The notes beneath the pieces were generated by a model. That model was not told the origin of the DNA and ran no database searches. It saw nothing but the letters and a program-made list of their open reading frames with translations. Of a DNA stretch of 64,000 nt, positions 1-64,000 are shown in pieces. The stretch lies in the NCBI RefSeq assembly GCF_030413175.1, contig NZ_CP129212.1:3720001-3784000 (forward strand), read 5' to 3'. Source of the stretch: Bradyrhizobium roseum. Its GTDB lineage: Bacteria > Pseudomonadota > Alphaproteobacteria > Rhizobiales > Xanthobacteraceae. The translations under genes and the position numbers were made by a program. Numbering within the stretch: the stretch's first letter is position 1; each line of letters starts with the position of its first letter.

Positions 1-974
1 GCCGCTTCGATCTTCGGCGCGTTGGCATCGGTTGAACTGGCCAGCAGGCGGCGCGATCCCTTCATGTAGTTGCTGATGGCCGACAGCGGCTGGTTGAGTT
101 CGTGGGCCAGCGCCGAAGCCATCTCGCCCATAGCGGTCAAACGCGAGACGTGGACCAGTTCGGACTGTAGCTCCTGCAGCCGGGCCTGGGTTTGCTGCTG
201 CTCGGTGAGATCGCGGACGAAGCCGGTGAAGAAGGGTTTTCCGTCTGAACTCATCTCGCCGATGGTGAGGTGCATCGGAAATGTCGTGCCGTCCCTGCGC
301 ATGCCGGTGACGATGCGCCCGATGCCGATGATGCGCCGTTCGCCTGTCTTCAGATAGCGAGCGATGTAGCCGTCATGACGGCTGCGATCCGGCTCCGGCA
401 TCAGTTCGCTGATGTTCTTCCCGATCGCCTCCGCTTCGGAGTAGCCGAACTGCCGTTCGGCGGCGCTGGAGAAGAACTGCATGCTGCCATGCTCGTCGAT
501 GACGATCATCGCGTCCGGGATGGTGTCCAGGATCGAGCGAAAGTGCCGCTCGCGCGTCCTCACCGTGTCCTCGAGCCGCTTCTCGCGATTGATGTCGATC
601 ACGATGCCGCCGAGCCGGGCGGGGACGCCGTCGGGGCCGTTGATGGTGGTACCCACCGCACGCAGCCAGTGCCCTTCGTCCGAACCCCGGCGTACCCGGT
701 ACTGAGCGTCGTAGTTGCACCCGGTATCGATCGATTGCTGGATGGCCCGTGCCGTACGGTCGCGATCCTGCGGATCGAGCAGGGAGAGAAACAGATCGTA
801 GTCGACGGATGTGTCCTGCCCGACGCCGAAGAGCTCCCGTGCGCCGTTGGACCAGTTCAATTTTCCGGTCGACAGCTCGAGATCCCAGGCACCGACGCCC
901 GACCCCTCGGCACCGCTGCGTGCGTTCTGGTCAAGCGGATTCTGATTTCGAAAGGGGCGGTCGGGGTCGATCAT
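1..974 (-). CDS. fixL: Oxygen-sensing histidine kinase FixL (3' part outside window)
   Basis: This is a haem-PAS sensor kinase that phosphorylates FixJ when oxygen is low. The visible 324 residues hold an N-terminal PAS domain (about 20-135), a haem PAS domain (about 140-255) and the start of the HisKA domain. His200 in RSRHDGY is the expected haem ligand, Arg220 in GIGRIVTG the oxygen-contact arginine, and His291 in AHELNQP the phosphorylated residue. All three fall on the numbers known for Bradyrhizobium japonicum FixL, which supports both the identity and the ATG start at 974. The ATPase domain and any fixJ lie beyond the left edge. The gene is divergent from a stress-protein gene. Confidence 0.96.
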
Positions 975-1160
975 GTTTCGCCTTGAAGGCAACTCCTACT
1001 TCTCAGATACCGCATTACAGAGAGCCTGTGAAATCGCCGTGGAATTAAATTTCATGTTCCCCACATCCATATGAATCATTTCAGCTTTTCTGATGTTGCA
1101 GCGCCGGGACGGCGGCGGCGTGGGCTCGGTTCCGAGCCCCTCCGGCGGCAATGCGGGATT

Positions 1161-1174
1161 TTGATCTAGGTCAG
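1161..1174. promoter_or_regulatory. FixK/FNR-type box (imperfect)
   Basis: TTGATCTAGGTCAG matches TTGA-N6-TCAA except for the last base. A start site 41.5 bp from its centre would lie near 1209, about 50 bases before the Usp gene at 1259. It lies between fixL and that gene. Confidence 0.6.
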
Positions 1175-1258
1175 CTTCGACGCAGGACGTGCGTCTAGGA
1201 TGGCGCCGTGCGGACGAGTCCCAGATGCGGAGGCTCGCCCCAAGGCGCGGAGCAGGTG

Positions 1259-2086
1259 ATGAACTACAAAACCGTCATGGTCGGCCTGGCGCTGGACCGG
1301 CCCAATAATGCCTGCCTGCGGGTGGCCGGCGATCTCGCCGAGCGGTTCGGCGCGCGGATCATCGGCGCGGCCGCTTCGGATCTCCGGCCGCCGATGTATT
1401 TCGCCGAGGGCGCGGTTGCGCAAAACCTGCTCGACGAGGAGGCCGCGGCTGTCGAGCGGAGGATGTCGGAGCTCGAAGCCGAGTTTCGCGCGGCGGTGGA
1501 GAAGCGCGCCACGGCGGTGGAGTGGCGGTCCGCCCGGGCGTTGCCGGTGCCCCACATGCTGCGGCAGGCGAGAGCCGCCGATATCGTTGTGGTCGGCGCC
1601 CGTCCGGAAGCTCTGGTCGATCCTTGCGCAGCGCCGGACCCGAGCGATCTACTGATGCAGCTCGGCCGGCCGCTGGTCGTGGTGCCTCAAGCGGCGGAAT
1701 GGCTTGATCTGAGAAGCGTTCTGATCGCCTGGAAGGACGGGCGCGAGGCCCGCCGGGCCGCGTTCGACGCGCTGCCGATTCTGGCCGTCGCAACGGAAGT
1801 CACGGTTACGGAAATCCCCGAGCAGGACGGCCGTCGCGCGGATGCGCTGGCGCATGTCGCCGACGTGGCGGCCTGGCTGCGAGGCCATGGCATCGCGGCC
1901 AACACCGTGGTTCCCGAACAGGCCGGCGGGGCGACCGCTCAGATCGAGAGCATTGCCGCCCATGTCGGGGCCGGCGTGGTGATCGCCGGCGCCTATGGCC
2001 ACTCCCGATTGCGCGAATGGGTGCTTGGCGGCGTGACGCGCCACCTCGCAACCGAGTCGCGTCGTTGCGCGTTCCTGTCCCGTTAA
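1259..2086 (+). CDS. Universal stress protein, tandem Usp domains
   Basis: A 275-residue protein with two Usp folds in tandem. The second ends in GAYGHSRLREWVLGGVT (from residue 244), which fits the G-x2-G-x9-G nucleotide-binding signature; the first domain lacks it. Such proteins act in the cytoplasm during starvation and low oxygen, and no exact reaction is known. The reading frame is open upstream to a GTG at 1208. The ATG at 1259 is preferred because GCGGAG stands before it and because the FixK-type box predicts transcription starting near 1209. A CBS-domain gene follows 22 bases later, so the two are probably co-transcribed. Confidence 0.9.
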   Translation: MNYKTVMVGLALDRPNNACLRVAGDLAERFGARIIGAAASDLRPPMYFAEGAVAQNLLDEEAAAVERRMSELEAEFRAAVEKRATAVEWRSARALPVPHMLRQARAADIVVVGARPEALVDPCAAPDPSDLLMQLGRPLVVVPQAAEWLDLRSVLIAWKDGREARRAAFDALPILAVATEVTVTEIPEQDGRRADALAHVADVAAWLRGHGIAANTVVPEQAGGATAQIESIAAHVGAGVVIAGAYGHSRLREWVLGGVTRHLATESRRCAFLSR

Positions 2087-2108
2087 GCTGCAATGGCGAG
2101 GACCCCCC

Positions 2109-2534
2109 GTGCATAAATTTCTCGAAGCCAGCGCCGGGCAATACATGACGCGACAGGTGAAGACAGTCACGCGCGACACCACGATGCGCGACCTGCACAA
2201 GATGTTCGAGGCCGATAATTTCAACTGCTATCCGGTGCGCGAAGGCGACGACATCGTCGGCGTGGTCAGCAACTTCGACTTCCTGAAATGCTTTGCGTTC
2301 AATCCGCACCGGATGGTCCCGGCGTATGATGATCTGTTGTCGCGGACCGTGGCGGACGTAATGACGCCGGAATTCATTTACGTCGATCCGACGACGAAGC
2401 TGACGCGGGTTCTGCAGCTGATGGTGGATCACCGGATGAAGAGCGTTCCCGTGCTCGACGCCACGCAGCGGCTGGCCGGCATCATCGCGCGCGAGGACAT
2501 CATGCGTGCGCTGACCGACAGCGCGCGCGGATAG
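2109..2534 (+). CDS. CBS-domain pair protein
   Basis: A 141-residue protein made almost entirely of two CBS motifs (about residues 10-70 and 75-138). CBS pairs usually bind adenosine nucleotides and sense energy state. No catalytic domain is attached, so it probably acts through a partner. The start is GTG, with GAGGA five bases upstream. An internal ATG at residue 13 would cut into the first CBS motif. It follows the Usp gene closely and likely shares its promoter. The next gene is convergent. Confidence 0.85.
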   Translation: MHKFLEASAGQYMTRQVKTVTRDTTMRDLHKMFEADNFNCYPVREGDDIVGVVSNFDFLKCFAFNPHRMVPAYDDLLSRTVADVMTPEFIYVDPTTKLTRVLQLMVDHRMKSVPVLDATQRLAGIIAREDIMRALTDSARG

Positions 2535-2547
2535 GCCGCTCCTGCCC

Positions 2548-2652
2548 GGATCATGATGCGATCAAATCGCGTCATGATCTCTTCACGTTGTTCTCTGATT
2601 TGAGCATGATCTTCTCGGCAAACCGGTACGAGCGTGCCCGGATCTCAGGCTC
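2548..2652 (-). repeat. Dispersed palindromic repeat with strong hairpin
   Basis: The stretch 2550-2581 forms a 14-bp stem (GATCATGATGCGAT against ATCGCGTCATGATC, one G-T pair) with a tiny loop, suited to act as a terminator between the convergent CBS genes. The rest (to 2652), read on the minus strand, contains GATCATGCTCAAA and GAGCCTGA, and has a partial second copy at 33429-33480. The repeat reaches the stop codon of the CBS-BON gene. Confidence 0.65.
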
Positions 2653-3380
2653 TAACCGGCTTTCGCCAGCTCGGCGTCTTCGGGCGATTCCAGGTACATT
2701 CCGGACATGGTATCGACCCAGCACAGATGGTCGTGGATCTTCTTGACCCCGGCGACGTTCTGCGCGGCCACCATCGACGCCTGCCGCGATCCTTCATCCG
2801 TGATCACGCCGCTGAGATGGACGATGCCGTCGCGCACGATGACGTTGAGCCCGAACGGGCTCCAGTCGTTCTTCTCGATCGCGGCGATGATGCGGCGACG
2901 GATGTGGTCATCGTCGGCGGTCGGGTCGGGCACGTCGCGGGCCAGGCCGGCAACGGCCTGCAGCAAATTGGCGCGAGAGACGATCCCGACCAGCTTGCCG
3001 TCCTTGATCACCGGCAGGCGCTTGACGTGATTGGTCTCCATGGCCTTCACGATCTCTTCCAGGGTCGTGTCTTCGGCGATCGTGATCGGATCGGCGGTCA
3101 TGACCTCTGAAACCTTGCGGCCGTTCTCGCGGACGTAATCGGTGGCGGCCGCACCGGTGCCCAGCAGGAATTTCAGCCAGCGGCCACGCTTGCGCTGCGT
3201 GCCGATTTCGCTGCGTCGAATAAAGTCTCCCTCCGAGACGACGCCAACCAGCTTGCCGGCCGCATCGACCACCGGAAGCCCGCTGACGTGGCGTTGCAGC
3301 ATGATGTTGGCGGCTTCGAGAATGGTGGCATCCGGCGCGACGGTAGCAACCGAATGGGTCATGATCTGATGGGCGCGCAT
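2652..3380 (-). CDS. CBS-pair and BON domain protein
   Basis: A 242-residue protein. The first 140 residues hold two CBS motifs (MRAHQIMTHSVATVAPDAT opens the first, MTADPITIAEDTTLEEIVKA the second). A BON domain follows at about 160-225 and ends with VAGVKKIHDHLCWVD. CBS pairs sense nucleotides, and BON domains are thought to bind membranes or other hydrophobic surfaces. The ATG at 3380 is chosen because AGGAG stands eight bases upstream and because the frame before it belongs to the neighbouring heat shock gene. It probably shares an operon with that gene. Confidence 0.88.
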   Translation of the reverse strand: MRAHQIMTHSVATVAPDATILEAANIMLQRHVSGLPVVDAAGKLVGVVSEGDFIRRSEIGTQRKRGRWLKFLLGTGAAATDYVRENGRKVSEVMTADPITIAEDTTLEEIVKAMETNHVKRLPVIKDGKLVGIVSRANLLQAVAGLARDVPDPTADDDHIRRRIIAAIEKNDWSPFGLNVIVRDGIVHLSGVITDEGSRQASMVAAQNVAGVKKIHDHLCWVDTMSGMYLESPEDAELAKAG

Positions 3381-3442
3381 GGCGAACTCCTGTGCGGCGT
3401 CTGCCGGAGCGCTGCGACGGTGCAGCGCCCCGGCCATTCCGT

Positions 3443-3913
3443 TCAAGCGGCGGATTTGATTTCGATCTGCTTGGTCTGCTTCGGCGCCGGCTTCGGCACG
3501 GTGACCTTCAGCACCCCGTTGGCGATTTCGGCCGAAATGTCCTCGACCTTGACGCCGGCAGGGAGTTCGACCGAGCGCGAAAACGAGCCATAGTTGCGCT
3601 CGACGAGATGATAGTTCTTGTTCTTCTCCTCGCGCTCGTTCTTCTTCTCGCCGCGTATGGTAAGGAGATTGTCTGCGACGTTGAGCTCGACGTCCTTCTT
3701 CTCGAGTCCCGGAAGCTCGGCGGTTATTTCGATCGCCTTGTCGGTTTCGCTGATATCCATGCTCGGCATCGCCGCGGTGGCAAAGCCCGGGATATTGCGC
3801 GTGACGCCTTCGAACAGCCGGTCGATTTCCTGCTGGAGCAGCGAGAACGGGTTGATTTCGCGGCGGGCGACCGCACCCTGGGTTCCAACGGGGATCACGG
3901 ATTTGGCATTCAT
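3443..3913 (-). CDS. Small heat shock protein, Hsp20/alpha-crystallin family
   Basis: A 156-residue ATP-independent chaperone that keeps unfolding proteins soluble. The alpha-crystallin domain spans about residues 48-145 and includes SMDISETDKAIEITAELPGL and the late-domain GVLKVTVPKP. The C-terminal tail after KQTKQIEI is short. GAGGAGG precedes the ATG. The FixK box at 3976-3989 would place transcription start near 3941, 28 bases before the start codon. It is divergent from an alcohol dehydrogenase sharing that box and is followed by the CBS-BON gene. Confidence 0.95.
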   Translation of the reverse strand: MNAKSVIPVGTQGAVARREINPFSLLQQEIDRLFEGVTRNIPGFATAAMPSMDISETDKAIEITAELPGLEKKDVELNVADNLLTIRGEKKNEREEKNKNYHLVERNYGSFSRSVELPAGVKVEDISAEIANGVLKVTVPKPAPKQTKQIEIKSAA

Positions 3914-3975
3914 GATGGACCTCCTCGTAAGCCATACTGGCTGGTGAATATTAAGAGGCTCCGGCCCTTGATCCT

Positions 3976-3989
3976 TTGACGGGGATCAA
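3976..3989. promoter_or_regulatory. FixK/FNR-type box
   Basis: TTGACGGGGATCAA is a good palindrome. It sits between the divergent hsp20 and alcohol dehydrogenase genes. The standard 41.5-bp spacing predicts starts near 3941 (minus) and 4024 (plus), each just ahead of a gene, so one site could serve both. Confidence 0.8.
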
Positions 3990-4047
3990 ACCTCCGGCGC
4001 ATCGCTGCGGATAGGTTGCACACGCTTGCGTGAGGACGGCTGACGAG

Positions 4048-5031
4048 ATGCACGCCATGGTTCTTGCTGCGCCCGGCGCGCCGCTCCGGTTTGAGGCCCG
4101 TGACAATCCGGTTCCGGCGCCAGGAGAAGTGCGCGTCAAGGTTGCCGCCTGCGGCGTGTGCCGGACCGATCTGCATGTCGTGGACGGCGAGTTGCCCGAC
4201 ATTGCCTATCCGATCGTGCCGGGTCACGAAGTGGTCGGCCGGGTGGAGGCGCTTGGGCCCGGTGTTGCCTCGCTTCGCCTCGGCGAGCGGGTGGGGGTTC
4301 CCTGGCTCGGCCATACCTGCGGCGATTGCGCCTATTGCCGGAACGAGCGAGAAAACCTCTGCGACCACCCTCGCTTCACCGGTTACACGCGCGATGGCGG
4401 GTTCGCCACGCATCTGGTCGCCGACGCGCGCTATTGCTTTCCGCTCGGCGAAGCCGGTGACGATGTCGCGATCGCACCCTTGCTCTGCGCCGGTCTCATC
4501 GGTTGGCGTTCGCTTGTGATGGCGGGCGAAGGAGAGCGCCTTGGCATCTTCGGCTTCGGCGCGGCCGGCCATATCATCGCGCAGGTCGCCCGCTGGCAGG
4601 GGCGCAGCGTCTACGCTTTCACCCGCAAGGGCGATGTCGAGGCGCAGCGCCTCGCAACATCGCTCGGCGCGGAGTGGGCCGGGGCCTCCGAAGACACGCC
4701 ACCGGCGCCGCTCGACGCCGCGATCATCTTCGCTCCCGTCGGTGATCTCGTTCCATTGGCGCTACGCGCCGTACGCAAGGGCGGCCGGGTGGTCTGCGCC
4801 GGCATTCACATGTCGGATATTCCCACGTTCCCCTACCACATCCTGTGGGGAGAGCGGCAGCTGCTGTCGGTCGCCAATTTGACGCGCGGCGACGGGATCG
4901 CGTTCTTCGACGTCGCGGCGCGAGCAGGGATCAGGACACACACCAGTGCGTTTCCGTTGCGTGAGGCCAACGACGTGCTTGCGAAACTGCGCGCCGGTCA
5001 GATCACCGGCGCCGCCGTGCTGTTGCCATGA
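4048..5031 (+). CDS. Zinc-dependent alcohol dehydrogenase (MDR family)
   Basis: A 327-residue NAD(P)-dependent alcohol/aldehyde oxidoreductase. Catalytic zinc ligands are Cys35 and His60 (VPGHEVV), and the structural zinc is held by Cys91, 94, 97 and 105 (CGDCAYC...ENLC). The cofactor fold carries GIFGFGAAGHIIAQVA. The frame is open to a GTG at 4030, but the predicted FixK-driven start site at 4024 would leave almost no leader there, so ATG 4048 is preferred. The next gene overlaps by four bases. A role in fermentative redox balance at low oxygen is inferred from the promoter. Confidence 0.9.
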   Translation: MHAMVLAAPGAPLRFEARDNPVPAPGEVRVKVAACGVCRTDLHVVDGELPDIAYPIVPGHEVVGRVEALGPGVASLRLGERVGVPWLGHTCGDCAYCRNERENLCDHPRFTGYTRDGGFATHLVADARYCFPLGEAGDDVAIAPLLCAGLIGWRSLVMAGEGERLGIFGFGAAGHIIAQVARWQGRSVYAFTRKGDVEAQRLATSLGAEWAGASEDTPPAPLDAAIIFAPVGDLVPLALRAVRKGGRVVCAGIHMSDIPTFPYHILWGERQLLSVANLTRGDGIAFFDVAARAGIRTHTSAFPLREANDVLAKLRAGQITGAAVLLP

Positions 5032-6578
5032 GCGATGAAAAATCGGCGGCCGAGGGGGACCTGCAGCGGCAGGTGCTCGATTTCCTGGATCGCTCCAGCT
5101 TCGGTCCGGCGGGCGGCGGCAAGCGGATCGATACCCATGCCTCGATGGTGTTTCTCGGCGCTGATCGGGTCCTGAAGGTCAAGCGGGCCTGCCGCCTGCC
5201 GTTCCTCGATTACTCAACGCTGGAGAAGCGCAAACGGGCCTGTGAGGAGGAACTGAAGGTCAACGCGCCGAATGCGCCCGAACTCTACCGGCGCGTCGTC
5301 GCCATCACGCGCAACGCCGATGGGACCTTCGAAATCGACGGGAAGGGTACGCCCGCCGAATGGGCGGTCGAGATGACGCGGTTCGATGACACCCAGGCGC
5401 TCGACCGTGTCGCGGCGGGGAAAGCGATCGACCCGGCGCTGGCGACGGCGATAGCCGATGCGATCCGGCGATGCCACGACCGCGCGCCGCGGGCGGACGG
5501 CGAGAGTTGGCTTGCCTCCATTCCCCCCATCATCGAACGCAACAGCGCAAAGTTTCGTACCGTGCAGCGACTGGATCCCGCGGCCATCGATCGACTCGAT
5601 GCCGCCAGCCGCGATGCCGCGACGGCATTGCGGCCGTTGCTTCGACAGCGTGCCGAGCAGGGCTACGTGCGCCGCTGTCACGGCGATCTGCATCTTGCCA
5701 ACATTGCGCTGGTCGACGGCCGGCCGCTGCTGTTCGATGCCATCGAATTCGATCCCGTCATCGCGACGACGGACGTGTTGTACGATCTTGCCTTTACGCT
5801 GATGGATCTGCTCCATTTCAACCAGGCCGCGGCGGCGAACGAGGTGTTCAATCTCTACCTTGCCGGAACAGGGGATGCAGGTCGCGACGGTCTCCGACTG
5901 CTGCCGTTGTTCCTGTCGATGCGGGCGGCGATCCGCGCGCATGTCCTGTTCATGAAGAGCGAGCAGGCCGTCGGGAGCGACGCGGTCTGGCAGGAAGCAA
6001 AGCGCTATTTCGATCTGGCGGGACGCCTGATCGCGCCCGAGCCGCCCGTGCTGGTCGCGATCGGCGGTTTGTCCGGAACGGGGAAATCGGTGCTCGCGCG
6101 AGGGCTGGCGGGTCTGATCGCGCCTCCGCCCGGCGCGGTCATTGTCCGCTCGGATGTCGTCCGCAAGCACCTGTTCGGCGTCGATGAAACCACAGCGCTG
6201 CCCGAAAGCGCCTATCGGCCCGACGTCACGGCGCGTGTCTACGGAATGCTTTCGAGCGAAGCTCGGCGCCTGCTGGCACAAGGCTGTTCGGTGGTGCTCG
6301 ATGCGGCCTATCTGCAGGCGGCAGAACGGGCGGAAATCGCTGTTCTTGCAGGCACTTGCGGCATTCGCTTCATCGGCCTGTTCCTGACCGCCGATCTCGC
6401 CACGCGACTGGCGCGGATCGCGCAGCGCCAGGGCGATGCGTCCGATGCAACGGGCGATGTTGCCCGGAAGCAGGAGACTTTCGCGATCGGCGCGGTAGAC
6501 TGGCACATCATCGATGCCTCGGGGACGCCGGAGCAGTCGCTCCGCAACGCCCGTGCTTCTGTTTGCGGTGCCGGATGA
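5028..6578 (+). CDS. Aminoglycoside-phosphotransferase-like / P-loop kinase fusion protein
   Basis: A 516-residue two-domain protein. Residues 1-320 resemble the aminoglycoside phosphotransferase/kinase fold and carry the HGDLHLANI catalytic loop from His218. Residues 340-510 form a P-loop kinase-like ATPase with GGLSGTGKS at about 345-353 and a late RLARIAQRQGD motif. Proteins with this layout are common in proteobacteria, and their substrate is not known; a true resistance function should not be assumed. It overlaps the alcohol dehydrogenase stop by four bases and is followed at once by a CHAD gene, so the three are probably one transcript. Confidence 0.85.
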   Translation: MSDEKSAAEGDLQRQVLDFLDRSSFGPAGGGKRIDTHASMVFLGADRVLKVKRACRLPFLDYSTLEKRKRACEEELKVNAPNAPELYRRVVAITRNADGTFEIDGKGTPAEWAVEMTRFDDTQALDRVAAGKAIDPALATAIADAIRRCHDRAPRADGESWLASIPPIIERNSAKFRTVQRLDPAAIDRLDAASRDAATALRPLLRQRAEQGYVRRCHGDLHLANIALVDGRPLLFDAIEFDPVIATTDVLYDLAFTLMDLLHFNQAAAANEVFNLYLAGTGDAGRDGLRLLPLFLSMRAAIRAHVLFMKSEQAVGSDAVWQEAKRYFDLAGRLIAPEPPVLVAIGGLSGTGKSVLARGLAGLIAPPPGAVIVRSDVVRKHLFGVDETTALPESAYRPDVTARVYGMLSSEARRLLAQGCSVVLDAAYLQAAERAEIAVLAGTCGIRFIGLFLTADLATRLARIAQRQGDASDATGDVARKQETFAIGAVDWHIIDASGTPEQSLRNARASVCGAG

Positions 6579-6584
6579 ACCTTG

Positions 6585-7466
6585 ATGAAAGCAAACCCAG
6601 GCGGAGTCCGCGGCCGGCGCAAGGCCGTTGAAGCGGCGGGCCTCGATTGTGCCGCCGCATTCCAGAAAATGGCCCTCGACGCCGTTAGCGCCATCAAGGC
6701 CCATCACGCGGGCGCGTGCGGCGGGGATGCCGAGGCGGTTCATCAGATCCGGGTCGCAATCACGCGGTTGCGTGCCGCCGTGGCGTTTTTCGCGCCGATC
6801 GTGGCCGATGCGGAATGGCTGCGCCTGAAGCGACAGATCGCCTGGCTGAACGGACCGCTCGGCAATGCCCGCGACAGTGACGTCGTCCTGGATTATGTGC
6901 GCCGGAAACGATACCGGGCATGGGCGCAGGCCATGACCGGCGAGTCATTCGAACAGCGACAGGCGCGGGATCATCGCCGCCTGGTGCGCTGCCTGCGTTC
7001 GGCACGGACAGAGCGCCTGATCGCGGCCATGGCGCGCTGGGCCAGGCAAGGCGCGTGGCTGAAGGCTTACAAGCAACGCAAGGACGCGGAAGCCCTGCCG
7101 TCCTATTGTGCGGGCGAACTCCACCGCTGGCACGCACGGCTTGTCCGCAAGGGCAAACGCCTGGATGATTTGGGAGCGGAACGCCGTCACCGGCTGCGGA
7201 TCCAGGCCAAGCGATTCCGCTACATGATTGAAGCGCTGACGGAAACCGTTCCGCTGTGGAGCCACGGCAAATGCCGTCATCTGCACCGGCCGGCCAAGCG
7301 ATTGCAGCGCGCCTTGGGCGACATGCGCGACCTCGAACGCCTGTCCGACCTTGCTGGTAACGGCAAGCGGCCACCGGGCTATCGTCATCAAAGGAAAAAG
7401 CTGCTCGAAGCCGCGATCGCGGCTTATCGCGATCTCAGGTACGCCGAGCTCGCCGTTGCCCGGTAA
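6585..7466 (+). CDS. CHAD domain protein
   Basis: A 293-residue, strongly basic and helical protein. The CHAD family has conserved histidines that bind polyphosphate, seen here in AVHQIRVAITRLRAA and HRLRIQAKRFRYMIEAL. No CYTH phosphatase domain is attached, so a polyphosphate-binding rather than hydrolytic role is likely. A TTG directly before the ATG at 6585 could also start the frame. It lies six bases after the kinase-like ATPase gene and is the last gene of that group. Confidence 0.88.
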   Translation: MKANPGGVRGRRKAVEAAGLDCAAAFQKMALDAVSAIKAHHAGACGGDAEAVHQIRVAITRLRAAVAFFAPIVADAEWLRLKRQIAWLNGPLGNARDSDVVLDYVRRKRYRAWAQAMTGESFEQRQARDHRRLVRCLRSARTERLIAAMARWARQGAWLKAYKQRKDAEALPSYCAGELHRWHARLVRKGKRLDDLGAERRHRLRIQAKRFRYMIEALTETVPLWSHGKCRHLHRPAKRLQRALGDMRDLERLSDLAGNGKRPPGYRHQRKKLLEAAIAAYRDLRYAELAVAR

Positions 7467-7476
7467 TCGTTTGAAC

Positions 7477-7490
7477 TTGACATGCGTCAA
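7477..7490. promoter_or_regulatory. FixK/FNR-type box
   Basis: TTGACATGCGTCAA is a near-perfect palindrome. The predicted start site near 7525 lies 52 bases before the Usp gene at 7577. Confidence 0.82.
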
Positions 7491-7576
7491 CTTCAGCCGT
7501 CCGGCCGCCCTGTACCTTCGCGACACCAACTCAAGACGGGGAACGCAAGTCCCCGCAACTACGTGGGAGTCGGGCG

Positions 7577-8410
7577 ATGTTCAGGAACATTCTGGTTCAT
7601 ATACCCTCCGAGCGGCCGGTCCGGCCGGTTGTCGATGTCGCTGTCGCGCTGACCATGGCGCGGCGGTCGCATCTCGACGCCGTCGCCATCGGCTATGAAT
7701 CGATGGGCGCCGCCGGCATGATCGTCGAGGGTGGCGGGGCCGCGGTTGCCGCCGTGATGGGCGCGGAGCAGGAACGCGCCCAGGAGAGGGCTGACGCCGC
7801 GATCGCGGTGTTCGAAACCGAGGCCAAGCTCGCCAAGATCGCCTACGGCACGCGGACGCTCGCGTGCATTCCCGCCGAGGCCGGTCAAACCGTCGCCGCG
7901 CTCTCCCGGCTTTACGACATGACCATCGTGCTGCAGCCGGATGGCGCCCGCGCCAGCTACGACAACGAGATTCCCCAGCACATCCTGTTCAATTCCGGCG
8001 GGCCGATGCTGATGGTTCCCTATATCCATAAAGGACCGCTGGACGCGCACCATGTCGGCATCGCCTGGGACGGCAGCCGCCTCGCAGCGCGCGCGGTGCG
8101 CGACGCGATACCGTTCCTGATGGGCGCGAACGCCGTGACCATCATCACGATCAACGAGGAGGCCAGCGAGGCGTCTTCCGACCAGCTTGCAGCACATCTG
8201 GGACGGCGCGGCATTGCGGCCAGGCTGCAGCGGCTGACTGCGGATCGCGGCAACGTTCAGGGCGCCATCCTGTCGATCGCGGCCGAGAACAATATGGGCC
8301 TGCTCGTGATGGGCGGATATGGCCATTCGCGGCTGCAGGAGCGAATCCTGGGCGGTGTTACCCGGAGCATGTTCGACAGTTTGACCGTGCCGGTGCTGAT
8401 GTCGCACTGA
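7577..8410 (+). CDS. Universal stress protein, tandem Usp domains
   Basis: A 277-residue protein with two Usp folds. The C-terminal half ends in GGYGHSRLQERILGGVT, the nucleotide-binding signature. It opens with MFRNILVHIPSERPV, the usual first beta strand of a Usp fold. It resembles the other two Usp proteins here (1259 and 17985) in length and layout, which suggests related copies rather than unrelated genes. A FixK box stands at 7477-7490 with ideal spacing. GGGAGTCGGGCG before the ATG gives a possible ribosome site. Confidence 0.92.
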   Translation: MFRNILVHIPSERPVRPVVDVAVALTMARRSHLDAVAIGYESMGAAGMIVEGGGAAVAAVMGAEQERAQERADAAIAVFETEAKLAKIAYGTRTLACIPAEAGQTVAALSRLYDMTIVLQPDGARASYDNEIPQHILFNSGGPMLMVPYIHKGPLDAHHVGIAWDGSRLAARAVRDAIPFLMGANAVTIITINEEASEASSDQLAAHLGRRGIAARLQRLTADRGNVQGAILSIAAENNMGLLVMGGYGHSRLQERILGGVTRSMFDSLTVPVLMSH

Positions 8411-8433
8411 GCGACCATCGGCGTGGCGTCGGG

Positions 8434-8447
8434 TTGATGCACCTCAA
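8434..8447. promoter_or_regulatory. FixK/FNR-type box
   Basis: TTGATGCACCTCAA keeps both half-sites. It predicts a start near 8482, 25 bases before the phasin-like gene at 8507, and so could also drive the PHA polymerase gene behind it. Confidence 0.7.
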
Positions 8448-8506
8448 TGCCCGGCCTCGGGCCGGCGGATATGCTGTTGGCAGGAATTCAGAGATGGGAG
8501 ATCGTC

Positions 8507-8878
8507 ATGTCAGAGCTGTCTGAGCGGGCCGATTCCGATTCCTCTTCGGGAGGCCTCAAAGGCGAAGCCGAAGCCACCAGACTGAACCAGAGCGCGCTGG
8601 ATTTCATGCTTGGCGCCCAGAGGATATTGTTCGAGGAGATGGTATTCTTCGGCGACGAGATGATGGAGCGGACGCGGACCGAAACGCACCTGTTCTCGGA
8701 GTTCGTCACGAAGATGGCAGGCGCGCATTCGGTAAAGGACGTCAGGACGATGTGCCAGGAATGCGGCCAGCATCAGCTCGACTTCATCCGCCGCGACACC
8801 GAACGGCTGTTCAGGCACGGCGAGCGAATGATTGCGGCCACCTCGAACCTGATCGGCAACCGCGGCGTGCCGAACTGA
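8507..8878 (+). CDS. Phasin-like helical protein
   Basis: A 123-residue, mostly helical protein without membrane segments. The core (about 25-115, with LDFMLGAQRILFEEMVFFGD) has the amphipathic look of phasins, which coat polyhydroxyalkanoate granules. I do not recognise a diagnostic motif, so the name rests on shape and on the PHA polymerase gene 13 bases downstream. An upstream ATG at 8447 would begin inside the FixK box. ATG 8507 with GGGAG before it fits the predicted transcript start better. Confidence 0.65.
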   Translation: MSELSERADSDSSSGGLKGEAEATRLNQSALDFMLGAQRILFEEMVFFGDEMMERTRTETHLFSEFVTKMAGAHSVKDVRTMCQECGQHQLDFIRRDTERLFRHGERMIAATSNLIGNRGVPN

Positions 8879-8891
8879 CCGGCCGGACCGC

Positions 8892-10745
8892 ATGCAGAAG
8901 AAATCGCCCCTCCCATCGGCGCAAGTTGCCGTCGCGCCGATCCGTCACTCTGACGCGGGCCCCGGCGACGACCGGCAGGCCGTCTCGCTGGTGTTACCGC
9001 AGGCACCATCCCCTACGAAGGGCGTCGGAGACGTCGAAACCTATCGGGCCGACCGGACGCTGCATGCCATGCTGGCTCGCCTCAGCGGCGGCATTTCACC
9101 GACCGCGTTGTTGCTGGCCTATACGGACTGGCTGTCGCACCTGGCGGCTTCCCCGCAGCGTCGGCTCGAAATCGCGCAGGAAGGCCTGATCGACGCTGGG
9201 CGCTTCGTTGATGCCGCGCGGCGGTTCTTCACGCCCGGGCAGGGGCCATGGTCGGTGATCAAGCCGCAACCCCAGGACAAACGTTTCGGACGACCGGAAT
9301 GGGAACTGCCGCCGTTCAATCTGATGGCGCAGGCCTTTCTGCTCGGCGAGCAGTGGTGGCACAACGCGGCCACCGGCGTGCGGGGCGTGGCGAAACAGAA
9401 TGAGGCGATCGTCGAGTTTTCGATCCGGCAGATGCTGGACGTGATGTCGCCTTCGAATTTTGCGGTGACCAACCCGGAGGTGCTGCGCAAAACGTTCGAG
9501 ACCGGTGGCGACAATTTTATCCGCGGCTGGCGAAATTTTTGCAGCGACTGGGCTCGCGCGGCGTCGGCGGGTCTTGGCCCGGTCGCGACCGGCGATTTCG
9601 TGGTCGGCAAGACCGTCGCCACCTCGCCCGGCAAGGTCGTGTTCCGCAACGAACTGATCGAACTGATCCAGTACGCACCGACCACCGAAAAGGTCCATCC
9701 GGAGCCTATTCTGATCGTGCCGGCCTGGATCATGAAATACTACATTCTCGATCTGTCGCCACAGAACTCGCTGGTCAAATATCTCACCGGGGAAGGTTTT
9801 ACCGTCTTCATGATATCATGGCGCAACCCCGATGCCGCCGACCGCGAGATCGCCTTTGACGATTATCGAAGGCTTGGGGTCGCTGCAGCGCTCGACACGA
9901 TCGGTGCCGTCGTGCCTGACCGTCAGGTGCATGCGCTGGGCTATTGCCTGGGCGGCACGCTGTTGTCGATCGCCGCGGCCACCATGGCCCGCGACGGCGA
10001 CAAACGCCTGAAGTCGATCAGCCTGCTGGCAGCGCAAACCGATTTCACCGAGGCCGGCGAACTGACGTTGTTCATCAACGAAAGCCAGGTGGCGTTTCTC
10101 GAAGACATGATGTGGGAGCGGGGCGTGCTCGATACCACGCAGATGGCGGGCGCGTTTCAGCTGCTGCGCTCCAACGACCTGATCTGGTCGCGGCTGACCC
10201 GCGACTATCTGATGGGCGAACGGGCCGCGCCGAGCGATCTGATGGCCTGGAATGCCGATGCCACCCGCCTGCCATACCGGATGCATTCGGAGTATTTGCG
10301 CAAGCTTTTCCTCAACAACGACCTTGCCGGCGGACGATATCTCGTCGAGGGCAAGCCGATATCGTTGTCGGATATTCATATCCCGATGTTCGTCGTCGGC
10401 ACGCTCCGCGACCACGTCGCGCCGTGGAAATCCGTCTACAAGCTCCATTATCAGGTCGATGCCGATGTGACCTTCGTTCTCGCCAGCGGCGGCCACAATG
10501 CCGGTATCGTGGCGCCGCCCGGCGAACCCGGGCATACCTACCGGATCAAGACGGAGGTCGCGCACGCCACCTATACTGGTCCTGATGAATGGCTGAACAC
10601 GGTTCCATCCGTCGACGGTTCCTGGTGGCCGGAGTGGACGAAGTGGCTGTCCGCCCTGTCCGGCGAGGCATCGGCGCCGCCCCGGATGGGAGCCGACGCG
10701 AGCAAGATTTTGGCCGATGCACCCGGCGACTATGTTCGCCACTGA
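8892..10745 (+). CDS. phaC: Poly(3-hydroxyalkanoate) polymerase, class I-like
   Basis: A 617-residue alpha/beta-hydrolase-fold polymerase that joins hydroxyacyl-CoA units into storage polyester at the granule surface. The lipase-like box is GYCLGG with nucleophile Cys352. The other triad members are Asp507 in TLRDHVAPW and His535 in SGGHNAG. An N-terminal PhaC domain covers about residues 60-250. The length is within the class I range. It follows the phasin-like gene by 13 bases and probably shares its FixK-type promoter, tying carbon storage to low oxygen. Other phaC copies may exist elsewhere, so this need not be the main one. Confidence 0.9.
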   Translation: MQKKSPLPSAQVAVAPIRHSDAGPGDDRQAVSLVLPQAPSPTKGVGDVETYRADRTLHAMLARLSGGISPTALLLAYTDWLSHLAASPQRRLEIAQEGLIDAGRFVDAARRFFTPGQGPWSVIKPQPQDKRFGRPEWELPPFNLMAQAFLLGEQWWHNAATGVRGVAKQNEAIVEFSIRQMLDVMSPSNFAVTNPEVLRKTFETGGDNFIRGWRNFCSDWARAASAGLGPVATGDFVVGKTVATSPGKVVFRNELIELIQYAPTTEKVHPEPILIVPAWIMKYYILDLSPQNSLVKYLTGEGFTVFMISWRNPDAADREIAFDDYRRLGVAAALDTIGAVVPDRQVHALGYCLGGTLLSIAAATMARDGDKRLKSISLLAAQTDFTEAGELTLFINESQVAFLEDMMWERGVLDTTQMAGAFQLLRSNDLIWSRLTRDYLMGERAAPSDLMAWNADATRLPYRMHSEYLRKLFLNNDLAGGRYLVEGKPISLSDIHIPMFVVGTLRDHVAPWKSVYKLHYQVDADVTFVLASGGHNAGIVAPPGEPGHTYRIKTEVAHATYTGPDEWLNTVPSVDGSWWPEWTKWLSALSGEASAPPRMGADASKILADAPGDYVRH

Positions 10746-10773
10746 TCCCGGCGGCTAAGGCAAGTCCGCTGAT

Positions 10774-10980
10774 CTACTGGCGGACGGGGCAGGTCGAAAT
10801 GCCGAGAACGGTGTAGAGCGGGCAGCTCCCGAAGAAGGCCGTCACGAGCGGCACCACGCCGATCAACCCGATCCAGTGCCAGCCCTGGATGGCCAAGCCG
10901 TCCTGTAAAGCGTAGGCTATCAACGCCAAGCCCAGGATGATCCGTACATATTGATCCAGTTTTCCAATATTGACCGGCAT
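10774..10980 (-). CDS. DUF2892 (YgaP-type) small inner-membrane protein
   Basis: A 68-residue protein with two hydrophobic segments (VRIILGLALIAYAL and WIGLIGVVPLVTAFFGSCPL). The ending FFGSCPLYTVLGISTC is typical of the DUF2892 family, which is related to the membrane part of YgaP rhodanese. The cysteines suggest sulfur or redox chemistry, but the function is unknown. The ATG at 10980 has GAGGAG upstream and is preferred to one nine codons earlier. The FixK-type box at 11040-11053 predicts a start near 11005. Confidence 0.82.
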   Translation of the reverse strand: MPVNIGKLDQYVRIILGLALIAYALQDGLAIQGWHWIGLIGVVPLVTAFFGSCPLYTVLGISTCPVRQ

Positions 10981-11039
10981 GGCAAGCTCCTCGCGCGAAT
11001 GCGCCAAGGCAAGCGTTTCATGCGATGCCGCTGTTGGCT

Positions 11040-11053
11040 TTGATCTGTCTCAA
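11040..11053. promoter_or_regulatory. FixK/FNR-type box
   Basis: TTGATCTGTCTCAA fits the half-sites. The minus-strand start would fall near 11005, 25 bases before the DUF2892 gene. On the plus strand it would fall near 11088, about 114 bases before the Pat-like gene. Confidence 0.68.
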
Positions 11054-11201
11054 CAAGCAGTTGGCGGCGAAAGTTAAAGGAGGCGCCGGCAGAGTTGTCA
11101 TCGGACCGAAACAGCGTCCGCGGTAAAATGCCCCGCCACGAACACATTGCGCGCCATACGTCGTTCTGCGGGGCGTTGCTACTCACCGGATACAAAGACC
11201 G

Positions 11202-13895
11202 ATGTCCACCTATCGCCTAAAAAATCTGCTTGCGCCGCATTCCGTCGCGTTGATCGGGGCCAGTCCGCGCCACGGCTCGGTCGGCCGCGCCATCCTCGAC
11301 AACATTCGCAAGGCCCAGTTCAAGGGCCAGTTCGGTCTGGTCAACCCGCGCTATCACGAGATCGACGGTGTTGCGACGGCCGGAAGCATCGCAAAGCTGG
11401 GTTTTGCGCCTGAACTCGTTGTTCTCACCGCGCCGGCGACCGTCATTCCGGGTCTGATCGATGAGGCCGGCCGGCGCGGCGCGGTCGGCGCCGTCATCGT
11501 GAGTTCCGGGCTCGGCCACGGTCCGGGATCGCTGGCCGACGACGCGGAGCGGGCTGCGCGAAAATACGGCATGCGGCTGATAGGCCCGAATTGCCTGGGT
11601 ATCATGATGCCGGGCGTCAGCCTCAATGCGAGCTTTTCCGCGCATATGCCGGCGGCAGGAAACCTGGCGCTGATCTCGCAGTCCGGCGCCATTGCCGCCG
11701 GCATGGTGGATTGGGCAGCCCAGCGCTCCGTCGGCTTCTCCGGCATCGTCTCGATCGGCGACCAGCTCGATGTCGATATCGCCGACCTGCTCGATTACTT
11801 CGCGCTCGACGAAAAGACCCAGGCGATCTTGCTCTATATCGAGGCGATCAAGGATGCCCGCAAATTCATGTCGGCAGCGCGCGCCGCCGCCAGGATCAAG
11901 CCGGTGGTGGTCGTCAAGTCGGGCCGGATGGCGCAGGGCGCGCGGGCGGCCGCCACCCATACCGGTGCGCTCGCCGGGTCCGACGCCGTCTACGACGCCG
12001 CCTTCCAGCGTGCCGGAATCCTTCGCGTGTCGGATTTGCGCGAACTGTTCGACTGCGCCGAGACGCTCGGGCGGGTCAAATCGCCGCCCGGCAAGCGGCT
12101 TGCGATCCTGACCAACGGCGGCGGCATCGGGGTGCTCGCGATCGACCGGCTGGTCGAGCTCGGCGGCATTCCAGCCGAACTTTCTCCCGCGACGCGCAAG
12201 AAGCTCGATACGCTGCTGCCGCCGACATGGTCGAAGGCGAATCCGGTCGATATCATCGGCGATGCCGATATGGCACGCTATGCGGCGGCGCTCGAAGTAC
12301 TATTGGCAGACCCCGGCAACGATGCCGTCCTGGTGATGAACGTTCAGACCGCGCTCGCGCGCGCCGACGATATTGCTACGGCGGTCATCGGCGTGGTCGC
12401 AAAGTATCGCGCCGAGCATCGGATGTCGCCGAAGGCCGTGCTTGCGGTTTGGGTCGGGGCGGATCAGTCGATCAGCGACCTGCTGAGCGGCGCCGGAATT
12501 CCGAACTACCAGACCGGGGGCGATGCCGTCCTCGGCTTCATGCATCTGGTTCGACATCGCGAGGCGGTCGCGGCACTGGCGCAGGTTCCGCCCGCGATGC
12601 CGAGCGACTTCGCGCCCGATGTCGAAGCCGCGCGAGGGATCGTAGCCGCAGCGCTTGCCGACGGACGTCCTTGGCTCGATCCGATCGAGGTCAAGCGGCT
12701 GTTCGACGCCTACGACATCGCTGCCGTGCCGACCTTTGCAGCTGCCGATGCCGACGAGGCGGTCGCCCATGCCAACGCCATCTTCGCGCAGGGCAACACC
12801 GTCGTGCTCAAGATCATGTCGCGCGATATCGTGCACAAATCCGATGTCGGAGGCGTGATCCTCAATCTCACCAGTGCCGACGCCGTGCGCCAGGCGACCG
12901 CCGAGATTCTCGCGCGGGCAAGATCGCTGCGGCCGGAGGCCCGGATTACCGGCGTGATGGTGCAGGCGATGGTGGTGCGGGCGAAGTCCCGCGAACTCAT
13001 TCTCGGCCTTGCCGACGATCCGACCTTCGGCACCGTCGTCGTGTTCGGCCGCGGCGGCACCGCGGTCGAGATCATCAACGACAAGGCGCTGGCGCTGCCG
13101 CCGCTCGACCTGCAACTGGCGCGCAGTTTGATCGAGCGCACCCGCGTCTCGCGGCTGTTGCGCGCCTATCGCGACGTGCCGGCGGTAAAGCAGGACGCCG
13201 TCGCGATGGTCCTGGTCAAGCTGGCGCAGATGGCCGCCGATATTCCCGACATCCGCGGCCTCGATATCAATCCGCTGCTGGCCGACGAGGCCGGCGTGCT
13301 AGCCGTCGATGCGCGCGTCGTGGTCGGGCGCGTCGAGCGCAAGTTTCGCGGTTCCGGTCCGGCGAATTTCGCGGTGCGGCCCTATCCCACGCAATGGCAG
13401 CGTCATCTCGAGGTCAAGGACGGCTGGCGCGTCTTCGTCCGCCCGATCCGGCCCGAGGATGAGCCGTTGATCCATGAGATGCTGAAGCACGTCACCATGC
13501 AGGATCTGCGGCTGCGGTTCTTCGCGCCGATGAAGGAATTTTCCCACGAATTCATCGCCCGCCTGACCCAGCTCGACTATGCCCGGGCGATGGCCTTCGT
13601 CGCGTTCGACGAGACGAGCAACGATCCGGTCGGCGTGGTTCGAATCCATTCCGATTCGATCTACGAGAGCGGCGAATATGCCATCCTGTTGCGCTCCGAC
13701 CTCAAGGGCAGGGGACTGGGCTGGGCATTGATGCAGATGATCATCGAATATGCCAAATCCGAGGGGCTGAAAGCCATTTCAGGCGATGTGCTGGCCGACA
13801 ACAGCGTGATGCTGGCCATGTGCCGCAACCTCGGCTTCGAGGTGAAGCCGGATCCGCAGGAGCACGACATCTGCTGTGTGAGACTGACGCTGTAA
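11202..13895 (+). CDS. Acyl-CoA synthetase (NDP-forming)-like / GNAT acetyltransferase, Pat-type
   Basis: An 897-residue fusion. Residues 1-460 are the CoA-binding and ligase-like part (SVALIGASPRHGSVGRAIL opens the Rossmann domain). Residues 480-700 form an ATP-grasp domain, and the last 150 a GNAT acetyltransferase with LRSDLKGRGLGWALMQ as its acetyl-CoA loop. This is the layout of Pat/YfiQ protein lysine acetyltransferases, which use acetyl-CoA to modify metabolic enzymes such as acetyl-CoA synthetase. Whether the ligase half is active cannot be judged by eye. It stands alone, with a convergent nuclease gene 18 bases after its stop. Confidence 0.9.
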   Translation: MSTYRLKNLLAPHSVALIGASPRHGSVGRAILDNIRKAQFKGQFGLVNPRYHEIDGVATAGSIAKLGFAPELVVLTAPATVIPGLIDEAGRRGAVGAVIVSSGLGHGPGSLADDAERAARKYGMRLIGPNCLGIMMPGVSLNASFSAHMPAAGNLALISQSGAIAAGMVDWAAQRSVGFSGIVSIGDQLDVDIADLLDYFALDEKTQAILLYIEAIKDARKFMSAARAAARIKPVVVVKSGRMAQGARAAATHTGALAGSDAVYDAAFQRAGILRVSDLRELFDCAETLGRVKSPPGKRLAILTNGGGIGVLAIDRLVELGGIPAELSPATRKKLDTLLPPTWSKANPVDIIGDADMARYAAALEVLLADPGNDAVLVMNVQTALARADDIATAVIGVVAKYRAEHRMSPKAVLAVWVGADQSISDLLSGAGIPNYQTGGDAVLGFMHLVRHREAVAALAQVPPAMPSDFAPDVEAARGIVAAALADGRPWLDPIEVKRLFDAYDIAAVPTFAAADADEAVAHANAIFAQGNTVVLKIMSRDIVHKSDVGGVILNLTSADAVRQATAEILARARSLRPEARITGVMVQAMVVRAKSRELILGLADDPTFGTVVVFGRGGTAVEIINDKALALPPLDLQLARSLIERTRVSRLLRAYRDVPAVKQDAVAMVLVKLAQMAADIPDIRGLDINPLLADEAGVLAVDARVVVGRVERKFRGSGPANFAVRPYPTQWQRHLEVKDGWRVFVRPIRPEDEPLIHEMLKHVTMQDLRLRFFAPMKEFSHEFIARLTQLDYARAMAFVAFDETSNDPVGVVRIHSDSIYESGEYAILLRSDLKGRGLGWALMQMIIEYAKSEGLKAISGDVLADNSVMLAMCRNLGFEVKPDPQEHDICCVRLTL

Positions 13896-13912
13896 GCGCC
13901 TGTTTTGTAATT

Positions 13913-15505
13913 CTATTCCTCGAGCGCCCGGCGCAGCCGCCGGATGATGACGCCGCGCGCACGGTCGTCGGCCGCGGCATCGATGCGCTCGTTGATGTCC
14001 AGCACCAGCTTCGACATGTCATTGTGCCAGTCGAGCGCAACCACCGCCTCCGGCGCCAGCCGTCGCCGGCGGCCGGCATCGAGCGGCGTCGGTACGGCCG
14101 CTGACAGCTCGTAGATGTCGTCGAGCAGCGGCTGAAACACCCGAGCCGCCGGAATGATCCGTTCGGAGATGCGTTCAGCGAGGCCGGCAATTGCAGGTTC
14201 CTCGCCATGGACCAGAAACAGCCCGCGCTGAATGGGGCGACGCGCGGCGATCCATCGCGCCAGTTCGGACCCGTCGGCATGGCCGGAATAATCGTCGATG
14301 CTGCGGATGGTCGCGGCCACCTTGATCTCGGTGCCCTGGATACGAACCGCCTTGGCGCCGTCGACGAGAAACCGGCCCAGCGTTCCCTGTGCCTGGAAAC
14401 CGACCAGCAGCACGGTGGCCTTGGTGTTCCACAGCCAATTTCTGAGATGGTGCCGGATGCGCCCGGCATCGCACATGCCGCTGGCGGCAATGATGATGTG
14501 GAAGCCGGTCAGCCGGGCGATCCGCTTGCTTTCTTCGACCGTTTCGGTGAACCGCAGCTGTGGAGAGTTCAACAGCCGGCTGACGTCCACCTCGGGATCG
14601 AGGCTTGCGGCGTGCTTGCGGAATACCTCGGTCGCGCGGATCGCCAGGGGTGAATCGAGGAAGACCGGCGCCGCCGGGATCGCGCCGCGGTCCATCAGTT
14701 CGACCAGGTCAACGATCAGTTCCTGGGTGCGCTCCACCGCAAAGGCGGGAATGATCAGCGCGCCCTTGCGGCCTGCCGCATCGCAGACCTCCGCGGCCAG
14801 CCGGGCGCGGCGCACATCCGGCGACGTCGCAGCACGATCGCGGTCGCCATAGGTCGATTCCGAAATCACGTAATCGAAGCCGGAGGGGGCCTCGGGGTCC
14901 GGCTGGAGCAGTTTGGCGTCGGGCCCGATATCGCCGGACGCGAGAATGCGCAGCGGCTTTTCCGTCCCGCCGCGATCGGCGCATTCGATTTCGATCGAGG
15001 CCGAGCCCAGCAGATGCCCGGCATTCCAGTAGCGTGCGCGCACGCCCGGAACAACATCGACCCAGCTTTCGTAATCGACCGGAACAAACGATTGCAGGGC
15101 GGCGATGGCGTCGCCCTGGGTATAGATTGGGGTAACCTCGTCGCGGCCACGCGCGGCGTTGCGCCGGTTCAGCGCTGCGACCTCCGATTCCTGAATGCTG
15201 CCGGCGTCGGGTAGCATGTAAGAGCAGAGATCGACGGTACCGCGTGTCGCCAGGATGCGGCCGGTGAATCCGTGCCGCACGAGCTTGGGCAACAGGCCGC
15301 TGTGATCGATATGCGCATGGGTAAGCAGCACGGCATCGATATCGGCGGGGCGAAAGGGAAAAGCGCCGTAGTTCAGCGCTTTCAGGGTTTTCTGTCCCTG
15401 AAACAGCCCGCAATCGACCAGGAAACGCCCGGTACCCGTCTCGAAGAGATAGCACGAACCCGTGACGGTGCGCGACGCGCCGCAGAACCGGATGGTTACG
15501 CCCAT
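13913..15505 (-). CDS. Metallo-beta-lactamase/beta-CASP nuclease with RNA-specificity domain
   Basis: A 530-residue zinc-dependent hydrolase of the CPSF73/Ysh1-like group, probably an RNA exo- or endonuclease. THAHIDHSG holds the HxHxDH metal site. AGHLLGSASIEIE and the late DDYSGHADGSEL supply further metal histidines, and the beta-CASP region lies between. The last 60 residues are a short helical tail. Two start codons lie close together; the one at 15505 has GGAG eight bases before it, while ATG 15511 overlaps the prs-like stop. It is last in a run with the prs-like and phosphorylase genes, which suggests RNA breakdown coupled to nucleotide salvage. Confidence 0.9.
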   Translation of the reverse strand: MGVTIRFCGASRTVTGSCYLFETGTGRFLVDCGLFQGQKTLKALNYGAFPFRPADIDAVLLTHAHIDHSGLLPKLVRHGFTGRILATRGTVDLCSYMLPDAGSIQESEVAALNRRNAARGRDEVTPIYTQGDAIAALQSFVPVDYESWVDVVPGVRARYWNAGHLLGSASIEIECADRGGTEKPLRILASGDIGPDAKLLQPDPEAPSGFDYVISESTYGDRDRAATSPDVRRARLAAEVCDAAGRKGALIIPAFAVERTQELIVDLVELMDRGAIPAAPVFLDSPLAIRATEVFRKHAASLDPEVDVSRLLNSPQLRFTETVEESKRIARLTGFHIIIAASGMCDAGRIRHHLRNWLWNTKATVLLVGFQAQGTLGRFLVDGAKAVRIQGTEIKVAATIRSIDDYSGHADGSELARWIAARRPIQRGLFLVHGEEPAIAGLAERISERIIPAARVFQPLLDDIYELSAAVPTPLDAGRRRRLAPEAVVALDWHNDMSKLVLDINERIDAAADDRARGVIIRRLRRALEE

Positions 15506-15507
15506 GG

Positions 15508-16404
15508 TCATGGCTCCGTTAACTCGCCTTTCAACGCGTCGAAGAACAGTTCGTCGAGCGCGATGGCATTGGTGAAATGCGACACGCTGTGTGTCGAGCG
15601 GATCGAGCGAACCCGTGCCGAACGCATTTCGGGGTGGGCGGACTCCGGAAACAGGGCATGGGTCACGACGGCGTCGATGGCCGTCGCGCCGGCGGCGGTC
15701 AGCGCCCTGGCGCAGGCGATGATCGTGCCCCCGGACGAGACGATATCGTCGACGATCAGGGCGGGGTGGCCTGTAATGCACGCCCTGTCCGGAAATTCGA
15801 TCGCGACCGAGCGGTCGCCGCGCCGGATCTTCGTTGCAACGGTATGGCGCAGGTGGAGCCGGCCGGCGAGGTCGCTGACCCAGGGGAGCGATTCCGCATC
15901 CGGTCCGACCACAACGGTGTCCGGACCGAGCCCGGAATTTTGCAGCGCATCGGCTATCGCCGGCATGGCGGAGAGATTGTCGGATTGGATGCCGGGAAAG
16001 ACCGACGCGATGTCGGGCGTGCGATGCAGGTGTGCGTCGACGGTGACGACGCGGTCGAAGCATCGCGCCAGCATTCGGCCGACCACCTGCTGGCTGATGG
16101 CTTCGCCCGCGGTAAACGCTGTGTCTTGCCGCATGTAGCAGAGATACGGCGCGACGAGCACCAGACGCCTGGCGCCGCCGCGCCGCAGCGCTTCGGCCGC
16201 GAACATCAGCGCGATCAGTTTGTCGTTCGGATGGTTCATCGAGGCGTAGACGATCGTCGTGGCCGGCGCCGGACCGACCGTCACCCGCGTTTCACCATCG
16301 GGAAAGGCATGGACGGCGATTTCGTGAAACGGCACGCCGAGCCGGGCGGCGAGGGCGGCTGCGTCGCGCGCGGAGGACGGCAGGCCCTGAACGGCCACGC
16401 TCAA
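15508..16404 (-). CDS. Ribose-phosphate pyrophosphokinase-like protein
   Basis: A 298-residue protein of the PRPP synthetase family, shorter than the usual 310-320. It keeps [10 protein letters not shown] of the ribose-phosphate/ATP region, [17 protein letters not shown] and the PRPP loop [14 protein letters not shown]. The family makes PRPP from ribose 5-phosphate and ATP. Because its start overlaps the end of the AMP-phosphorylase-type gene and a nuclease gene follows, a special salvage substrate is possible. This is probably a second copy beside a housekeeping prs elsewhere, so I give no symbol. Confidence 0.88.
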
Positions 16405-17954
16405 GGCGCGGTCTCGACAGCAAGCCCCTGCCGCGCGCCGACGACATACCCGCTGTTGCGGGTGGCAGCCGCTACGGCAAGATCGAGCTCGCTCTGGTCA
16501 TAGGCGTGAATCCGATAGAGCGGCTGGCCCTTTTCGACGCGATCGCCGATTTTGCGAAACAGCCTGATGCCCGCGCCTTTGTCGATCGGCGCGCCCGCCG
16601 TTCGCGCCAGACGGTTTAGCTGCAGGCAATCGATTTCAGAGATCGCGCCGTCATCGGCGGCCTGGACGTCGAAGCTCAGCCTGCCAACGTCGTTGCGGCA
16701 TGTCGAAGGCCCCTGCGCGTCGATGATCTCCTGCATCTTTTTCAAGGCCGCGCCGCCGTCGAGCAGTTCGCGGGCGCGAGCATAGCCCGCGCCGCCGCGC
16801 AGTTGCGGGTCGTATTCGAGCAGATGCGCGGCGAGCCGCAGCGATTTTTCCCGCAGGTCCGCCGGCGCGTCCGTCTCGTTGGCCAGCACGGCCATCACGT
16901 CGGCGGCCTCCAGTACCGGACCGATGCCGTTGCCGATCGGCTGGCGGCCGTCGGTCGTGATCACCTCGACGGCAATGCCGAACTGGTCGCCGACGAACTC
17001 GAAGAGCTTGCGCAGCCGCATCGCCTCCGTGGCATTGGCGAGTTTCGCCGTCGGGCCGACCGGCAGGTCGATCAGGAGACGGGTCGAGCCGGCGGCGAGT
17101 TTCTTCGACATGATCGAGGCGACCATCTGCTCGCCGGTGTCGATGCAGAGCTGGCGCTCGACGGAGATCAGAATATCGTCCGCCGGCGACAGGTTGACGT
17201 GACCGCCCCAAACCAGGCAGCCGCGGCATGCCGCGACCACCTCCTTCATCTCGTCGACGGAAACGTCGACTCGCGCCAGGACTTCCATCGTGTCGGCCGT
17301 CCCGGCCGGAGACGTGATGGCGCGCGAGGACGTCTTCGGGATGGTGAGGCCATGGGCGGCGACGATCGGCACCACGATCATGGAGGTGCGGTTTCCCGGA
17401 ATGCCGCCGATGCAATGCTTGTCGACGACGAGGGGGCTCGGCCATTTCAGTTGCGTGCCGGCGACGGACATCGCGCGAACCAAGGCGAGCAGTTCTCGGC
17501 TGGTCATGAAGCTCGCCGAACTGATCAGGAACGCGGCCACCTCCATGTCCGAATAGCGGTAATGCGTCAGATCCCTGATGATGGCATCGATTTCGGCCGG
17601 CTCGAACGCGCGGCCCTGAATTTTGCCACGGACGGCATCGAGACTTTCAGGAGCGGCGGCGGGACTGACCGTCACCAGACTGCCGATCGGTTCGGCGAAA
17701 CGACGGAACGCCGGTTCGGAGAGCCCGATCTCGTCGGACCCGACCAGGCCGTCGTCGTCCGTGATCAGGAGGGTGGCCAGCACCACCTTCGAGCCGCGCC
17801 GCAGCTCGACCCGGCTGAATCCCCGAAAGATCTCCGGCCGCAGCGCGCTCGAATGACGCGAAATCACCACCACATTTTCGCGTCCGGTGTCGAGACTGAC
17901 GCGCCGGACTCTCAGTGGCGGGCGGGAATCATCCCGCTTGTCGTTTGGGGCCAT
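16401..17954 (-). CDS. AMP phosphorylase-type (thymidine phosphorylase family) enzyme
   Basis: A 517-residue phosphorylase, longer than bacterial DeoA (about 440) because of an N-terminal domain of roughly 90 residues. The core reads [19 protein letters not shown] and [20 protein letters not shown]. These resemble archaeal AMP phosphorylases rather than DeoA, whose corresponding loop has a GGVGD-type sequence. AMP phosphorylase converts AMP plus phosphate into ribose 1,5-bisphosphate and adenine. The stop overlaps the start of the prs-like gene. Activity on thymidine or other nucleosides cannot be ruled out from sequence. It follows a Usp gene by 30 bases. Confidence 0.85.
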
Positions 17955-17984
17955 CTGATTGTCCTGCGAAATCCGACGCAGCCC

Positions 17985-18824
17985 TCAATGGGAGAACAGG
18001 ATCGGCAGCGGTGGCTTTGACAGCAGGCTCTTGGTGGCGCCGCCGAGGATGAACTCGCGCCAGCGTGGTTGGCCATAGGCGCCCATCACGAGAACGTCGA
18101 CCTGTTGTGCCGCGGTGTAGTCTTCGAGCACTTCGCCGATCGACCGGCCGTCGGCGTCGACCTTGTCGAGCACCACGTCGATGCCGTGGCGCGCCAGGTT
18201 TTTCGCCAGCGCTTCGGCCGAATGCCTGCTGTCCAGTTTCTTTTCGTTGACGACGGTGACGATCCGCACCTTTCCGGCCTTTTCGAGCAGCGGCATGGCA
18301 TCGGAGATCGCGCGGGCCGCAGCACGGCTGAAGTCCCAGGCGACGGCGACGGTGCCGAGCTGGAACGGGCGCGCGCGCGGCTTCTCGGGCAGGATCAAGG
18401 TCGGCCGTCCCGATCCGAAGATGACGGCTTCCGCATACCACTGGTCGTAGCTGTCCGGCACCGGCACGATGGTGAGATCGCGGAGCCGCGCGTGCTCGAC
18501 CAGGAGATCCGGCACCGCAAAAGTCGGGCATTTTTCCAGTTGGGTTTCGTGCAGTATCCCGGCCTTGTTGGCGGCGGTGTCGAAAGCCGCCAGCATTGCC
18601 TTGGCGTTGTTGCGGCTCTTCTCCGCCTCACCGGCGATCATGCCGGGAATATTGGCCATCGCGCCGGAGAGGAAGTGTCCGGGCACTTCCACATGCACCT
18701 CGCAGGCCACCGCCGCCAGATGTGCGCCGAAAGCGGCCGCGATTGCGACCGCATTCTCGGCAACCGTCGTCGGGGTGGGATCGGGGTAACTTGTCAGTGT
18801 CAGCAGAATGTCTTTGAACGCCAT
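17985..18824 (-). CDS. Universal stress protein, tandem Usp domains
   Basis: A 279-residue two-domain Usp. It starts MAFKDILLTLTSYPD and ends with GAYGQPRWREFILGGATKSL, where Gln replaces the usual His of the G-x2-G loop. AAGGAG stands close before the ATG. It lies 33 bases downstream of a P-type ATPase gene and 30 upstream of the AMP-phosphorylase-type gene, inside a minus-strand operon. A possible FixK box inside the end of the ATPase gene could also start transcription 17 bases before this gene. Confidence 0.92.
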   Translation of the reverse strand: MAFKDILLTLTSYPDPTPTTVAENAVAIAAAFGAHLAAVACEVHVEVPGHFLSGAMANIPGMIAGEAEKSRNNAKAMLAAFDTAANKAGILHETQLEKCPTFAVPDLLVEHARLRDLTIVPVPDSYDQWYAEAVIFGSGRPTLILPEKPRARPFQLGTVAVAWDFSRAAARAISDAMPLLEKAGKVRIVTVVNEKKLDSRHSAEALAKNLARHGIDVVLDKVDADGRSIGEVLEDYTAAQQVDVLVMGAYGQPRWREFILGGATKSLLSKPPLPILFSH

Positions 18825-18857
18825 GGAGGCTCTCCTTGTTTCGGAATTAATCTAGCG

Positions 18858-21446
18858 TCAGGACGGGGTCGGGGTTTGATCCACCGCAAGCGGGTCACTT
18901 CGTCGCGTGGGCGGCTGCCGCCGCGGTCGCAGCAGCGGTTTGAGCATTTCCAGAGCGAGCAGTGAGACGAAGCCTGCGCCCAGAGTCAGGGCAAGATCGT
19001 TGGCGTGGAGCGGGCCGAAGCCGAAAAGCTGGTTCACCGCCGGCCACAGCAAAGTGACGGCCAGGATGATGGTGACCGCGGCGAGCACCGCGACCAGCGC
19101 CCGGTTCGGACGCTGCAGGGCGGCGAGCGGCGACGCGCTGAAGGAGCGATTGACCAGAATCAGGCTGACGATGACGATGATGAGCGAAAAGAACGTCAGC
19201 GCCCGCACTTCCGGAACGGGCATGCTCCAGTTCAGCGCCGCGACGTAAATGGCGGCGACCACCGCAAACGCCAGCAGCCCCTGTAACAGGCTCCAGGTGA
19301 CCAGCGCCCGCGAGAACAGCGGCTCATCGGGAGCGCGCGGCGGACGCCGCATGACATCGTCCTCCTCGGTCTCGGCCTCGAACACCAGCGAGCAGACGGG
19401 ATCGATCACCATTTCCAGCAAGGCGATATGGATCGGGCCGAACAACAACGGCGTGCCCAAGACCAAGGGCAGCAGCGCCAGGCCCGCGATGGGGACGTGA
19501 ACAGCAAAGATGAAGCTCATCGCCTTGCGCAGATTGTCGTAGATGCGGCGTCCGAGGCGGATCGATTTGACGATCGAGCCGAAATCGTCGTCGAGCAGCA
19601 CGATGGCGGACGCTTCGCGCGCCACGTCGGTGCCGCGCCCGCCCATGGCGATCCCGATATGCGCTGATTTCAGCGAGGGAGCGTCGTTGACACCATCGCC
19701 GGTCATGGCGACGATTTCGCCATTGGCCTTGTAGGCGTTGACGATGCGCAGCTTCTGGTTTGGCGAGATCCGCGCGAACACAACGGCCCTTTGCACCAGG
19801 CTGGCCAGCTCCGCCTCGCCCAATCGTTCGAGCTGTTCGCCGGTCACGAGTTCGCCGTGTCCGAGCCCGGCCTGCTGGGCGATCGCGTTGGCGGTTGCCG
19901 GATAGTCGCCGGTGATCATGACGGCCTTGATGCCGGCGGTCCGGCATTCGTGGACCGCCTCGACGACGGTGGCGCGCAGCGGGTCGGCGAGGCCAACCAG
20001 CCCCATGAATTCGAAGTCCAGTTCGCGCGGCGATGCCGGCCAGGACGTCCTAGCAAGACGGGCACGGGCCACGCCAAGCACGCGCAAGCCGGCAGAGGCC
20101 ATCGCGTCGATCGATTGCGTCAGCGCCGCACGCTCCGCAGTTTTCAGCCGGCAAAGACCAGCGATCGCCTCCGGGGCGCCCTTGGCGGCGACAAGGTGCT
20201 CCCGCCGGTCGTCGCTGGTCTGCCAGATGTGGGTGACGGCGAGGAGATCGGGCCGAAGACCATAGGCATGCACAAGCTTCCAGTGCGGATGCCGGTATGC
20301 GGCCTCGGTCGTCCGCTCGCGCGCCAGGCTATGGAACGCCCGTTCCATCGGATCGAACGGCTCGGCTGCGCTGGCAAGCAGACCGAATTCGATCAAGTCG
20401 TGGAATCGCGCGGGCATCGCCGTGTCTTGCGGTGGGCGGAAGACGGTTCCGTCCATCAGCCGCAGTTCGATGATGGTCATCCGGTTTTCGGTCAGGGTGC
20501 CGGTCTTGTCGGTGCACAGCACGGTGGCGGAACCCAGCGTCTCGATCGCCGCCGCGCGCCGCGTCAGGACGCGGGCCAGCGAAATGCGCCAGGCGCCCAT
20601 TGCCATGAATACGGTCAACACGACCGGAAACTCCTCCGGCAGCATCGACATGCCCAGTGCGATCCCGGCCAGCACCGCGTCCAGCCATCCGCCGCGCATA
20701 AAGCCATAGAGCAGGACTGCGAGCACACAGACCGCACCACCGATAACGGCAAACAGCCGGACGACGCGCCGCGTCTGCACCTGCAGCCGCGGCGGCTCGG
20801 TTTCGAGGCTGGCGAGCGACTGGCCAATCTGGCCGATCTCGCTTTGCGCGCCAATGGCGAAGACTTCCGCCAGTCCCGCGCCTCGCACCACCAGCGAGCC
20901 GGAGAAGATTTGCGGCAGGTCGTCGCCGCCTGGGCGCTGCGGTCGGGCCTCGCCGCGGTCATCCCAGGCGACCTTGCGCACCGGCACCGATTCCCCGGTC
21001 AGGGTGGATTCGTCGGCCTGCAGATCCGTACACTGCAAGAGAATGGCGTCGGCAGGCACCCGGTCGCCCTCGGAGAGAACGATGAGGTCGCCCCGCACGA
21101 CGTCGCGACCGGCGATGCGCTTGCGTTCGCCGTCGCGAATGACGAGCGCGCGGGGACTGGTGAGGTCGCGCAACGCCTCCAGCACCCGCTCGGTCCGCGT
21201 CTCCTGCACGACGGTGATCAGGATCGACATGGTCGCAAAGGCGAGCAGGATGAAGGCTTCCTTGAGGTCGCCGAGCGCCAAATAGACGCCGCCGCCGACC
21301 AGCAGCAGCGCCAGCATGGGCTCGCGCAGCACCTCTATCGCGATCCGAAGCGGCGTGCGCCGATCCGCTTGCGGAAGTTCGTTATGTCCATCCGCGCGAA
21401 GCCGTGCCGCCGCATCGGCTTCGGTGAGACCGGAAAATGGTGTCAC
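18858..21446 (-). CDS. P-type cation-transporting ATPase (P2/Ca-Mg type)
   Basis: An 862-residue membrane pump with the normal order of parts. These are an actuator domain with STLTGESVPV, the M4 motif MLPEEFPVVLT, the phosphorylation motif DKTGT (Asp313) and the hinge MTGDGVNDAPSL. Six C-terminal membrane segments follow. PEEFP resembles the M4 ion site of calcium-type P2 pumps, but the ion is uncertain. There is no N-terminal heavy-metal domain. A 141-residue unknown protein ends three bases before it and a Usp follows. Confidence 0.9.
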   Translation of the reverse strand: MTPFSGLTEADAAARLRADGHNELPQADRRTPLRIAIEVLREPMLALLLVGGGVYLALGDLKEAFILLAFATMSILITVVQETRTERVLEALRDLTSPRALVIRDGERKRIAGRDVVRGDLIVLSEGDRVPADAILLQCTDLQADESTLTGESVPVRKVAWDDRGEARPQRPGGDDLPQIFSGSLVVRGAGLAEVFAIGAQSEIGQIGQSLASLETEPPRLQVQTRRVVRLFAVIGGAVCVLAVLLYGFMRGGWLDAVLAGIALGMSMLPEEFPVVLTVFMAMGAWRISLARVLTRRAAAIETLGSATVLCTDKTGTLTENRMTIIELRLMDGTVFRPPQDTAMPARFHDLIEFGLLASAAEPFDPMERAFHSLARERTTEAAYRHPHWKLVHAYGLRPDLLAVTHIWQTSDDRREHLVAAKGAPEAIAGLCRLKTAERAALTQSIDAMASAGLRVLGVARARLARTSWPASPRELDFEFMGLVGLADPLRATVVEAVHECRTAGIKAVMITGDYPATANAIAQQAGLGHGELVTGEQLERLGEAELASLVQRAVVFARISPNQKLRIVNAYKANGEIVAMTGDGVNDAPSLKSAHIGIAMGGRGTDVAREASAIVLLDDDFGSIVKSIRLGRRIYDNLRKAMSFIFAVHVPIAGLALLPLVLGTPLLFGPIHIALLEMVIDPVCSLVFEAETEEDDVMRRPPRAPDEPLFSRALVTWSLLQGLLAFAVVAAIYVAALNWSMPVPEVRALTFFSLIIVIVSLILVNRSFSASPLAALQRPNRALVAVLAAVTIILAVTLLWPAVNQLFGFGPLHANDLALTLGAGFVSLLALEMLKPLLRPRRQPPTRRSDPLAVDQTPTPS
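18876..18889. promoter_or_regulatory. Possible internal FixK/FNR-type box
   Basis: Read on the minus strand it is TTGCGGTGGATCAA, fitting TTGC-N6-TCAA. It lies in the last codons of the ATPase gene. The expected start near 18841 would be 17 bases before the Usp gene, with its AAGGAG included. Confidence 0.5.
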
Positions 21447-21449
21447 GGT

Positions 21450-21875
21450 TCAAAGATACGATACCGACGTCACCCGGTAGGTGTGCATCTTGCCGCCTTC
21501 GTTGATCGAGACATACTCGCCGACCAGGAAGCGTTCGTCTGCGAAGTGATAGCCGACCTCGTCGGGCAGGCTGCTGTCGCCGTCGTCATAGCGGAAGGCC
21601 CAGCCGCCGCCGGGACGGTGCACCAGGTGACCGCGCTGGTCCTGCTGGTCCGGACGCTGGCGCACGACACGGCAGGCATCGCGATGCTCGCGCCATAACG
21701 CGGCATCGATGCGATCCTCGGCGTCGAGCGGTGCCACGATGATATAGGCCACCTCGTCATCGCCGTCGGGATGACCGGGCTCCCGGGCCAGCGCCAGGCG
21801 GAATTGGCGGAATTGCACGGGCAGGGACGCGTTCAGGATCGGTTTGATCTGGGGCTTGGCTCTGGCATTGGACAT
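21450..21875 (-). CDS. Conserved hypothetical protein, 141 residues
   Basis: I do not recognise this protein. It is soluble and acidic, without signal or membrane segment. The C-terminal half (YHFADERFLVGEYVSINE, then MHTYRVTSVSYL) looks like a small beta-rich fold. An arginine- and glutamine-rich stretch lies in the middle. AAGGAG precedes the ATG. It is separated from the P-type ATPase by three bases, so it is almost surely translated with it and may affect the pump or the stress response of this operon. Confidence 0.75.
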   Translation of the reverse strand: MSNARAKPQIKPILNASLPVQFRQFRLALAREPGHPDGDDEVAYIIVAPLDAEDRIDAALWREHRDACRVVRQRPDQQDQRGHLVHRPGGGWAFRYDDGDSSLPDEVGYHFADERFLVGEYVSINEGGKMHTYRVTSVSYL

Positions 21876-21919
21876 TTCTTATCGCTCCTTGGCTCTCCAG
21901 GATGAGGCGGTTGCCACGA

Positions 21920-22405
21920 TCAACCCGGCTCGGCGGGGGATTTCGCTGCGGTTGCGCTGGATTTCTTCAGGCTCCTGACGATGATCGTGATCAGCGGCAC
22001 CAGCACCAGCGGCAGCACGCTGTTCAGGGGGTGCTGCACCATGCCGGTGAACTGCGACTGCAGCGCGCGGGCCTCGCCCTGCAGGGCCTCGACCGCGGAG
22101 CCGTGAATCTCGGTGGCGAGTTCGAGTTCACGACCGGCTGGCGGCCGGCCCCCGATCACGAACAGGACGGCTGCGATGACGAAATTGGCAGCGCCGAGGA
22201 TGGCGGCGGCCGAAATAGCGCTCCAGATCTGCACCAATGCGAAATAGGCCGACAATTCCAGCATCAGCAATCCGAACGCCGCGATCAGCGCCGCAAATGC
22301 GCGCAAGCCCAGCCCGACCAGCATGTGCCGCATCCGGATTTCGGCGATGATGCGGTCGGTGCGCCACAACGCGCGCAGGTGCTTGATGACGTTCTCGCTG
22401 TTCAA
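21920..22405 (-). CDS. Holin-superfamily / YqjE-like membrane protein
   Basis: A 161-residue protein with two adjacent hydrophobic segments in the middle (about residues 32-60 and 64-88) and a third near the C-terminus (LNSVLPLVLVPLITIIV). The layout resembles the phage holin 3_6/YqjE group of stress-associated membrane proteins; nothing suggests a phage. It starts one base after the stop of the DUF883 gene, matching the yqjD-yqjE arrangement of enterobacteria. It is probably the second gene of the FixK-driven cluster starting near 22705. Confidence 0.7.
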   Translation of the reverse strand: MNSENVIKHLRALWRTDRIIAEIRMRHMLVGLGLRAFAALIAAFGLLMLELSAYFALVQIWSAISAAAILGAANFVIAAVLFVIGGRPPAGRELELATEIHGSAVEALQGEARALQSQFTGMVQHPLNSVLPLVLVPLITIIVRSLKKSSATAAKSPAEPG

Positions 22406-22406
22406 G

Positions 22407-22682
22407 TCAATGTCTCCTCAGCATAAAGCCGACGGCAATCCCGAGCGCAAAGGCAGAGGCGATCGCCACGAGCGGTCGCTCGGCGACCAACCGCTCGACA
22501 TGCTCCTCTTCCTCGCTCAAGGTGTCCCCGAGATCGCTCAGGGTCGCCTTGATTTGTTCGACGAACGCTTCGGATTTGTCTTTGGCGGCGTTGAATACGT
22601 CGTCGGCTGGCGCATGTAGGAGGCGCGAAATCTCGCCTTTCAGCGCCAGCAGTTCGTCACTCAGTTCGCTGGATTTGAACAT
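22407..22682 (-). CDS. DUF883 (YqjD/ElaB-type) membrane-anchored protein
   Basis: A 91-residue protein with a charged helical N-terminal part (about 1-65) and one C-terminal membrane helix (VAIASAFALGIAVGFMLRRH) ending in RRH. This is the classic YqjD/ElaB shape, linked to ribosome tethering in stationary phase in E. coli. Longer starts exist upstream. ATG 22682 is chosen because the FixK box at 22740-22753 predicts transcription from about 22705. It heads the long minus-strand run to 13913. Confidence 0.82.
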   Translation of the reverse strand: MFKSSELSDELLALKGEISRLLHAPADDVFNAAKDKSEAFVEQIKATLSDLGDTLSEEEEHVERLVAERPLVAIASAFALGIAVGFMLRRH

Positions 22683-22739
22683 TGCGTCCGCCTTGCTTTC
22701 CTCGTGGTTCAAATTGTAGGCGAGACGCAAAAGCGCCAC

Positions 22740-22753
22740 TTGATTTGGGTCAA
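22740..22753. promoter_or_regulatory. FixK/FNR-type box (minus-strand operon)
   Basis: TTGATTTGGGTCAA. The predicted minus-strand start near 22705 lies 23 bases before the DUF883 gene. Confidence 0.8.
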
Positions 22754-22775
22754 TTGCTTAGCCGCATCTGGCGCC

Positions 22776-22789
22776 TTGAGGCAGGTCAA
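22776..22789. promoter_or_regulatory. FixK/FNR-type box (mla operon)
   Basis: TTGAGGCAGGTCAA. The predicted plus-strand start near 22824 lies 22 bases before the MlaE-type gene. It stands 36 bases from the opposing box, centre to centre. Confidence 0.75.
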
Positions 22790-22845
22790 CATGGGCGTTT
22801 CGCCTCCAGCCTAGAGAAATCCCATCCGATTGAAGGAACACCATT

Positions 22846-23982
22846 TTGGCGACGGCACCTCTGCTAACCGCGACGTCATCGGGCGATGCGCTCGAACTAC
22901 GTCCAGCCGGCTCCTGGACGGCTTCGAATGCGACAACATTGGAGCGGCTTGCCGACGATGTCGCGCCACAGGTCGATCGCGCCGCCGCCGTCAAGGTCGA
23001 CATGACGGGGGTACGCGAACTCGACACCCTCGGCGCCTGGCTGCTGGAAAAGATGTCTCGGCGAGCCACCTCGGCCGGCCGCCGCGCCGATGTCGTCGGC
23101 GTTGCCGACAATTACGTCGGCCTGATCGACGAGGTTCGCCAGGTCAACCGGCAGACGCCGGCGCCGGCGTTGGCGCGCAATCCCGTCGTGGCGAAGCTCA
23201 GCGATATCGGCCGCGCCACCATCGGCTCCAGGGAAGACATCGCGGCGTTCCTGCAGATGCTGGGCGCGGTGTGCTTCGCCATTCTCGGCGTCCTGCGCCG
23301 GCCGCGTTCACTGCGGCTGACCTCGCTCACCTACCAGCTCTATCGTGTCGGCTGGCAGGCGATCCCCATCGTCGTGCTGATCACGTTCCTGATCGGCGCC
23401 ATTATCGCCCAGCAGGGCATCTTCCATTTCCGCAAATTCGGCGCAGACTCCTATGTCGTCGACATGGTCGGCATTCTCGTGCTGCGCGAACTCGGCGTTC
23501 TGATCGTTGCCATCATGGTGGCGGGCCGCTCCGGCAGCGCCTACACGGCCGAACTCGGTTCGATGAAGATGCGCGAGGAGATCGACGCACTGTCGACCAT
23601 GGGGCTGGACCCGACCGAAGTCTTGATGCTGCCGCGGATCCTGGCACTGATCTGCGCGCTGCCGATCCTCTCCTTCATCGGGGCGATGGCAGCACTCTAC
23701 GGCGGCGGCCTGGTCGCGTGGTTCTATGGCGGCATGGGGCCGGCGATCTTTCTGGCGCGGTTGCATGACGCCGTCTCCGTTACCCATTTCGAGGTCGGCA
23801 TCATCAAGGCGCCATTCATGGCGCTGGTGATTGGTGTCGTCGCCTGCAGCGAGGGCCTGCGCGTCAAAGGCAGCGCCGAGTCGCTCGGAAAGCAGACCAC
23901 CACCTCGGTCGTGAAATCGATCTTCCTGGTGATCGTGCTGGACGGGCTGTTCGCGGTGTTCTTCGCCTCGATCGGAATGTAG
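22846..23982 (+). CDS. STAS-MlaE fused ABC transporter permease
   Basis: A 378-residue inner-membrane permease. Residues 1-105 form a STAS-like domain, equivalent to the separate MlaB protein of E. coli. Residues 140-378 are the MlaE permease with RELGVLIVAIMVAGRSGSAY and EIDALSTMGLDP. The system moves phospholipids between the inner and outer membranes. The start is a TTG with AAGGA nine bases upstream; an in-frame stop lies just before, so no longer start exists. The ATP-binding gene follows two bases after its stop. Confidence 0.9.
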   Translation: MATAPLLTATSSGDALELRPAGSWTASNATTLERLADDVAPQVDRAAAVKVDMTGVRELDTLGAWLLEKMSRRATSAGRRADVVGVADNYVGLIDEVRQVNRQTPAPALARNPVVAKLSDIGRATIGSREDIAAFLQMLGAVCFAILGVLRRPRSLRLTSLTYQLYRVGWQAIPIVVLITFLIGAIIAQQGIFHFRKFGADSYVVDMVGILVLRELGVLIVAIMVAGRSGSAYTAELGSMKMREEIDALSTMGLDPTEVLMLPRILALICALPILSFIGAMAALYGGGLVAWFYGGMGPAIFLARLHDAVSVTHFEVGIIKAPFMALVIGVVACSEGLRVKGSAESLGKQTTTSVVKSIFLVIVLDGLFAVFFASIGM

Positions 23983-23984
23983 CG

Positions 23985-24758
23985 ATGCAGCAGGCCGCTG
24001 AACCCTTTGCCATTCGCGTCCGCGATCTCGTGGTCGGCTTCGGCCGTCGCATCGTGATCGACCATCTCGCGCTGGACGTCCGACGCGGCGAAGTTTTAGG
24101 ACTCGTCGGCGCCTCAGGCGGCGGTAAATCGGTCCTGATGCGGACCATCATCGGGCTGATCCCGCGACAGGGCGGCGAGATCGAGGTGATGGGCTCACCG
24201 ATCAACGGTGACCGCACCACCCGCAGCGCCGCCGGGAGGTGGGGCATCCTGTTCCAGCAGGGCGCGCTGTTCTCGTCGCTCACGGCACGGCAGAACATCC
24301 AGTTTCCGTTGCGCGAGAACCTTAAATTGTCGGATGCGCTGATGGACGAGATCGCAACCGCCAAGCTCGAAATGGTAGGGCTCAAGCCGGAAGACGGCGA
24401 CAAATTTCCCTCCGAACTGTCCGGTGGCATGACCAAGCGCGTGGCGCTGGCGCGTGCGCTCGCGCTGGATCCGGCCATCGTGTTTCTCGACGAGCCGACC
24501 TCGGGGCTCGATCCGATCGCCGCCGGCGATTTCGACGCCTTGATCAAGACGCTGCAGAAGACGCTGGGGCTGACCGTGTTCATGGTCACCCATGACCTCG
24601 CCAGCCTCAATACGGTCTGCGACCGTGTCGCGGCGCTGGCCGACGGCAAGATCGTCGCGATCGGGCCGATGCGCGAGCTGCTTCAATCCGGGCATCCCTG
24701 GGTGCGGGCCTATTTTCACGGCAAGCGCTCCCAGATGCTGCAACCCAAAGCGAGTTAA
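23985..24758 (+). CDS. MlaF-type ABC transporter ATP-binding protein
   Basis: A 257-residue ATPase that powers the lipid transporter. Walker A is GASGGGKSVLM, the signature LSGGMTKRVALARAL and Walker B IVFLDEPTSGLDP, with the switch histidine in MVTHDL. The LSGGM variant is usual for Mla/Mce ATPases. It lies between the permease and the MCE-domain gene with two-base gaps, so the three form one operon. Confidence 0.93.
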   Translation: MQQAAEPFAIRVRDLVVGFGRRIVIDHLALDVRRGEVLGLVGASGGGKSVLMRTIIGLIPRQGGEIEVMGSPINGDRTTRSAAGRWGILFQQGALFSSLTARQNIQFPLRENLKLSDALMDEIATAKLEMVGLKPEDGDKFPSELSGGMTKRVALARALALDPAIVFLDEPTSGLDPIAAGDFDALIKTLQKTLGLTVFMVTHDLASLNTVCDRVAALADGKIVAIGPMRELLQSGHPWVRAYFHGKRSQMLQPKAS

Positions 24759-24760
24759 AG

Positions 24761-25864
24761 ATGGAAACGCGTGCTCCCTTCGTCATTGTCGGCGCCTTTG
24801 TGCTGGCGGCCATCGTGGCCGTGTTCGGCTTTGTCTATTGGCTGCAGAACACCGGCGGCCTTGGCCCGCGCACCAGCTATCGCGTGCAGTTCGAGGGCTC
24901 GGTGCCGGGGTTGCTGGTCGGCGCGGCCGTGCTGTTCAATGGCATCCGGGTCGGCGAGGTGACCGATCTCGGCCTGGCGCCCGGCAATCCGCGCGGCGTC
25001 AATGCGACCATCTCGGTCGCCGCGACGACGCCGGTGCGCGCGGATACCAAGGTCGGTCTCGAATTCCAGGGCCTGACCGGCGTGCCGGTGGTCGCGCTCG
25101 AAGGCGGTACGCAGGTCGCGCAAACCGGCGAGGTAAAGACGCTGATCGCCGAGCCCGGCGCGGGGCAGGGGATGACGCAGGCTGCGCGTGATGCGCTGCG
25201 CAAGGTCGACACGGTGTTGTCGGAAAATTCGGGGGCGCTGAAGGACACGATCGGAAATCTCAAGGTCTTTTCCGAAGGCCTGGCGCGCAACACCGGCAAG
25301 CTCGACGGCATCGTCGCCGGCCTCGAACGCATGACGGGGGTCACCAGCCCGCCGCCAAAGATCACCTACGATCTGCGCGCGCTGCAGAGCGCTGGAGCGC
25401 CGGGCAAGACGATCGGCGTGCAATGGGCGATACCGGAACCGACGGCGGTCGCGATGCTGGAAACGCAGCGATTCCTGTTTTCGCCGGCGCAGGAATATCC
25501 GGGATTTGCGGAGGCAATGTGGGCCGATGCGCTGCCCAAGCTGATCCAGGCGCGCCTGATCGAGAGTTTTGAGAATTACGACATCGCACACGCGCCGCTG
25601 CGCGCGCCCGATATCGGGCAGACTGAATTCCAGTTGCTGATCGATGTCAGGCAGTTCCGCATCGCCGTCGAGTCCGGGCCGGCAGCCGAGATCGGCTTGT
25701 CCGCCCGGATCGTTGACAAGAACGGCAAGATCGTCGCCTCGCGCCTGTTCGAAGAACGTGAGAAATTCGCGAACATCGTTCCGTCCGAAGCGGTCACCGC
25801 GTTCAGCGAAGCATTCGGCCGGATCGCAAAGAACGTGATCGGCTGGACCGTGCAATCGAACTAG
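24761..25864 (+). CDS. MlaD (MCE domain) fused to a PqiC/ABC-auxiliary domain
   Basis: A 367-residue membrane-anchored protein. One N-terminal helix (FVIVGAFVLAAIVAVFGFVY) leads into an MCE domain (about 38-120) with GIRVGEVTDLGLAPGNPRG. A short helical linker follows. Residues 185-367 match the ABC-transporter auxiliary/PqiC type, normally a separate outer-membrane lipoprotein, with ALPKLIQARLIESFENY and SARIVDKNGKIVASR. Fusing both parts may span the periplasm with one chain. It ends the mla operon. Confidence 0.87.
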   Translation: METRAPFVIVGAFVLAAIVAVFGFVYWLQNTGGLGPRTSYRVQFEGSVPGLLVGAAVLFNGIRVGEVTDLGLAPGNPRGVNATISVAATTPVRADTKVGLEFQGLTGVPVVALEGGTQVAQTGEVKTLIAEPGAGQGMTQAARDALRKVDTVLSENSGALKDTIGNLKVFSEGLARNTGKLDGIVAGLERMTGVTSPPPKITYDLRALQSAGAPGKTIGVQWAIPEPTAVAMLETQRFLFSPAQEYPGFAEAMWADALPKLIQARLIESFENYDIAHAPLRAPDIGQTEFQLLIDVRQFRIAVESGPAAEIGLSARIVDKNGKIVASRLFEEREKFANIVPSEAVTAFSEAFGRIAKNVIGWTVQSN

Positions 25865-25914
25865 GCGAGGCAGAGGCTGCCTGGCCACTCCGGGCCGGGC
25901 TGCTCGAGCTCCGA

Positions 25915-26232
25915 CTATTCGAGCGTCTTTAGATACGCCAGCAGATCGCCGATCTGGTCCGGGCCTAGCTGGAACGCCGGCATCGTGGGGTGCCCGGTGT
26001 AGATGCCTTCGGCCAGCGCCTCGCCGATGGTTTCGATCGGGTAGCGCTTGTGCAGCGTCCGGAACGGAGGTGCGATCTTGAGCGGGCTTGCCGAAACCTT
26101 GTCGATCGAGTGGCACTTCGCGCAGTTGTTCAGCGCAAAAGTCTTGCCGCGCTGCTCCTGGGGCGAGGCGGCGGCGGCGGCCGTCAGGGTGAGGAGCGTG
26201 AACGCCAGCGGCAGCACAATTCGTCCAGTCAT
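25915..26232 (-). CDS. Small class I cytochrome c
   Basis: A 105-residue periplasmic cytochrome. A signal peptide (about 1-22) is followed by the haem motif Cys37-x2-Cys40-His41 (CAKCH) and a likely axial methionine in HPTMPAF. The fold ends with LLAYLKTLE, normal for mono-haem c-type cytochromes. Candidate partners are the bc1 complex and the cbb3 oxidase encoded nearby. It is divergent from the FNR-type regulator, and the shared FixK box predicts a start about 37 bases before its ATG. Confidence 0.92.
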   Translation of the reverse strand: MTGRIVLPLAFTLLTLTAAAAASPQEQRGKTFALNNCAKCHSIDKVSASPLKIAPPFRTLHKRYPIETIGEALAEGIYTGHPTMPAFQLGPDQIGDLLAYLKTLE

Positions 26233-26303
26233 TGCAGCTTAAACTCCGTGGAAATTCGGCTATGCAGCCCCGCGTCAATCTGACGGTTTAATCGCCGCCT
26301 AGT

Positions 26304-26317
26304 TTGATGTGGATCAA
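26304..26317. promoter_or_regulatory. FixK/FNR-type box
   Basis: TTGATGTGGATCAA, between divergent cytochrome c and FNR-type genes. Predicted starts are near 26269 (minus) and 26352 (plus), so the regulator may control its own gene. Confidence 0.82.
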
Positions 26318-26414
26318 TCGGCGGGCGGTGGATCCGCTAGAATGAAATATATCTCCGGCTGGTCCGCCATGGCCGGAGAATCGCGTCAATCCGGCGCTTG
26401 AACGGGTAGGGGTA

Positions 26415-27128
26415 ATGATACGAACCATCTCTCCGAATCGGGCAAGTTTCGGGCGCTGTTCCGCCTGTACCGTGCGGTCGCTCAGCATCTGCGGGGCGCT
26501 CGACCAGGCCGACCTTGCGGAGTTCGAACGGATCGCGCGCCAGGTGCATTTTGCGCCCAACGAAGCGCTGTTCTCGGTGGGGCAGGTCGCAAATTCGGTG
26601 CACAGCCTGACCTCGGGCGTCGCGCGCCTCTACAAGCTCTTGCCGGACGGGCGGCGTCAGGTGATCGGCTTTGCGCTGCCGGGCGACTTCCTCGGCACGG
26701 CGCCGGCCGACCGCTTCAGCTTTTCTGCGGACGCCATTGATTCTGTGACAGCCTGCCGTCTCTCCAGGGAAGCGTTCACGCACTTCATCGAGCACAGGCC
26801 GCATTTCCTGATTCGGATCAACGAGTTCGCGGCACGGGAGCTGACCATGGCGCAGGAGCAGATGCTGCTGCTGGGCCGGCGCACGGCAGAAGAGAAGGTC
26901 GCATCCTTCCTCCTCAACTGGCGGCAGCGCCTGGCCCAGATCGGCGACGAGCAGCCGACCATTTCGCTTCCGATGAGCCGGCAGGACATCGCGGATTATC
27001 TCGGGCTGACGATCGAAACCGTCAGCCGGACGCTGACCCGGTTCGAGCGTGAAAAGATGCTGATCATCGTCACGGGTGGCGTTCGTCTCCTGGACCCGGA
27101 TCGGGCTGCGGCCATGGCCGCGGCATAA
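26415..27128 (+). CDS. Crp/FNR-family regulator with iron-sulfur cysteines (FnrN/FixK1-like)
   Basis: A 237-residue transcription factor. The N-terminus has Cys15, Cys18 and Cys26 (CSAC...IC), and Cys114 lies in the sensor domain; together they fit the four ligands of an oxygen-labile [4Fe-4S] cluster. A cyclic-nucleotide-like fold spans 30-140. The helix-turn-helix is near 190-220, with the recognition helix ETVSRTLTRFE typical of proteins that bind TTGAT-N4-ATCAA. It differs in this from FixK2, which lacks the cluster. A FixK box lies 98 bases upstream, allowing autoregulation. Confidence 0.93.
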   Translation: MIRTISPNRASFGRCSACTVRSLSICGALDQADLAEFERIARQVHFAPNEALFSVGQVANSVHSLTSGVARLYKLLPDGRRQVIGFALPGDFLGTAPADRFSFSADAIDSVTACRLSREAFTHFIEHRPHFLIRINEFAARELTMAQEQMLLLGRRTAEEKVASFLLNWRQRLAQIGDEQPTISLPMSRQDIADYLGLTIETVSRTLTRFEREKMLIIVTGGVRLLDPDRAAAMAAA

Positions 27129-27175
27129 GATCCGATATCGGCCGTGGGAAATCCCGCGTGAGCGGTGGCGCCTTT

Positions 27176-27189
27176 TTGATCCATATCAA
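27176..27189. promoter_or_regulatory. FixK/FNR-type box (perfect)
   Basis: TTGATCCATATCAA matches the full consensus on both sides. It predicts a start near 27224, 23 bases before a 46-residue membrane protein gene. Confidence 0.85.
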
Positions 27190-27246
27190 AGTACCGAATG
27201 GGGGCCTTAGGCATGTTTTCTTCCCCAACAACGGAGGATCAGCCCC

Positions 27247-27387
27247 ATGCCAACCGAGTCCTTGCTTGTCACCGTCGGCGTCGTCGCGATGTTCGTGGTC
27301 TTTGCCGTGGTCCTGTACTGGGGTGACCGGCAGACTCGACCGAACCAGCTTGCCGGCTCGGATCATGGCAGGCGCCGCGCGTTTTGA
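27247..27387 (+). CDS. 46-residue single-helix membrane protein
   Basis: I do not recognise this small protein. It begins MPTESLLVTVGVVAMFVVFA, continues with VVLYWGDRQT, and ends in a basic tail. One membrane helix covers about residues 6-25, with the charged end likely in the cytoplasm. AACGGAGGATC stands nine bases before the ATG, and a perfect FixK box lies at the ideal distance, so it is very probably expressed at low oxygen. Its place between the FNR-type regulator and fixN suggests a link with oxidase assembly or respiration. FixQ-like length is suggestive only. Confidence 0.72.
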   Translation: MPTESLLVTVGVVAMFVVFAVVLYWGDRQTRPNQLAGSDHGRRRAF

Positions 27388-27468
27388 CCGGCCGGTCCGC
27401 CCGGACGGAGCCATTCACCGGGTGAGCGAGGCGAGAACCGCCAGCCGCTCCGATGATCCCGATCTCGC

Positions 27469-27482
27469 TTGATATGCGTCAA
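27469..27482. promoter_or_regulatory. FixK/FNR-type box
   Basis: TTGATATGCGTCAA. The predicted start near 27517 lies 24 bases before the small gene at 27541. Confidence 0.78.
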
Positions 27483-27540
27483 TACACCGGGCGCTGGTCC
27501 GCGCTTTGGTTGCACCACACGCCTGCGAGGTCTTGTTTTG

Positions 27541-27771
27541 ATGATGTCCGCCGATACGGAAAGACTGACTGCCGCCATCGGTCGCGGATGGCGGGCAATC
27601 GCCGGCAGGTTCGGGCACATCGCCACGTCTCATCCGGAATTTTACGGGTGTGCGAATCGACGGGAAGATTCGTCGCATAGCGGAAACGCGCGGCTGAACG
27701 AGCCCGATGCATCTGCCGAATCCGCCGCGTCACTGCAGGCGCGGCTGCCGATCGGCCCGTCCTGCTGCTGA
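27541..27771 (+). CDS. Hypothetical 76-residue protein with FixK-type promoter
   Basis: No family is recognised. The protein is polar with a helical start (TERLTAAIGRGWRAIAGRFG), a His/Ser-rich middle and a C-terminal CC. GCGAGG lies ten bases before the first of two adjacent ATGs. An earlier in-frame TTG falls inside the FixK box and cannot be used if transcription starts near 27517. It stands between the 46-residue membrane protein and fixN. The ideal promoter spacing is the best evidence that it is real. Confidence 0.55.
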   Translation: MMSADTERLTAAIGRGWRAIAGRFGHIATSHPEFYGCANRREDSSHSGNARLNEPDASAESAASLQARLPIGPSCC

Positions 27772-27826
27772 AGCCATTGCAACGGCGATACATCTTCATT
27801 CTTTCCTATTGGGCAACGGCAGGAAA

Positions 27827-27840
27827 TTGACCTCGATCAA
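27827..27840. promoter_or_regulatory. FixK/FNR-type box of fixNOQP
   Basis: TTGACCTCGATCAA. It predicts a start near 27875, 25 bases before fixN, as in other rhizobial fixN promoters. Confidence 0.9.
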
Positions 27841-27899
27841 TTTCTCCCTCGCGAAGCTGTGATCAGTAAGCTTCGCATCCGCACAAGAGAATCTCATCC

Positions 27900-29546
27900 A
27901 TGACCCAATCCCTAACCGCAAAAAAGATGACGCACGGCGAAGCCGGTCTGGTGCTGGTCTTTTCGCTATCCGCGTTTCTGTGTCTGTTCGCTGCGGCTAA
28001 CGCGCTGGACACGGCGTTTGCCTTTCACGCCTTGCTGTTCAGCGCCGCCAGTCTCGCGTCGATCATTGTCATCGGCAACCGCTACTTCGCGCGTACGTCG
28101 CTGCCGCCGCAGGAGATCAACGGCCGCCCCAACTACAATATGGGCCCGATCAAGTTCGCGGCCGTGATGTCGGTGATCTGGGGCATCGCCGGCTTTGCCG
28201 TCGGACTGCTGATCGCCTCGCAGCTGGCGTGGCCCGCGCTCAACCTGGATTTGCCGTGGACCAGTTTTGGCCGGCTGCGGCCGCTGCACACCTCGGCGGT
28301 GATCTTCGCCTTCGGCGGCAACGTATTGATCGCGACGTCCTTCTATGTCGTGCAGAAGACCTGCCGCACGAGGCTGGCGGGCGATCTCGCGCCCTGGTTC
28401 GTCGTCGTCGGCTACAATTTCTTCATCCTGATCGCCGGCACCGGCTATCTGCTCGGCGTCACCCAGTCCAAGGAATATGCCGAACCGGAATGGTACGCCG
28501 ATCTGTGGCTGACCATCGTCTGGGTGATGTATCTGCTGGTCTTCCTGATGACCCTCGTGAAGCGAAAAGAGCCGCATATCTTCGTCGCCAACTGGTTCTA
28601 TCTCGCCTTCATCGTCACCATTGCCGTGCTGCATCTCGGCAACAATCCGGCGCTGCCGGTCTCGGTGTTCGGCTCGAAATCCTACGTCGCCTGGGGTGGG
28701 GTGCAGGACGCCATGTTCCAGTGGTGGTACGGCCACAACGCGGTCGGCTTCTTTCTGACCGCCGGCTTCCTCGCCATCATGTATTACTTCATTCCCAAGC
28801 GCGCCGAGCGGCCAATCTATTCCTACCGCCTGTCGATCATCCACTTCTGGGCGCTGATCTTCCTCTACATCTGGGCCGGCCCGCACCATCTGCACTACAC
28901 GGCGCTGCCGGACTGGGCGCAGACGCTCGGCATGACATTCTCGATCATGCTGTGGATGCCGTCATGGGGTGGGATGATCAACGGCCTGATGACGCTGTCG
29001 GGCGCCTGGGACAAGCTTCGTACCGATCCCGTGCTGCGCATGCTGGTCGTTTCCGTCGCCTTCTACGGCATGTCGACTTTCGAAGGTCCGATGATGTCGA
29101 TCAAGGTCGTGAATTCGCTCAGCCACTACACTGACTGGACCATCGGCCATGTGCACTCGGGCGCGCTGGGCTGGGTAGGCTTCGTCTCCTTCGGCGCGTT
29201 GTACTGCCTCGTCCCGTGGCTTTGGGAACGCAAGGGGCTCTACAGCCTGAAGCTGGTCAACTGGCATTTCTGGACCGCCACGATCGGCATCGTGCTGTAC
29301 ATCTCGGCGATGTGGGTGTCGGGAATTCTGCAGGGCCTGATGTGGCGCGCCTACACCTCGCTCGGCTTCCTCGAATATTCCTTCATCGAAACCGTGGAGG
29401 CGATGCATCCCTTCTACATCATTCGCGCGGCGGGCGGAGGACTGTTCCTGATCGGATCGTTGATCATGGCCTATAATCTCTGGATGACGGTGCGCGCCGG
29501 CGAAGCGGAAGTGCAGTCGCCCGTGGCCCTCCAGCCGGCGGAATGA
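27900..29546 (+). CDS. fixN: cbb3-type cytochrome c oxidase subunit I
   Basis: A 548-residue membrane protein with about 12 helices. It is the catalytic subunit (CcoN) that reduces oxygen to water with very high affinity and pumps protons. Histidines in YGHNAVGFF (His279) and PHHLHY (His329, His330) are the expected copper-B ligands, and the haem ligands lie in PLHTSAVIF and [10 protein letters not shown]. Length and motifs are normal. The FixK box at 27827 gives direct low-oxygen control. fixO starts 11 bases after its stop, heading the fixNOQP operon. Confidence 0.97.
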
Positions 29547-29557
29547 GGAGCGCACAC

Positions 29558-30292
29558 ATGTCTTTCTGGACACGACACCAAATCTTCGAAAAGAACTCGA
29601 TCGTCCTGATCGCGGGCATCCTCGTTGTGATCGCGATCGGTGGCCTCGTCGAAATCACGCCGCTGTTCTATCTCAAGAGCACGATCGAGAAGGTCGACGG
29701 CGTCAGGCCGTACACGCCGCTCGAGCTTGCCGGGCGCAACGTCTATGTCCGCGAGGGCTGCTACCTGTGCCACTCGCAGATGGTCCGGCCGCTGCGCGAC
29801 GAAGTCGAACGCTACGGACACTACTCGCTCGCAGCCGAGAGCATGTACGACCATCCCTTCCAGTGGGGGTCCAAGCGCACCGGTCCGGACCTGGCGCGCG
29901 TCGGCGGCAAGTATTCCGACGAATGGCATGTCACGCACCTGAACAATCCGCGCGCGATCGTACCGCAATCGGTCATGCCGGGTTACGCCTTCCTGTCACG
30001 GACCGACGTCGACGAAACCAGCCTCGCGGCCCATCTGCGCACCAACCGCATCGTCGGCGTGCCCTATTCGGACGAGCAGATCGCCAACGCCGTCGCCGAT
30101 CTCAAGGCGCAGGCCGATCCGGACAACGCCGGCGTGGACGCGTTCACCAAGCGCTATCCCAAGGCGGTCGCCCGCAATTTCGACGGCAAGGGCGGCGCTC
30201 CGACCGAGATGGATGCGCTGGTCGCCTACCTGCAGATGCTCGGCACGCTGGTCGACTTCAAGCTTTACAACGAAAAAGCCAATCTTCGCTGA
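29558..30292 (+). CDS. fixO: cbb3-type cytochrome c oxidase subunit II (mono-haem)
   Basis: A 244-residue membrane-anchored c-type cytochrome (CcoO) that passes electrons to FixN. One N-terminal helix ([19 protein letters not shown]) is followed by Cys68-x2-Cys71-His72 (CYLCH). A likely axial methionine is in SVMPGYAFL. The ATG at 29558 has GAGGAG before it and is preferred to an in-frame start 15 bases earlier. It lies between fixN and fixQ with short gaps. Confidence 0.96.
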
Positions 30293-30304
30293 GAAGGCAC
30301 AACG

Positions 30305-30469
30305 ATGAAAGCAATTCTCACAGTCCACAACATCGCTTCCGACCTCGTTACGTCGGTCTGGACGCCGATCTTCGTCGGGATCTTCATCGCGGTGGTGACC
30401 TACGCCCTTTGGCCGCGCAACCAGGCTGCCTTCGACGAAGCGGCCAAAATGCCCTTGCGCGAGGAGTAA
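30305..30469 (+). CDS. fixQ: cbb3-type oxidase small subunit FixQ/CcoQ
   Basis: A 54-residue protein with a single membrane helix (TPIFVGIFIAVVTYALWP) and a short acidic-basic cytoplasmic tail ending REE. CcoQ helps hold the FixP subunit in the oxidase. GAGAAGGCAC precedes the ATG. It is 12 bases after fixO and 7 before fixP, the standard order. Confidence 0.93.
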   Translation: MKAILTVHNIASDLVTSVWTPIFVGIFIAVVTYALWPRNQAAFDEAAKMPLREE

Positions 30470-30476
30470 GCCTGAC

Positions 30477-31349
30477 ATGACCGAACACAGCGATATCGAT
30501 CACGTTTCCGGAAGGTCGACCACCGGTCACCAGTGGGACGGCATCAAGGAACTCAACACGCCGCTCCCGCGCTGGTGGGTGATCACCTTCTACCTGACCA
30601 TCGTCTGGGCGATCGGCTACTGGATCGTGTACCCGGCCTGGCCGCTGCTCCGCAGCCATACGACCGGCATCTGGAACTACTCCACGCGCGCCGAGGTCGC
30701 CAACGAACTCGCCAACCTGGAAAAGATCCGCGGTGACAAGATGGTGGCGCTCGGCGCCGCTCCGCTGGAGGAGATCGAGAAGAATCCCGCCCTGTTGGCG
30801 CTGGCCCGCGCCCGCGGCAAGACGGTGTTCGGCGACAATTGCGCGCCCTGCCACGGCAGCGGCGGCGCCGGCGCCAAGGGCTATCCCAACCTGAACGACG
30901 ACGAATGGGTGTGGGGCGGCAGCCTTGACCAGATCATGCAGACGATCCAGTTCGGCGTTCGCTCGGGGCACGCGAAAGCGCATGAGGGGGCCATGCTGGC
31001 GTTCGGCAAGGACGGTATCCTCAAGAAGGACCAGATCGTCACCGTCGCCAACTACGTGCGGTCGCTATCCGGCCTGTCGACGGCGGCGGGATATGACGCG
31101 GCGGCCGGCAAGAAGATCTTTGCCGAAAACTGCACATCGTGCCACGGCGACAACGCCAAGGGAAATCAGGAACTCGGCGCGCCCGATTTGACCGACAAGA
31201 TCTGGCTCTTCGGTTCGGACGAGGCGACGCTGGTTGAGACCATCAGCAACGGCCGTGCCGGCGTGATGCCTGCCTGGGTCGACCGGCTCGATCCTTCCAC
31301 GATCAAGGCGCTGACGGTCTATGTCCACTCGCTCGGCGGAGGCAAATAG
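30477..31349 (+). CDS. fixP: cbb3-type cytochrome c oxidase subunit III (di-haem)
   Basis: A 290-residue anchored di-haem cytochrome (CcoP) that receives electrons for the oxidase. A membrane helix (VITFYLTIVWAIGYWIVYP) lies near residue 35. Haem sites are Cys122-x2-Cys125-His126 (CAPCH) and Cys219-x2-Cys222-His223 (CTSCH). The first 30 residues are cytoplasmic. It ends fixNOQP. The fixGHIS operon follows with its own FixK box 30 bases after the stop. Confidence 0.96.
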   Translation: MTEHSDIDHVSGRSTTGHQWDGIKELNTPLPRWWVITFYLTIVWAIGYWIVYPAWPLLRSHTTGIWNYSTRAEVANELANLEKIRGDKMVALGAAPLEEIEKNPALLALARARGKTVFGDNCAPCHGSGGAGAKGYPNLNDDEWVWGGSLDQIMQTIQFGVRSGHAKAHEGAMLAFGKDGILKKDQIVTVANYVRSLSGLSTAAGYDAAAGKKIFAENCTSCHGDNAKGNQELGAPDLTDKIWLFGSDEATLVETISNGRAGVMPAWVDRLDPSTIKALTVYVHSLGGGK

Positions 31350-31379
31350 CCACCAGGGCGGGGCAGGCGTCCTTCCTCT

Positions 31380-31393
31380 TTGAGGTGGATCAA
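31380..31393. promoter_or_regulatory. FixK/FNR-type box of fixGHIS
   Basis: TTGAGGTGGATCAA. It predicts a start near 31428, 21 bases before fixG. Confidence 0.82.
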
Positions 31394-31448
31394 ACGGCTT
31401 CTCAAAGCTCGGCCTACAGTGAACTTCCGAGAAGAGATCAGCCCTGCG

Positions 31449-32912
31449 ATGAACCAGCCCGTGAACCCGACCGACCTGCAGCTTGACGACGATGGGCCGC
31501 TGTATGCGGCCCAGAAGAAGGTCTATCCGCAGAGCGTATCCGGAACCTTCCGCCGGACCAAATGGGGGCTGATGGCGTTCTGCCTCGGCGTCTATTACCT
31601 GTTGCCGTTCGTGCGCTGGAATCGCGGCCTCGGCGCGCCGGATCAGGCGGTGCTGATCGATCTGCCGAACAGCCGGTTCTATTTCTTCTTCATCGAGCTC
31701 TGGCCGCAGGAAGTCTACTACTTTACCGGCCTGTTGATCGTCGCCGCGCTGACGCTGTTCCTGATGAACGCCGTCGGCGGCCGCATCTGGTGCGGCTACC
31801 TCTGCCCGCAGACGGTCTGGACCGACCTGTTCTACGCCGTCGAGCGCCTGATCGAGGGTGATCGCCGCGAACGGATGCGGAAGGATGCCGCCAAGGGCAC
31901 GATGAAGCTCGAACGCTTCGCCGAAATCCTGCTGAAACACTCGATCTGGCTGATGATCGCCTGGTGGACCGGCGGCGCCTGGGTGCTGTATTTCAATGAC
32001 GCACCGACGCTGGTGAAGCAGCTCGTCACCTTCCAGGCGCCGATGATTGCCTATATCTGGATCGGCATCCTGACGGCGACGACCTACCTCCTCGCCGGCT
32101 GGATGCGGGAGCAGGTCTGCGTCTACATGTGCCCGTGGCCGCGGATTCAGGCCGCGCTGACCGACGAATGGGCGCTCAACGTCACCTACAAATACGATCG
32201 CGGCGAAGCCCGCACGTCGCTGAAGAAGGCCAACGAGCTGCGCGCGTTGGGCCAGCCGGTCGGCGACTGCATCGATTGCTATCAGTGTGTCGCCGTGTGC
32301 CCTACCGGCATCGATATCCGCAACGGATCGCAACTCGACTGCATCCAGTGCGGCCTGTGCATCGACGCCTGCGACACCGTGATGAACAAGATCGGCCGGG
32401 AAACCAGGCTGATCGGCTACGACAACGACATCAACATCCACCGCCGCGCGGCCGGCAAGCCGCCGATCTACCGCATCGTGCGGCCGCGCACCGTCACCTA
32501 TGCGGTGATGATTGCCGCCGTTGGTGCGATCATGCTGTATGCGATGCTGACGCGGACGCTGCTCGACATCAACGTGCTGCATGACCGCAATCCGGTCGCG
32601 GTAAAACTTGCCGACGGATCGATCCGCAATGCCTATACCGCCCGTCTCCTGAACAAGCGCGGTTTCGACCGGGTCATCGCAATCGACGTCGACGGTCCGG
32701 TCAACGCCGCGCTGCATGTCGTCGGCGCCGATTCCGTGACGCAGGACCGGCCGATGATCGTGCTGGCGCGCGACACCACCACCGAATTGCGGCTGCTGGT
32801 GACGGCGCCCGCGGAGAGCAATCCCGCCAAATCGATACCGGTGCGCTTCCGCGTCACCGATATCGGTCTCGGCGAGGTTGCCAGCGTCACCGATCATTTC
32901 GTGGCGCCATGA
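31449..32912 (+). CDS. fixG: cbb3 oxidase assembly protein FixG/CcoG
   Basis: A 487-residue membrane protein with two ferredoxin-type [4Fe-4S] motifs (CIDCYQCVAVCP and CIQCGLCIDACD) and about five helices. CcoG reduces copper for cbb3 oxidase assembly. NAVGGRIWCGYLCPQTVW is a typical family motif. The C-terminal 110 residues form an Ig-like periplasmic domain. The frame is open upstream into the FixK box; ATG 31449 fits the predicted transcript start. Confidence 0.95.
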   Translation: MNQPVNPTDLQLDDDGPLYAAQKKVYPQSVSGTFRRTKWGLMAFCLGVYYLLPFVRWNRGLGAPDQAVLIDLPNSRFYFFFIELWPQEVYYFTGLLIVAALTLFLMNAVGGRIWCGYLCPQTVWTDLFYAVERLIEGDRRERMRKDAAKGTMKLERFAEILLKHSIWLMIAWWTGGAWVLYFNDAPTLVKQLVTFQAPMIAYIWIGILTATTYLLAGWMREQVCVYMCPWPRIQAALTDEWALNVTYKYDRGEARTSLKKANELRALGQPVGDCIDCYQCVAVCPTGIDIRNGSQLDCIQCGLCIDACDTVMNKIGRETRLIGYDNDINIHRRAAGKPPIYRIVRPRTVTYAVMIAAVGAIMLYAMLTRTLLDINVLHDRNPVAVKLADGSIRNAYTARLLNKRGFDRVIAIDVDGPVNAALHVVGADSVTQDRPMIVLARDTTTELRLLVTAPAESNPAKSIPVRFRVTDIGLGEVASVTDHFVAP

Positions 32913-32931
32913 CAGGGGCGAGGAAGTTCAC

Positions 32932-33429
32932 ATGAGCCAGAAACGCGCGATACGACCGATCACCGGACGCATGGTGTTCTTCATGGTGGCGGCGTTCTTC
33001 GCCGTCGTGATCGGGGTCAACCTCGTCATGATGCGCCTGGCGATCCAGACCCTGCCGGGCACCGAAGTCGACAGCGCCTACAGCGCCAGCCTCGCCTATG
33101 CCAAGGAGATCGCCACCGCCCGCGACCAGAGCGCACGCAACTGGAAGGTCGATGCCCACGTCGAACGCAGCGGGCAGGGCGGCGCCATGTTGCAGGTCGA
33201 GGTGCGCGACAGTGCCGGTCAGCCGATGTCCGGGCTGACGTTCCAGGGCCGGTTCGAGCGACCGACGGATCGCCGCGCCGACCGGCCGGTCGCACTCGCG
33301 GAAACGGGGATCGGCATCTATCGCGGCAGCGCGGAGACGGTCGCGCCGGGCCAATGGGATCTGGTGCTCGAAGGCGTTGCCGCGGGGCAGCGGCTGTTCC
33401 TGTCGAAGAACCGCGTCGTGTTGAACTAG
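32932..33429 (+). CDS. fixH: cbb3 oxidase assembly protein FixH
   Basis: A 165-residue protein with one N-terminal membrane helix (MVFFMVAAFFAVVIGVNLVM) and a periplasmic beta-rich domain, as in the FixH/CcoH family that associates with the oxidase during assembly. GAGGAAG precedes the ATG at 32932. It follows fixG by 19 bases. Between it and fixI lies part of a dispersed repeat. Confidence 0.93.
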   Translation: MSQKRAIRPITGRMVFFMVAAFFAVVIGVNLVMMRLAIQTLPGTEVDSAYSASLAYAKEIATARDQSARNWKVDAHVERSGQGGAMLQVEVRDSAGQPMSGLTFQGRFERPTDRRADRPVALAETGIGIYRGSAETVAPGQWDLVLEGVAAGQRLFLSKNRVVLN

Positions 33430-33480
33430 AGCCTGATCCGGAACAGCGGGAACCGTTTGCCCGAAGCGATCATGCTCAAA
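33429..33480 (+). repeat. Partial copy of dispersed repeat inside fixGHIS
   Basis: From the fixH stop codon, AGCCTGATCCGG and further GCGATCATGCTCAAACAG match the minus-strand reading of the repeat at 2582-2652. The hairpin half found there is missing, so this copy should not end transcription between fixH and fixI. Confidence 0.6.
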
Positions 33481-33497
33481 CAGAAGAAGGCCAGATC

Positions 33498-35690
33498 ATG
33501 CAGGCGGCGCGAGACTTTTCACATTACGTCCGGCATCTCGACTCCGGGCTGTCGCATATCGACCTGGCGGTCGAGGGCGTCAGCTGCGCCGGCTGCATGT
33601 CGAAGATCGAGCGCGGACTTTCGGCGCTGCCCGATGTGACGCTGGCCCGCGTCAACCTGACCGACCGCCGGGTGGCGCTGGAGTGGAAACAAGGCACGCT
33701 GGACCCGGCGCGGTTCATCGACCGCCTGGCGGAGCTCGGCTACAAGGCCTATCCTTTCGAGCCGGTTCGTGCCGAAGCGGATGAGACCGCGCAGGCAAGC
33801 TTCCTGCTGCGCTGTCTCGGCGTCGCCGCCTTTGCCGCGATGAACGTCATGATGCTGTCGATCCCGGTGTGGTCGGGCAATGTCGGCGACATGATCCCGG
33901 AGCAGCGCGATTTCTTCCACTGGCTGTCGGCGCTGATCGCCTTGCCGGCGGCGGCCTATTCCGGGCAGCCGTTCTTCAAGTCGGCCTGGCGCGCCTTGCG
34001 GGCGCGCGCCACCAACATGGACGTGCCGATCTCGATCGGCATCGTGCTGGCGCTCGGCATGTCGGTGGCCGAGACGATCAACCACGCCGAACATGCCTAT
34101 TTCGATGCCGCGCTGATGCTGCTCGCCTTCCTGCTGGCCGGTCGCTACCTCGACCAGAGCATGCGCCGCAAGACCCGCGCGGTGGCCGGCAACCTCGCCG
34201 CGCTCAAGGGAGAAACCGCGACGAAATTCATCGGTGGCGACGAAATTAGCGTCGTGCCGATCGCGGCGATCGCTGCCGGCGACATCGTGCTGCTGCGTCC
34301 GGGCGAGCGTTGTTCTGTCGACGGCGCCGTGATCGAGGGGCACTCCAAGATCGACCAGAGCCTGATCACCGGCGAGACATTGCCGGCGAAGGCGGGGCCG
34401 GGGACTCTGGTCTATGCCGGCACGCTCAATTTGTCGGGCACCTTGCGGGTGCTTGTATCGTCGGCGTCCGAAGGCACGCTGCTGGCGGAAATCAGCCGGC
34501 TGCTCGACAACGCCGTACAGGCGCGCTCCCGCTACGTTCAACTCGCCGACCGTGCCTCGCGGCTCTATGCCCCCGTGGTGCATGCGGCGGCGCTGCTCAC
34601 CATGCTGGGCTGGGCGGCGGCCGGCGCGAGCTGGCACGACGCCATCGTCACCGCGATCGCCGTGCTCATCATCACCTGCCCCTGTGCGCTCGGGCTGGCG
34701 ATCCCCGCGGTGCAGACCGTGGTTGCCGGCGCCATGTTCCGGACCGGCGTGCTGCTCAATTCCGGCGATGCCATCGAGCGGCTGGCGGAAATCGACCGTG
34801 TCGTGTTCGACAAGACCGGCACGCTGACCTTGCCGGAGCTCGACGTCACCAATGCGGCCGACATTCCGAGCGACATGTTCGAACTTGCCGGGCGGCTGGC
34901 GCTGGCCAGCCATCATCCGGTCGCCGCCGCCGTGGCGCGGGCCTCCGGTGCAAAGACGCCGTTGGCCGACATCGAGGAGATCGCGGGCGAGGGCGTGAAG
35001 GGCGTCGTCGACGGAATCGAGGTGCGGTTGGGCCGGCCGTCGTTCTGCGATGCGGACCAGATCGCCCAACACATCCTTGGCAGCGATCCCGAGGCTTCGG
35101 TGGTCGCGTTCCGTCATGGCGAAACGCGGCATGTGTTTGCGGTGCGGCAGCGTCTGCGCGCCGATGCGGCCGGCGCCATCGCCACGCTTCGCAAGGCCGG
35201 CATCGAGGTCGAGATCTTGTCGGGCGACCGCGAGGAAGCGGTACGCCATGCCGCCGAGACGCTCGGGGTCCGTGAATGGCGCGCGGGCGTCACGCCGGCC
35301 GACAAGATCGCCCGCATCGAGAATTTGAAGCGGCAGGGTTTCAAGGTGCTGATGGCCGGCGACGGCATGAACGACGCGCCGGCGCTGGCCGCCGCCCACG
35401 TCTCGATGTCGCCGGTCAGCGCCACCCATCTGAGCCAGGCGACCGCCGACCTGGTGTTCCTCGGCGACCGCCTCGCGCCGGTCGTCACCGCGATCGGATT
35501 TGCGCGAAAAGCGCTGCGGCTTATGCGGCAGAACCTGTGGCTGGCCGCGGGCTACAATCTCCTGGCCGTGCCGCTTGCGATCGCAGGCCTGGCGACGCCG
35601 CTGGTCGCCGCCGCCGCGATGTCCGGTTCGTCGCTGCTGGTGATCCTGAACGCATTGCGTGCCCATCGCGGCACGCGGGAGCTTGGCTGA
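33498..35690 (+). CDS. fixI: Copper-transporting P1B-type ATPase FixI/CcoI
   Basis: A 730-residue copper pump needed to load copper into the cbb3 oxidase. It has a heavy-metal domain with Cys30-x2-Cys33 (CAGC) and the membrane ion site TCPCALG (394-396). The phosphorylation motif DKTGT has Asp438, and GDGMNDAPAL is the hinge. The frame is open far upstream into fixH; ATG 33498 with AAGG seven bases before it gives the normal family length. Its stop overlaps the fixS start. Confidence 0.95.
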   Translation: MQAARDFSHYVRHLDSGLSHIDLAVEGVSCAGCMSKIERGLSALPDVTLARVNLTDRRVALEWKQGTLDPARFIDRLAELGYKAYPFEPVRAEADETAQASFLLRCLGVAAFAAMNVMMLSIPVWSGNVGDMIPEQRDFFHWLSALIALPAAAYSGQPFFKSAWRALRARATNMDVPISIGIVLALGMSVAETINHAEHAYFDAALMLLAFLLAGRYLDQSMRRKTRAVAGNLAALKGETATKFIGGDEISVVPIAAIAAGDIVLLRPGERCSVDGAVIEGHSKIDQSLITGETLPAKAGPGTLVYAGTLNLSGTLRVLVSSASEGTLLAEISRLLDNAVQARSRYVQLADRASRLYAPVVHAAALLTMLGWAAAGASWHDAIVTAIAVLIITCPCALGLAIPAVQTVVAGAMFRTGVLLNSGDAIERLAEIDRVVFDKTGTLTLPELDVTNAADIPSDMFELAGRLALASHHPVAAAVARASGAKTPLADIEEIAGEGVKGVVDGIEVRLGRPSFCDADQIAQHILGSDPEASVVAFRHGETRHVFAVRQRLRADAAGAIATLRKAGIEVEILSGDREEAVRHAAETLGVREWRAGVTPADKIARIENLKRQGFKVLMAGDGMNDAPALAAAHVSMSPVSATHLSQATADLVFLGDRLAPVVTAIGFARKALRLMRQNLWLAAGYNLLAVPLAIAGLATPLVAAAAMSGSSLLVILNALRAHRGTRELG

Positions 35691-35884
35691 TGGAAGTCCT
35701 GGTCTTCCTCGTACCCTTGGCACTCGCGCTCGGCGGCCTCGGGCTGATCGGCTTTCTCTGGTCGCTCAAGAACGGCCAGTATGACGACCTTGAAGGGGCG
35801 GGCTGGCGCGCCATCGCCGATGACGAGCCCGCTTCCTCAAATTCTCCCCCGGGTCGCCTGGAGCCGGACATACGGACGCCATAG
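35690..35884 (+). CDS. fixS: cbb3 oxidase maturation protein FixS/CcoS
   Basis: A 64-residue protein with one N-terminal helix (VLVFLVPLALALGGLGLIGF) followed by FLWSLKNGQYDDLEGAGWR, the hallmark of CcoS. It is needed for haem and copper insertion into the oxidase. It overlaps fixI by one base (TGATG). No strong terminator is seen after it. Confidence 0.95.
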   Translation: MEVLVFLVPLALALGGLGLIGFLWSLKNGQYDDLEGAGWRAIADDEPASSNSPPGRLEPDIRTP

Positions 35885-36030
35885 GGTTCCAATACCCAGT
35901 TCCCTGTGAGACGGCGTTGCGCCGGGAACCCGCTTGGGATCGAGCGTGGTTGCGATGCAAAAACTGTTTTGCTTTCAACCAGAACGAATCTGGGCGAAGT
36001 TTAACAAGCGACATTTCATCGGGGACGCGC

Positions 36031-36132
36031 ATGGATGTTGTGGAGTTCATCATCTACGGGGCGCTGTCGCTCTGGGGCCCGCCGATGCTGTTGACGGCGT
36101 ACCTGCTGTCGCCAATCAAGTCGAAGCAATGA
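36031..36132 (+). CDS. Possible 33-residue single-helix membrane peptide
   Basis: The frame reads MDVVEFIIYGALSLWGPPML, then LTAYLLSPIKSKQ: one membrane helix with a basic end. GGGGA stands five bases before the ATG. It is 146 bases downstream of fixS on the same strand and could be carried on the fixGHIS transcript. Its size recalls tiny oxidase-associated subunits such as CcoM or CydX, but no sequence match is claimed. A longer start at 35917 is less likely. Confidence 0.42.
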   Translation: MDVVEFIIYGALSLWGPPMLLTAYLLSPIKSKQ

Positions 36133-37054
36133 AGTGACGGCCGTGGGTGGTAGTGGCATTGAAGCTGCCCACTCAACCTAGCTCAATCGTCGAGGCCGTT
36201 TCGAGGTGACTCCGGTTTGACGCCGAACGCGCCAACTTCCGCCAAGAATCAGACCCAGCCTGAACACGCCATTTTCGGGAGCGAGCCCCGTGGTGGTGAT
36301 GGCCCGGCGCATGTCGTCCGGAACCTGTCGTGCGCCGGGCCGACAAAATTGGTGCGATCGACCGCTCGGTCTGACGCGCGCCGCCAAAGCCGCTTCTTCA
36401 TCGCAGCCAAGGGCCGCCAATAGAAAGAGCCGCCCGGGCGGTCACCGGACGGCTCATTTCCGCAACTGCCGGTTCGCGACCGGTTCCATTGCCTGATTTC
36501 GGCGAGGCCGCGCGCTGGCTCCGGCCTCTAATCGTTCGGGTATTTTGCCCCGCGCGACTGACCACGATAGTAATCGATAAAATTTTAACGGCAATCGAAA
36601 CGGAGAATTAAGGTTACCAGGGCGCCGGACTAAGGGTGGGGACTCGCAGGCGCAACGAACATCGTGCCCAACCCGCAACCGGCTTTATCGCTCGACACCT
36701 GTCGCCAGCAGATCTGACGTTGCAGGTCACGTGACTCCGCGAGCAAAACCCGCCGGCGCATGTGTGCGGCTGAAAGTGCGTTGGAAACGACAATATCCGA
36801 CTCAAGACGCGACCGATGCGCGCGAAGAAACTGCGATATTTCATCACCAGCAGGCGGTGAATGGCGATCCGGTCAACGCCGGGCGCATCATTGCAAAGTG
36901 CGGACGTGTCGGCTGATTGGCCTGATACGGCTGGCGGACAGGGAGCGATAAAGACGCCGTGAAATGGCGTCATCTGATTTCCTGCCTGGAATGTTTGCCC
37001 ACGACCCGTCCGTGGGTATGCCGTCGCAAGCTCTTGGATCGTCGCGGTGCTCAC
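36133..37054. other. Gene-poor region with one hairpin
   Basis: No convincing coding sequence was found on either strand. Frames present are short, Arg/Ser-rich or overlap each other. A hairpin at 36427-36455 (GAGCCGCCCGG against CCGGACGGCTC, one mismatch) could end transcription. The region leads into a broken hydrolase fragment and insertion-sequence remains, so it is probably decayed DNA. Confidence 0.6.
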
Positions 37055-37059
37055 GACAG

Positions 37060-37172
37060 TAATCCGACAAGCGCGCCAAGTTTAGCTTTGCTCCGCCCAT
37101 GATCAGCGCCACAGCGCCGCCGAACGAATAGCCCATCATCCCGACCCGCTTGGAATCTATGTGAGCGGAAAA
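37060..37172 (-). pseudogene. Dienelactone-hydrolase-like fragment
   Basis: On the minus strand an open stretch reads ERFSAHIDSKRVGMMGYSFG followed by GAVALIMGGAK. GYSFGG is the nucleophile elbow of alpha/beta hydrolases of the dienelactone type. No start region or the rest of the fold is present: the upstream side meets the transposase remnant at about 37190 and the downstream side loses similarity. A hydrolase gene was probably cut by an insertion and then eroded. Confidence 0.6.
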
Positions 37173-37189
37173 ACGCTCGTCTGAAATTG

Positions 37190-37627
37190 ACCCTTAAGAA
37201 AGAGGCGACCCGACCGCCGGGCTTCAACAGCCTGCAGCAGCAGGACCGCTTCGATGCCTTTGTCCGCGAGTTCAATACGGAAAGACCGCACGAGGCGCTC
37301 GACATGAAGTGCCCTGCCGAGTTCTACACCGCCTCAACGCGCGTCTATGCCGGCTCGCCAGACCTGACCTACCCCTTCCACGATCGTGACGTCGTCGTTA
37401 CCGCTTGCGGGCGGCTCTGCCTGCATCGCAAGAGGATCAACATCTCAACCGTGCTGGCCGGACAGAAGCTCGGCATCAAGGAAGTCGACGAGGGCATTTG
37501 GCTCATCAGCTTCATGCACTACGATCTGGGATACTTCGACCTGGAGCAAAAGACCTTGCAACCCCTCGATAACCCATTCGGCCCGAAGCCCGTCACCGAT
37601 GTCCCCGGTACGACATCGCCGCTCTGA
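37190..37627 (+). pseudogene. IS481-family transposase, C-terminal remnant
   Basis: An open frame of about 145 residues matches the end of IS481-type transposases: FDAFVREFNTERPHEALDMK, YDLGYFDLEQKTLQPLDNPF and between them a beta-rich tail. The helix-turn-helix and most of the DDE catalytic domain are absent, and there is no proper start, so it cannot move on its own. It abuts the broken hydrolase fragment on the left. Confidence 0.82.
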
Positions 37628-37689
37628 CCGAGAGGCACTCTTGCTCATTGTTGGCATGGCGGCCATTTGCTTGGCCGCGCTGAACGGTC

Positions 37690-37740
37690 ACCCCCCGAAG
37701 CCCGAAGGGGCGCGCCTTCGGCGCGCGGGGTTGACGGCGA
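37690..37740. repeat. GC-rich inverted repeat
   Basis: Nested palindromes centred on GCGCGCCTTCGGCGCGC, preceded by CCCGAAGCCCGAAGGGG. They lie between two insertion-sequence remnants and could form stable hairpins. I assign no function. Confidence 0.45.
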
Positions 37741-37784
37741 ACGCGCGTGCCGAGCAATAACGGGCCCGCGCCATGAAAGCGTGT

Positions 37785-37877
37785 GGAGTGACCCTGCAAC
37801 CCTCGACAACCCGTTCGGCACGAGGTTGTCACCCATGTCTCAGGTACGACCTGTTACCTATGTGTCCGGGCTGGACA
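37785..37877 (+). mobile_element. Right-end remnant of a second IS481-type element
   Basis: The stretch repeats the end of the transposase at 37556-37620 (CTCGACAACCCGTTCGGCAC, coding for LDNPFGT) and then runs into TGTGTCCGGGCTGGACA, which looks like a terminal repeat ending in ACA. It stops about nine bases short of the tRNA-Ser gene. The two copies differ enough to come from related, not identical, elements. Confidence 0.6.
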
Positions 37878-37886
37878 GGGATTTTC

Positions 37887-37976
37887 TGGCGGAAGGGGTG
37901 GGATTCGAACCCACGGTACCCTTGCAGGCACGCCGGTTTTCAAGACCGGTGCCTTAAACCACTCGGCCACCCTTCC
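37887..37976 (-). tRNA. tRNA-Ser (anticodon UGA)
   Basis: A 90-base gene with acceptor stem GGAAGGG/CCCTTCC, a discriminator G and encoded CCA. The anticodon loop is CTTGAAA (UGA), a long variable arm typical of serine tRNAs is present, and the T loop reads GGTTCGAATCC. Its 3' end faces the insertion-sequence remnants, as is common at integration sites. Confidence 0.96.
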
Positions 37977-38176
37977 AGCTCAGGAACTTCAGTCGGTTAG
38001 CGTAGCGCTCGTCTGAACGCAATGCGAACGTGGCCCCGACGGCAACATCTCATCGTTTTTGGGGAAGCTCGCCGGGCTATCGCCGGCCGCTGATCGGCAT
38101 CTTCGTCCACGTGACGGGGAGGGGGCACAGTCCGAATCATCCCGGCACAGCGCCGCAGACAACAGCAGAAACCTCG

Positions 38177-38275
38177 TTAGCCGAACGCCACTGCCAGCAG
38201 ACTCGAACACAGCAACACGAGGCTGGCCGTGGTCAGGGCAAGAAATCCGTTGGAGACAATGTCGTGGCTGCGCAT
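38177..38275 (-). CDS. Possible 32-residue membrane peptide
   Basis: The minus strand reads MRSHDIVSNGFLALTTASLV then LLCSSLLAVAFG. It has one hydrophobic helix from about residue 11 to the end and a short polar N-terminus. The upstream GGTGGTAGGTG is only a fair ribosome site. No family is known to me. A similar-sized frame lies at 38409-38498. Both may be small stress-membrane peptides or chance frames. Confidence 0.35.
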   Translation of the reverse strand: MRSHDIVSNGFLALTTASLVLLCSSLLAVAFG

Positions 38276-38408
38276 GTTACACCTACCACCGAAATGCTCG
38301 TCCGAATTCATTAAAGCTTTCGGAATCATTGGCCGGAACTGCCAATCTTATTTCGCTGCAAGCTCTCTGGGCGCCCGAGGCAATTCCCGACCGCCAGCCG
38401 TTCAAACC

Positions 38409-38498
38409 TCAAGCCCTGGAACGATAGCCTTCAAATGCATGAGCCAGGAAAATGCCCGCGCTCACCAGGCCCATCAATGTTGTAACCGTCTCGATCAT
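38409..38498 (-). CDS. Possible 29-residue membrane peptide
   Basis: The minus strand reads MIETVTTLMGLVSAGIFLAH then AFEGYRSRA: one membrane helix followed by a basic tail. AAAGGA stands eight bases before the ATG, a better ribosome site than its neighbour has. The inside-positive tail supports an inserted peptide. Function unknown. Confidence 0.42.
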   Translation of the reverse strand: MIETVTTLMGLVSAGIFLAHAFEGYRSRA

Positions 38499-38635
38499 CG
38501 CACAAATCCTTTGCGCCCCCGCGCAATCCACAGAACGACTACAGCCTTGCACAGTCAAAAAGATTCAAAGGCCGGAATCGAGATCGGCCATGAGTGATGA
38601 TTTGCTGCAACAGATTTGCGGATACACCGTGTATC

Positions 38636-38655
38636 GCCCCGTAGTTCAACGGGGC
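38636..38655. terminator. Short GC hairpin upstream of rlpA
   Basis: GCCCCGT and ACGGGGC form a perfect 7-bp stem around a six-base loop. There is no clear run of T, so a terminator role is only possible. Confidence 0.3.
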
Positions 38656-38839
38656 TCATGGCAACCATTCGTTCACCACGCGGGTGCAGATCGTTCACGA
38701 TGCAACGTCGCTCCCCATTTCCGCCGTGTTCCGGTTGCGATATCTTCACGACGTGATGCGGGTGGGGCCGCATCGGTGGGGTAAAGGCCGTAATGCTTCG
38801 ACGTAGGCAGCCGGCCGCTGAACATGGTAATTGGGGACG

Positions 38840-39760
38840 ATGGGGAATCGACGGACCATAACGATCGTCCTTGCGGCGCGTGCAACCGCTACCGTTGCAA
38901 CTTGCCTGCTGCTCGCCAACTGCGCCTCGTCGGAAAAATTCGCCAGCCGAGTCGATCCCAAATACGGCGTCTCCTCGAGCCCCCGCGTGGTGGCGCTTGG
39001 CGAGAACGTTCCGAAGGGGGGCGGGACCTACCGTATCGGCAAGCCCTACACCGTCGCCGGCCGGGTCTATGTGCCGGAAGAAGACCCTAACTACCGCGCC
39101 GAGGGCATGGCCTCCTGGTATGGCGATGATTTTCATGGCCGGCTGACCGCCAATGGCGAGATCTTCGACATGACCTCGCTCACCGCCGCCCATCCGACCC
39201 TGCCGATCCCGAGCTACGCCCGCGTCACCAATGTGAAGAACGGCAAGTCGCTGATCGTACGGGTCAACGACCGCGGCCCCTACCATGGCAACCGCCTGAT
39301 CGACGTTTCGAACAAGGCCGCGGAACTCCTTGAATTCAAAGCAAATGGCGTCGCCAAGGTCCGCGTCGAGTATGTCGGCCGGGCGCCGCTGGAGGGTTCC
39401 GACGACCGCCAGCTGCTGGCCACGCTGCGCACCGGCGAGCCGGCGCCGTCGCCATCCACGGTCCGGGTCGCTTCGGCTCAGCCGTTTGTGCCCGAAATGC
39501 CGTCGTCCGTGGGCCGCATCCGGGGCGAGGTTCCAATGCCGGAGGGCCGGCCCTACAACCTCGGCAACGGCTCGGCCGACTACGCCTCGATCCATGCGAC
39601 CTCGGAAATGTCGGCCTCCAGCCGTTCACGGGGACGCGCCGCGCAAAATCCCCGCGCTGTGTCCTACGAGAACGACGCCAGCTATGCCCCGAGCCAGGCT
39701 TATCTGCCGGTCGGTCCGCGGGGACAAAGCGAGGTCCTCAGCGGACGCGGGCTGTACTAG
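38840..39760 (+). CDS. rlpA: RlpA-family septal lytic transglycosylase lipoprotein
   Basis: A 306-residue lipoprotein. The lipobox LLANC follows a hydrophobic signal (TVATCLLLANC). The double-psi beta-barrel domain (about 85-180) carries GMASWYGDDFHGRLTANGE and VRVNDRGPYHGNRLIDVS, the conserved RlpA core, which cuts peptidoglycan lacking stem peptides. A Ser/Arg-rich tail of about 120 residues replaces the SPOR domain found in some RlpA proteins. A TTG at 38831 is an alternative start. It is followed by a convergent hydrolase gene. Confidence 0.9.
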   Translation: MGNRRTITIVLAARATATVATCLLLANCASSEKFASRVDPKYGVSSSPRVVALGENVPKGGGTYRIGKPYTVAGRVYVPEEDPNYRAEGMASWYGDDFHGRLTANGEIFDMTSLTAAHPTLPIPSYARVTNVKNGKSLIVRVNDRGPYHGNRLIDVSNKAAELLEFKANGVAKVRVEYVGRAPLEGSDDRQLLATLRTGEPAPSPSTVRVASAQPFVPEMPSSVGRIRGEVPMPEGRPYNLGNGSADYASIHATSEMSASSRSRGRAAQNPRAVSYENDASYAPSQAYLPVGPRGQSEVLSGRGLY

Positions 39761-39789
39761 CCGCCAAGCCCCAGATCGTCGTTTTTCTC

Positions 39790-39820
39790 GTCATGCCCGG
39801 AACAAGCTCGGACATGACGG
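39790..39820. terminator. Palindrome between convergent genes
   Basis: GTCATGCCCG and CGGACATGAC pair as a stem of about ten bases around a loop of about ten. It lies between the ends of rlpA and the epoxide-hydrolase-like gene and can serve both directions. Its CGTCATGCCCG sequence looks like a dispersed rhizobial palindrome. Confidence 0.5.
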
Positions 39821-39824
39821 AGAA

Positions 39825-40766
39825 TTAGCCCCTCAGGAACGCGATCAGGGCGGCGTTGACCTCGTCGGGGCGCTCCTGCTGGATCCAGTGGCCGGCCCCG
39901 TCGACAATGAGCTTCTGCCGCAAATTGGGCAGCACGCGCTCCATTTCGTTGACCAGTTTGGCGCCGATCAGCCCGGTAATGACGCCATCCTTCGATCCCG
40001 CAATGAAAAGGGACGGCTGGTGGATCTGCGCACCCTGCCATGGCGCGGTCAGTTCCCAGTTGCGGTCGATGTTGCGATACCAGTTCAGCCCGCCGCGGAA
40101 GCCGGACTTTTGATAGATGGTCGTGAAATAGGCCAGATCAGACTCGGTCAGCCAGGCCGGCAACGGCCTGGTCGGATCCGCGCCCGCGAGGAAGCCGCCC
40201 TCGTTCACGAATTGATGGGCGACCGGGTCGGAGAAGCCGCGCCCGGCCAGCACGGTTCGCATGGTGGCGGCGACATCGCGCTCGAATTCAGCCTCGGCCA
40301 CTCCCGGCGGCTGGAAGTACTGCCAGTAGAAATTGGTGATGCCGTTGTTCCGCAGGGTTTCCAGCGGCAGGCCGCGGCCGCGGGAAGGAGGGGGAACGCT
40401 GAGGCCCGCGACCCTGGTGAAGATATCCGGCCGGAACATCGCCGCGTGCCAGGCGACCGGCGCGCCCCAGTCGTGGCCGATGATGACCGCTTGCTTTTCG
40501 CCAAGCGCCGCCACCAGGGCGACCATGTCGCCGACATTGTGGAAGAGGGTGTAGGCGGCCACATCCGCCGGCGCGCTGGTCCGGCCGAAACCGCGCATGT
40601 CGGGGGCGACGACATGGAAGCCGGCGGCCGCGATCGCCGAAATCTGATGCCGCCAGGAATAGGACAGTTCGGGCCAGCCGTGGCAGAGCAACACCAGCGG
40701 GCCCTGTCCTTCTTCGACGACAAAGAACTCCAGCCCGTTGGCGGAAATGGTCCGTGAGGATGACAT
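39825..40766 (-). CDS. Alpha/beta hydrolase, epoxide-hydrolase-like
   Basis: A 313-residue soluble hydrolase. The oxyanion motif HGWPELSYSWRHQI, nucleophile Asp in IGHDWGAPVAWH and the histidine in GAGHWIQQERP match soluble epoxide hydrolases; acidic residues in GSKDGV complete the triad. An aspartate rather than serine nucleophile favours epoxides or haloalkanes over esters. The natural substrate is unknown. The ATG at 40766 is preferred; an upstream frame start at 40982 would overlap the neighbouring carboxypeptidase gene. Confidence 0.87.
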   Translation of the reverse strand: MSSSRTISANGLEFFVVEEGQGPLVLLCHGWPELSYSWRHQISAIAAAGFHVVAPDMRGFGRTSAPADVAAYTLFHNVGDMVALVAALGEKQAVIIGHDWGAPVAWHAAMFRPDIFTRVAGLSVPPPSRGRGLPLETLRNNGITNFYWQYFQPPGVAEAEFERDVAATMRTVLAGRGFSDPVAHQFVNEGGFLAGADPTRPLPAWLTESDLAYFTTIYQKSGFRGGLNWYRNIDRNWELTAPWQGAQIHQPSLFIAGSKDGVITGLIGAKLVNEMERVLPNLRQKLIVDGAGHWIQQERPDEVNAALIAFLRG

Positions 40767-40932
40767 CGCGTTTCCGCCCTGTTTTACGTGTTTTGTCGAC
40801 AAGGTTTGCAGCACTACCACGATACGTTCCTTCGTCCGGCGCCGCAATCCGATCGACCCCGGGACAATCCAAAGCCCCGTGTTGTTTGCGAGACTCCCAG
40901 CTGTTAGAACGCAGGAATTCAGGACATCGCCG

Positions 40933-42195
40933 ATGGCAGCCGAGACTTCCGTTTCCCGCACATCCGCCGCCGCGGCCTTCATCCCGTGGCGCGGTCTATT
41001 GGCCGCCGCGGTCGCGCTCGCAGTGGGTTGGGGCGGGATCGTCTATGCCGCCAACAACAGCGTGCAGGGCGCGCCGAAGAAGGAAGACGGCGGCTTTGAC
41101 GGCGATGCGCCGACGGCCATCCTGATCGAGGCATCGAGCGGCAGCGTGCTGTTCGAGAAGAACGCCGACGAATTGCGGGCACCGTCCAGCATGCTGAAGC
41201 TGATGACGGTCGAGGTGGTCTTCAACGCCATCAGGGAAGGCAAGGTCAAGCTGACGGACGAGTACCGCATCAGCGAGAACGCCTGGCGCAAGGGCGGCGC
41301 GCCGGCCGGCGGCTCGACGATGTTCGCCATCCTCAACAGCAAGGTGCCGGTGGACGACCTCCTGAAGGGCGCCATCATCCAGAGCGGCAATGATTCCTGC
41401 ATCGCGCTGGCCGAGGGCATGGCCGGCAACGAACGGATCTTTGCCGCCGACTTCATGACCAAGCGGGCGCGCGAACTGGGCATGACGAAGTCGACCTTCG
41501 GCAATTCCAACGGCCTGCCGGACCCTGCCAACCGGATGACGGTGCGCGAACTGGGAAAGCTCGCCCGCCACCTGATCCTGACCTATCCGGACATGTACAA
41601 GCTGTTCGGCGAACGGGAATTCATCTGGAACAAGATCCGGCAGCAGAACCGCAATCCGCTATTGAACTCGCTCACCGGCGCCGACGGGCTGAAGACCGGC
41701 TACACCAAGGAGGGCGGCTACGGCATGGTCGGCTCTGCCGTGCAGAACGACACGCGGCTGATCGTCGTCATCAACGGCCTGGAAGACCCCGACGATCGCG
41801 CCTCCGAAGCCAAGAAGATGCTGGAATGGGGCTTTCGCAATTTCGAGACGCGCACCCTGTTCGCGGCCAACCAGCAGGTCGGCTACGCCAAAGTGTTCGG
41901 CGGCGAAAGCCGCTCGGTGAAGCTGGCCAGCCCCCAGCCGATCAAGGTGATGGTGCCCAAGAACGGCAGCGAGAAGCTGATCGCGCGCATCGTCTATAAC
42001 GGTCCGGTGAAGGCGCCGGTGCAGGCCGGCCAGCCGGTGGGGCACGTCAAGGTGTGGCGCGGGGCCAATATCGCGGTAGAGGCGCCGGTCTATGCCGCCG
42101 AGGCGGTCGGCACCGGCTCGACCATGCGCCGCGCGATCGATGGCGCCAGCGAACTCGTCATCGGCATGTTCCGCGCGAGCGCGGAGAAGCTCTGA
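40933..42195 (+). CDS. D-alanyl-D-alanine carboxypeptidase (PBP5/6 type)
   Basis: A 420-residue periplasmic penicillin-binding protein that trims the last D-Ala from peptidoglycan stem peptides. A signal/anchor (LLAAAVALAVGWGGIVYA) precedes the transpeptidase fold. Catalytic Ser86-x2-Lys89 lies in SSMLKL, SGN in IQSGNDS and KTG in GLKTGYTKE. A PBP5 C-terminal domain begins near residue 310. AGGA lies eight bases before the ATG. It heads a compact run with tmk, holB, metG and tatD. Confidence 0.94.
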   Translation: MAAETSVSRTSAAAAFIPWRGLLAAAVALAVGWGGIVYAANNSVQGAPKKEDGGFDGDAPTAILIEASSGSVLFEKNADELRAPSSMLKLMTVEVVFNAIREGKVKLTDEYRISENAWRKGGAPAGGSTMFAILNSKVPVDDLLKGAIIQSGNDSCIALAEGMAGNERIFAADFMTKRARELGMTKSTFGNSNGLPDPANRMTVRELGKLARHLILTYPDMYKLFGEREFIWNKIRQQNRNPLLNSLTGADGLKTGYTKEGGYGMVGSAVQNDTRLIVVINGLEDPDDRASEAKKMLEWGFRNFETRTLFAANQQVGYAKVFGGESRSVKLASPQPIKVMVPKNGSEKLIARIVYNGPVKAPVQAGQPVGHVKVWRGANIAVEAPVYAAEAVGTGSTMRRAIDGASELVIGMFRASAEKL

Positions 42196-42197
42196 GC

Positions 42198-42884
42198 ATG
42201 AACCAGCAAGCGCCGCGGCGGCCTTCCGGACGCGGAAAATTCATCACGTTCGAAGGCGGTGAGGGGTCCGGAAAGTCCACCCAGATCAAGAAGCTCGCCG
42301 AGCGCCTGGGGACGGCGAAGCGGCGCGTCATCGTTACCCGCGAACCCGGCGGGTCACCGGGTGCCGAGATCATGCGACACCTCGTGCTGTCCGGAATGGG
42401 AAAGCTGCTGGGACCGGAGGCGGAGACGTTGCTGTTCGCTGCCGCCCGCGACGATCACGTTCGCACCGTGATCCAGCCCGCATTGAGCCAGGGAACATGG
42501 GTGTTGTGCGACCGCTTCTCGGATTCGACCCGCGCCTACCAGGGCCGCCTGGGGCAGGTCGCGCCGGGCGTGCTCAACGCCATGCAGCGCGTCACGATCG
42601 GCGATCTCAGGCCGGACCTGACCGTCATTCTCGACATCCCGGTCGAAGTCGGCCTGCAGCGCGCGGCGGCCCGCCGCGGCAGCGGCGCTCCGGACCGGTT
42701 CGAGTCGGAAGACCTGCAATTCCATCAAGAGCTGCGCGATGCCTACCGGCAGATCGCCGCCGAGGACCCGCAGCGCTGCGTGCTGATCGACGCCAACGCC
42801 GATGCCGATGCGGTCGCTGCCCGCGTCTGGACGGCATTGCGCGATCGTGTGCTCGCGGTCCCGAGCCCGGCGGGGACCGCATGA
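42198..42884 (+). CDS. tmk: Thymidylate kinase
   Basis: A 228-residue kinase converting dTMP to dTDP for DNA synthesis. The P-loop is FEGGEGSGKSTQ, REPGGSPGAE is the DR(E)P-type substrate loop, and CDRFSDSTRAYQG holds the catalytic Asp-Arg. The lid is RRGSGAPDRFE. It begins two bases after the carboxypeptidase stop, and its own stop overlaps the holB start, the usual alphaproteobacterial tmk-holB arrangement. Confidence 0.96.
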   Translation: MNQQAPRRPSGRGKFITFEGGEGSGKSTQIKKLAERLGTAKRRVIVTREPGGSPGAEIMRHLVLSGMGKLLGPEAETLLFAAARDDHVRTVIQPALSQGTWVLCDRFSDSTRAYQGRLGQVAPGVLNAMQRVTIGDLRPDLTVILDIPVEVGLQRAAARRGSGAPDRFESEDLQFHQELRDAYRQIAAEDPQRCVLIDANADADAVAARVWTALRDRVLAVPSPAGTA

Positions 42885-43921
42885 GCGCGCGCAAGGTCGA
42901 GCAGGAAACGGCGGTCAGGCACGCCAGAGAAACGGCCGATCTGTTCGGCCACCGCGAGGCCGAGACAGCATTGCTCCATGCCTATCGCAGCGGGCGAATT
43001 CCGCACGCCTGGCTGATCGGCGGCCCGCAAGGCATAGGCAAGGCGACGCTGGCCTATCGCATGGCTCGCTTCGTGCTCGCGCATGCCAATCCCATGTCGC
43101 CTGTGGTGCAGCGCGCCGAGACGCTGGCGCTCGATTCGGGCGATCCCGTTGCGCGCCAGGTCACCGCGGGCGCACATGGCGGATTGCTGGTGCTGGAGCG
43201 AGGCTTGAACGATCGCGGTGTGATGCGGACGGTGATCACCGTCGACGAGACGCGGGAGACGATTTCGTTTTTCGGCTCGACCGCGGCGGTGGACGGCTGG
43301 CGCGTCTGCATCGTCGACACCGTCGACGAACTCAACCCGAATGCCGCCAACGCGCTGCTCAAGATCCTCGAAGAGCCGCCGCAGAAATCGCTGTTTCTGC
43401 TGGTCAGCCATTCGCCGGCGCGGGCCTTGCCGACGATCCTGTCGCGCTGCCGCAAGCTGCCGCTGCGACCGCTCGCGACCGACGACGTCGTTCGCGCGGC
43501 CTCGGCAGCCGCGGGCATCGCGCCTGATGATCCGGCGCTGGCCGAGGCGGCCGACGCCTCGGAGGGTAGCGTGTCCCGCGCGCTGACCTTGCTCGGCGGC
43601 GACGCGCTGAAGCTGCAGCAGAAGACCGCGGCGCTGCTGGCGACGCTGCCGCAGGTCGATCCGCGCGAGCTGCACGCGCTGGGCGAGGCGCTCGGCACCA
43701 GCGACCGGGTGGCGCTGGCGGCGTTCGTCGACGGCATCGATCGCTGGATCGGCGAAAAGCTGCGGACCGGCGACGCCAACGCCAACCTGCCCCGCCTTGC
43801 ACGGCTCGCTGAGGTATGGGAAAAGATCGTCCGCGCCGCGCGCGACACCGAATCCTATAATCTGGACCGAAAACCTCTGGTTTTCTCGGTGTTTGGCATG
43901 CTCGCGGAAGCGACGCGGTAA
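42881..43921 (+). CDS. holB: DNA polymerase III delta' subunit
   Basis: A 346-residue AAA+ clamp-loader subunit. The P-loop-like GGPQGIGKATLAYR, the NAANALLKILEEPPQ sensor region with SRC in ILSRCRKLPLRP, and a C-terminal helical collar are typical. It helps load the beta sliding clamp at replication forks. Its ATG overlaps the tmk stop (ATGA). Confidence 0.94.
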   Translation: MSARKVEQETAVRHARETADLFGHREAETALLHAYRSGRIPHAWLIGGPQGIGKATLAYRMARFVLAHANPMSPVVQRAETLALDSGDPVARQVTAGAHGGLLVLERGLNDRGVMRTVITVDETRETISFFGSTAAVDGWRVCIVDTVDELNPNAANALLKILEEPPQKSLFLLVSHSPARALPTILSRCRKLPLRPLATDDVVRAASAAAGIAPDDPALAEAADASEGSVSRALTLLGGDALKLQQKTAALLATLPQVDPRELHALGEALGTSDRVALAAFVDGIDRWIGEKLRTGDANANLPRLARLAEVWEKIVRAARDTESYNLDRKPLVFSVFGMLAEATR

Positions 43922-43973
43922 CGCTCAATCCGACAATTGTCCCTGATATCGTTGCGTTGAAAAGGAATTCGTG

Positions 43974-45911
43974 GTGGCGAAGGCTGGAAAGAAAGCGTCG
44001 AAAAAGAAGGCGAAGAAGGCCCGCAAGTCGCCGCCCGTACGCGCGAGCAAGAAGGCCGCCAAGAAGTCCGGCAAGAAGCGCGCCGTCAAAAAGGGCGCAG
44101 CCAAGAGAGTCGTGAAGAAGGCCAAGAAGGCGCCGAAGAAAGCCGCCGGCAAGGTCGCGAAAAAGTCTGCCAAGAAGGCCGCCAAGAAAGTAACTCCGAA
44201 GGCCGCCAAAGAGCCGGCAAACAAATCCGCGCGCAAGACGAAGAAGCCGCAGCCGGCCCCCCCGCAAGAAGCGAGCCCGGTCGTATGGGCCATCGCGGCG
44301 GCCGTCGACCGCGCAAGACCGGCCACACCGCCTGCAAAACCCGCTCCCGCGGTGCCGCCGGTCGTCGCCGCCGAGCGCAACACCTATTACATCACGACCG
44401 CGATCGCCTATCCCAATGGCGTCCCGCACATCGGCCACGCCTATGAGGCGATTGCGACCGATGCGCTGGCGCGGTTTCAGCGGCTCAACGGCAAGGATGT
44501 GTTCTTCCTGACCGGCACCGACGAGCACGGCCTGAAGATGGTGCAGACCGCCGAGAGCGAGGGATTGGCCGTCGCCGAACTCGCCGCGCGCAACGCCGGC
44601 CGGTTCCGGGAGATGGACGAGCGGCTGAATGTGTCGTTCGACCGTTTCATCCGCACCACGGAGCCTGATCATCACCGTTCGGTCCAGGCGGTCTGGGACC
44701 GGATGCAGCAGAATGGCGACATCTATATCGACACCTATGCCGGCTGGTATTCGGTGCGTGACGAGGCCTACTACGCCGAAGAGGAAACCGTCGTCGGCGA
44801 CGACCAAGTGCGCCGCGGGCCGCAGGGTTCGCCGGTCGAGTGGGTCGAGGAGAAGAGCTACTTCTTCAAGCTGTCCGCCTATCAGGACCGCTTGCTGGCG
44901 CTGTACGAGAGCCAGCCGGACTTCATCGGCCCGGATTCGCGCCGTAACGAAGTCATCAGCTTCGTGAAGGGCGGCCTGAAAGACCTCTCGATTTCGCGCA
45001 CGACGTTCGACTGGGGCGTCAAGGTGCCGAACGATCCTGAACACGTGATGTATGTCTGGGTCGACGCGCTGACCAACTACATCACCGGCGTCGGCTTTCC
45101 CGACGAGAGCGCGGACAAATGGCGCTACTGGCCGGCGGACGTGCACATCATCGGCAAGGACATCATCCGCTTCCACGCGGTGTACTGGCCGGCGTTTTTG
45201 ATGTCGGCCGGCATCCCCGTGCAGAAGCGGGTCTATGCGCACGGTTTCCTGTTCAACAGGGGCGAGAAGATGTCGAAGTCGGTCGGCAACGTCGTCGATC
45301 CCTTCAATCTCGCCGACCAGTATGGCGTCGACCAGGTGCGCTATTTCTTCCTGCGCGAGGTGCCGTTCGGTCAGGACGGCAACTACAACCATGAAGCCAT
45401 CGTCGCGCGGATCAACGCCGACCTTGCCAACGGTCTCGGCAATCTGGCGCAACGTTCGCTGTCGATGATCGCCAAGCAGCTGGGCGGCGTGCTGCCGGAG
45501 CCGGGCGAGTTCACCGCCAACGACAAGGAGATGCTGGCGGAAGCGGACGCCATGCTGGCCGCGTCGCGGACGGCGATGGCGAGCCAGCAGATCCATCAAT
45601 GGCTGAACGTGATTTGGTCCGTAGTCGCGGAGGCCGACCGCTATTTCGCGGGCGAGGCACCTTGGGCACTGGCCAAGACCGATCCGGCGCGGCAGAAGAC
45701 CGTGCTGTATGTGACCACGGAAGTCGTGCGGCAGATCGCGATCCTGACCCAGCCGGCGATGCCGGAGGCCTCAGCCAAGCTGCTCGACAGCCTCGGTATC
45801 CCTGAGGACGCGCGCGACTTTGCTGCGCTCGGCAAGCGCATCGCGCCCGGCGTGACCTTGCCGCCGCCGGTCGGCGTATTCCCGCGCTATGTCGAACCAA
45901 AGATGGATTGA
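43974..45911 (+). CDS. metG: Methionyl-tRNA synthetase with lysine-rich N-terminal extension
   Basis: A 645-residue class I synthetase. The catalytic core begins near residue 136 ([15 protein letters not shown]), with HIGH in PHIGHAYEA and KMSKS near residue 432 in [10 protein letters not shown], then an anticodon-binding helical domain. It lacks the zinc CxxC knob insert and a C-terminal tRNA-binding domain. The first 100 residues are an unusual Lys/Ala-rich repeat (KKAAKK type) like histone H1 tails. Two GTG codons (43971, 43974) follow AAGGA; the second has better spacing. Confidence 0.93.
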
Positions 45912-45925
45912 GCCGTTTGCCAGCC

Positions 45926-46717
45926 ATGCTCGTCGATAGTCATTGCCACCTCGACTTTCCGGATTTTGGCGAGGATCTGGACGCGCTGGTCGCGCGCGCC
46001 GAGACCGCCGGCGTTGGACGTATGGTCACCATCTCGACCCGGGTGCGGCGGCTCGGCGGGCTGCTCGCGATCGCCGAGCGGTTTCCCAACGTCTATTGCT
46101 CGGTCGGCACCCACCCCCATCACGCCGATGAGGAAGACGGCATCTTGGCCGATGAACTGATCGAGCGGACAAAACACCCGAAAGTCGTGGCGCTTGGCGA
46201 GGCGGGACTGGATTATTTCTACCAGCATGGCTCGCGCGAAGCGCAGGAGCGCGGCTTTCGTGCCCATATCGCTGCAGCCCGGGCCACGGATCTGCCGCTG
46301 GTGATCCATACCCGCGAGGCGGATGTCGACTGCGGCCGCATCCTCGAAGACGAAGTGGCGAAGGGGCCGTTCCGCGCGGTGCTGCATTGCTACACCGGCG
46401 GGCGCGACCTTGCGATGAAGGCGATCGATCTCGGCCTGTCGATCTCGTTCACCGGCATCCTGACGTTCAAGAAGTCGGAAGCCTTGCGCGAACTCGCCGC
46501 CGAGCTGCCGGCCGATCGCATCATGGTCGAAACCGACGCGCCCTATCTCGCGCCGGGAAAATTTCGCGGCAAGCGCAACGAACCGTCTTACGTGCTCGAG
46601 GTCGCCAAGGTGCTGGCGCAGACGCGCGGCGTCTCGCTGGAGGAAATCTCGCGGCAGACCACGGAAAATTTCTTCCGGCTGTTTTCAAAAGTGCCGGCGC
46701 CGAAGGTCGCGGCATGA
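45926..46717 (+). CDS. TatD-family metal-dependent deoxyribonuclease
   Basis: A 263-residue TIM-barrel hydrolase. Metal ligands are seen in VDSHCHLDF, GEAGLDYFY, VIHTREAD, LHCYTG and ETDAPYLAP. The family shows 3'-5' DNase activity or acts in DNA repair and quality control. A TTG overlapping the metG stop could lengthen it by six residues. It sits between metG and an MBL-fold hydrolase, a conserved alphaproteobacterial order. Confidence 0.93.
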   Translation: MLVDSHCHLDFPDFGEDLDALVARAETAGVGRMVTISTRVRRLGGLLAIAERFPNVYCSVGTHPHHADEEDGILADELIERTKHPKVVALGEAGLDYFYQHGSREAQERGFRAHIAAARATDLPLVIHTREADVDCGRILEDEVAKGPFRAVLHCYTGGRDLAMKAIDLGLSISFTGILTFKKSEALRELAAELPADRIMVETDAPYLAPGKFRGKRNEPSYVLEVAKVLAQTRGVSLEEISRQTTENFFRLFSKVPAPKVAA

Positions 46718-47511
46718 CGGTAACGCTGACGATCCTCGGCTGCGGCTCCTCGGCCGGCGTGCCACGGCCGGCGCTCGGTTGGGGCGCCTGCGATCCCGGC
46801 AATCCAAAGAACCGCCGCCGCCGCTGCTCGATGATGGTGGAGCGCACCGGTGCGCACGGCACCACGCGGATCGTGATCGACACCTCGCCCGACCTGCGCG
46901 AGCAGTTGCTCGACGCCGAGGTCGACCATATCGATGCGGTTTTCCTGACCCATGAGCATGCCGACCAGACCCACGGCATCGACGATCTGCGTTCGGTCGT
47001 CATGCACCAGCGCCGGCGTATCCCGGTCTATTTCAACCAGTCGACCGCCAAGGACATCATGGCGCGGTTCTCCTACTGCTTCATCTCGCCGGAGGGCAGC
47101 GACTATCCGCCGATCCTGACGCGACATTCGATCGAGGCCGGCGAGAGCCAGGAGATCGAAGGGAAGGGTGGGCCGGTGAAGCTTTCCGCGTTCCTGGTCC
47201 ATCATGGCAATATCCCTGCGCTCGGTTTCCGTGTCGGCAACGCCGCCTATACGCCCGACCTGCACGACATTCCCGAGGAGAGCTGGCCGGCGCTCGAAAA
47301 TCTCGACCTCTGGATCGTCGACGGGTTGCGCTACGCCGGCCATCCCAGCCATTTCAGCGTGAGCGATGCGCTGTCATGGATCGAGCGCTTCAAGCCCAAG
47401 CGCGCCGTCATCACCAACATGCACTCCGACCTCGATTACGAGGTGCTGCGCCAGAGCCTGCCGGCCGGCGTAATCCCGGCTTACGACGGCATCCGGCTGG
47501 ATCTGCCTTAA
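46714..47511 (+). CDS. MBL-fold hydrolase, PhnP-like
   Basis: A 265-residue metallo-hydrolase. THEHADQTHGIDDL is the HxHxDH metal motif, and VHHGNIPALGFRVG and TNMHSDLDYE give further ligands. It belongs to the PhnP-type phosphodiesterase group that acts on cyclic phosphates, but its natural substrate is unknown. It overlaps the tatD-like stop by four bases and ends the dac-to-MBL gene run. The next gene is convergent and overlaps its stop. Confidence 0.88.
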   Translation: MTVTLTILGCGSSAGVPRPALGWGACDPGNPKNRRRRCSMMVERTGAHGTTRIVIDTSPDLREQLLDAEVDHIDAVFLTHEHADQTHGIDDLRSVVMHQRRRIPVYFNQSTAKDIMARFSYCFISPEGSDYPPILTRHSIEAGESQEIEGKGGPVKLSAFLVHHGNIPALGFRVGNAAYTPDLHDIPEESWPALENLDLWIVDGLRYAGHPSHFSVSDALSWIERFKPKRAVITNMHSDLDYEVLRQSLPAGVIPAYDGIRLDLP

Positions 47512-48092
47512 GGTCCGCAGCGCGGGATCTCGGCCACCACGGCGGCGTTCGTCACGATCGAGCGCAGGTCGACGTCGCGGGCCAGCGCCACATAATCCTT
47601 GGTCTCGGCCGTTCTCAGATATGTGCTGAAATAGATCGGACCGTCCGGCAGTTCGCCGACCTTGCACGCTTGCGGCCTTACCGAAATCGAGATCGAGCCT
47701 TTCTGACCCGAACTCTTCTTGGCGATCAGCTCGGCACGAAAAGCTGTCAGGCGAGCGAGGTCGGCATCATCGATGCGATAGGCGAAGATGTGACTGCCGG
47801 CGCTGGCCTCGCGCGTCAGCTCCGCGGGTTCGGGGATTTCGCGCAGCATGAAGTCGCGGGCTTCTTCAGGCGCGCGTCCGACCTGCACGGCGATCCGCAG
47901 TGCGACGCCTCTTGGCTGGGCCCGCAGGGCGCGCGGCAGCTTGATCGCGGCGCGCAATTGCGCGGGGTCCGAGGTCTCGAAATCGACCCGGGCGAGTTTG
48001 ACCATCGAGGTGACCGGCATATGGCTGCAGCCAGACATCGCCCCCATCAGAAGGACGAGCAGCAAGTAGTGCAGGAGACGTCTGGAGTTCAT
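47508..48092 (-). CDS. Hypothetical lipoprotein
   Basis: A 194-residue predicted lipoprotein: lipobox MSGC follows a hydrophobic signal (LLHYLLLVLLMGAMSGC). The mature part is soluble and mixed alpha/beta, with two further cysteines (QACKVGE and IPRCGP) that could form a disulfide. No family is recognised. AAGAAGG precedes ATG 48092. Its stop overlaps the end of the MBL hydrolase gene on the other strand, so little room exists for a terminator. Confidence 0.78.
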   Translation of the reverse strand: MNSRRLLHYLLLVLLMGAMSGCSHMPVTSMVKLARVDFETSDPAQLRAAIKLPRALRAQPRGVALRIAVQVGRAPEEARDFMLREIPEPAELTREASAGSHIFAYRIDDADLARLTAFRAELIAKKSSGQKGSISISVRPQACKVGELPDGPIYFSTYLRTAETKDYVALARDVDLRSIVTNAAVVAEIPRCGP

Positions 48093-48166
48093 TCTTGGCA
48101 ACCTTCTTGACGATGATTAATTAACGTAATACGATAATTATATCTCGCGTCAATAGGATTGAACCG

Positions 48167-48712
48167 ATGACCGCATTCGAACGTCCCGATCGTCTCCGCC
48201 GCTTTTCCAAGGCCATGGCGATGCTGACCACGCTCGGCATGTTGCTGATCGCCGCCGCCATGATCGCGGTATTCTTCATTCCCGACTGGACGCGAAACCT
48301 CCTGCTGGCGCGGCTGGGCCAGGCCGGGCAGGGCTTGTCATTGTCCACGGGACACCTGACCGCCGCTGCGGCCATCACCGCCGTTCCGGTCGGCGTGTTG
48401 CTGTTCGGCCTGTGGCAGGTACGTGCGCTATTCCTCAAATTTGCCGATGGGCAGGTGTTCACACTGGCAAGCGCGCGCCTGCTGCGCCATTTCGCCGGCT
48501 CCGTGCTGGCGCAGGCCATTCTCGGGCCGGTCTCGTCGACCGCGCTGATGCTCGCCTTCACGCTGAACAATCCGTCGGGCACTCGCCAGCTCGTCATCAC
48601 CCTGTCGTCTCACGACTATCTGGCGCTGATCGTTGGCGGTGTCCTGCTCGCGGTGTCCTCGGTGATGGTGGAAGCCACCCGCATCGCCGACGAAAACGCA
48701 TCCTTCGTCTGA
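48167..48712 (+). CDS. DUF2975 membrane protein
   Basis: A 181-residue protein with four membrane helices (starting near residues 20, 65, 110 and 150). The layout and RIADENASFV ending match DUF2975 proteins, which occur next to small XRE regulators, as here: the next gene begins 11 bases on. Function unknown; a toxin-like or membrane-stress role has not been established. An AT-rich stretch at 48117-48150 holds its probable promoter. Confidence 0.8.
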   Translation: MTAFERPDRLRRFSKAMAMLTTLGMLLIAAAMIAVFFIPDWTRNLLLARLGQAGQGLSLSTGHLTAAAAITAVPVGVLLFGLWQVRALFLKFADGQVFTLASARLLRHFAGSVLAQAILGPVSSTALMLAFTLNNPSGTRQLVITLSSHDYLALIVGGVLLAVSSVMVEATRIADENASFV

Positions 48713-48723
48713 GGGCAATGGCG

Positions 48724-48966
48724 ATGCCGATCACCGTCAATCTCGACGTCATGCTGGCGCGGCGAAAGATGCGTTCGAAGGAACTCGCCGAGCGCATCGG
48801 GATCACCGAACAGAACGTCTCGCTGCTGAAATCGGGCAAGGTCAAGGGCGTCCGCTTCGACACGCTGGCGCTGATCTGCGAAGCGCTGGACTGCCAGCCC
48901 GGCGACATCCTCGAATACCGCGATGATGACGCGGCCAACGAACCTGCCCGCCGCGCACGCGGCTGA
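48724..48966 (+). CDS. Small XRE-family regulator (YozG-like)
   Basis: An 80-residue DNA-binding protein made of one helix-turn-helix (about 8-65: LARRKMRSKELAERIGITEQ with recognition helix NVSLLKSGK). Such proteins pair with DUF2975 genes and probably control their own operon. GAGGG stands eight bases before ATG 48724; an ATG two codons earlier is too close to it. LICEALDCQPGDILEY is the family ending. Confidence 0.85.
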   Translation: MPITVNLDVMLARRKMRSKELAERIGITEQNVSLLKSGKVKGVRFDTLALICEALDCQPGDILEYRDDDAANEPARRARG

Positions 48967-48989
48967 CTGAATCAGGCGGAGGAACTTTA

Positions 48990-49610
48990 ATGATCGGCCT
49001 GTTCTTTGAAGTTCAGACAAAGCCCGGACATCGCGAGCAATATCTCGATCTCGCGGCCGGGCTGAAACCCGACCTCGAGGCGATCGGCGGCTGCCGCTTC
49101 ATCGAACGCTTCAGGAGTTTGACGCGGGCGGACCTGCTGCTGTCCTATCAGATTTGGCAGGACGAGGGGGCGCTGACGGCGTGGCGCGCCCATGCTCACC
49201 ATCATGATGTCCAGACCGTCGGCCGCGAGCGGGTGTTTTCGGATTATCGCATCCGTGTGGCGCAGGTCATTCACGAACAACGGCCCGGACAATCGGCCTG
49301 GCAGCCCGAGCGGCGCACACCCTACAACGATCCCGCGCGGCGCAAGCCGACCTACATGCTCGCTTCGGAATCAAAGCAGGCCACGCTGGCGGTGGAAACC
49401 GACTGGCGCCGCGACGCTTTTGCGAGCGTTTACCGCGACGGGCATTTTGCGCATCTGGTCGATCTGCCAGATGAGTGGGTCGGCATCGAATTCGGCCCGA
49501 GTCTGTTTGCCGATCCGACGGTAGAATATTTTCGAGTGTTCGAAGTGATGCGCGATTACGGGATGTTCGAGCGCACCGAAGCGCCGCAATATTATCCGCC
49601 GGTGGGATAA
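48990..49610 (+). CDS. Antibiotic-biosynthesis-monooxygenase (ABM) fold protein
   Basis: A 206-residue protein. Residues 1-95 form an ABM-type ferredoxin-like fold (MIGLFFEVQTKPGHREQYLD), found in small oxygenases and haem-degrading enzymes. The second half (about 100-206) is less clear. No haem ligand can be assigned by eye. A strong GGAGGAAC precedes the ATG. It stands alone before a hairpin and a convergent acyl-CoA synthetase gene. Confidence 0.75.
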   Translation: MIGLFFEVQTKPGHREQYLDLAAGLKPDLEAIGGCRFIERFRSLTRADLLLSYQIWQDEGALTAWRAHAHHHDVQTVGRERVFSDYRIRVAQVIHEQRPGQSAWQPERRTPYNDPARRKPTYMLASESKQATLAVETDWRRDAFASVYRDGHFAHLVDLPDEWVGIEFGPSLFADPTVEYFRVFEVMRDYGMFERTEAPQYYPPVG

Positions 49611-49615
49611 GCTTC

Positions 49616-49649
49616 GTAGGGTGGGCACGCTGCGCTTTGCCCACCCTAC
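49616..49649. terminator. Strong 12-bp hairpin between convergent genes
   Basis: GTAGGGTGGGCA and TGCCCACCCTAC are perfect complements around a ten-base loop. It sits between the ABM-like gene and the end of the acyl-CoA synthetase gene. Sequences of this kind are dispersed in Bradyrhizobium and may act as bidirectional terminators. Confidence 0.65.
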
Positions 49650-49654
49650 TCAAG

Positions 49655-51304
<1,650 letters not shown>

Positions 51305-51327
51305 TGGCTCTGTCCCATCTTAAAAGT

Positions 51328-53226
51328 TTACAGGAACCCGATGGAAATCCACGGGAAGATCGCCACGATAATCAGGCCGACCATCAGTGCGAGCAGGTAG
51401 CCCCAGATTGGCCGGATGCCTTCCGCCGGGTCAACGCGACCGATGGCGCAGGCGGCATAATAGCCCACTCCGAACGGCGGCGCGAACAGTCCGATGCCCA
51501 TCGCGAGGATGACGATCATCGCATAGTGAACCTCATGGACGCCCACGGCGCGGGCGATCGGAAACAGCAGCGGCCCGAACAGCACGATCGCCGGGATGCC
51601 CTCGAGCACGCTGCCGAGGATCACGAACGCCACGATCGACACCGCGATGAACGTCGCCGAACCGCCGGGCAGGCCAGTCATGGCGGCCGCCAGCGTCCGC
51701 GAGAAGCCGGATTGCGTGAGCCCCCAGGCCATGCCGGTGGCGCAGCCGATGATCAGCAGGATCGCGCCCGACAGGCACGCGGTCTCGACCAACATTGGCA
51801 CGATCCGCCGCCAGTCGAAATTGCGGTAGATCAACAGGCCGTAAATCAGGTAGCCGACGATGAAGGCATAGACGATGCCGATGGTGGAGACTTCCGTGGC
51901 GGTCGCAATGCCCTCGACCACGGCGTAGCGGATCACGAACGGCAGCGCGATGGCGGGCAGGGCAATGGCGAGGGCGCGGACGATCTCGCCGCCGCTGGCG
52001 CGCGTGACGTGCCGCAGGTCCTCGTCGCGGTAACGCCACCACACCAGCGCCGACAGCGTGAGCGCCAGCACGACGCCCGGCAGCAGGCCGCCGGTGAACA
52101 GCGCCGCGATCGAAACGCCGGTGACCGAACCGATGGTGATCAGGACGAGGCTCGGCGGAATGGTCTCGGTCTGCGCGCCGGTGGCGGAGAGCAGGGCGAC
52201 CAGATCGCCCGGCTTGGCGCCCCGCGCCTTCATTTCCGGAAACAGCACCGGCGCCACGGCCGCCATGTCGGCTGCCTTGGAGCCCGAAATGCCCGACACC
52301 AGGTACATCGCGCCGACCAGCACGTAATGCAACCCGCCGCGAACGTGCCCTAAGAGGCTCGCCAGGAACGCCACCATGGCGCGCGCCATGCCGGTCATTT
52401 CGATCAGCAGCCCCAGGAAGACGAACAGCGGTACCGACAGCAGGATCAGGTGGCTCATGCCCTCGTCCATGCGGCCGACCAGCACCATCAGCGGCGTGCC
52501 TGTCGTCAGCGCGAGATAGCCGTAGGTCGCGAGCCCGAAACCGAAGGCGATCGGCACGCCGGCGAACACGCAAAAGCCGGCGACGCCGACAAAGAAGATG
52601 ATCAGGTTGAGATTGCCGAGCGGTTTTAGCGAGCCTCTCACAAGCCAGAAAACCGCGATGACCAGCGCGACCGACAGGATCGCCGCCGCCAGCGTCCGGA
52701 CGTTGCCGGATCGCGCCAGCCGCAGCAGCGCAAACATCGCCATCAGCGCAATGCCGACCGGCAGCGCCGCGGCGCGCCAGATATTGGCGATCTGCAGCGC
52801 CGGCGTGGTGATATAGCTTTCCTCGTAGGCGTATTCGTAGGCCGGCCAGGCGATCAGGATGAGGAATGCCAGCGCGGCCGAGGTCGCCACCAAATCGAGA
52901 TAGGCGCGCATGGCCGGTTTGGCGCTGGCGACCACCGCCGTCATCCGCATGTGCTCGGCGCGGCGGAATGCGACCGCGGCGCCCAGCATGGCGAGCCACA
53001 GGAACAGGATCGAGGCCAGTTCGTCCGACCAGATCAGCGGCCGGTGCAGCGCATAGCGCGCCACCACGCCGGCAAACAGGATGACGATCTCGGCTATGAC
53101 CAGGAGCGCGGCCGGAATCTCGACCAGCATTCCCAGCGCGTGTTCAATCGATGCAAGAGCAGATCGGCGGCGAGGGGGCTGACCCACCTCGCCGCCAACG
53201 GCTTCACTCAAACCGGCATGAGCCAC
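51328..53226 (-). CDS. TRAP transporter fused small-large permease (DctQM)
   Basis: A 632-residue membrane protein. Residues 30-185 are the small DctQ subunit (four helices; IWSDELASILFLWLAMLGAAV). The rest is the large DctM subunit with about 12 helices (GISGSKAADMAAVAPVL). It uses the sodium or proton gradient to import an organic acid delivered by the binding protein encoded 39 bases upstream. Fusion of Q and M is common in TRAP systems. The acyl-CoA synthetase gene follows 23 bases later. Confidence 0.93.
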   Translation of the reverse strand: MAHAGLSEAVGGEVGQPPRRRSALASIEHALGMLVEIPAALLVIAEIVILFAGVVARYALHRPLIWSDELASILFLWLAMLGAAVAFRRAEHMRMTAVVASAKPAMRAYLDLVATSAALAFLILIAWPAYEYAYEESYITTPALQIANIWRAAALPVGIALMAMFALLRLARSGNVRTLAAAILSVALVIAVFWLVRGSLKPLGNLNLIIFFVGVAGFCVFAGVPIAFGFGLATYGYLALTTGTPLMVLVGRMDEGMSHLILLSVPLFVFLGLLIEMTGMARAMVAFLASLLGHVRGGLHYVLVGAMYLVSGISGSKAADMAAVAPVLFPEMKARGAKPGDLVALLSATGAQTETIPPSLVLITIGSVTGVSIAALFTGGLLPGVVLALTLSALVWWRYRDEDLRHVTRASGGEIVRALAIALPAIALPFVIRYAVVEGIATATEVSTIGIVYAFIVGYLIYGLLIYRNFDWRRIVPMLVETACLSGAILLIIGCATGMAWGLTQSGFSRTLAAAMTGLPGGSATFIAVSIVAFVILGSVLEGIPAIVLFGPLLFPIARAVGVHEVHYAMIVILAMGIGLFAPPFGVGYYAACAIGRVDPAEGIRPIWGYLLALMVGLIIVAIFPWISIGFL

Positions 53227-53265
53227 GACGGCCCCTCAGACGTTACAAGGCGTTACGACAAGATC

Positions 53266-54285
53266 TTACGACAGCTTCCCGACGGACTTTTCGAGCAGCT
53301 CCCAGGCCTGGTCGCCGTATTTGCCCTTCCATTCCGCGTAGAAGCCGGCGGAGCGGAGTTTTTCGCGGAAAGGCGTCACGTTCGGCTGGTTGAAGGTAAG
53401 GCCCTTGCCGGCCAGTTCCTGCTGCAGTCCGGCATTCAGTTTCGCGACGTCCTCGCGCTCCTTGACGCCGGCCGCGTTGATGTTTCTGGCGACGATCGTC
53501 CGGACATCCTCTGGCAGCTTCTCCCAGGCGCGGCGGTTCGCCAGGAACCAGAAGCCGTCCCACATGTGGTTGGTCAGCGAGCAGAATTTCTGCACTTCAT
53601 ACAGCTTCGCCGTCGAGATGATCGCCAGCGGATTCTCCTGGCCCTCGACGATCTTGGTCTGCAGCGCGGAGTAAACTTCGCTGAAATTGATCGAGGCGGG
53701 GGCTGCATCGAACGCCTTGAACATCGAGGTCCAGAGCGGCGACACCGGCACGCGGATCTTGAAGCCCTTGAGGTCGTCAGGGCCGTTGATCGGCTTGCTC
53801 GAAGACGTGGTCTGGCGGAAGCCGTTGTCCCAGATCTTGTCCATCACCACGAGGTTCGCCTTGGTGATCTCGCCGCGGATATGGGCGCCCAGGCCGCCGT
53901 CCATGGCCTTCCAGACCGTCTCGTAGTCCGGGAACGCAAAACCGATGCCGCTGATGGAGGCCGCCGGCACCAGCGTCGCCAGGATCAGCCCGGACAGCGT
54001 GAAGAATTCGACGCCGCCCGAACGGATCTGGCTCAGCATGTCGGTATCGGAACCGAGCTGGTTGTTCGGGAAAATCTGCAGGTCGAACCGGCCATTGGTC
54101 TCAGCCTTGATCGCCGCCGCCATTTCCTTGGCGCGAGCGTTCATCGGATGGCCGTCCGGAAGATTGTTGGCGTACTTGTAGGTAAATTCGGCAGTCTGGG
54201 CCCGCGCCACCAGTGGCGCGCCAATGCCGCCCAGCACCGCGGACGCCGCGGATGCCTTCAACAGCGTGCGTCGTGAAAAACTCAT
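53266..54285 (-). CDS. TRAP transporter substrate-binding protein (DctP)
   Basis: A 339-residue periplasmic protein. The N-terminus SRRTLLKASAASAVLG with ARAQ resembles a Tat signal. The DctP fold includes the conserved arginine of GFKIRVPVSPLW, which holds the carboxylate of the ligand, and VEGQENPLAII. It delivers an organic acid to the fused permease. AGGGAG stands before ATG 54285; a start 20 codons upstream lacks such a site. Confidence 0.92.
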   Translation of the reverse strand: MSFSRRTLLKASAASAVLGGIGAPLVARAQTAEFTYKYANNLPDGHPMNARAKEMAAAIKAETNGRFDLQIFPNNQLGSDTDMLSQIRSGGVEFFTLSGLILATLVPAASISGIGFAFPDYETVWKAMDGGLGAHIRGEITKANLVVMDKIWDNGFRQTTSSSKPINGPDDLKGFKIRVPVSPLWTSMFKAFDAAPASINFSEVYSALQTKIVEGQENPLAIISTAKLYEVQKFCSLTNHMWDGFWFLANRRAWEKLPEDVRTIVARNINAAGVKEREDVAKLNAGLQQELAGKGLTFNQPNVTPFREKLRSAGFYAEWKGKYGDQAWELLEKSVGKLS

Positions 54286-54635
54286 TGGGCTTCTCCCTTG
54301 AGGGTTGTTGTTCTTGGCTGATCCAATATCGCGAACCATCCGCATACCCGCGCGCTTATTGCAGTGTCCGCAGGCGGCGGCAACAGGAGGCTTTGGGCAT
54401 CAGGATTGACGTGGGAATGGCGTGGGATTGCCCGAGCGAAACCAACGCCGCTATAGCCGCCGGGCTGGCCTGATTTGCCAGAATGTTGGGCCAAATATCT
54501 GATCCAATTAGAGATAAATATATTCCATAATATACCTTATGCGAATCGTTGATGTGCGGACTGGGGCACATGAGATTGCGCCCTGCAGCTTCCAGCAACC
54601 CGAAAACCCAGGCGGCGGCGCTTGGATGCGCGGTG
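54286..54635. other. Intergenic region, AT-rich centre
   Basis: No coding sequence is supported. The stretch 54490-54550 is AT-rich and could hold the promoter of the TRAP operon or be a spacer behind the sirtuin gene. No FixK box or clear palindrome was seen. Confidence 0.5.
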
Positions 54636-55442
54636 TCAGAGCAGAAATGAAAGCGCCGCCTCACATCGCTCTTCAAGCTTGAGCGCCAGCAGGTCGTCGG
54701 CCCGTGTCTTGCCGATGTTGACCGCAGCGATCGGGATACCGCGCTGTGCGGCTGCCAAAGCAAAGCGATAGCCGGAATAGACCATCAAGGACGAGCCGAC
54801 GATCAGCATGGCGTCGGCGGCTTCCAGCTGCCGCTGCGCCTCGGTGACTTGATGGCGCGGAACGTTCTCGCCGTAGAATACGACGTCGGGCTTGAGGACG
54901 CCGCCGCAGGATCGGCAAGGCGGCACGACAAAGGCCGAGAAATCCAGTCCGTCGAGATCGGCGTCGCCGTCCGGCAGCGCTGCGGCATCCAGCCGAGCCC
55001 ATGGCGCATTGAGGCGGATCAACTCGTCCTGAAAGTCGACGCGCCGGGTCGTGGTTGAGCAAGCCATGCACCGGACGAGATCCAGTCGCCCGTGAAGGTC
55101 GATGACCTCCCTGCTTCCGGCGGCCTGGTGCAGTCGGTCGACATTCTGGGTGAGGAGTAGTTGGCACCGGCCGTTGGCTTCCAGCCGGGCCAGGGCATGA
55201 TGCGCGTCGTTAGGTTGGGCTTGCCCGAACCGCCGCCATCCAACCATGCTTCGCGCCCAGTACCGCTGGCGCGTCGTCTCGTCGGCGATGAACGCCTGGA
55301 ATCGAACCGGCTGCGTTCGCTTCCAGTTGCCGTCGCCATCGCGATAATCGGGGATGCCCGAATGAGTGCTGCAGCCCGCCCCGGTCAGGACAAAGAGCTT
55401 TTGATGCTTTTCAACGAAATTCTTGAGTGCGGGATTTGCCAT
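54636..55442 (-). CDS. Sirtuin NAD-dependent protein deacylase (class II-like)
   Basis: A 268-residue sirtuin. TGAGCSTHSGIPDYR is the NAD loop, TQNVDRLHQ the catalytic Asn-Asp region, and DLHGRLDLVRC holds the active-site histidine. Zinc cysteines are in RCMAC and CRSCGG. The sequence resembles SIRT4-like class II enzymes, and it may reverse lysine acylation such as that made by the Pat-like enzyme at 11202. ATG 55442 is preferred to one four codons earlier on ribosome-site grounds. Confidence 0.93.
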   Translation of the reverse strand: MANPALKNFVEKHQKLFVLTGAGCSTHSGIPDYRDGDGNWKRTQPVRFQAFIADETTRQRYWARSMVGWRRFGQAQPNDAHHALARLEANGRCQLLLTQNVDRLHQAAGSREVIDLHGRLDLVRCMACSTTTRRVDFQDELIRLNAPWARLDAAALPDGDADLDGLDFSAFVVPPCRSCGGVLKPDVVFYGENVPRHQVTEAQRQLEAADAMLIVGSSLMVYSGYRFALAAAQRGIPIAAVNIGKTRADDLLALKLEERCEAALSFLL

Positions 55443-55512
55443 GCCTGACCGCATCTAATTCGCCTGTGGCCGTGATGCCAGTGGCGCCCGCGGCGTGGTC
55501 GACGCGCGAACG

Positions 55513-56109
55513 TCAGAGGCGCCGACGTAATCCCACCTGGCCCTGTTCCTCGGAACTGACGCCAGCGTCATACGGCCTGAGCTCGACGGCAGCGGCCGCC
55601 AGGCGCCGGTACAGGTCGCGCCGTCGCGCCAGCGGCCACCAGTCGTAGAGAAAGATCTCGAGCGGCCGCCAGTTCGCGACCCAGCCGAGGATCAGCAGGC
55701 TTTCTTCGACCAGCCGCTGGACCGGATTTGCAAGCACGTATCCGGCGGCAAATCGCGCGGCGACGAAGCATGCGACGAGGATTGGAATTCCGATCGCTAG
55801 CGAGCGTCGGCCGATCCGGAACAGCTCATTGAGGTCGTTCTGGACGGCAACAGCCCGGCCCTCGAAATAGTGATGAAATGCCGCGTTCAGTTCGGCGGAA
55901 TTCGCAGCGCGCGCATCGCCTTCCCGGACATGGACGGCAATCCTGATCGGACGCTTGTCGGGCAGTTCGCGGGCCCAGCCGACGATGTATTCTTCGGCCT
56001 CCTGATCGAGATCCTTTTCCCAGAACGGAAATGGATCGAGCGTATGAAAAAGCTGGGCCAGCCGATCGACGCGGATTTCGATCAGATGCTCCGCATCTTG
56101 CGTTGCCAT
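55513..56109 (-). CDS. Hypothetical membrane protein, 198 residues
   Basis: I do not recognise it. Residues 1-95 are soluble with a helical core (EIRVDRLAQLFHTLDPFPFW). Two hydrophobic segments follow (LAIGIPILVACFVAARFAAGY and LLILGWVANWRPLEIFLYDWW), then a charged tail. The longer frame upstream overlaps the rhodanese gene and its composition changes there, so ATG 56109 is chosen, though its ribosome site is weak. It lies 100 bases behind the rhodanese gene and may share its transcript. Confidence 0.65.
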   Translation of the reverse strand: MATQDAEHLIEIRVDRLAQLFHTLDPFPFWEKDLDQEAEEYIVGWARELPDKRPIRIAVHVREGDARAANSAELNAAFHHYFEGRAVAVQNDLNELFRIGRRSLAIGIPILVACFVAARFAAGYVLANPVQRLVEESLLILGWVANWRPLEIFLYDWWPLARRRDLYRRLAAAAVELRPYDAGVSSEEQGQVGLRRRL

Positions 56110-56209
56110 GGCGTCGTGATTCCGGACATGCGGCCTGCCCCGCAAGCCGCATTTCTGAACCCATCTCGGCCCGCCGACTTGCGCCAGGTCAAGGCCGCCT
56201 GGGCGCCGA

Positions 56210-56587
56210 TCAGGCCTTTTCCACCTCTCCGCCCGCATCCAGCCAGCCCTTGAAGCCGCCGAGGTTGCGGACGTTGGAATAACCCATGTCCTTGAGGGTC
56301 TTGCCGACGAGTGCTGAGCGTCCGCCGGAAGCACAATAGGCGATCACGGTCTTGGCGCGGTCGAAGGCTGCGTCATGCATCGCCGAGGCCGGATCGGCGC
56401 GAAACTCGACAAGGCCACGCGGGACGGCAAGCGCGCCCGGGACCTTTCCCGAAGTCGCCACTTCTGCAGGCTCGCGAACGTCAAGAAACAGGACGTCGGG
56501 CCTGCCCAGCAATCCCTTGGCTTCGTCCGGGCTGATGCGCGGCACGGCGGCCTCTGCTTCGGCCAGCATCGCTTGTACTGTTTTCAT
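56210..56587 (-). CDS. Rhodanese-domain sulfurtransferase
   Basis: A 125-residue single-domain rhodanese. The active-site cysteine is in IAYCASGGRSA, and FLDVREPAEVATSGKVPGA is the structural motif. It transfers sulfane sulfur, for example to cyanide or thiols. AAGGAAAC precedes the ATG. The FixK box at 56707-56720 would start a minus-strand transcript near 56672, 85 bases before the gene, so low-oxygen control is possible. Confidence 0.92.
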   Translation of the reverse strand: MKTVQAMLAEAEAAVPRISPDEAKGLLGRPDVLFLDVREPAEVATSGKVPGALAVPRGLVEFRADPASAMHDAAFDRAKTVIAYCASGGRSALVGKTLKDMGYSNVRNLGGFKGWLDAGGEVEKA

Positions 56588-56706
56588 GTTGTTTCCTTCA
56601 TGGTTCGCCACGGCGGGCACATCCTCATCTAGGTCGCGATCGCGGCGATGCAAAGCCAAATCGGCCGCTGGTCGCAATTGCCGCAACGATCTATGGCACT
56701 CTGGCC

Positions 56707-56720
56707 TTGATTTCGATCAA
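56707..56720. promoter_or_regulatory. FixK/FNR-type box (perfect)
   Basis: TTGATTTCGATCAA, between the divergent rhodanese and cytochrome b561 genes. Predicted starts are near 56672 (minus) and 56755 (plus); the latter is the first base of the cytochrome start codon. Confidence 0.82.
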
Positions 56721-56754
56721 GTGAACTCCTTGAGGACTGCGCTATTCTTTCGTG

Positions 56755-57327
56755 ATGCAAATTCTCAATTCCCCCGCGCGGTACGGCGCGATTGCGCAGT
56801 CACTACACTGGAGCGTGGTGTTGCTGGTCCTGCTTGCGTGGGGATTGGGGGTTGTGGGTGACGAGGTTCCGAAAGGCACTGCGGAAGCCGCTGTCTTGTT
56901 CGTACACATGTCCGCCGGGCTGCTGGTCGTGTTCCTCACGATGATGCGCTTGTTGTGGCGCCTCGCCGATCCGTCTCCGCAACCGGAAAGAACTGAGTTC
57001 GGCAACTTTGCCTTCGCAGGGTGGATAGGCCTGGGGGCCAAACTGGCACATCTCGGGCTATATGTGTTGCTGGTCGCGGTCCCCCTCCTCGGCATCGCCG
57101 TTGAATTTGCGCGCGGCAAAGGGTTGCCTGTCTTCGGACTGTTCGAAATCGCTACGCCATGGCCGGCTGACCGGGCCCTGGCACGAAATCTCAAGGGCAT
57201 CCATGAACTGCTGGCCCACGGGCTGATGGCTCTAGCCGGCCTGCACGCGGTGTCGGCACTGATCCACCACTGGATCTTCCACGACAACACCTTGGTTCGA
57301 ATGCTGCCGGGATCGCGGGGCCGATAA
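56755..57327 (+). CDS. Cytochrome b561 (CybB family)
   Basis: A 190-residue di-haem membrane protein with four helices. Histidines suited to haem ligation are in AQSLHWSVVLL, LFVHMSAGLL, GIHELLAHGLMAL and HAVSALIHHW. CybB-type proteins move electrons between ubiquinol and other carriers. The ATG at 56755 has no ribosome site nearby (GAGGA is 18 bases away), and the FixK box centre is 41.5 bases upstream of its first base, so the mRNA may be leaderless. GTG 56752 is a less likely start. Confidence 0.9.
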   Translation: MQILNSPARYGAIAQSLHWSVVLLVLLAWGLGVVGDEVPKGTAEAAVLFVHMSAGLLVVFLTMMRLLWRLADPSPQPERTEFGNFAFAGWIGLGAKLAHLGLYVLLVAVPLLGIAVEFARGKGLPVFGLFEIATPWPADRALARNLKGIHELLAHGLMALAGLHAVSALIHHWIFHDNTLVRMLPGSRGR

Positions 57328-57330
57328 CGA

Positions 57331-57430
57331 GCGCATCGCCTCCGGCGACACCGCATTGATCCCGTCGCCGCAGTCGAAACGCACCACCGGGCGATGCGGC
57401 CTCCCTGCCCTTTGATTTCCCGAAACCTCA
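57331..57430 (-). pseudogene. Decayed 5' fragment of an enoyl-CoA hydratase gene
   Basis: The minus strand reads RPVVRFDCGDGINAVSPEAM, closely matching RIAVVRFDRGDGVNAMSPEA of the crotonase at 58613-59419. The flanking CCCTGCCCTTTGATTTC and CAGCTCAG are shared with 59433-59467. The rest of the gene is absent, so this is a partial duplicate or leftover. Confidence 0.65.
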
Positions 57431-57706
57431 GCTCAGACAGAGAGCACGTGCCACGGCGGCTCGGGCGGGACGAAGTGCAAAAAAAAGAATGGGATTGAAG
57501 AGTGCGCGCGTTAACTAAACAACGCTGCTCTTGCTCAAGTAATATACGCAAAACATAGTTTCGATCAAGAATTGTTCTTTCGTTCTTCCTTCGCCAGTTT
57601 CCCGAAACCAAACGGTTCTCGCATCTATTCGAATGCCCTCCGAGCAGTGCGACGTCGTCGCGCTGGAACGAGGACGCATGTCCTCCAGGCACAAGGTGGT
57701 GATTTC
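57431..57706. other. Intergenic region before the methyltransferase gene
   Basis: No coding sequence supported. A short AT-rich patch (57515-57580) may hold the methyltransferase promoter. No FixK box seen. Confidence 0.45.
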
Positions 57707-58552
57707 ATGAACGAACGACAGCCAAGCCGGACCGCTCTCGGCGCAGCAGGATATCGTGCAGCCCATCAGCAATTGGACGGCGGTGCGGTGTTCTTCGACC
57801 CCTTCGCCCTCACCATTCTCGGTGACGGTGCCGACGCCATCATCGCGGGGTTATCCGCCGACCCGGCTCAGCAGCGCACACGCATCTTCATGGCGGCGCG
57901 CAGCCGTTTCGCCGAGGATTGTCTTGGCGCAGCCGTTTCGCGCGGTGTGCGGCAAGCGGTGGTTCTCGGAGCCGGCTTCGATACATTTGCGCTGCGCAAT
58001 CCCTATTCGGACCTGGGGTTGCGGGTTTTTGAGGTCGACCATGCCGCGACCCAGGCCTGGAAACGCAGGCGCCTGTCAGAGGTCGGCCTCGCCATTCCGG
58101 CGTCGTTGACCTTCGCGGCCATCGACTTCGAAACCGATGATCTCGGTCACGGGCTCCGTGACGCCGGCTTCGATCCGGATCGTCCCGCGTTCTTCATCTG
58201 GCTTGGCGTCGTACCCTATCTTGGTCGAGCAGCCATCGCGGCCACGTTGCGCTACATCGCCAGTGTCCCGAAATCCGAGGTGGTGTTCGATTACAGCGAG
58301 CCTCTGGAGAACTACCCTCCGGAGTGGCGAGCCACGATCGTTGAACTCGCGGCCTTCACGGCCGCAATCGGCGAACCCTGGCTTAGTCATTTCGATCCCG
58401 ACGAGATCGCGCAGGAGCTTCGTGGGCACGGCTTCGGGGAGCTCGAGGACGTCGGGATGTCTGAGGTGGCCGTACGCTATCTGGGGGCGCCCGCCGGCGG
58501 CCCCGAGGTTGGTGCCGGGCCGCATGTGATCCGCGCAGCCCGTACGCCGTGA
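57707..58552 (+). CDS. SAM-dependent methyltransferase (leucine carboxyl methyltransferase-like family)
   Basis: A 281-residue class I methyltransferase of the LCM/PPM-like family. The SAM loop is VVLGAGFDTFALR, the acidic loop FEVDHAATQAWKRRRL, and the post-SAM motif FIWLGVVPYLGRAA. Bacterial members often methylate small molecules in secondary metabolism; the substrate here is unknown. AAGGTGGTG precedes the ATG. It stands alone between a decayed crotonase fragment and an intact convergent crotonase gene. Confidence 0.88.
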   Translation: MNERQPSRTALGAAGYRAAHQQLDGGAVFFDPFALTILGDGADAIIAGLSADPAQQRTRIFMAARSRFAEDCLGAAVSRGVRQAVVLGAGFDTFALRNPYSDLGLRVFEVDHAATQAWKRRRLSEVGLAIPASLTFAAIDFETDDLGHGLRDAGFDPDRPAFFIWLGVVPYLGRAAIAATLRYIASVPKSEVVFDYSEPLENYPPEWRATIVELAAFTAAIGEPWLSHFDPDEIAQELRGHGFGELEDVGMSEVAVRYLGAPAGGPEVGAGPHVIRAARTP

Positions 58553-58612
58553 TCGTCGGGTCGAAGGCCCGGTGCGCTCAACAACCGGCGCACCGGGCAA
58601 GCCGGCATCGAT

Positions 58613-59419
58613 CTACCTTCCCCTGAACTTCGGCTTGCGCCGTTCCAGGAACGCGGCGACCCCCTCCTTGTGATCCTCGCTCATGCTCGCCAGCGCAAAC
58701 TGGTCGACGTCCATGTGGCTGGCGAGATCGTCGAGTGCATGCGCCAGGCGGTTGACCGTCAGCTTGGTCATCGCGACCGAGAGCGGCGGCTGGGCGGCCA
58801 CCTTGGCGGCGAGCGCCATCGCGGCGTCGAAGGCCTTGCCGGGGTCGGCTACCTCCTCCACCAGACGCCATTCGTAGGCCTCGGCGGCGGTGATGCGCTG
58901 ATCGGCAAGGATCACGGCCTGCTTGGTGCGCGCCGGTCCCATTAGATGCAGCATGCGCGGCACGCTCTGCCAGCTCATGTTCATGCCGAGCCCGATTTCG
59001 GGTACCCGCATGTGAGCGTCTTTCGCCATCACCCGAAAATCCAGCGCGACCGCCAGCGCGACGCCGCCGCCGACGCAAAAGCCTTCGATGGCGCCGATGG
59101 TGATCTGCTCCATTTCCTGCCATGCCCGCGTCATCCGCGGCCCGAGTTTCAGGTGGCGGCGGAGCGCGCCGAGGTCCATGGATTTGCGGGAGCGGCCCTC
59201 GGGGTCCTTCAAATCGAAACCCGCGCTGAACGATTTTGGGCCGCCGGTCAGCACCACGACCGAGGTCGTATCGTCATCCTCAAAATTTCGCGCCGCATCC
59301 GTGAGCTGGCGCATCGCTTCCGGCGACATCGCGTTGACGCCATCGCCGCGGTCGAAGCGAACCACCGCAATGCGGCCGTCCGGGCCAAGACCCGTCTCAA
59401 TCTTTACGAATTCTGCCAA
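58613..59419 (-). CDS. Enoyl-CoA hydratase/isomerase (crotonase family)
   Basis: A 268-residue crotonase. The oxyanion-hole regions are FSAGFDLKDPEG and IEGFCVGGGVALAVALDF, and PEIGLGMNMSWQS follows where hydratases often carry a catalytic Glu. The exact reaction cannot be set, since isomerases and hydrolases share the fold. It is a single gene with a barrel-like protein gene upstream on the same strand. A decayed partial copy lies 1.2 kb away at 57331. Confidence 0.9.
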   Translation of the reverse strand: MAEFVKIETGLGPDGRIAVVRFDRGDGVNAMSPEAMRQLTDAARNFEDDDTTSVVVLTGGPKSFSAGFDLKDPEGRSRKSMDLGALRRHLKLGPRMTRAWQEMEQITIGAIEGFCVGGGVALAVALDFRVMAKDAHMRVPEIGLGMNMSWQSVPRMLHLMGPARTKQAVILADQRITAAEAYEWRLVEEVADPGKAFDAAMALAAKVAAQPPLSVAMTKLTVNRLAHALDDLASHMDVDQFALASMSEDHKEGVAAFLERRKPKFRGR

Positions 59420-59492
59420 CGCACGGCCCCCCTCTCCCTGCCCTTTGATTTCATCGAACCTTAGCTCAGAAACCGGCCGGCTTGGGAAGCGC

Positions 59493-60254
59493 TTAAAGAT
59501 GGCCCGTACGGTGCTGCTCAGGCCTGCTGTCGGGCACCGGGAAACGGATCGTCGTGCCGAGCGTGATCCAGTTGGCGTTTTCGCCCGTGATATTGCGGCC
59601 GTAGATCAGGTCGACCGAGAAAATCTCGTTGGGCCGGTAGCGCACGCCGGTCTGAAACCGCGGCTGGACCACGCGCGGCGTATCCGATTGGCCCGCCTGG
59701 CCAAAGGCTTCAATGGTCCACTGCAAGGTTTCCGTGAACTTCCAGTCGAAGCCGATGCCGTAGAGCAGATAGTGTCGATCGACGCTGCGGTCCCACAGCC
59801 AGCCGCCGTTGAAATTGAGGCGCGTGTTTTCGCCGAGCCGGAACGTCGCTGGCACGACCGCAAAGGCGGTCAGGTTTTCGCCGGTCAAGACATCGAAGGC
59901 GCCGCCGGCGTAAAGCGAAAAGCCGAGCCTGCCGATGCCGGTCGGCGCGATGTTCATCTTGGCTTTCGGCGAGAACGTATTGCTCCACTCCCCGTCGCTG
60001 CGCGCACGGTTCATGTTCATGCTGAGTTCAACCGGCTGAAACAGGTTGACCACGCAGGACGGGTTTGCCACGGCCGAGAAATCGGTATTGGAGGCGGCCG
60101 ACAACCAGCTTTCGATCTTGCACGATGCTGCTTCGCCAATGTCGGCAGCATCGACCGCATAGGCGCCGTTGGCCGCCCGCGCCTCGCCGGCCGGCAACCA
60201 GGCGGAAATCGCCGCCGCGACCGCTATGGCCGTGCACCCTGCCCTGATCCCCAT
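59493..60254 (-). CDS. Putative outer-membrane beta-barrel protein
   Basis: A 253-residue protein with a signal peptide (about 1-28, ending GEARAANG). The mature part has many alternating hydrophobic strands rich in Gly, Asn and aromatics ([50 protein letters not shown]), as in outer-membrane barrels. Two cysteines lie in the early mature part. No family name is claimed. Its start is 63 bases from the divergent nitrile hydratase operon, and the two may share regulation. Confidence 0.7.
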
Positions 60255-60316
60255 CGGCAAATGCTAGCAGAGTCTCCGCCTCGACATATCAGGGATTTTG
60301 CGCCTATCCTGACGCC

Positions 60317-60967
60317 ATGAGCGACCATGATCACGACCACCACGACCATCATCACCACGACCACGGTCACGACCATTCCGAACTGTCGGAGACCGAACTG
60401 CGCGTGCGTGCGCTGGAAACGATCCTGACCGAGAAGGGCTATGTCGATCCGGCGGCGCTGGATGCCATCATCCAGGCCTACGAAACCCGGATCGGCCCGC
60501 ATAATGGCGCGCAGGTCGTCGCCAAGGCCTGGACCGACCCCGCCTTCAGGCAGGCCCTGCTCGCCGACGCCAGTGCGGCGGTGAGCACGCTCGGCCATGT
60601 CAGCCGGGTCGGCGACCACCTCGTCGCGGTCGAGAACACGCCGCAGCGCCACAACATGGTCGTTTGTACGCTATGCTCCTGCTATCCCTGGGAAATGCTG
60701 GGTCTTCCCCCGGTCTGGTACAAGGCCGCGCCCTATCGCTCCCGCGCGGTCAAGGATCCGCGCGGCGTGCTGGCCGATTTCGGCGTCAGCCTGCCGAAGG
60801 AAACCGAAATCAGGGTGTGGGATTCGACCGCCGAGACCCGCTTCCTGGTGCTGCCGATGCGGCCCGAGGGCACCGACGGATGGAGCGAGCAGCAGCTGGC
60901 CGAACTCGTCACGCGCGATTCCATGATCGGGACAGGTTTCCCGAAAACGCCGGGAGCGCCATCGTGA
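60317..60967 (+). CDS. nthA: Nitrile hydratase alpha subunit, cobalt type
   Basis: A 216-residue catalytic subunit that hydrates nitriles to amides. The metal site is V-Cys117-T-L-Cys120-Ser121-Cys122 (VCTLCSC); threonine in the second position indicates cobalt, while iron enzymes usually have serine. The N-terminus is unusual: 11 of the first 20 residues are histidine, alternating with aspartate. The start ATG is at 60317. The beta gene overlaps its stop by four bases. Confidence 0.94.
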
Positions 60968-61623
60968 ACGGCGTCCACGACATGGGCGGCATGGACGGCT
61001 TTGGCAAGGTCGAGCCCGAGCCGAACGAGCCGATGTTCCATACCGAATGGGAAGCGCGCGTGCTGGCCATGGTGCGGGCGATGGGCGCCGCCGGCGCCTT
61101 CAACATCGACACATCGCGCTTCTATCGCGAGATGCTGCCGCCGCACGTCTATCTTTCCAGCTCCTACTACAAGAAATGGTTCCTCGGTCTCGAGGATATG
61201 CTGGTCGACAAGGGGTTCATCGCTGCTGAAGAGGTTGCAGCCGGGCACGCATCGAAGCCGCCGAAAATGCTCAAGCACGGCAAGTTCGCGCTGGTCGATG
61301 TTGAACGCGTGATGGTGCGCGGAAAGTTCGGCCGCCCGGCTCCCGCCGCCCCAAAATTCAAGGCAGGCGCTCGTGTGCGCGCCAAGAACATTCATCCGGC
61401 GACGCACACGCGGCTGCCGCGCTATGTGCGCGGCCATGTCGGCGTGATCGAGCGCGACCATGGCTGTCATGTATTTCCGGATACGGCCGCGATGGAAGCC
61501 GGCGAGGATCCGCAATGGCTCTACACCGTCGTGTTCGAGGGCGCCGAGTTATGGGGCCCGGACGCCGATCCGACGGTGAAGATCTCCGTTGACGCGTTTG
61601 AACCCTATCTGGAGCCGGTGTGA
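60964..61623 (+). CDS. nthB: Nitrile hydratase beta subunit
   Basis: A 219-residue partner of the alpha subunit; it supplies part of the active-site pocket. [13 protein letters not shown] is the universal beta-subunit start, and the SH3-like C-terminal part includes [20 protein letters not shown] and VFEGAELWG. The start is GTG, overlapping the nthA stop (GTGA). The accessory gene overlaps its stop by one base. Confidence 0.94.
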
Positions 61624-62000
61624 TGGATACCGCTGCCGCCGCGCGCGCGACCGCCGCCGTGCCGGGCATTCCGCGTGACGATTCCGGCCCGGTGTTTCGC
61701 GAACCCTGGGAGGCGCAGGCGTTTGCGATGGCGCTGGCCTTGCACGAGCGCGGCCTGTTCAGCTGGACCGAGTGGGCTGCAGCCCTCGCCGACCATATCA
61801 AGCGCGCCCAGGCTGCGGGCGATCCGGACACCGGCGAGACCTATTACCGGCATTGGCTGGCGACGCTGGAGCATCTGGTGGCGACCAAGGGCGTTGCAAG
61901 CATCGAAACGCTGCACCGCTACCGCGATGCCTGGGACCACGCCGCCGACCGCACGCCGCATGGCATGCCGATCGAACTGAGGCCGGCGGATTTCCGTTAA
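61623..62000 (+). CDS. Nitrile hydratase accessory/activator protein
   Basis: A 125-residue protein similar in shape to the N-terminal half of beta subunits ([20 protein letters not shown] and [15 protein letters not shown]). Such proteins deliver cobalt to the alpha subunit by subunit exchange. It lacks a metal-binding motif of its own, so the His-rich tail of the alpha subunit may do part of that job (inference). It overlaps the nthB stop by one base and ends against the convergent queC gene with a four-base overlap. Confidence 0.87.
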
Positions 62001-62710
62001 GGCTGCGCCGCGTATTCCCGCCAGCCCTTCGCGCGCAATGCGCAGGCGGGACACTCGCCGCAACCATAACCCCATTCATGCTGCGCGCCGCGCTCGCCGA
62101 GGTAACAGGTGTGGGAGTGCTCGCGGATCAGGTCGACCAGCCCTGCCCCGCCCAGATCATGCGCCAGCTTCCAGGTGGAGGCCTTGTCGAGCCACATCAG
62201 CGGCGTGTGCAATTCAAAGTTTTTCGCCATGCCGAGATTGAGCGCGGACTGCAGCGCCTGGATGGTTTCGTCGCGGCAATCCGGATAGCCGGAATAGTCG
62301 GTCTCGCACATGCCGCCGATGATGTGGCGGATACCGCGCCGGTACGCCAGCGCTGCCGCAAACGTGAGGAACACCAAGTTGCGGCCGGGTACGAACGTAT
62401 TGGGCAGGCCGTCCGCACCCATTTCGATGGCGACGTCGCGGGTCAGCGCGGTGTCGGAAATCTCCGCCAGTGTCGGGATTTCCAGCGTATGGCTGTCGCC
62501 GAGTCTTGCCGCCCAATCCGGCCGCAGCGATCGGATGCCCGACAATAGCCGGTCGCGGCATTCAAGCTCGATGGCGTGACGCTGGCCGTAGCTGAAGCCG
62601 AGCATTTCGACCCGCGCAAAGCGCTGCAGCGCCCAGGCGAGACAGGTGGTGGAATCCTGCCCGCCGGAAAACAGCACCAGCGCCGTCTCGGAGGATGAGT
62701 GGTCGTTCAT
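61997..62710 (-). CDS. queC: 7-cyano-7-deazaguanine synthase
   Basis: A 237-residue ATP-dependent enzyme of the queuosine pathway that makes preQ0. [12 protein letters not shown] is the PP-loop, [16 protein letters not shown] a conserved substrate helix, and the zinc cysteines are in [16 protein letters not shown]. It is usually found with queD and queE, which are not in this window. Its end overlaps the nitrile hydratase accessory gene on the other strand. Confidence 0.95.
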
Positions 62711-62838
62711 GACAGGCCATTAGCATTCCCGCGTCTTGCGGCCAACCGGTGGAAATTGCCGGATTCTGCCCCGTTCCGCTGGGATCGCCGCGCCGCTTGC
62801 GGCATAAAGCGCGTGTCCTTCCCGGCAACGGAATTCCC

Positions 62839-63678
62839 ATGACCCCTTCCCGCGACATTTCACGGCTGCTCGAAATCATGGCGGCGCTGCGCACGCCCGT
62901 CACCGGCTGCCCATGGGACCTCGAGCAGAATTTTGCGACGATCGTGCCCTACACGATCGAGGAGGCCTATGAGGTGGCCGACGCGATCTCGCGTGGCGAT
63001 CTTGATGATCTGCGCGAGGAACTCGGCGACCTGCTGCTGCAGGTCGTCTATCACGCCCGCATGGCGGAAGAACAAAACGCCTTTGCGTTCGGCGACGTGG
63101 TCGAGGCGATCACGACGAAGATGATCCGCCGCCACCCGCATGTGTTCGCCGACAAGGACGGCCATATCGCTCCCGCCGGCGTCAAGAGCGCCTGGGAACG
63201 CATCAAGGCCGAGGAAAAGGCCGAGCGCGCTGCACGGCGACCGTCGGAAGGAACCGCGCACAAATCGCTGCTGTCTGGGATCAAGGCCGGCCAGCCGGCA
63301 CTGACGCGGGCGATGGAATTGCAGCGCAAGGCCTCCGCCGTTGGTTTCGACTGGAACGATCCCCGCGCGGTGCTGGCTAAAATTCGCGAAGAGGCCGACG
63401 AGATCGAAGCGGCGCTGGAGGGCGGCAGTGCGGACGAACTCGCCGAGGAGACCGGCGATCTCCTGTTCGCGCTGGTCAACCTCGCTCGCCATGTCGGCGC
63501 CGATCCGGAAAGCGCGCTGCGCAGTACCAACGCCAAGTTTGAACGGCGTTTTGCTTTTATCGAGCGCGCGCTAGAGGCGGGGGGCCGGACACTGGAACAG
63601 GCATCACTAGACGAGATGGACGGGCTGTGGAATGCGGCGAAGGATGAGGAGAAGCCGGTGTCAGAGCGACGCAAGTAA
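62839..63678 (+). CDS. mazG: Nucleoside triphosphate pyrophosphohydrolase MazG
   Basis: A 279-residue house-cleaning enzyme that hydrolyses NTPs to NMPs. It has two MazG domains: CPWDLEQNFATIVPYTIEEA and EELGDLLLQVV in the first, and KIREEADEIEAALEGG with EETGDLLFALVN in the second. The EExxE/D metal residues are present in both. Length is typical. It stands alone; the gene on its left is divergent and the one on its right convergent. Confidence 0.94.
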   Translation: MTPSRDISRLLEIMAALRTPVTGCPWDLEQNFATIVPYTIEEAYEVADAISRGDLDDLREELGDLLLQVVYHARMAEEQNAFAFGDVVEAITTKMIRRHPHVFADKDGHIAPAGVKSAWERIKAEEKAERAARRPSEGTAHKSLLSGIKAGQPALTRAMELQRKASAVGFDWNDPRAVLAKIREEADEIEAALEGGSADELAEETGDLLFALVNLARHVGADPESALRSTNAKFERRFAFIERALEAGGRTLEQASLDEMDGLWNAAKDEEKPVSERRK

Positions 63679-63732
63679 GCGCACCGCTAATTTAGTGTGA
63701 ATGTCTCTTGAGATGAGTTTGAACGGCTAACT

Positions 63733-64000
63733 TTACTCTTGCTCGGCTGCAATCAGAAGGCGGAGCCATTCTGCGAACGAGTTGGCGATAAATGCCGGGG
63801 TCTGATCCGGACCCAACTCATGGTTCCAGAAGACGATGCGATGCTCATCGTCAACAACATCCCGGGCATCGAGACAGTGTTGGTTTCCAAAGCCATCATT
63901 GTAGAAGGTGACGAGATGTCGCGGCAGCGGCGGAGACATTTCGGTACGCTCGCTCAGCGTCATTTCTTTCAGCTGCCGCCACGACTCGATTCTTGCGCCA
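63733..64000 (-). CDS. SMI1/KNR4 (SUKH)-like protein, partial
   Basis: The open frame runs out of the window on the right; 88 residues are visible and the N-terminal part is missing. HLVTFYNDGFGNQHCLDARD and IVFWNHELG with SFAEWLRLLI at the end resemble SUKH-fold proteins, many of which are immunity proteins for toxins or stand-alone housekeeping genes. Internal ATGs near 63963 are possible starts but would break the fold. No toxin gene is visible. Confidence 0.6.
   Translation of the reverse strand, partial: GARIESWRQLKEMTLSERTEMSPPLPRHLVTFYNDGFGNQHCLDARDVVDDEHRIVFWNHELGPDQTPAFIANSFAEWLRLLIAAEQE

Follow-up and report, generated by a model that had tools for sequence, protein, structure and literature searches.

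A phosphorylase, Prs-like and beta-CASP operon of Bradyrhizobium roseum as a possible isomerase-free module for RNA breakdown at low oxygen

On the minus strand of a 64,000-nt stretch of the Bradyrhizobium roseum genome (the whole of the DNA analysed here, hereafter the window), three genes follow one another in the order TP-like phosphorylase, Prs-like protein and beta-CASP nuclease. We give an even chance to the reading that they form a module for RNA and nucleotide breakdown at low oxygen, in which the Prs-like partner would replace the ribose 1,5-bisphosphate (R15P) isomerase of archaea, and the sequences appear to be best read as a bacterial form of the archaeal NMP pathway that does without the isomerase. 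Following the functions of its family, the beta-CASP enzyme would cut RNA to 5′-nucleotides; the TP-like enzyme, by its kinship to archaeal NMP phosphorylase, would phosphorolyse NMPs to free base and R15P; and the Prs-like protein would act at the node of R15P, PRPP and ribose 5-phosphate (R5P) instead of the isomerase, giving R5P or PRPP from the sugar. The ordinary pentose phosphate route would then take up R5P in the window's genome. Directly established for the module are gene order, conservation, co-occurrence and the absence of an isomerase over cut-off. The features of the locus are as follows.

16401..17954, minus strand: TP-like, NMP-phosphorylase-type enzyme, 517 aa, archaeal-type N-terminal domain; TIGR02645 match
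15508..16404, minus strand: Prs-like protein of the PRK07199 kind, 298 aa, TTG start; NF005537 match
13913..15511, minus strand: beta-CASP/RMMBL nuclease, 532 aa, ATG start; Pfam Beta-Casp, RMMBL and Lactamase_B
17985..18824, minus strand: universal stress protein gene (Pfam Usp), lying 30 nt upstream of TP
18858..21446, minus strand: cation-transporting P-type ATPase gene within the same gene run; Pfam E1-E2_ATPase and Cation_ATPase_C
21450-21875, 21920-22405 and 22407-22739, minus strand: three small ORFs at the head of the gene run; Pfam matches weak or none
22740-22753, no strand assigned: FixK/FNR-like box TTGATTTGGGTCAA, one mismatch to TTGATNNNNATCAA, preceding the minus-strand gene run
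11202..13895, plus strand: convergent neighbour, acyl-CoA-ligase-like plus GNAT protein (protein acetyltransferase-like); Pfam ATP-grasp_5, Succ_CoA_lig and GNAT

The TP-like stop and the Prs-like start overlap by four bases (TTGA, 16404-16401), as do the Prs-like stop and the beta-CASP start (ATGA, 15511-15508), in agreement with the spacing of four bases or less given by an earlier, sequence-only reading of this DNA. Its placing of the operon behind stress genes and a FixK box is likewise correct, with the P-type ATPase gene before the universal stress protein gene and the box at the head of the run. The universal stress protein gene is probably co-transcribed with the TP-like gene, and a Usp-type gene also lies upstream of TP in close relatives (e.g., L003-L007, L163). 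Another FixK-like box, at 11040-11053, precedes the convergent acyl-CoA-ligase/GNAT gene and is mentioned for context only.

Fifteen FixK-like boxes at no more than one mismatch were counted in the window, against 1.02 expected, and the distance between the box TTGATTTGGGTCAA and the start of the TP-like gene is about 4.8 kb. In 63 of 78 near-relative loci a FixK-like box was present in the 300 nt before TP, versus 12.7% of 3950 random stretches, a control that is not composition-matched and is set against relatives that are not independent; these 78 are the usable loci among 80, L073 (gene cut at contig end) and L057 (too little upstream sequence) being left out. The link to low oxygen that had been proposed from the letters alone finds support in the orthologous operon of Bradyrhizobium diazoefficiens, bll3117-bll3116-bll3115, whose three genes agree with those of the window in annotation and order (PMC9104804 Table 2; PMC6515984 Table 2). 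In the cited parts of these papers, bll3115-3117 are induced in low oxygen, expression of bll3117 and bll3115 is lower upon deletion of fixK2, and a FixK2 box is located upstream of the operon (PMC6515984; PMC9104804). Table 2 of PMC6515984 carries a dash with no fold change for all three genes in its soybean-bacteroid and FixK2-target columns. As described there, that operon resembles the window's in gene content, order and upstream FixK box, whereas the predicted box of the window heads a longer run that includes the stress protein and the P-type ATPase. Our literature search found no biochemistry on these enzymes.

The pairing of TP and Prs-like genes is nearly constant, and the three-gene order recurs far beyond chance. 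By profile search of a proteobacterial sample, a Prs-like protein over cut-off was found in 33 of 34 genomes with TP (TP+) and in none of 34 without it (TP-), the latter picked non-randomly from the same sample and mostly from families of the TP+ ones; the 34th TP+ genome (G285) has an adjacent Prs-like copy at 299.6 bits. A Prs-like gene directly adjoins 33 of the 36 TP matches over cut-off (in one case truncated at a contig end) and lies within 5 kb of two more; the last match is split over contigs, its piece adjoining a Prs-like gene. The outcome that was named as refuting the sequence-only reading, the three genes being rare neighbours in other genomes, was looked for and did not appear, the pair holding nearly everywhere and the nuclease in part: beta-CASP lies beside TP in 77 of 80 near relatives and, besides the window, in 16 of 34 phylum loci (6 downstream, 10 upstream), and was not found in the fetched stretch at the other 18, some of which end at contig ends. 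Against strict coupling, a Prs-like gene is missing from between TP and beta-CASP in 12 of the 80 near relatives; in 11 of these 12 genomes none over cut-off was found elsewhere, and one of the 12, the MAG L005, had no detectable housekeeping Prs either and looks incomplete.

In Thermococcus, an archaeal NMP (AMP) phosphorylase operates in the pentose bisphosphate pathway, or NMP shunt (PMC9700705; PMC12628685). Compared with that system as the cited parts of these papers present it, the bacterial one shares the long layout of the phosphorylase, at 41% identity and with the SSRAITS motif, and probably the step from NMP to R15P; it differs in that the bacteria have no R15P isomerase over cut-off and carry a Prs-like partner, often with an RNase gene, instead. 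The isomerase exceeded its cut-off in 0 of the 68 genomes searched by profile (34 TP+, 34 TP-). The window had been described as free of isomerase and RuBisCO, and indeed the best R15P-isomerase-family match of the genome (143.4 bits, cut-off 314.1) and its one match to the RuBisCO large subunit (443.8 bits) both lie outside.

We find it unlikely that PhnN converts R15P from AMP to PRPP, or that an isomerase and RuBisCO take it to RuBP and 3-PGA, with the Prs-like protein as a spare PRPP synthetase, and it is here that the sequence-only reading, which had proposed both central carbon and PRPP as destinations, is not borne out. The genome does possess PhnN (196.6 bits, cut-off 156) in addition to the RuBisCO large subunit, and PhnN exceeded its cut-off in 12 of 12 near-relative genomes lacking an adjacent Prs-like gene, a count that is weak because PhnN did so in each of the 7 genomes examined from the window's genus, including three that are TP-. 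Each of the 27 TP+ genomes that lack PhnN has a Prs-like protein over cut-off, and the rule that each TP+ genome has PhnN or Prs-like holds in the genomes searched, with little weight for the same reason. Over the wider sample, PhnN occurs in just 7 of 34 TP+ genomes (the window's included) versus 11 of 34 TP- genomes, which is no association, and it was rejected as a general partner of TP. The route through isomerase and RuBisCO was rejected for want of an isomerase over cut-off; the RuBisCO large subunit is found in 18 of the 34 TP+ genomes, the set covered by this count. In sum, the observations of the sequence-only reading are confirmed and its interpretation is partly supported.

The Prs-like protein matches NF005537/PRK07199 at 375.4 bits (cut-off 322), and the housekeeping Prs of the genome is a separate gene (C1:6301185, 378 bits to TIGR01251). 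Fold and catalytic core are those of PRPP synthetase (Prs), with FPDxE, RQD, H125, KxR and DD kept, but unlike ordinary Prs it belongs to a separate PRK07199 subfamily with clade signatures around H125-R128 and E171: H127, R128, E171 (of GPDxES) and D197 are invariant in all 107 Prs-like rows and W175 in 106, and where the subfamily has GPDxES, five solved Prs alignments have SPDxGG or APDxGA. Since the ordinary core is kept, the protein may simply make PRPP, and in a building direction, which we consider quite improbable, the TP-like enzyme would then join free bases to ribose phosphate to give nucleotides. The fold that the TP-like protein has in common with PRPP-using TrpD (weak matches) and the reversibility of phosphorolysis would suit such a direction; the company of an RNase, the fermentation genes at part of the loci and the induction when oxygen is short, as given in the cited parts of the B. 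diazoefficiens papers, argue against it.

On sequence comparison, the TP-like phosphorylase is nearer to NMP phosphorylase than to thymidine phosphorylases. It exceeds the cut-offs of TIGR02645 (699.3 bits, cut-off 434.6) and PRK04350 (694 bits, cut-off 434), which represent a putative thymidine phosphorylase family, and falls below that of the AMP_phos equivalog TIGR03327 (479.5 bits, cut-off 535). Its best solved relative is 4ga5, the Thermococcus NMP phosphorylase, at 345 bits, and identity to the Thermococcus AMP phosphorylase is 41.4% (198/478). The long archaeal layout and motif noticed earlier are both real: in the alignment to 4ga5 the archaeal N-terminal domain aligns from query residue 17, and the KTSSRAITS motif is present, its SSRAITS part being kept. 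Apart from the TIGR03327 result, the bacterial clade departs from the Thermococcus enzyme by changes of its own, e.g., DKHC for DVHS. The phosphorylase tree was built from 52 hand-chosen rows of 120 plus the Thermococcus chain, with L154 (short TP match) outside the filtered set, and says nothing firm on origin since it holds a single archaeal sequence. The database name, thymidine phosphorylase, and the SIMSKK segment shared with PyNP, which we take to be a base-contact segment, would fit a nucleoside (thymidine or pyrimidine) phosphorylase in an operon for plain nucleoside salvage, yet nucleoside phosphorylases score 96-133 bits (the next kind, PyNP 1brw, at 133), the thymidine and pyrimidine phosphorylase equivalog models all remain below cut-off (134 vs. 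570.7, 142 vs. 559, 195 vs. 269), and with the archaeal-type domain and motif kept we hold this reading to be distinctly improbable.

In the third protein the MBL, beta-CASP and RMMBL domains and the metal-binding motifs were all found. HAHxDH and the other motifs are conserved over 101 beta-CASP rows. The best solved relative is RNase TTHA0252 (234 bits), most of whose length is covered by the match; the window's protein differs from it by a C-terminal extension of about 80 aa and by clustering with a phosphorylase gene. A tree of 34 rows, hand-chosen from the 101, with L139 (broken beta-CASP) outside the filtered set, contains two well-separated subfamilies at TP loci, mostly on opposite sides of the TP/Prs-like pair. 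An apparent beta-CASP-TP fusion in L144 was discarded because its long open frame and the beta-CASP match are in different frames. That the three genes are carried along on a stress island with no joint function is very improbable and already largely refuted, for although the cluster occurs on plasmids that also carry metal and stress genes, the pairing of 33/34 versus 0/34 spans many families, the genes overlap by four bases and separate beta-CASP subfamilies sit at the same locus.

Fermentation genes accompany the cluster in several bacteria. Among 36 phylum loci and 17 opened plasmid loci, the cluster includes phosphoketolase at 5 and 5, respectively, acetate kinase at 2 and 3, and type II GAPDH at 0 and 4; the plasmid loci were opened by phosphorylase match (173 records matching) and chosen for organism spread, so that the phosphoketolase share is no survey, and their flanks measured 8-10 kb versus about 5 kb at genome loci, some being cut. 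One cluster-borne phosphoketolase family is far from known ones (best 136.8 bits; cut-offs 777-1518). A divergent phosphoketolase family occurs in 15 plasmid records, within 5 kb of TP in 12, further off on the same plasmid in two, and in the last beside acetate kinase with TP absent within 5 kb. Bacteria with phosphoketolase, acetate kinase or type II GAPDH in the cluster could gain ATP by fermenting the ribose. Genes of the phosphoketolase-acetate kinase fermentation thus sit inside the TP cluster of several bacteria, whereas no phosphoketolase was found in the window's own genome; genome-wide it occurs in 10 of 34 TP+ versus 6 of 34 TP- genomes, is not associated with TP, and was rejected as a universal partner.

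Against the breakdown module we count the TIGR03327 miss, the 12 of 80 relatives without an adjacent Prs-like gene, the 18 of 34 loci without beta-CASP, the ordinary-Prs core, the lack of association of phosphoketolase with TP, and the dashes in the cited part of PMC6515984 Table 2. A bolder form of the module, possible though unlikely, is that the Prs-like enzyme runs backwards and saves a phosphate bond (R15P + AMP → R5P + ADP, or PRPP + AMP → R5P + ATP), RNA serving as low-oxygen fuel. RNA would then pass through NMP and R15P to R5P, and in cluster-rich bacteria onward to phosphoketolase, acetyl phosphate and acetate kinase. If true, this would be a bacterial “RNA fermentation” that needs neither isomerase nor RuBisCO, in which a Prs relative catalyses a new reaction.

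The R15P pathway known so far belongs to archaea and depends on an isomerase. A phosphorylase-Prs pair in nearly all TP+ genomes of a proteobacterial sample in which no isomerase exceeds its cut-off implies a second use of R15P. The breakdown module would give a function to low-oxygen-induced genes now annotated as thymidine phosphorylase and ribose-phosphate pyrophosphokinase, and would suggest that RNA is recycled in such cells as a source of carbon or energy once respiration fails.

The three genes follow one another on the minus strand, with a TTGA overlap between the phosphorylase and Prs-like genes and an ATGA overlap between the Prs-like and beta-CASP genes. They belong to a genome of one contig (7.32 Mb) whose listed nearest named relatives, a list that may omit very near genomes, are mostly Bradyrhizobium. 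Genes for a stress protein and a P-type ATPase and three small frames stand ahead of them on the same strand. The features concerned are as follows.

17954..16401, minus strand, TP-like phosphorylase gene
16404..15508, minus strand, Prs-like gene
15511..13913, minus strand, beta-CASP nuclease gene
22740-22753, FixK-like box ahead of the entire minus-strand gene run
26415-27128, FNR/CRP-type regulator gene
27900-29546, COX1 gene, called fixN by position
30477-31349, fixP-like gene
31380-32912, fixG-like gene
33354-35690, heavy-metal P-type ATPase gene

In Bradyrhizobium septentrionale the trio lies on a plasmid typed as conjugative (locus L163), likewise with a stress-protein gene in front.

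The TP-like protein reaches 699 bits against TIGR02645 (cut-off 434.6) and 479.5 bits against the AMP-phosphorylase equivalog TIGR03327, under its cut-off of 535, and it scores below cut-off with the thymidine and pyrimidine phosphorylase models. Its closest solved protein by sequence is Thermococcus 4ga5 (345 bits; 198 of 478 residues identical to the chain), with nucleoside phosphorylases at 96-133 bits. We take 4ga5 to be the Thermococcus AMP phosphorylase, the structure entry itself reading putative thymidine phosphorylase. The bacterial group keeps the SSRAITS of the Thermococcus enzyme, but shows fixed residues of its own, such as DKHC in place of that enzyme's DVHS, and the stretch preceding SIMSKK is altered. 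Given these group-specific fixed residues and the changed stretch, the bases accepted by the bacterial enzyme may differ from those of its Thermococcus counterpart. The T. kodakarensis enzyme is described as phosphorolysing AMP, CMP and UMP to ribose 1,5-bisphosphate (R15P) (PMC9700705).

The Prs-like protein is a member of PRK07199 (375 bits, cut-off 322), and the housekeeping Prs gene is located elsewhere in the genome. All 107 aligned Prs-like rows retain the common Prs core. They also share H127, R128, E171 (of GPDxES) and D197 without exception, while L126 and W175 each occur in 106. The five solved Prs proteins aligned have G-G or G-A where this subfamily has E-S, and together with the subfamily-invariant residues this difference suggests a special task of some kind.

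TIGR02645 was over cut-off in 34 of the 299 genomes of the phylum sample and in four of seven in the window's genus. All 34 such genomes (TP+) were compared with 34 hand-picked genomes of that sample without the phosphorylase (TP-); the Prs-like family was over cut-off in 33 of the former vs none of the latter, and in G285, the remaining TP+ genome, a Prs-like copy adjoins the phosphorylase at 299.6 bits. Among 36 phosphorylase matches, 33 have the Prs-like gene directly adjacent and two have it within 5 kb, the last match being itself split over contigs. At 80 near-relative loci it comes after the phosphorylase in 66, and beta-CASP was found in 77; 12 hold phosphorylase and beta-CASP without a Prs-like gene, and a further two end before its expected position. 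A Prs-like gene over cut-off turned up at another site in one of those 12 genomes, and every one of them has PhnN, the known enzyme from R15P to PRPP. Thus, the pairing is strong yet losable, the losses here being among Bradyrhizobium relatives. In one sample genome (G262; L130:4099-9091) the pair adjoins genes matching ATP synthase gamma and alpha/beta subunits.

The nuclease lies beside the phosphorylase at 16 of the 34 phylum loci, six times downstream of the pair and ten times upstream of the phosphorylase, and was not found in the fetched stretch, in some cases cut by contig ends, at the other 18, whose genomes may carry it at another site. In a tree built from 34 selected beta-CASP proteins, which carries a long-branch warning, the upstream and downstream kinds separate into two groups with strong support, except that the downstream protein of L157 clusters with the upstream kind; the phosphorylase tree largely separates the two kinds of loci as well. 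That two beta-CASP subfamilies were recruited to one partner speaks for a joint function. The best NCBIfam match of the window's protein (13913-15511) is type VII CRISPR Cas14 at 330.9 bits, far under the cut-off of 800, and by this score is family resemblance only.

Plasmids carry the genes as well. At the 17 plasmid loci opened by phosphorylase match, from 173 records with a match, Prs-like and beta-CASP genes were each near the phosphorylase in 15, phosphoketolase in five, type II GAPDH in four and acetate kinase in three. On both opened Azospirillaceae plasmids (L155, L170) no Prs-like gene adjoins the phosphorylase; in Azospirillum oryzae a different plasmid of that species is listed with such a gene. 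A Criblamydia plasmid has phosphoketolase, glucan phosphorylase, ATP-cone protein, beta-CASP, phosphorylase, Prs-like and acetate kinase genes in a single run. A divergent phosphoketolase-like family (best model score 136.8 bits, model cut-offs 777-1518) comprises 15 plasmid records at no less than 47% identity, 14 of which share their plasmid with the phosphorylase gene, 12 within 5 kb and two farther off; the Alteromonas record adjoins acetate kinase, with no phosphorylase within the 5 kb examined. Three such genes are located as follows.

L158:4236-6605, divergent phosphoketolase-like gene
L174:4896-7376, divergent phosphoketolase-like gene
L177:4956-7283, divergent phosphoketolase-like gene

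In most of the 15 records the family member is annotated as xylulose 5-phosphate 3-epimerase. In Rhizobium rosettiformans an adenylate kinase gene (L158:1-311) lies near the Prs-like, phosphoketolase-like, beta-CASP and phosphorylase genes.

Open-licence literature on the bacterial trio yielded expression data for B. diazoefficiens (PMC6515984, PMC9104804), whose bll3117, bll3116 and bll3115 are annotated as the same three proteins. At 0.5% oxygen, protein rises by log2 values of 2.1, 4.4 and 2.9 for bll3117, bll3116 and bll3115, and the next column, taken as transcripts, gives 5.1-, 7.7- and 15.4-fold, with dashes in the soybean-bacteroid and FixK2-target columns (PMC6515984, Table 2). Table 2 of PMC9104804 lists bll3117-bll3116-bll3115 as a predicted operon whose FixK2 box at -74 reads ATGATCTGGGTCAA, together with changes of -6.6-fold (bll3117) and -30.6-fold (bll3115) upon fixK2 deletion in low oxygen; phosphoketolase with acetate/propionate kinase (bll2518-bll2517) appears in the same table. 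A FixK-like box with at most two mismatches lies within 300 nt upstream of the phosphorylase at 63 of 78 usable near-relative loci, against 12.7% of 3950 random stretches. The window itself holds 15 boxes at no more than one mismatch (589-56720) vs 1.02 expected, and its regulator/oxidase cluster is surrounded by six (26304-29104) plus one at 31380. A protein acetyltransferase-like fusion (CoA-ligase-like and GNAT, 11202-13895) has its own FixK-like box, and with a Sir2 gene at 54636-55454 acetylation control in low oxygen is possible.

As to the fate of R15P, its isomerase was over cut-off in none of the 68 genomes, PhnN in seven of 34 TP+ vs 11 of 34 picked TP- genomes and phosphoketolase in ten vs six; RuBisCO, covered for TP+ genomes, was found in 18 of 34. 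Searching the window's own genome found no phosphoketolase. We found no enzyme study of the bacterial trio proteins in the open-licence literature, and other R15P papers may hold an earlier suggestion. Most weight is given to a route in which RNA would be broken down to NMPs and these to R15P and base, after which the Prs-like protein would pass the sugar forward as R5P or PRPP. From chemistry, a Prs-type reaction reversed on R15P would form R5P while making ADP from AMP, an outcome that would suit life at low oxygen. Such a reaction is uphill under standard conditions and could proceed only where AMP is high and R5P is low.
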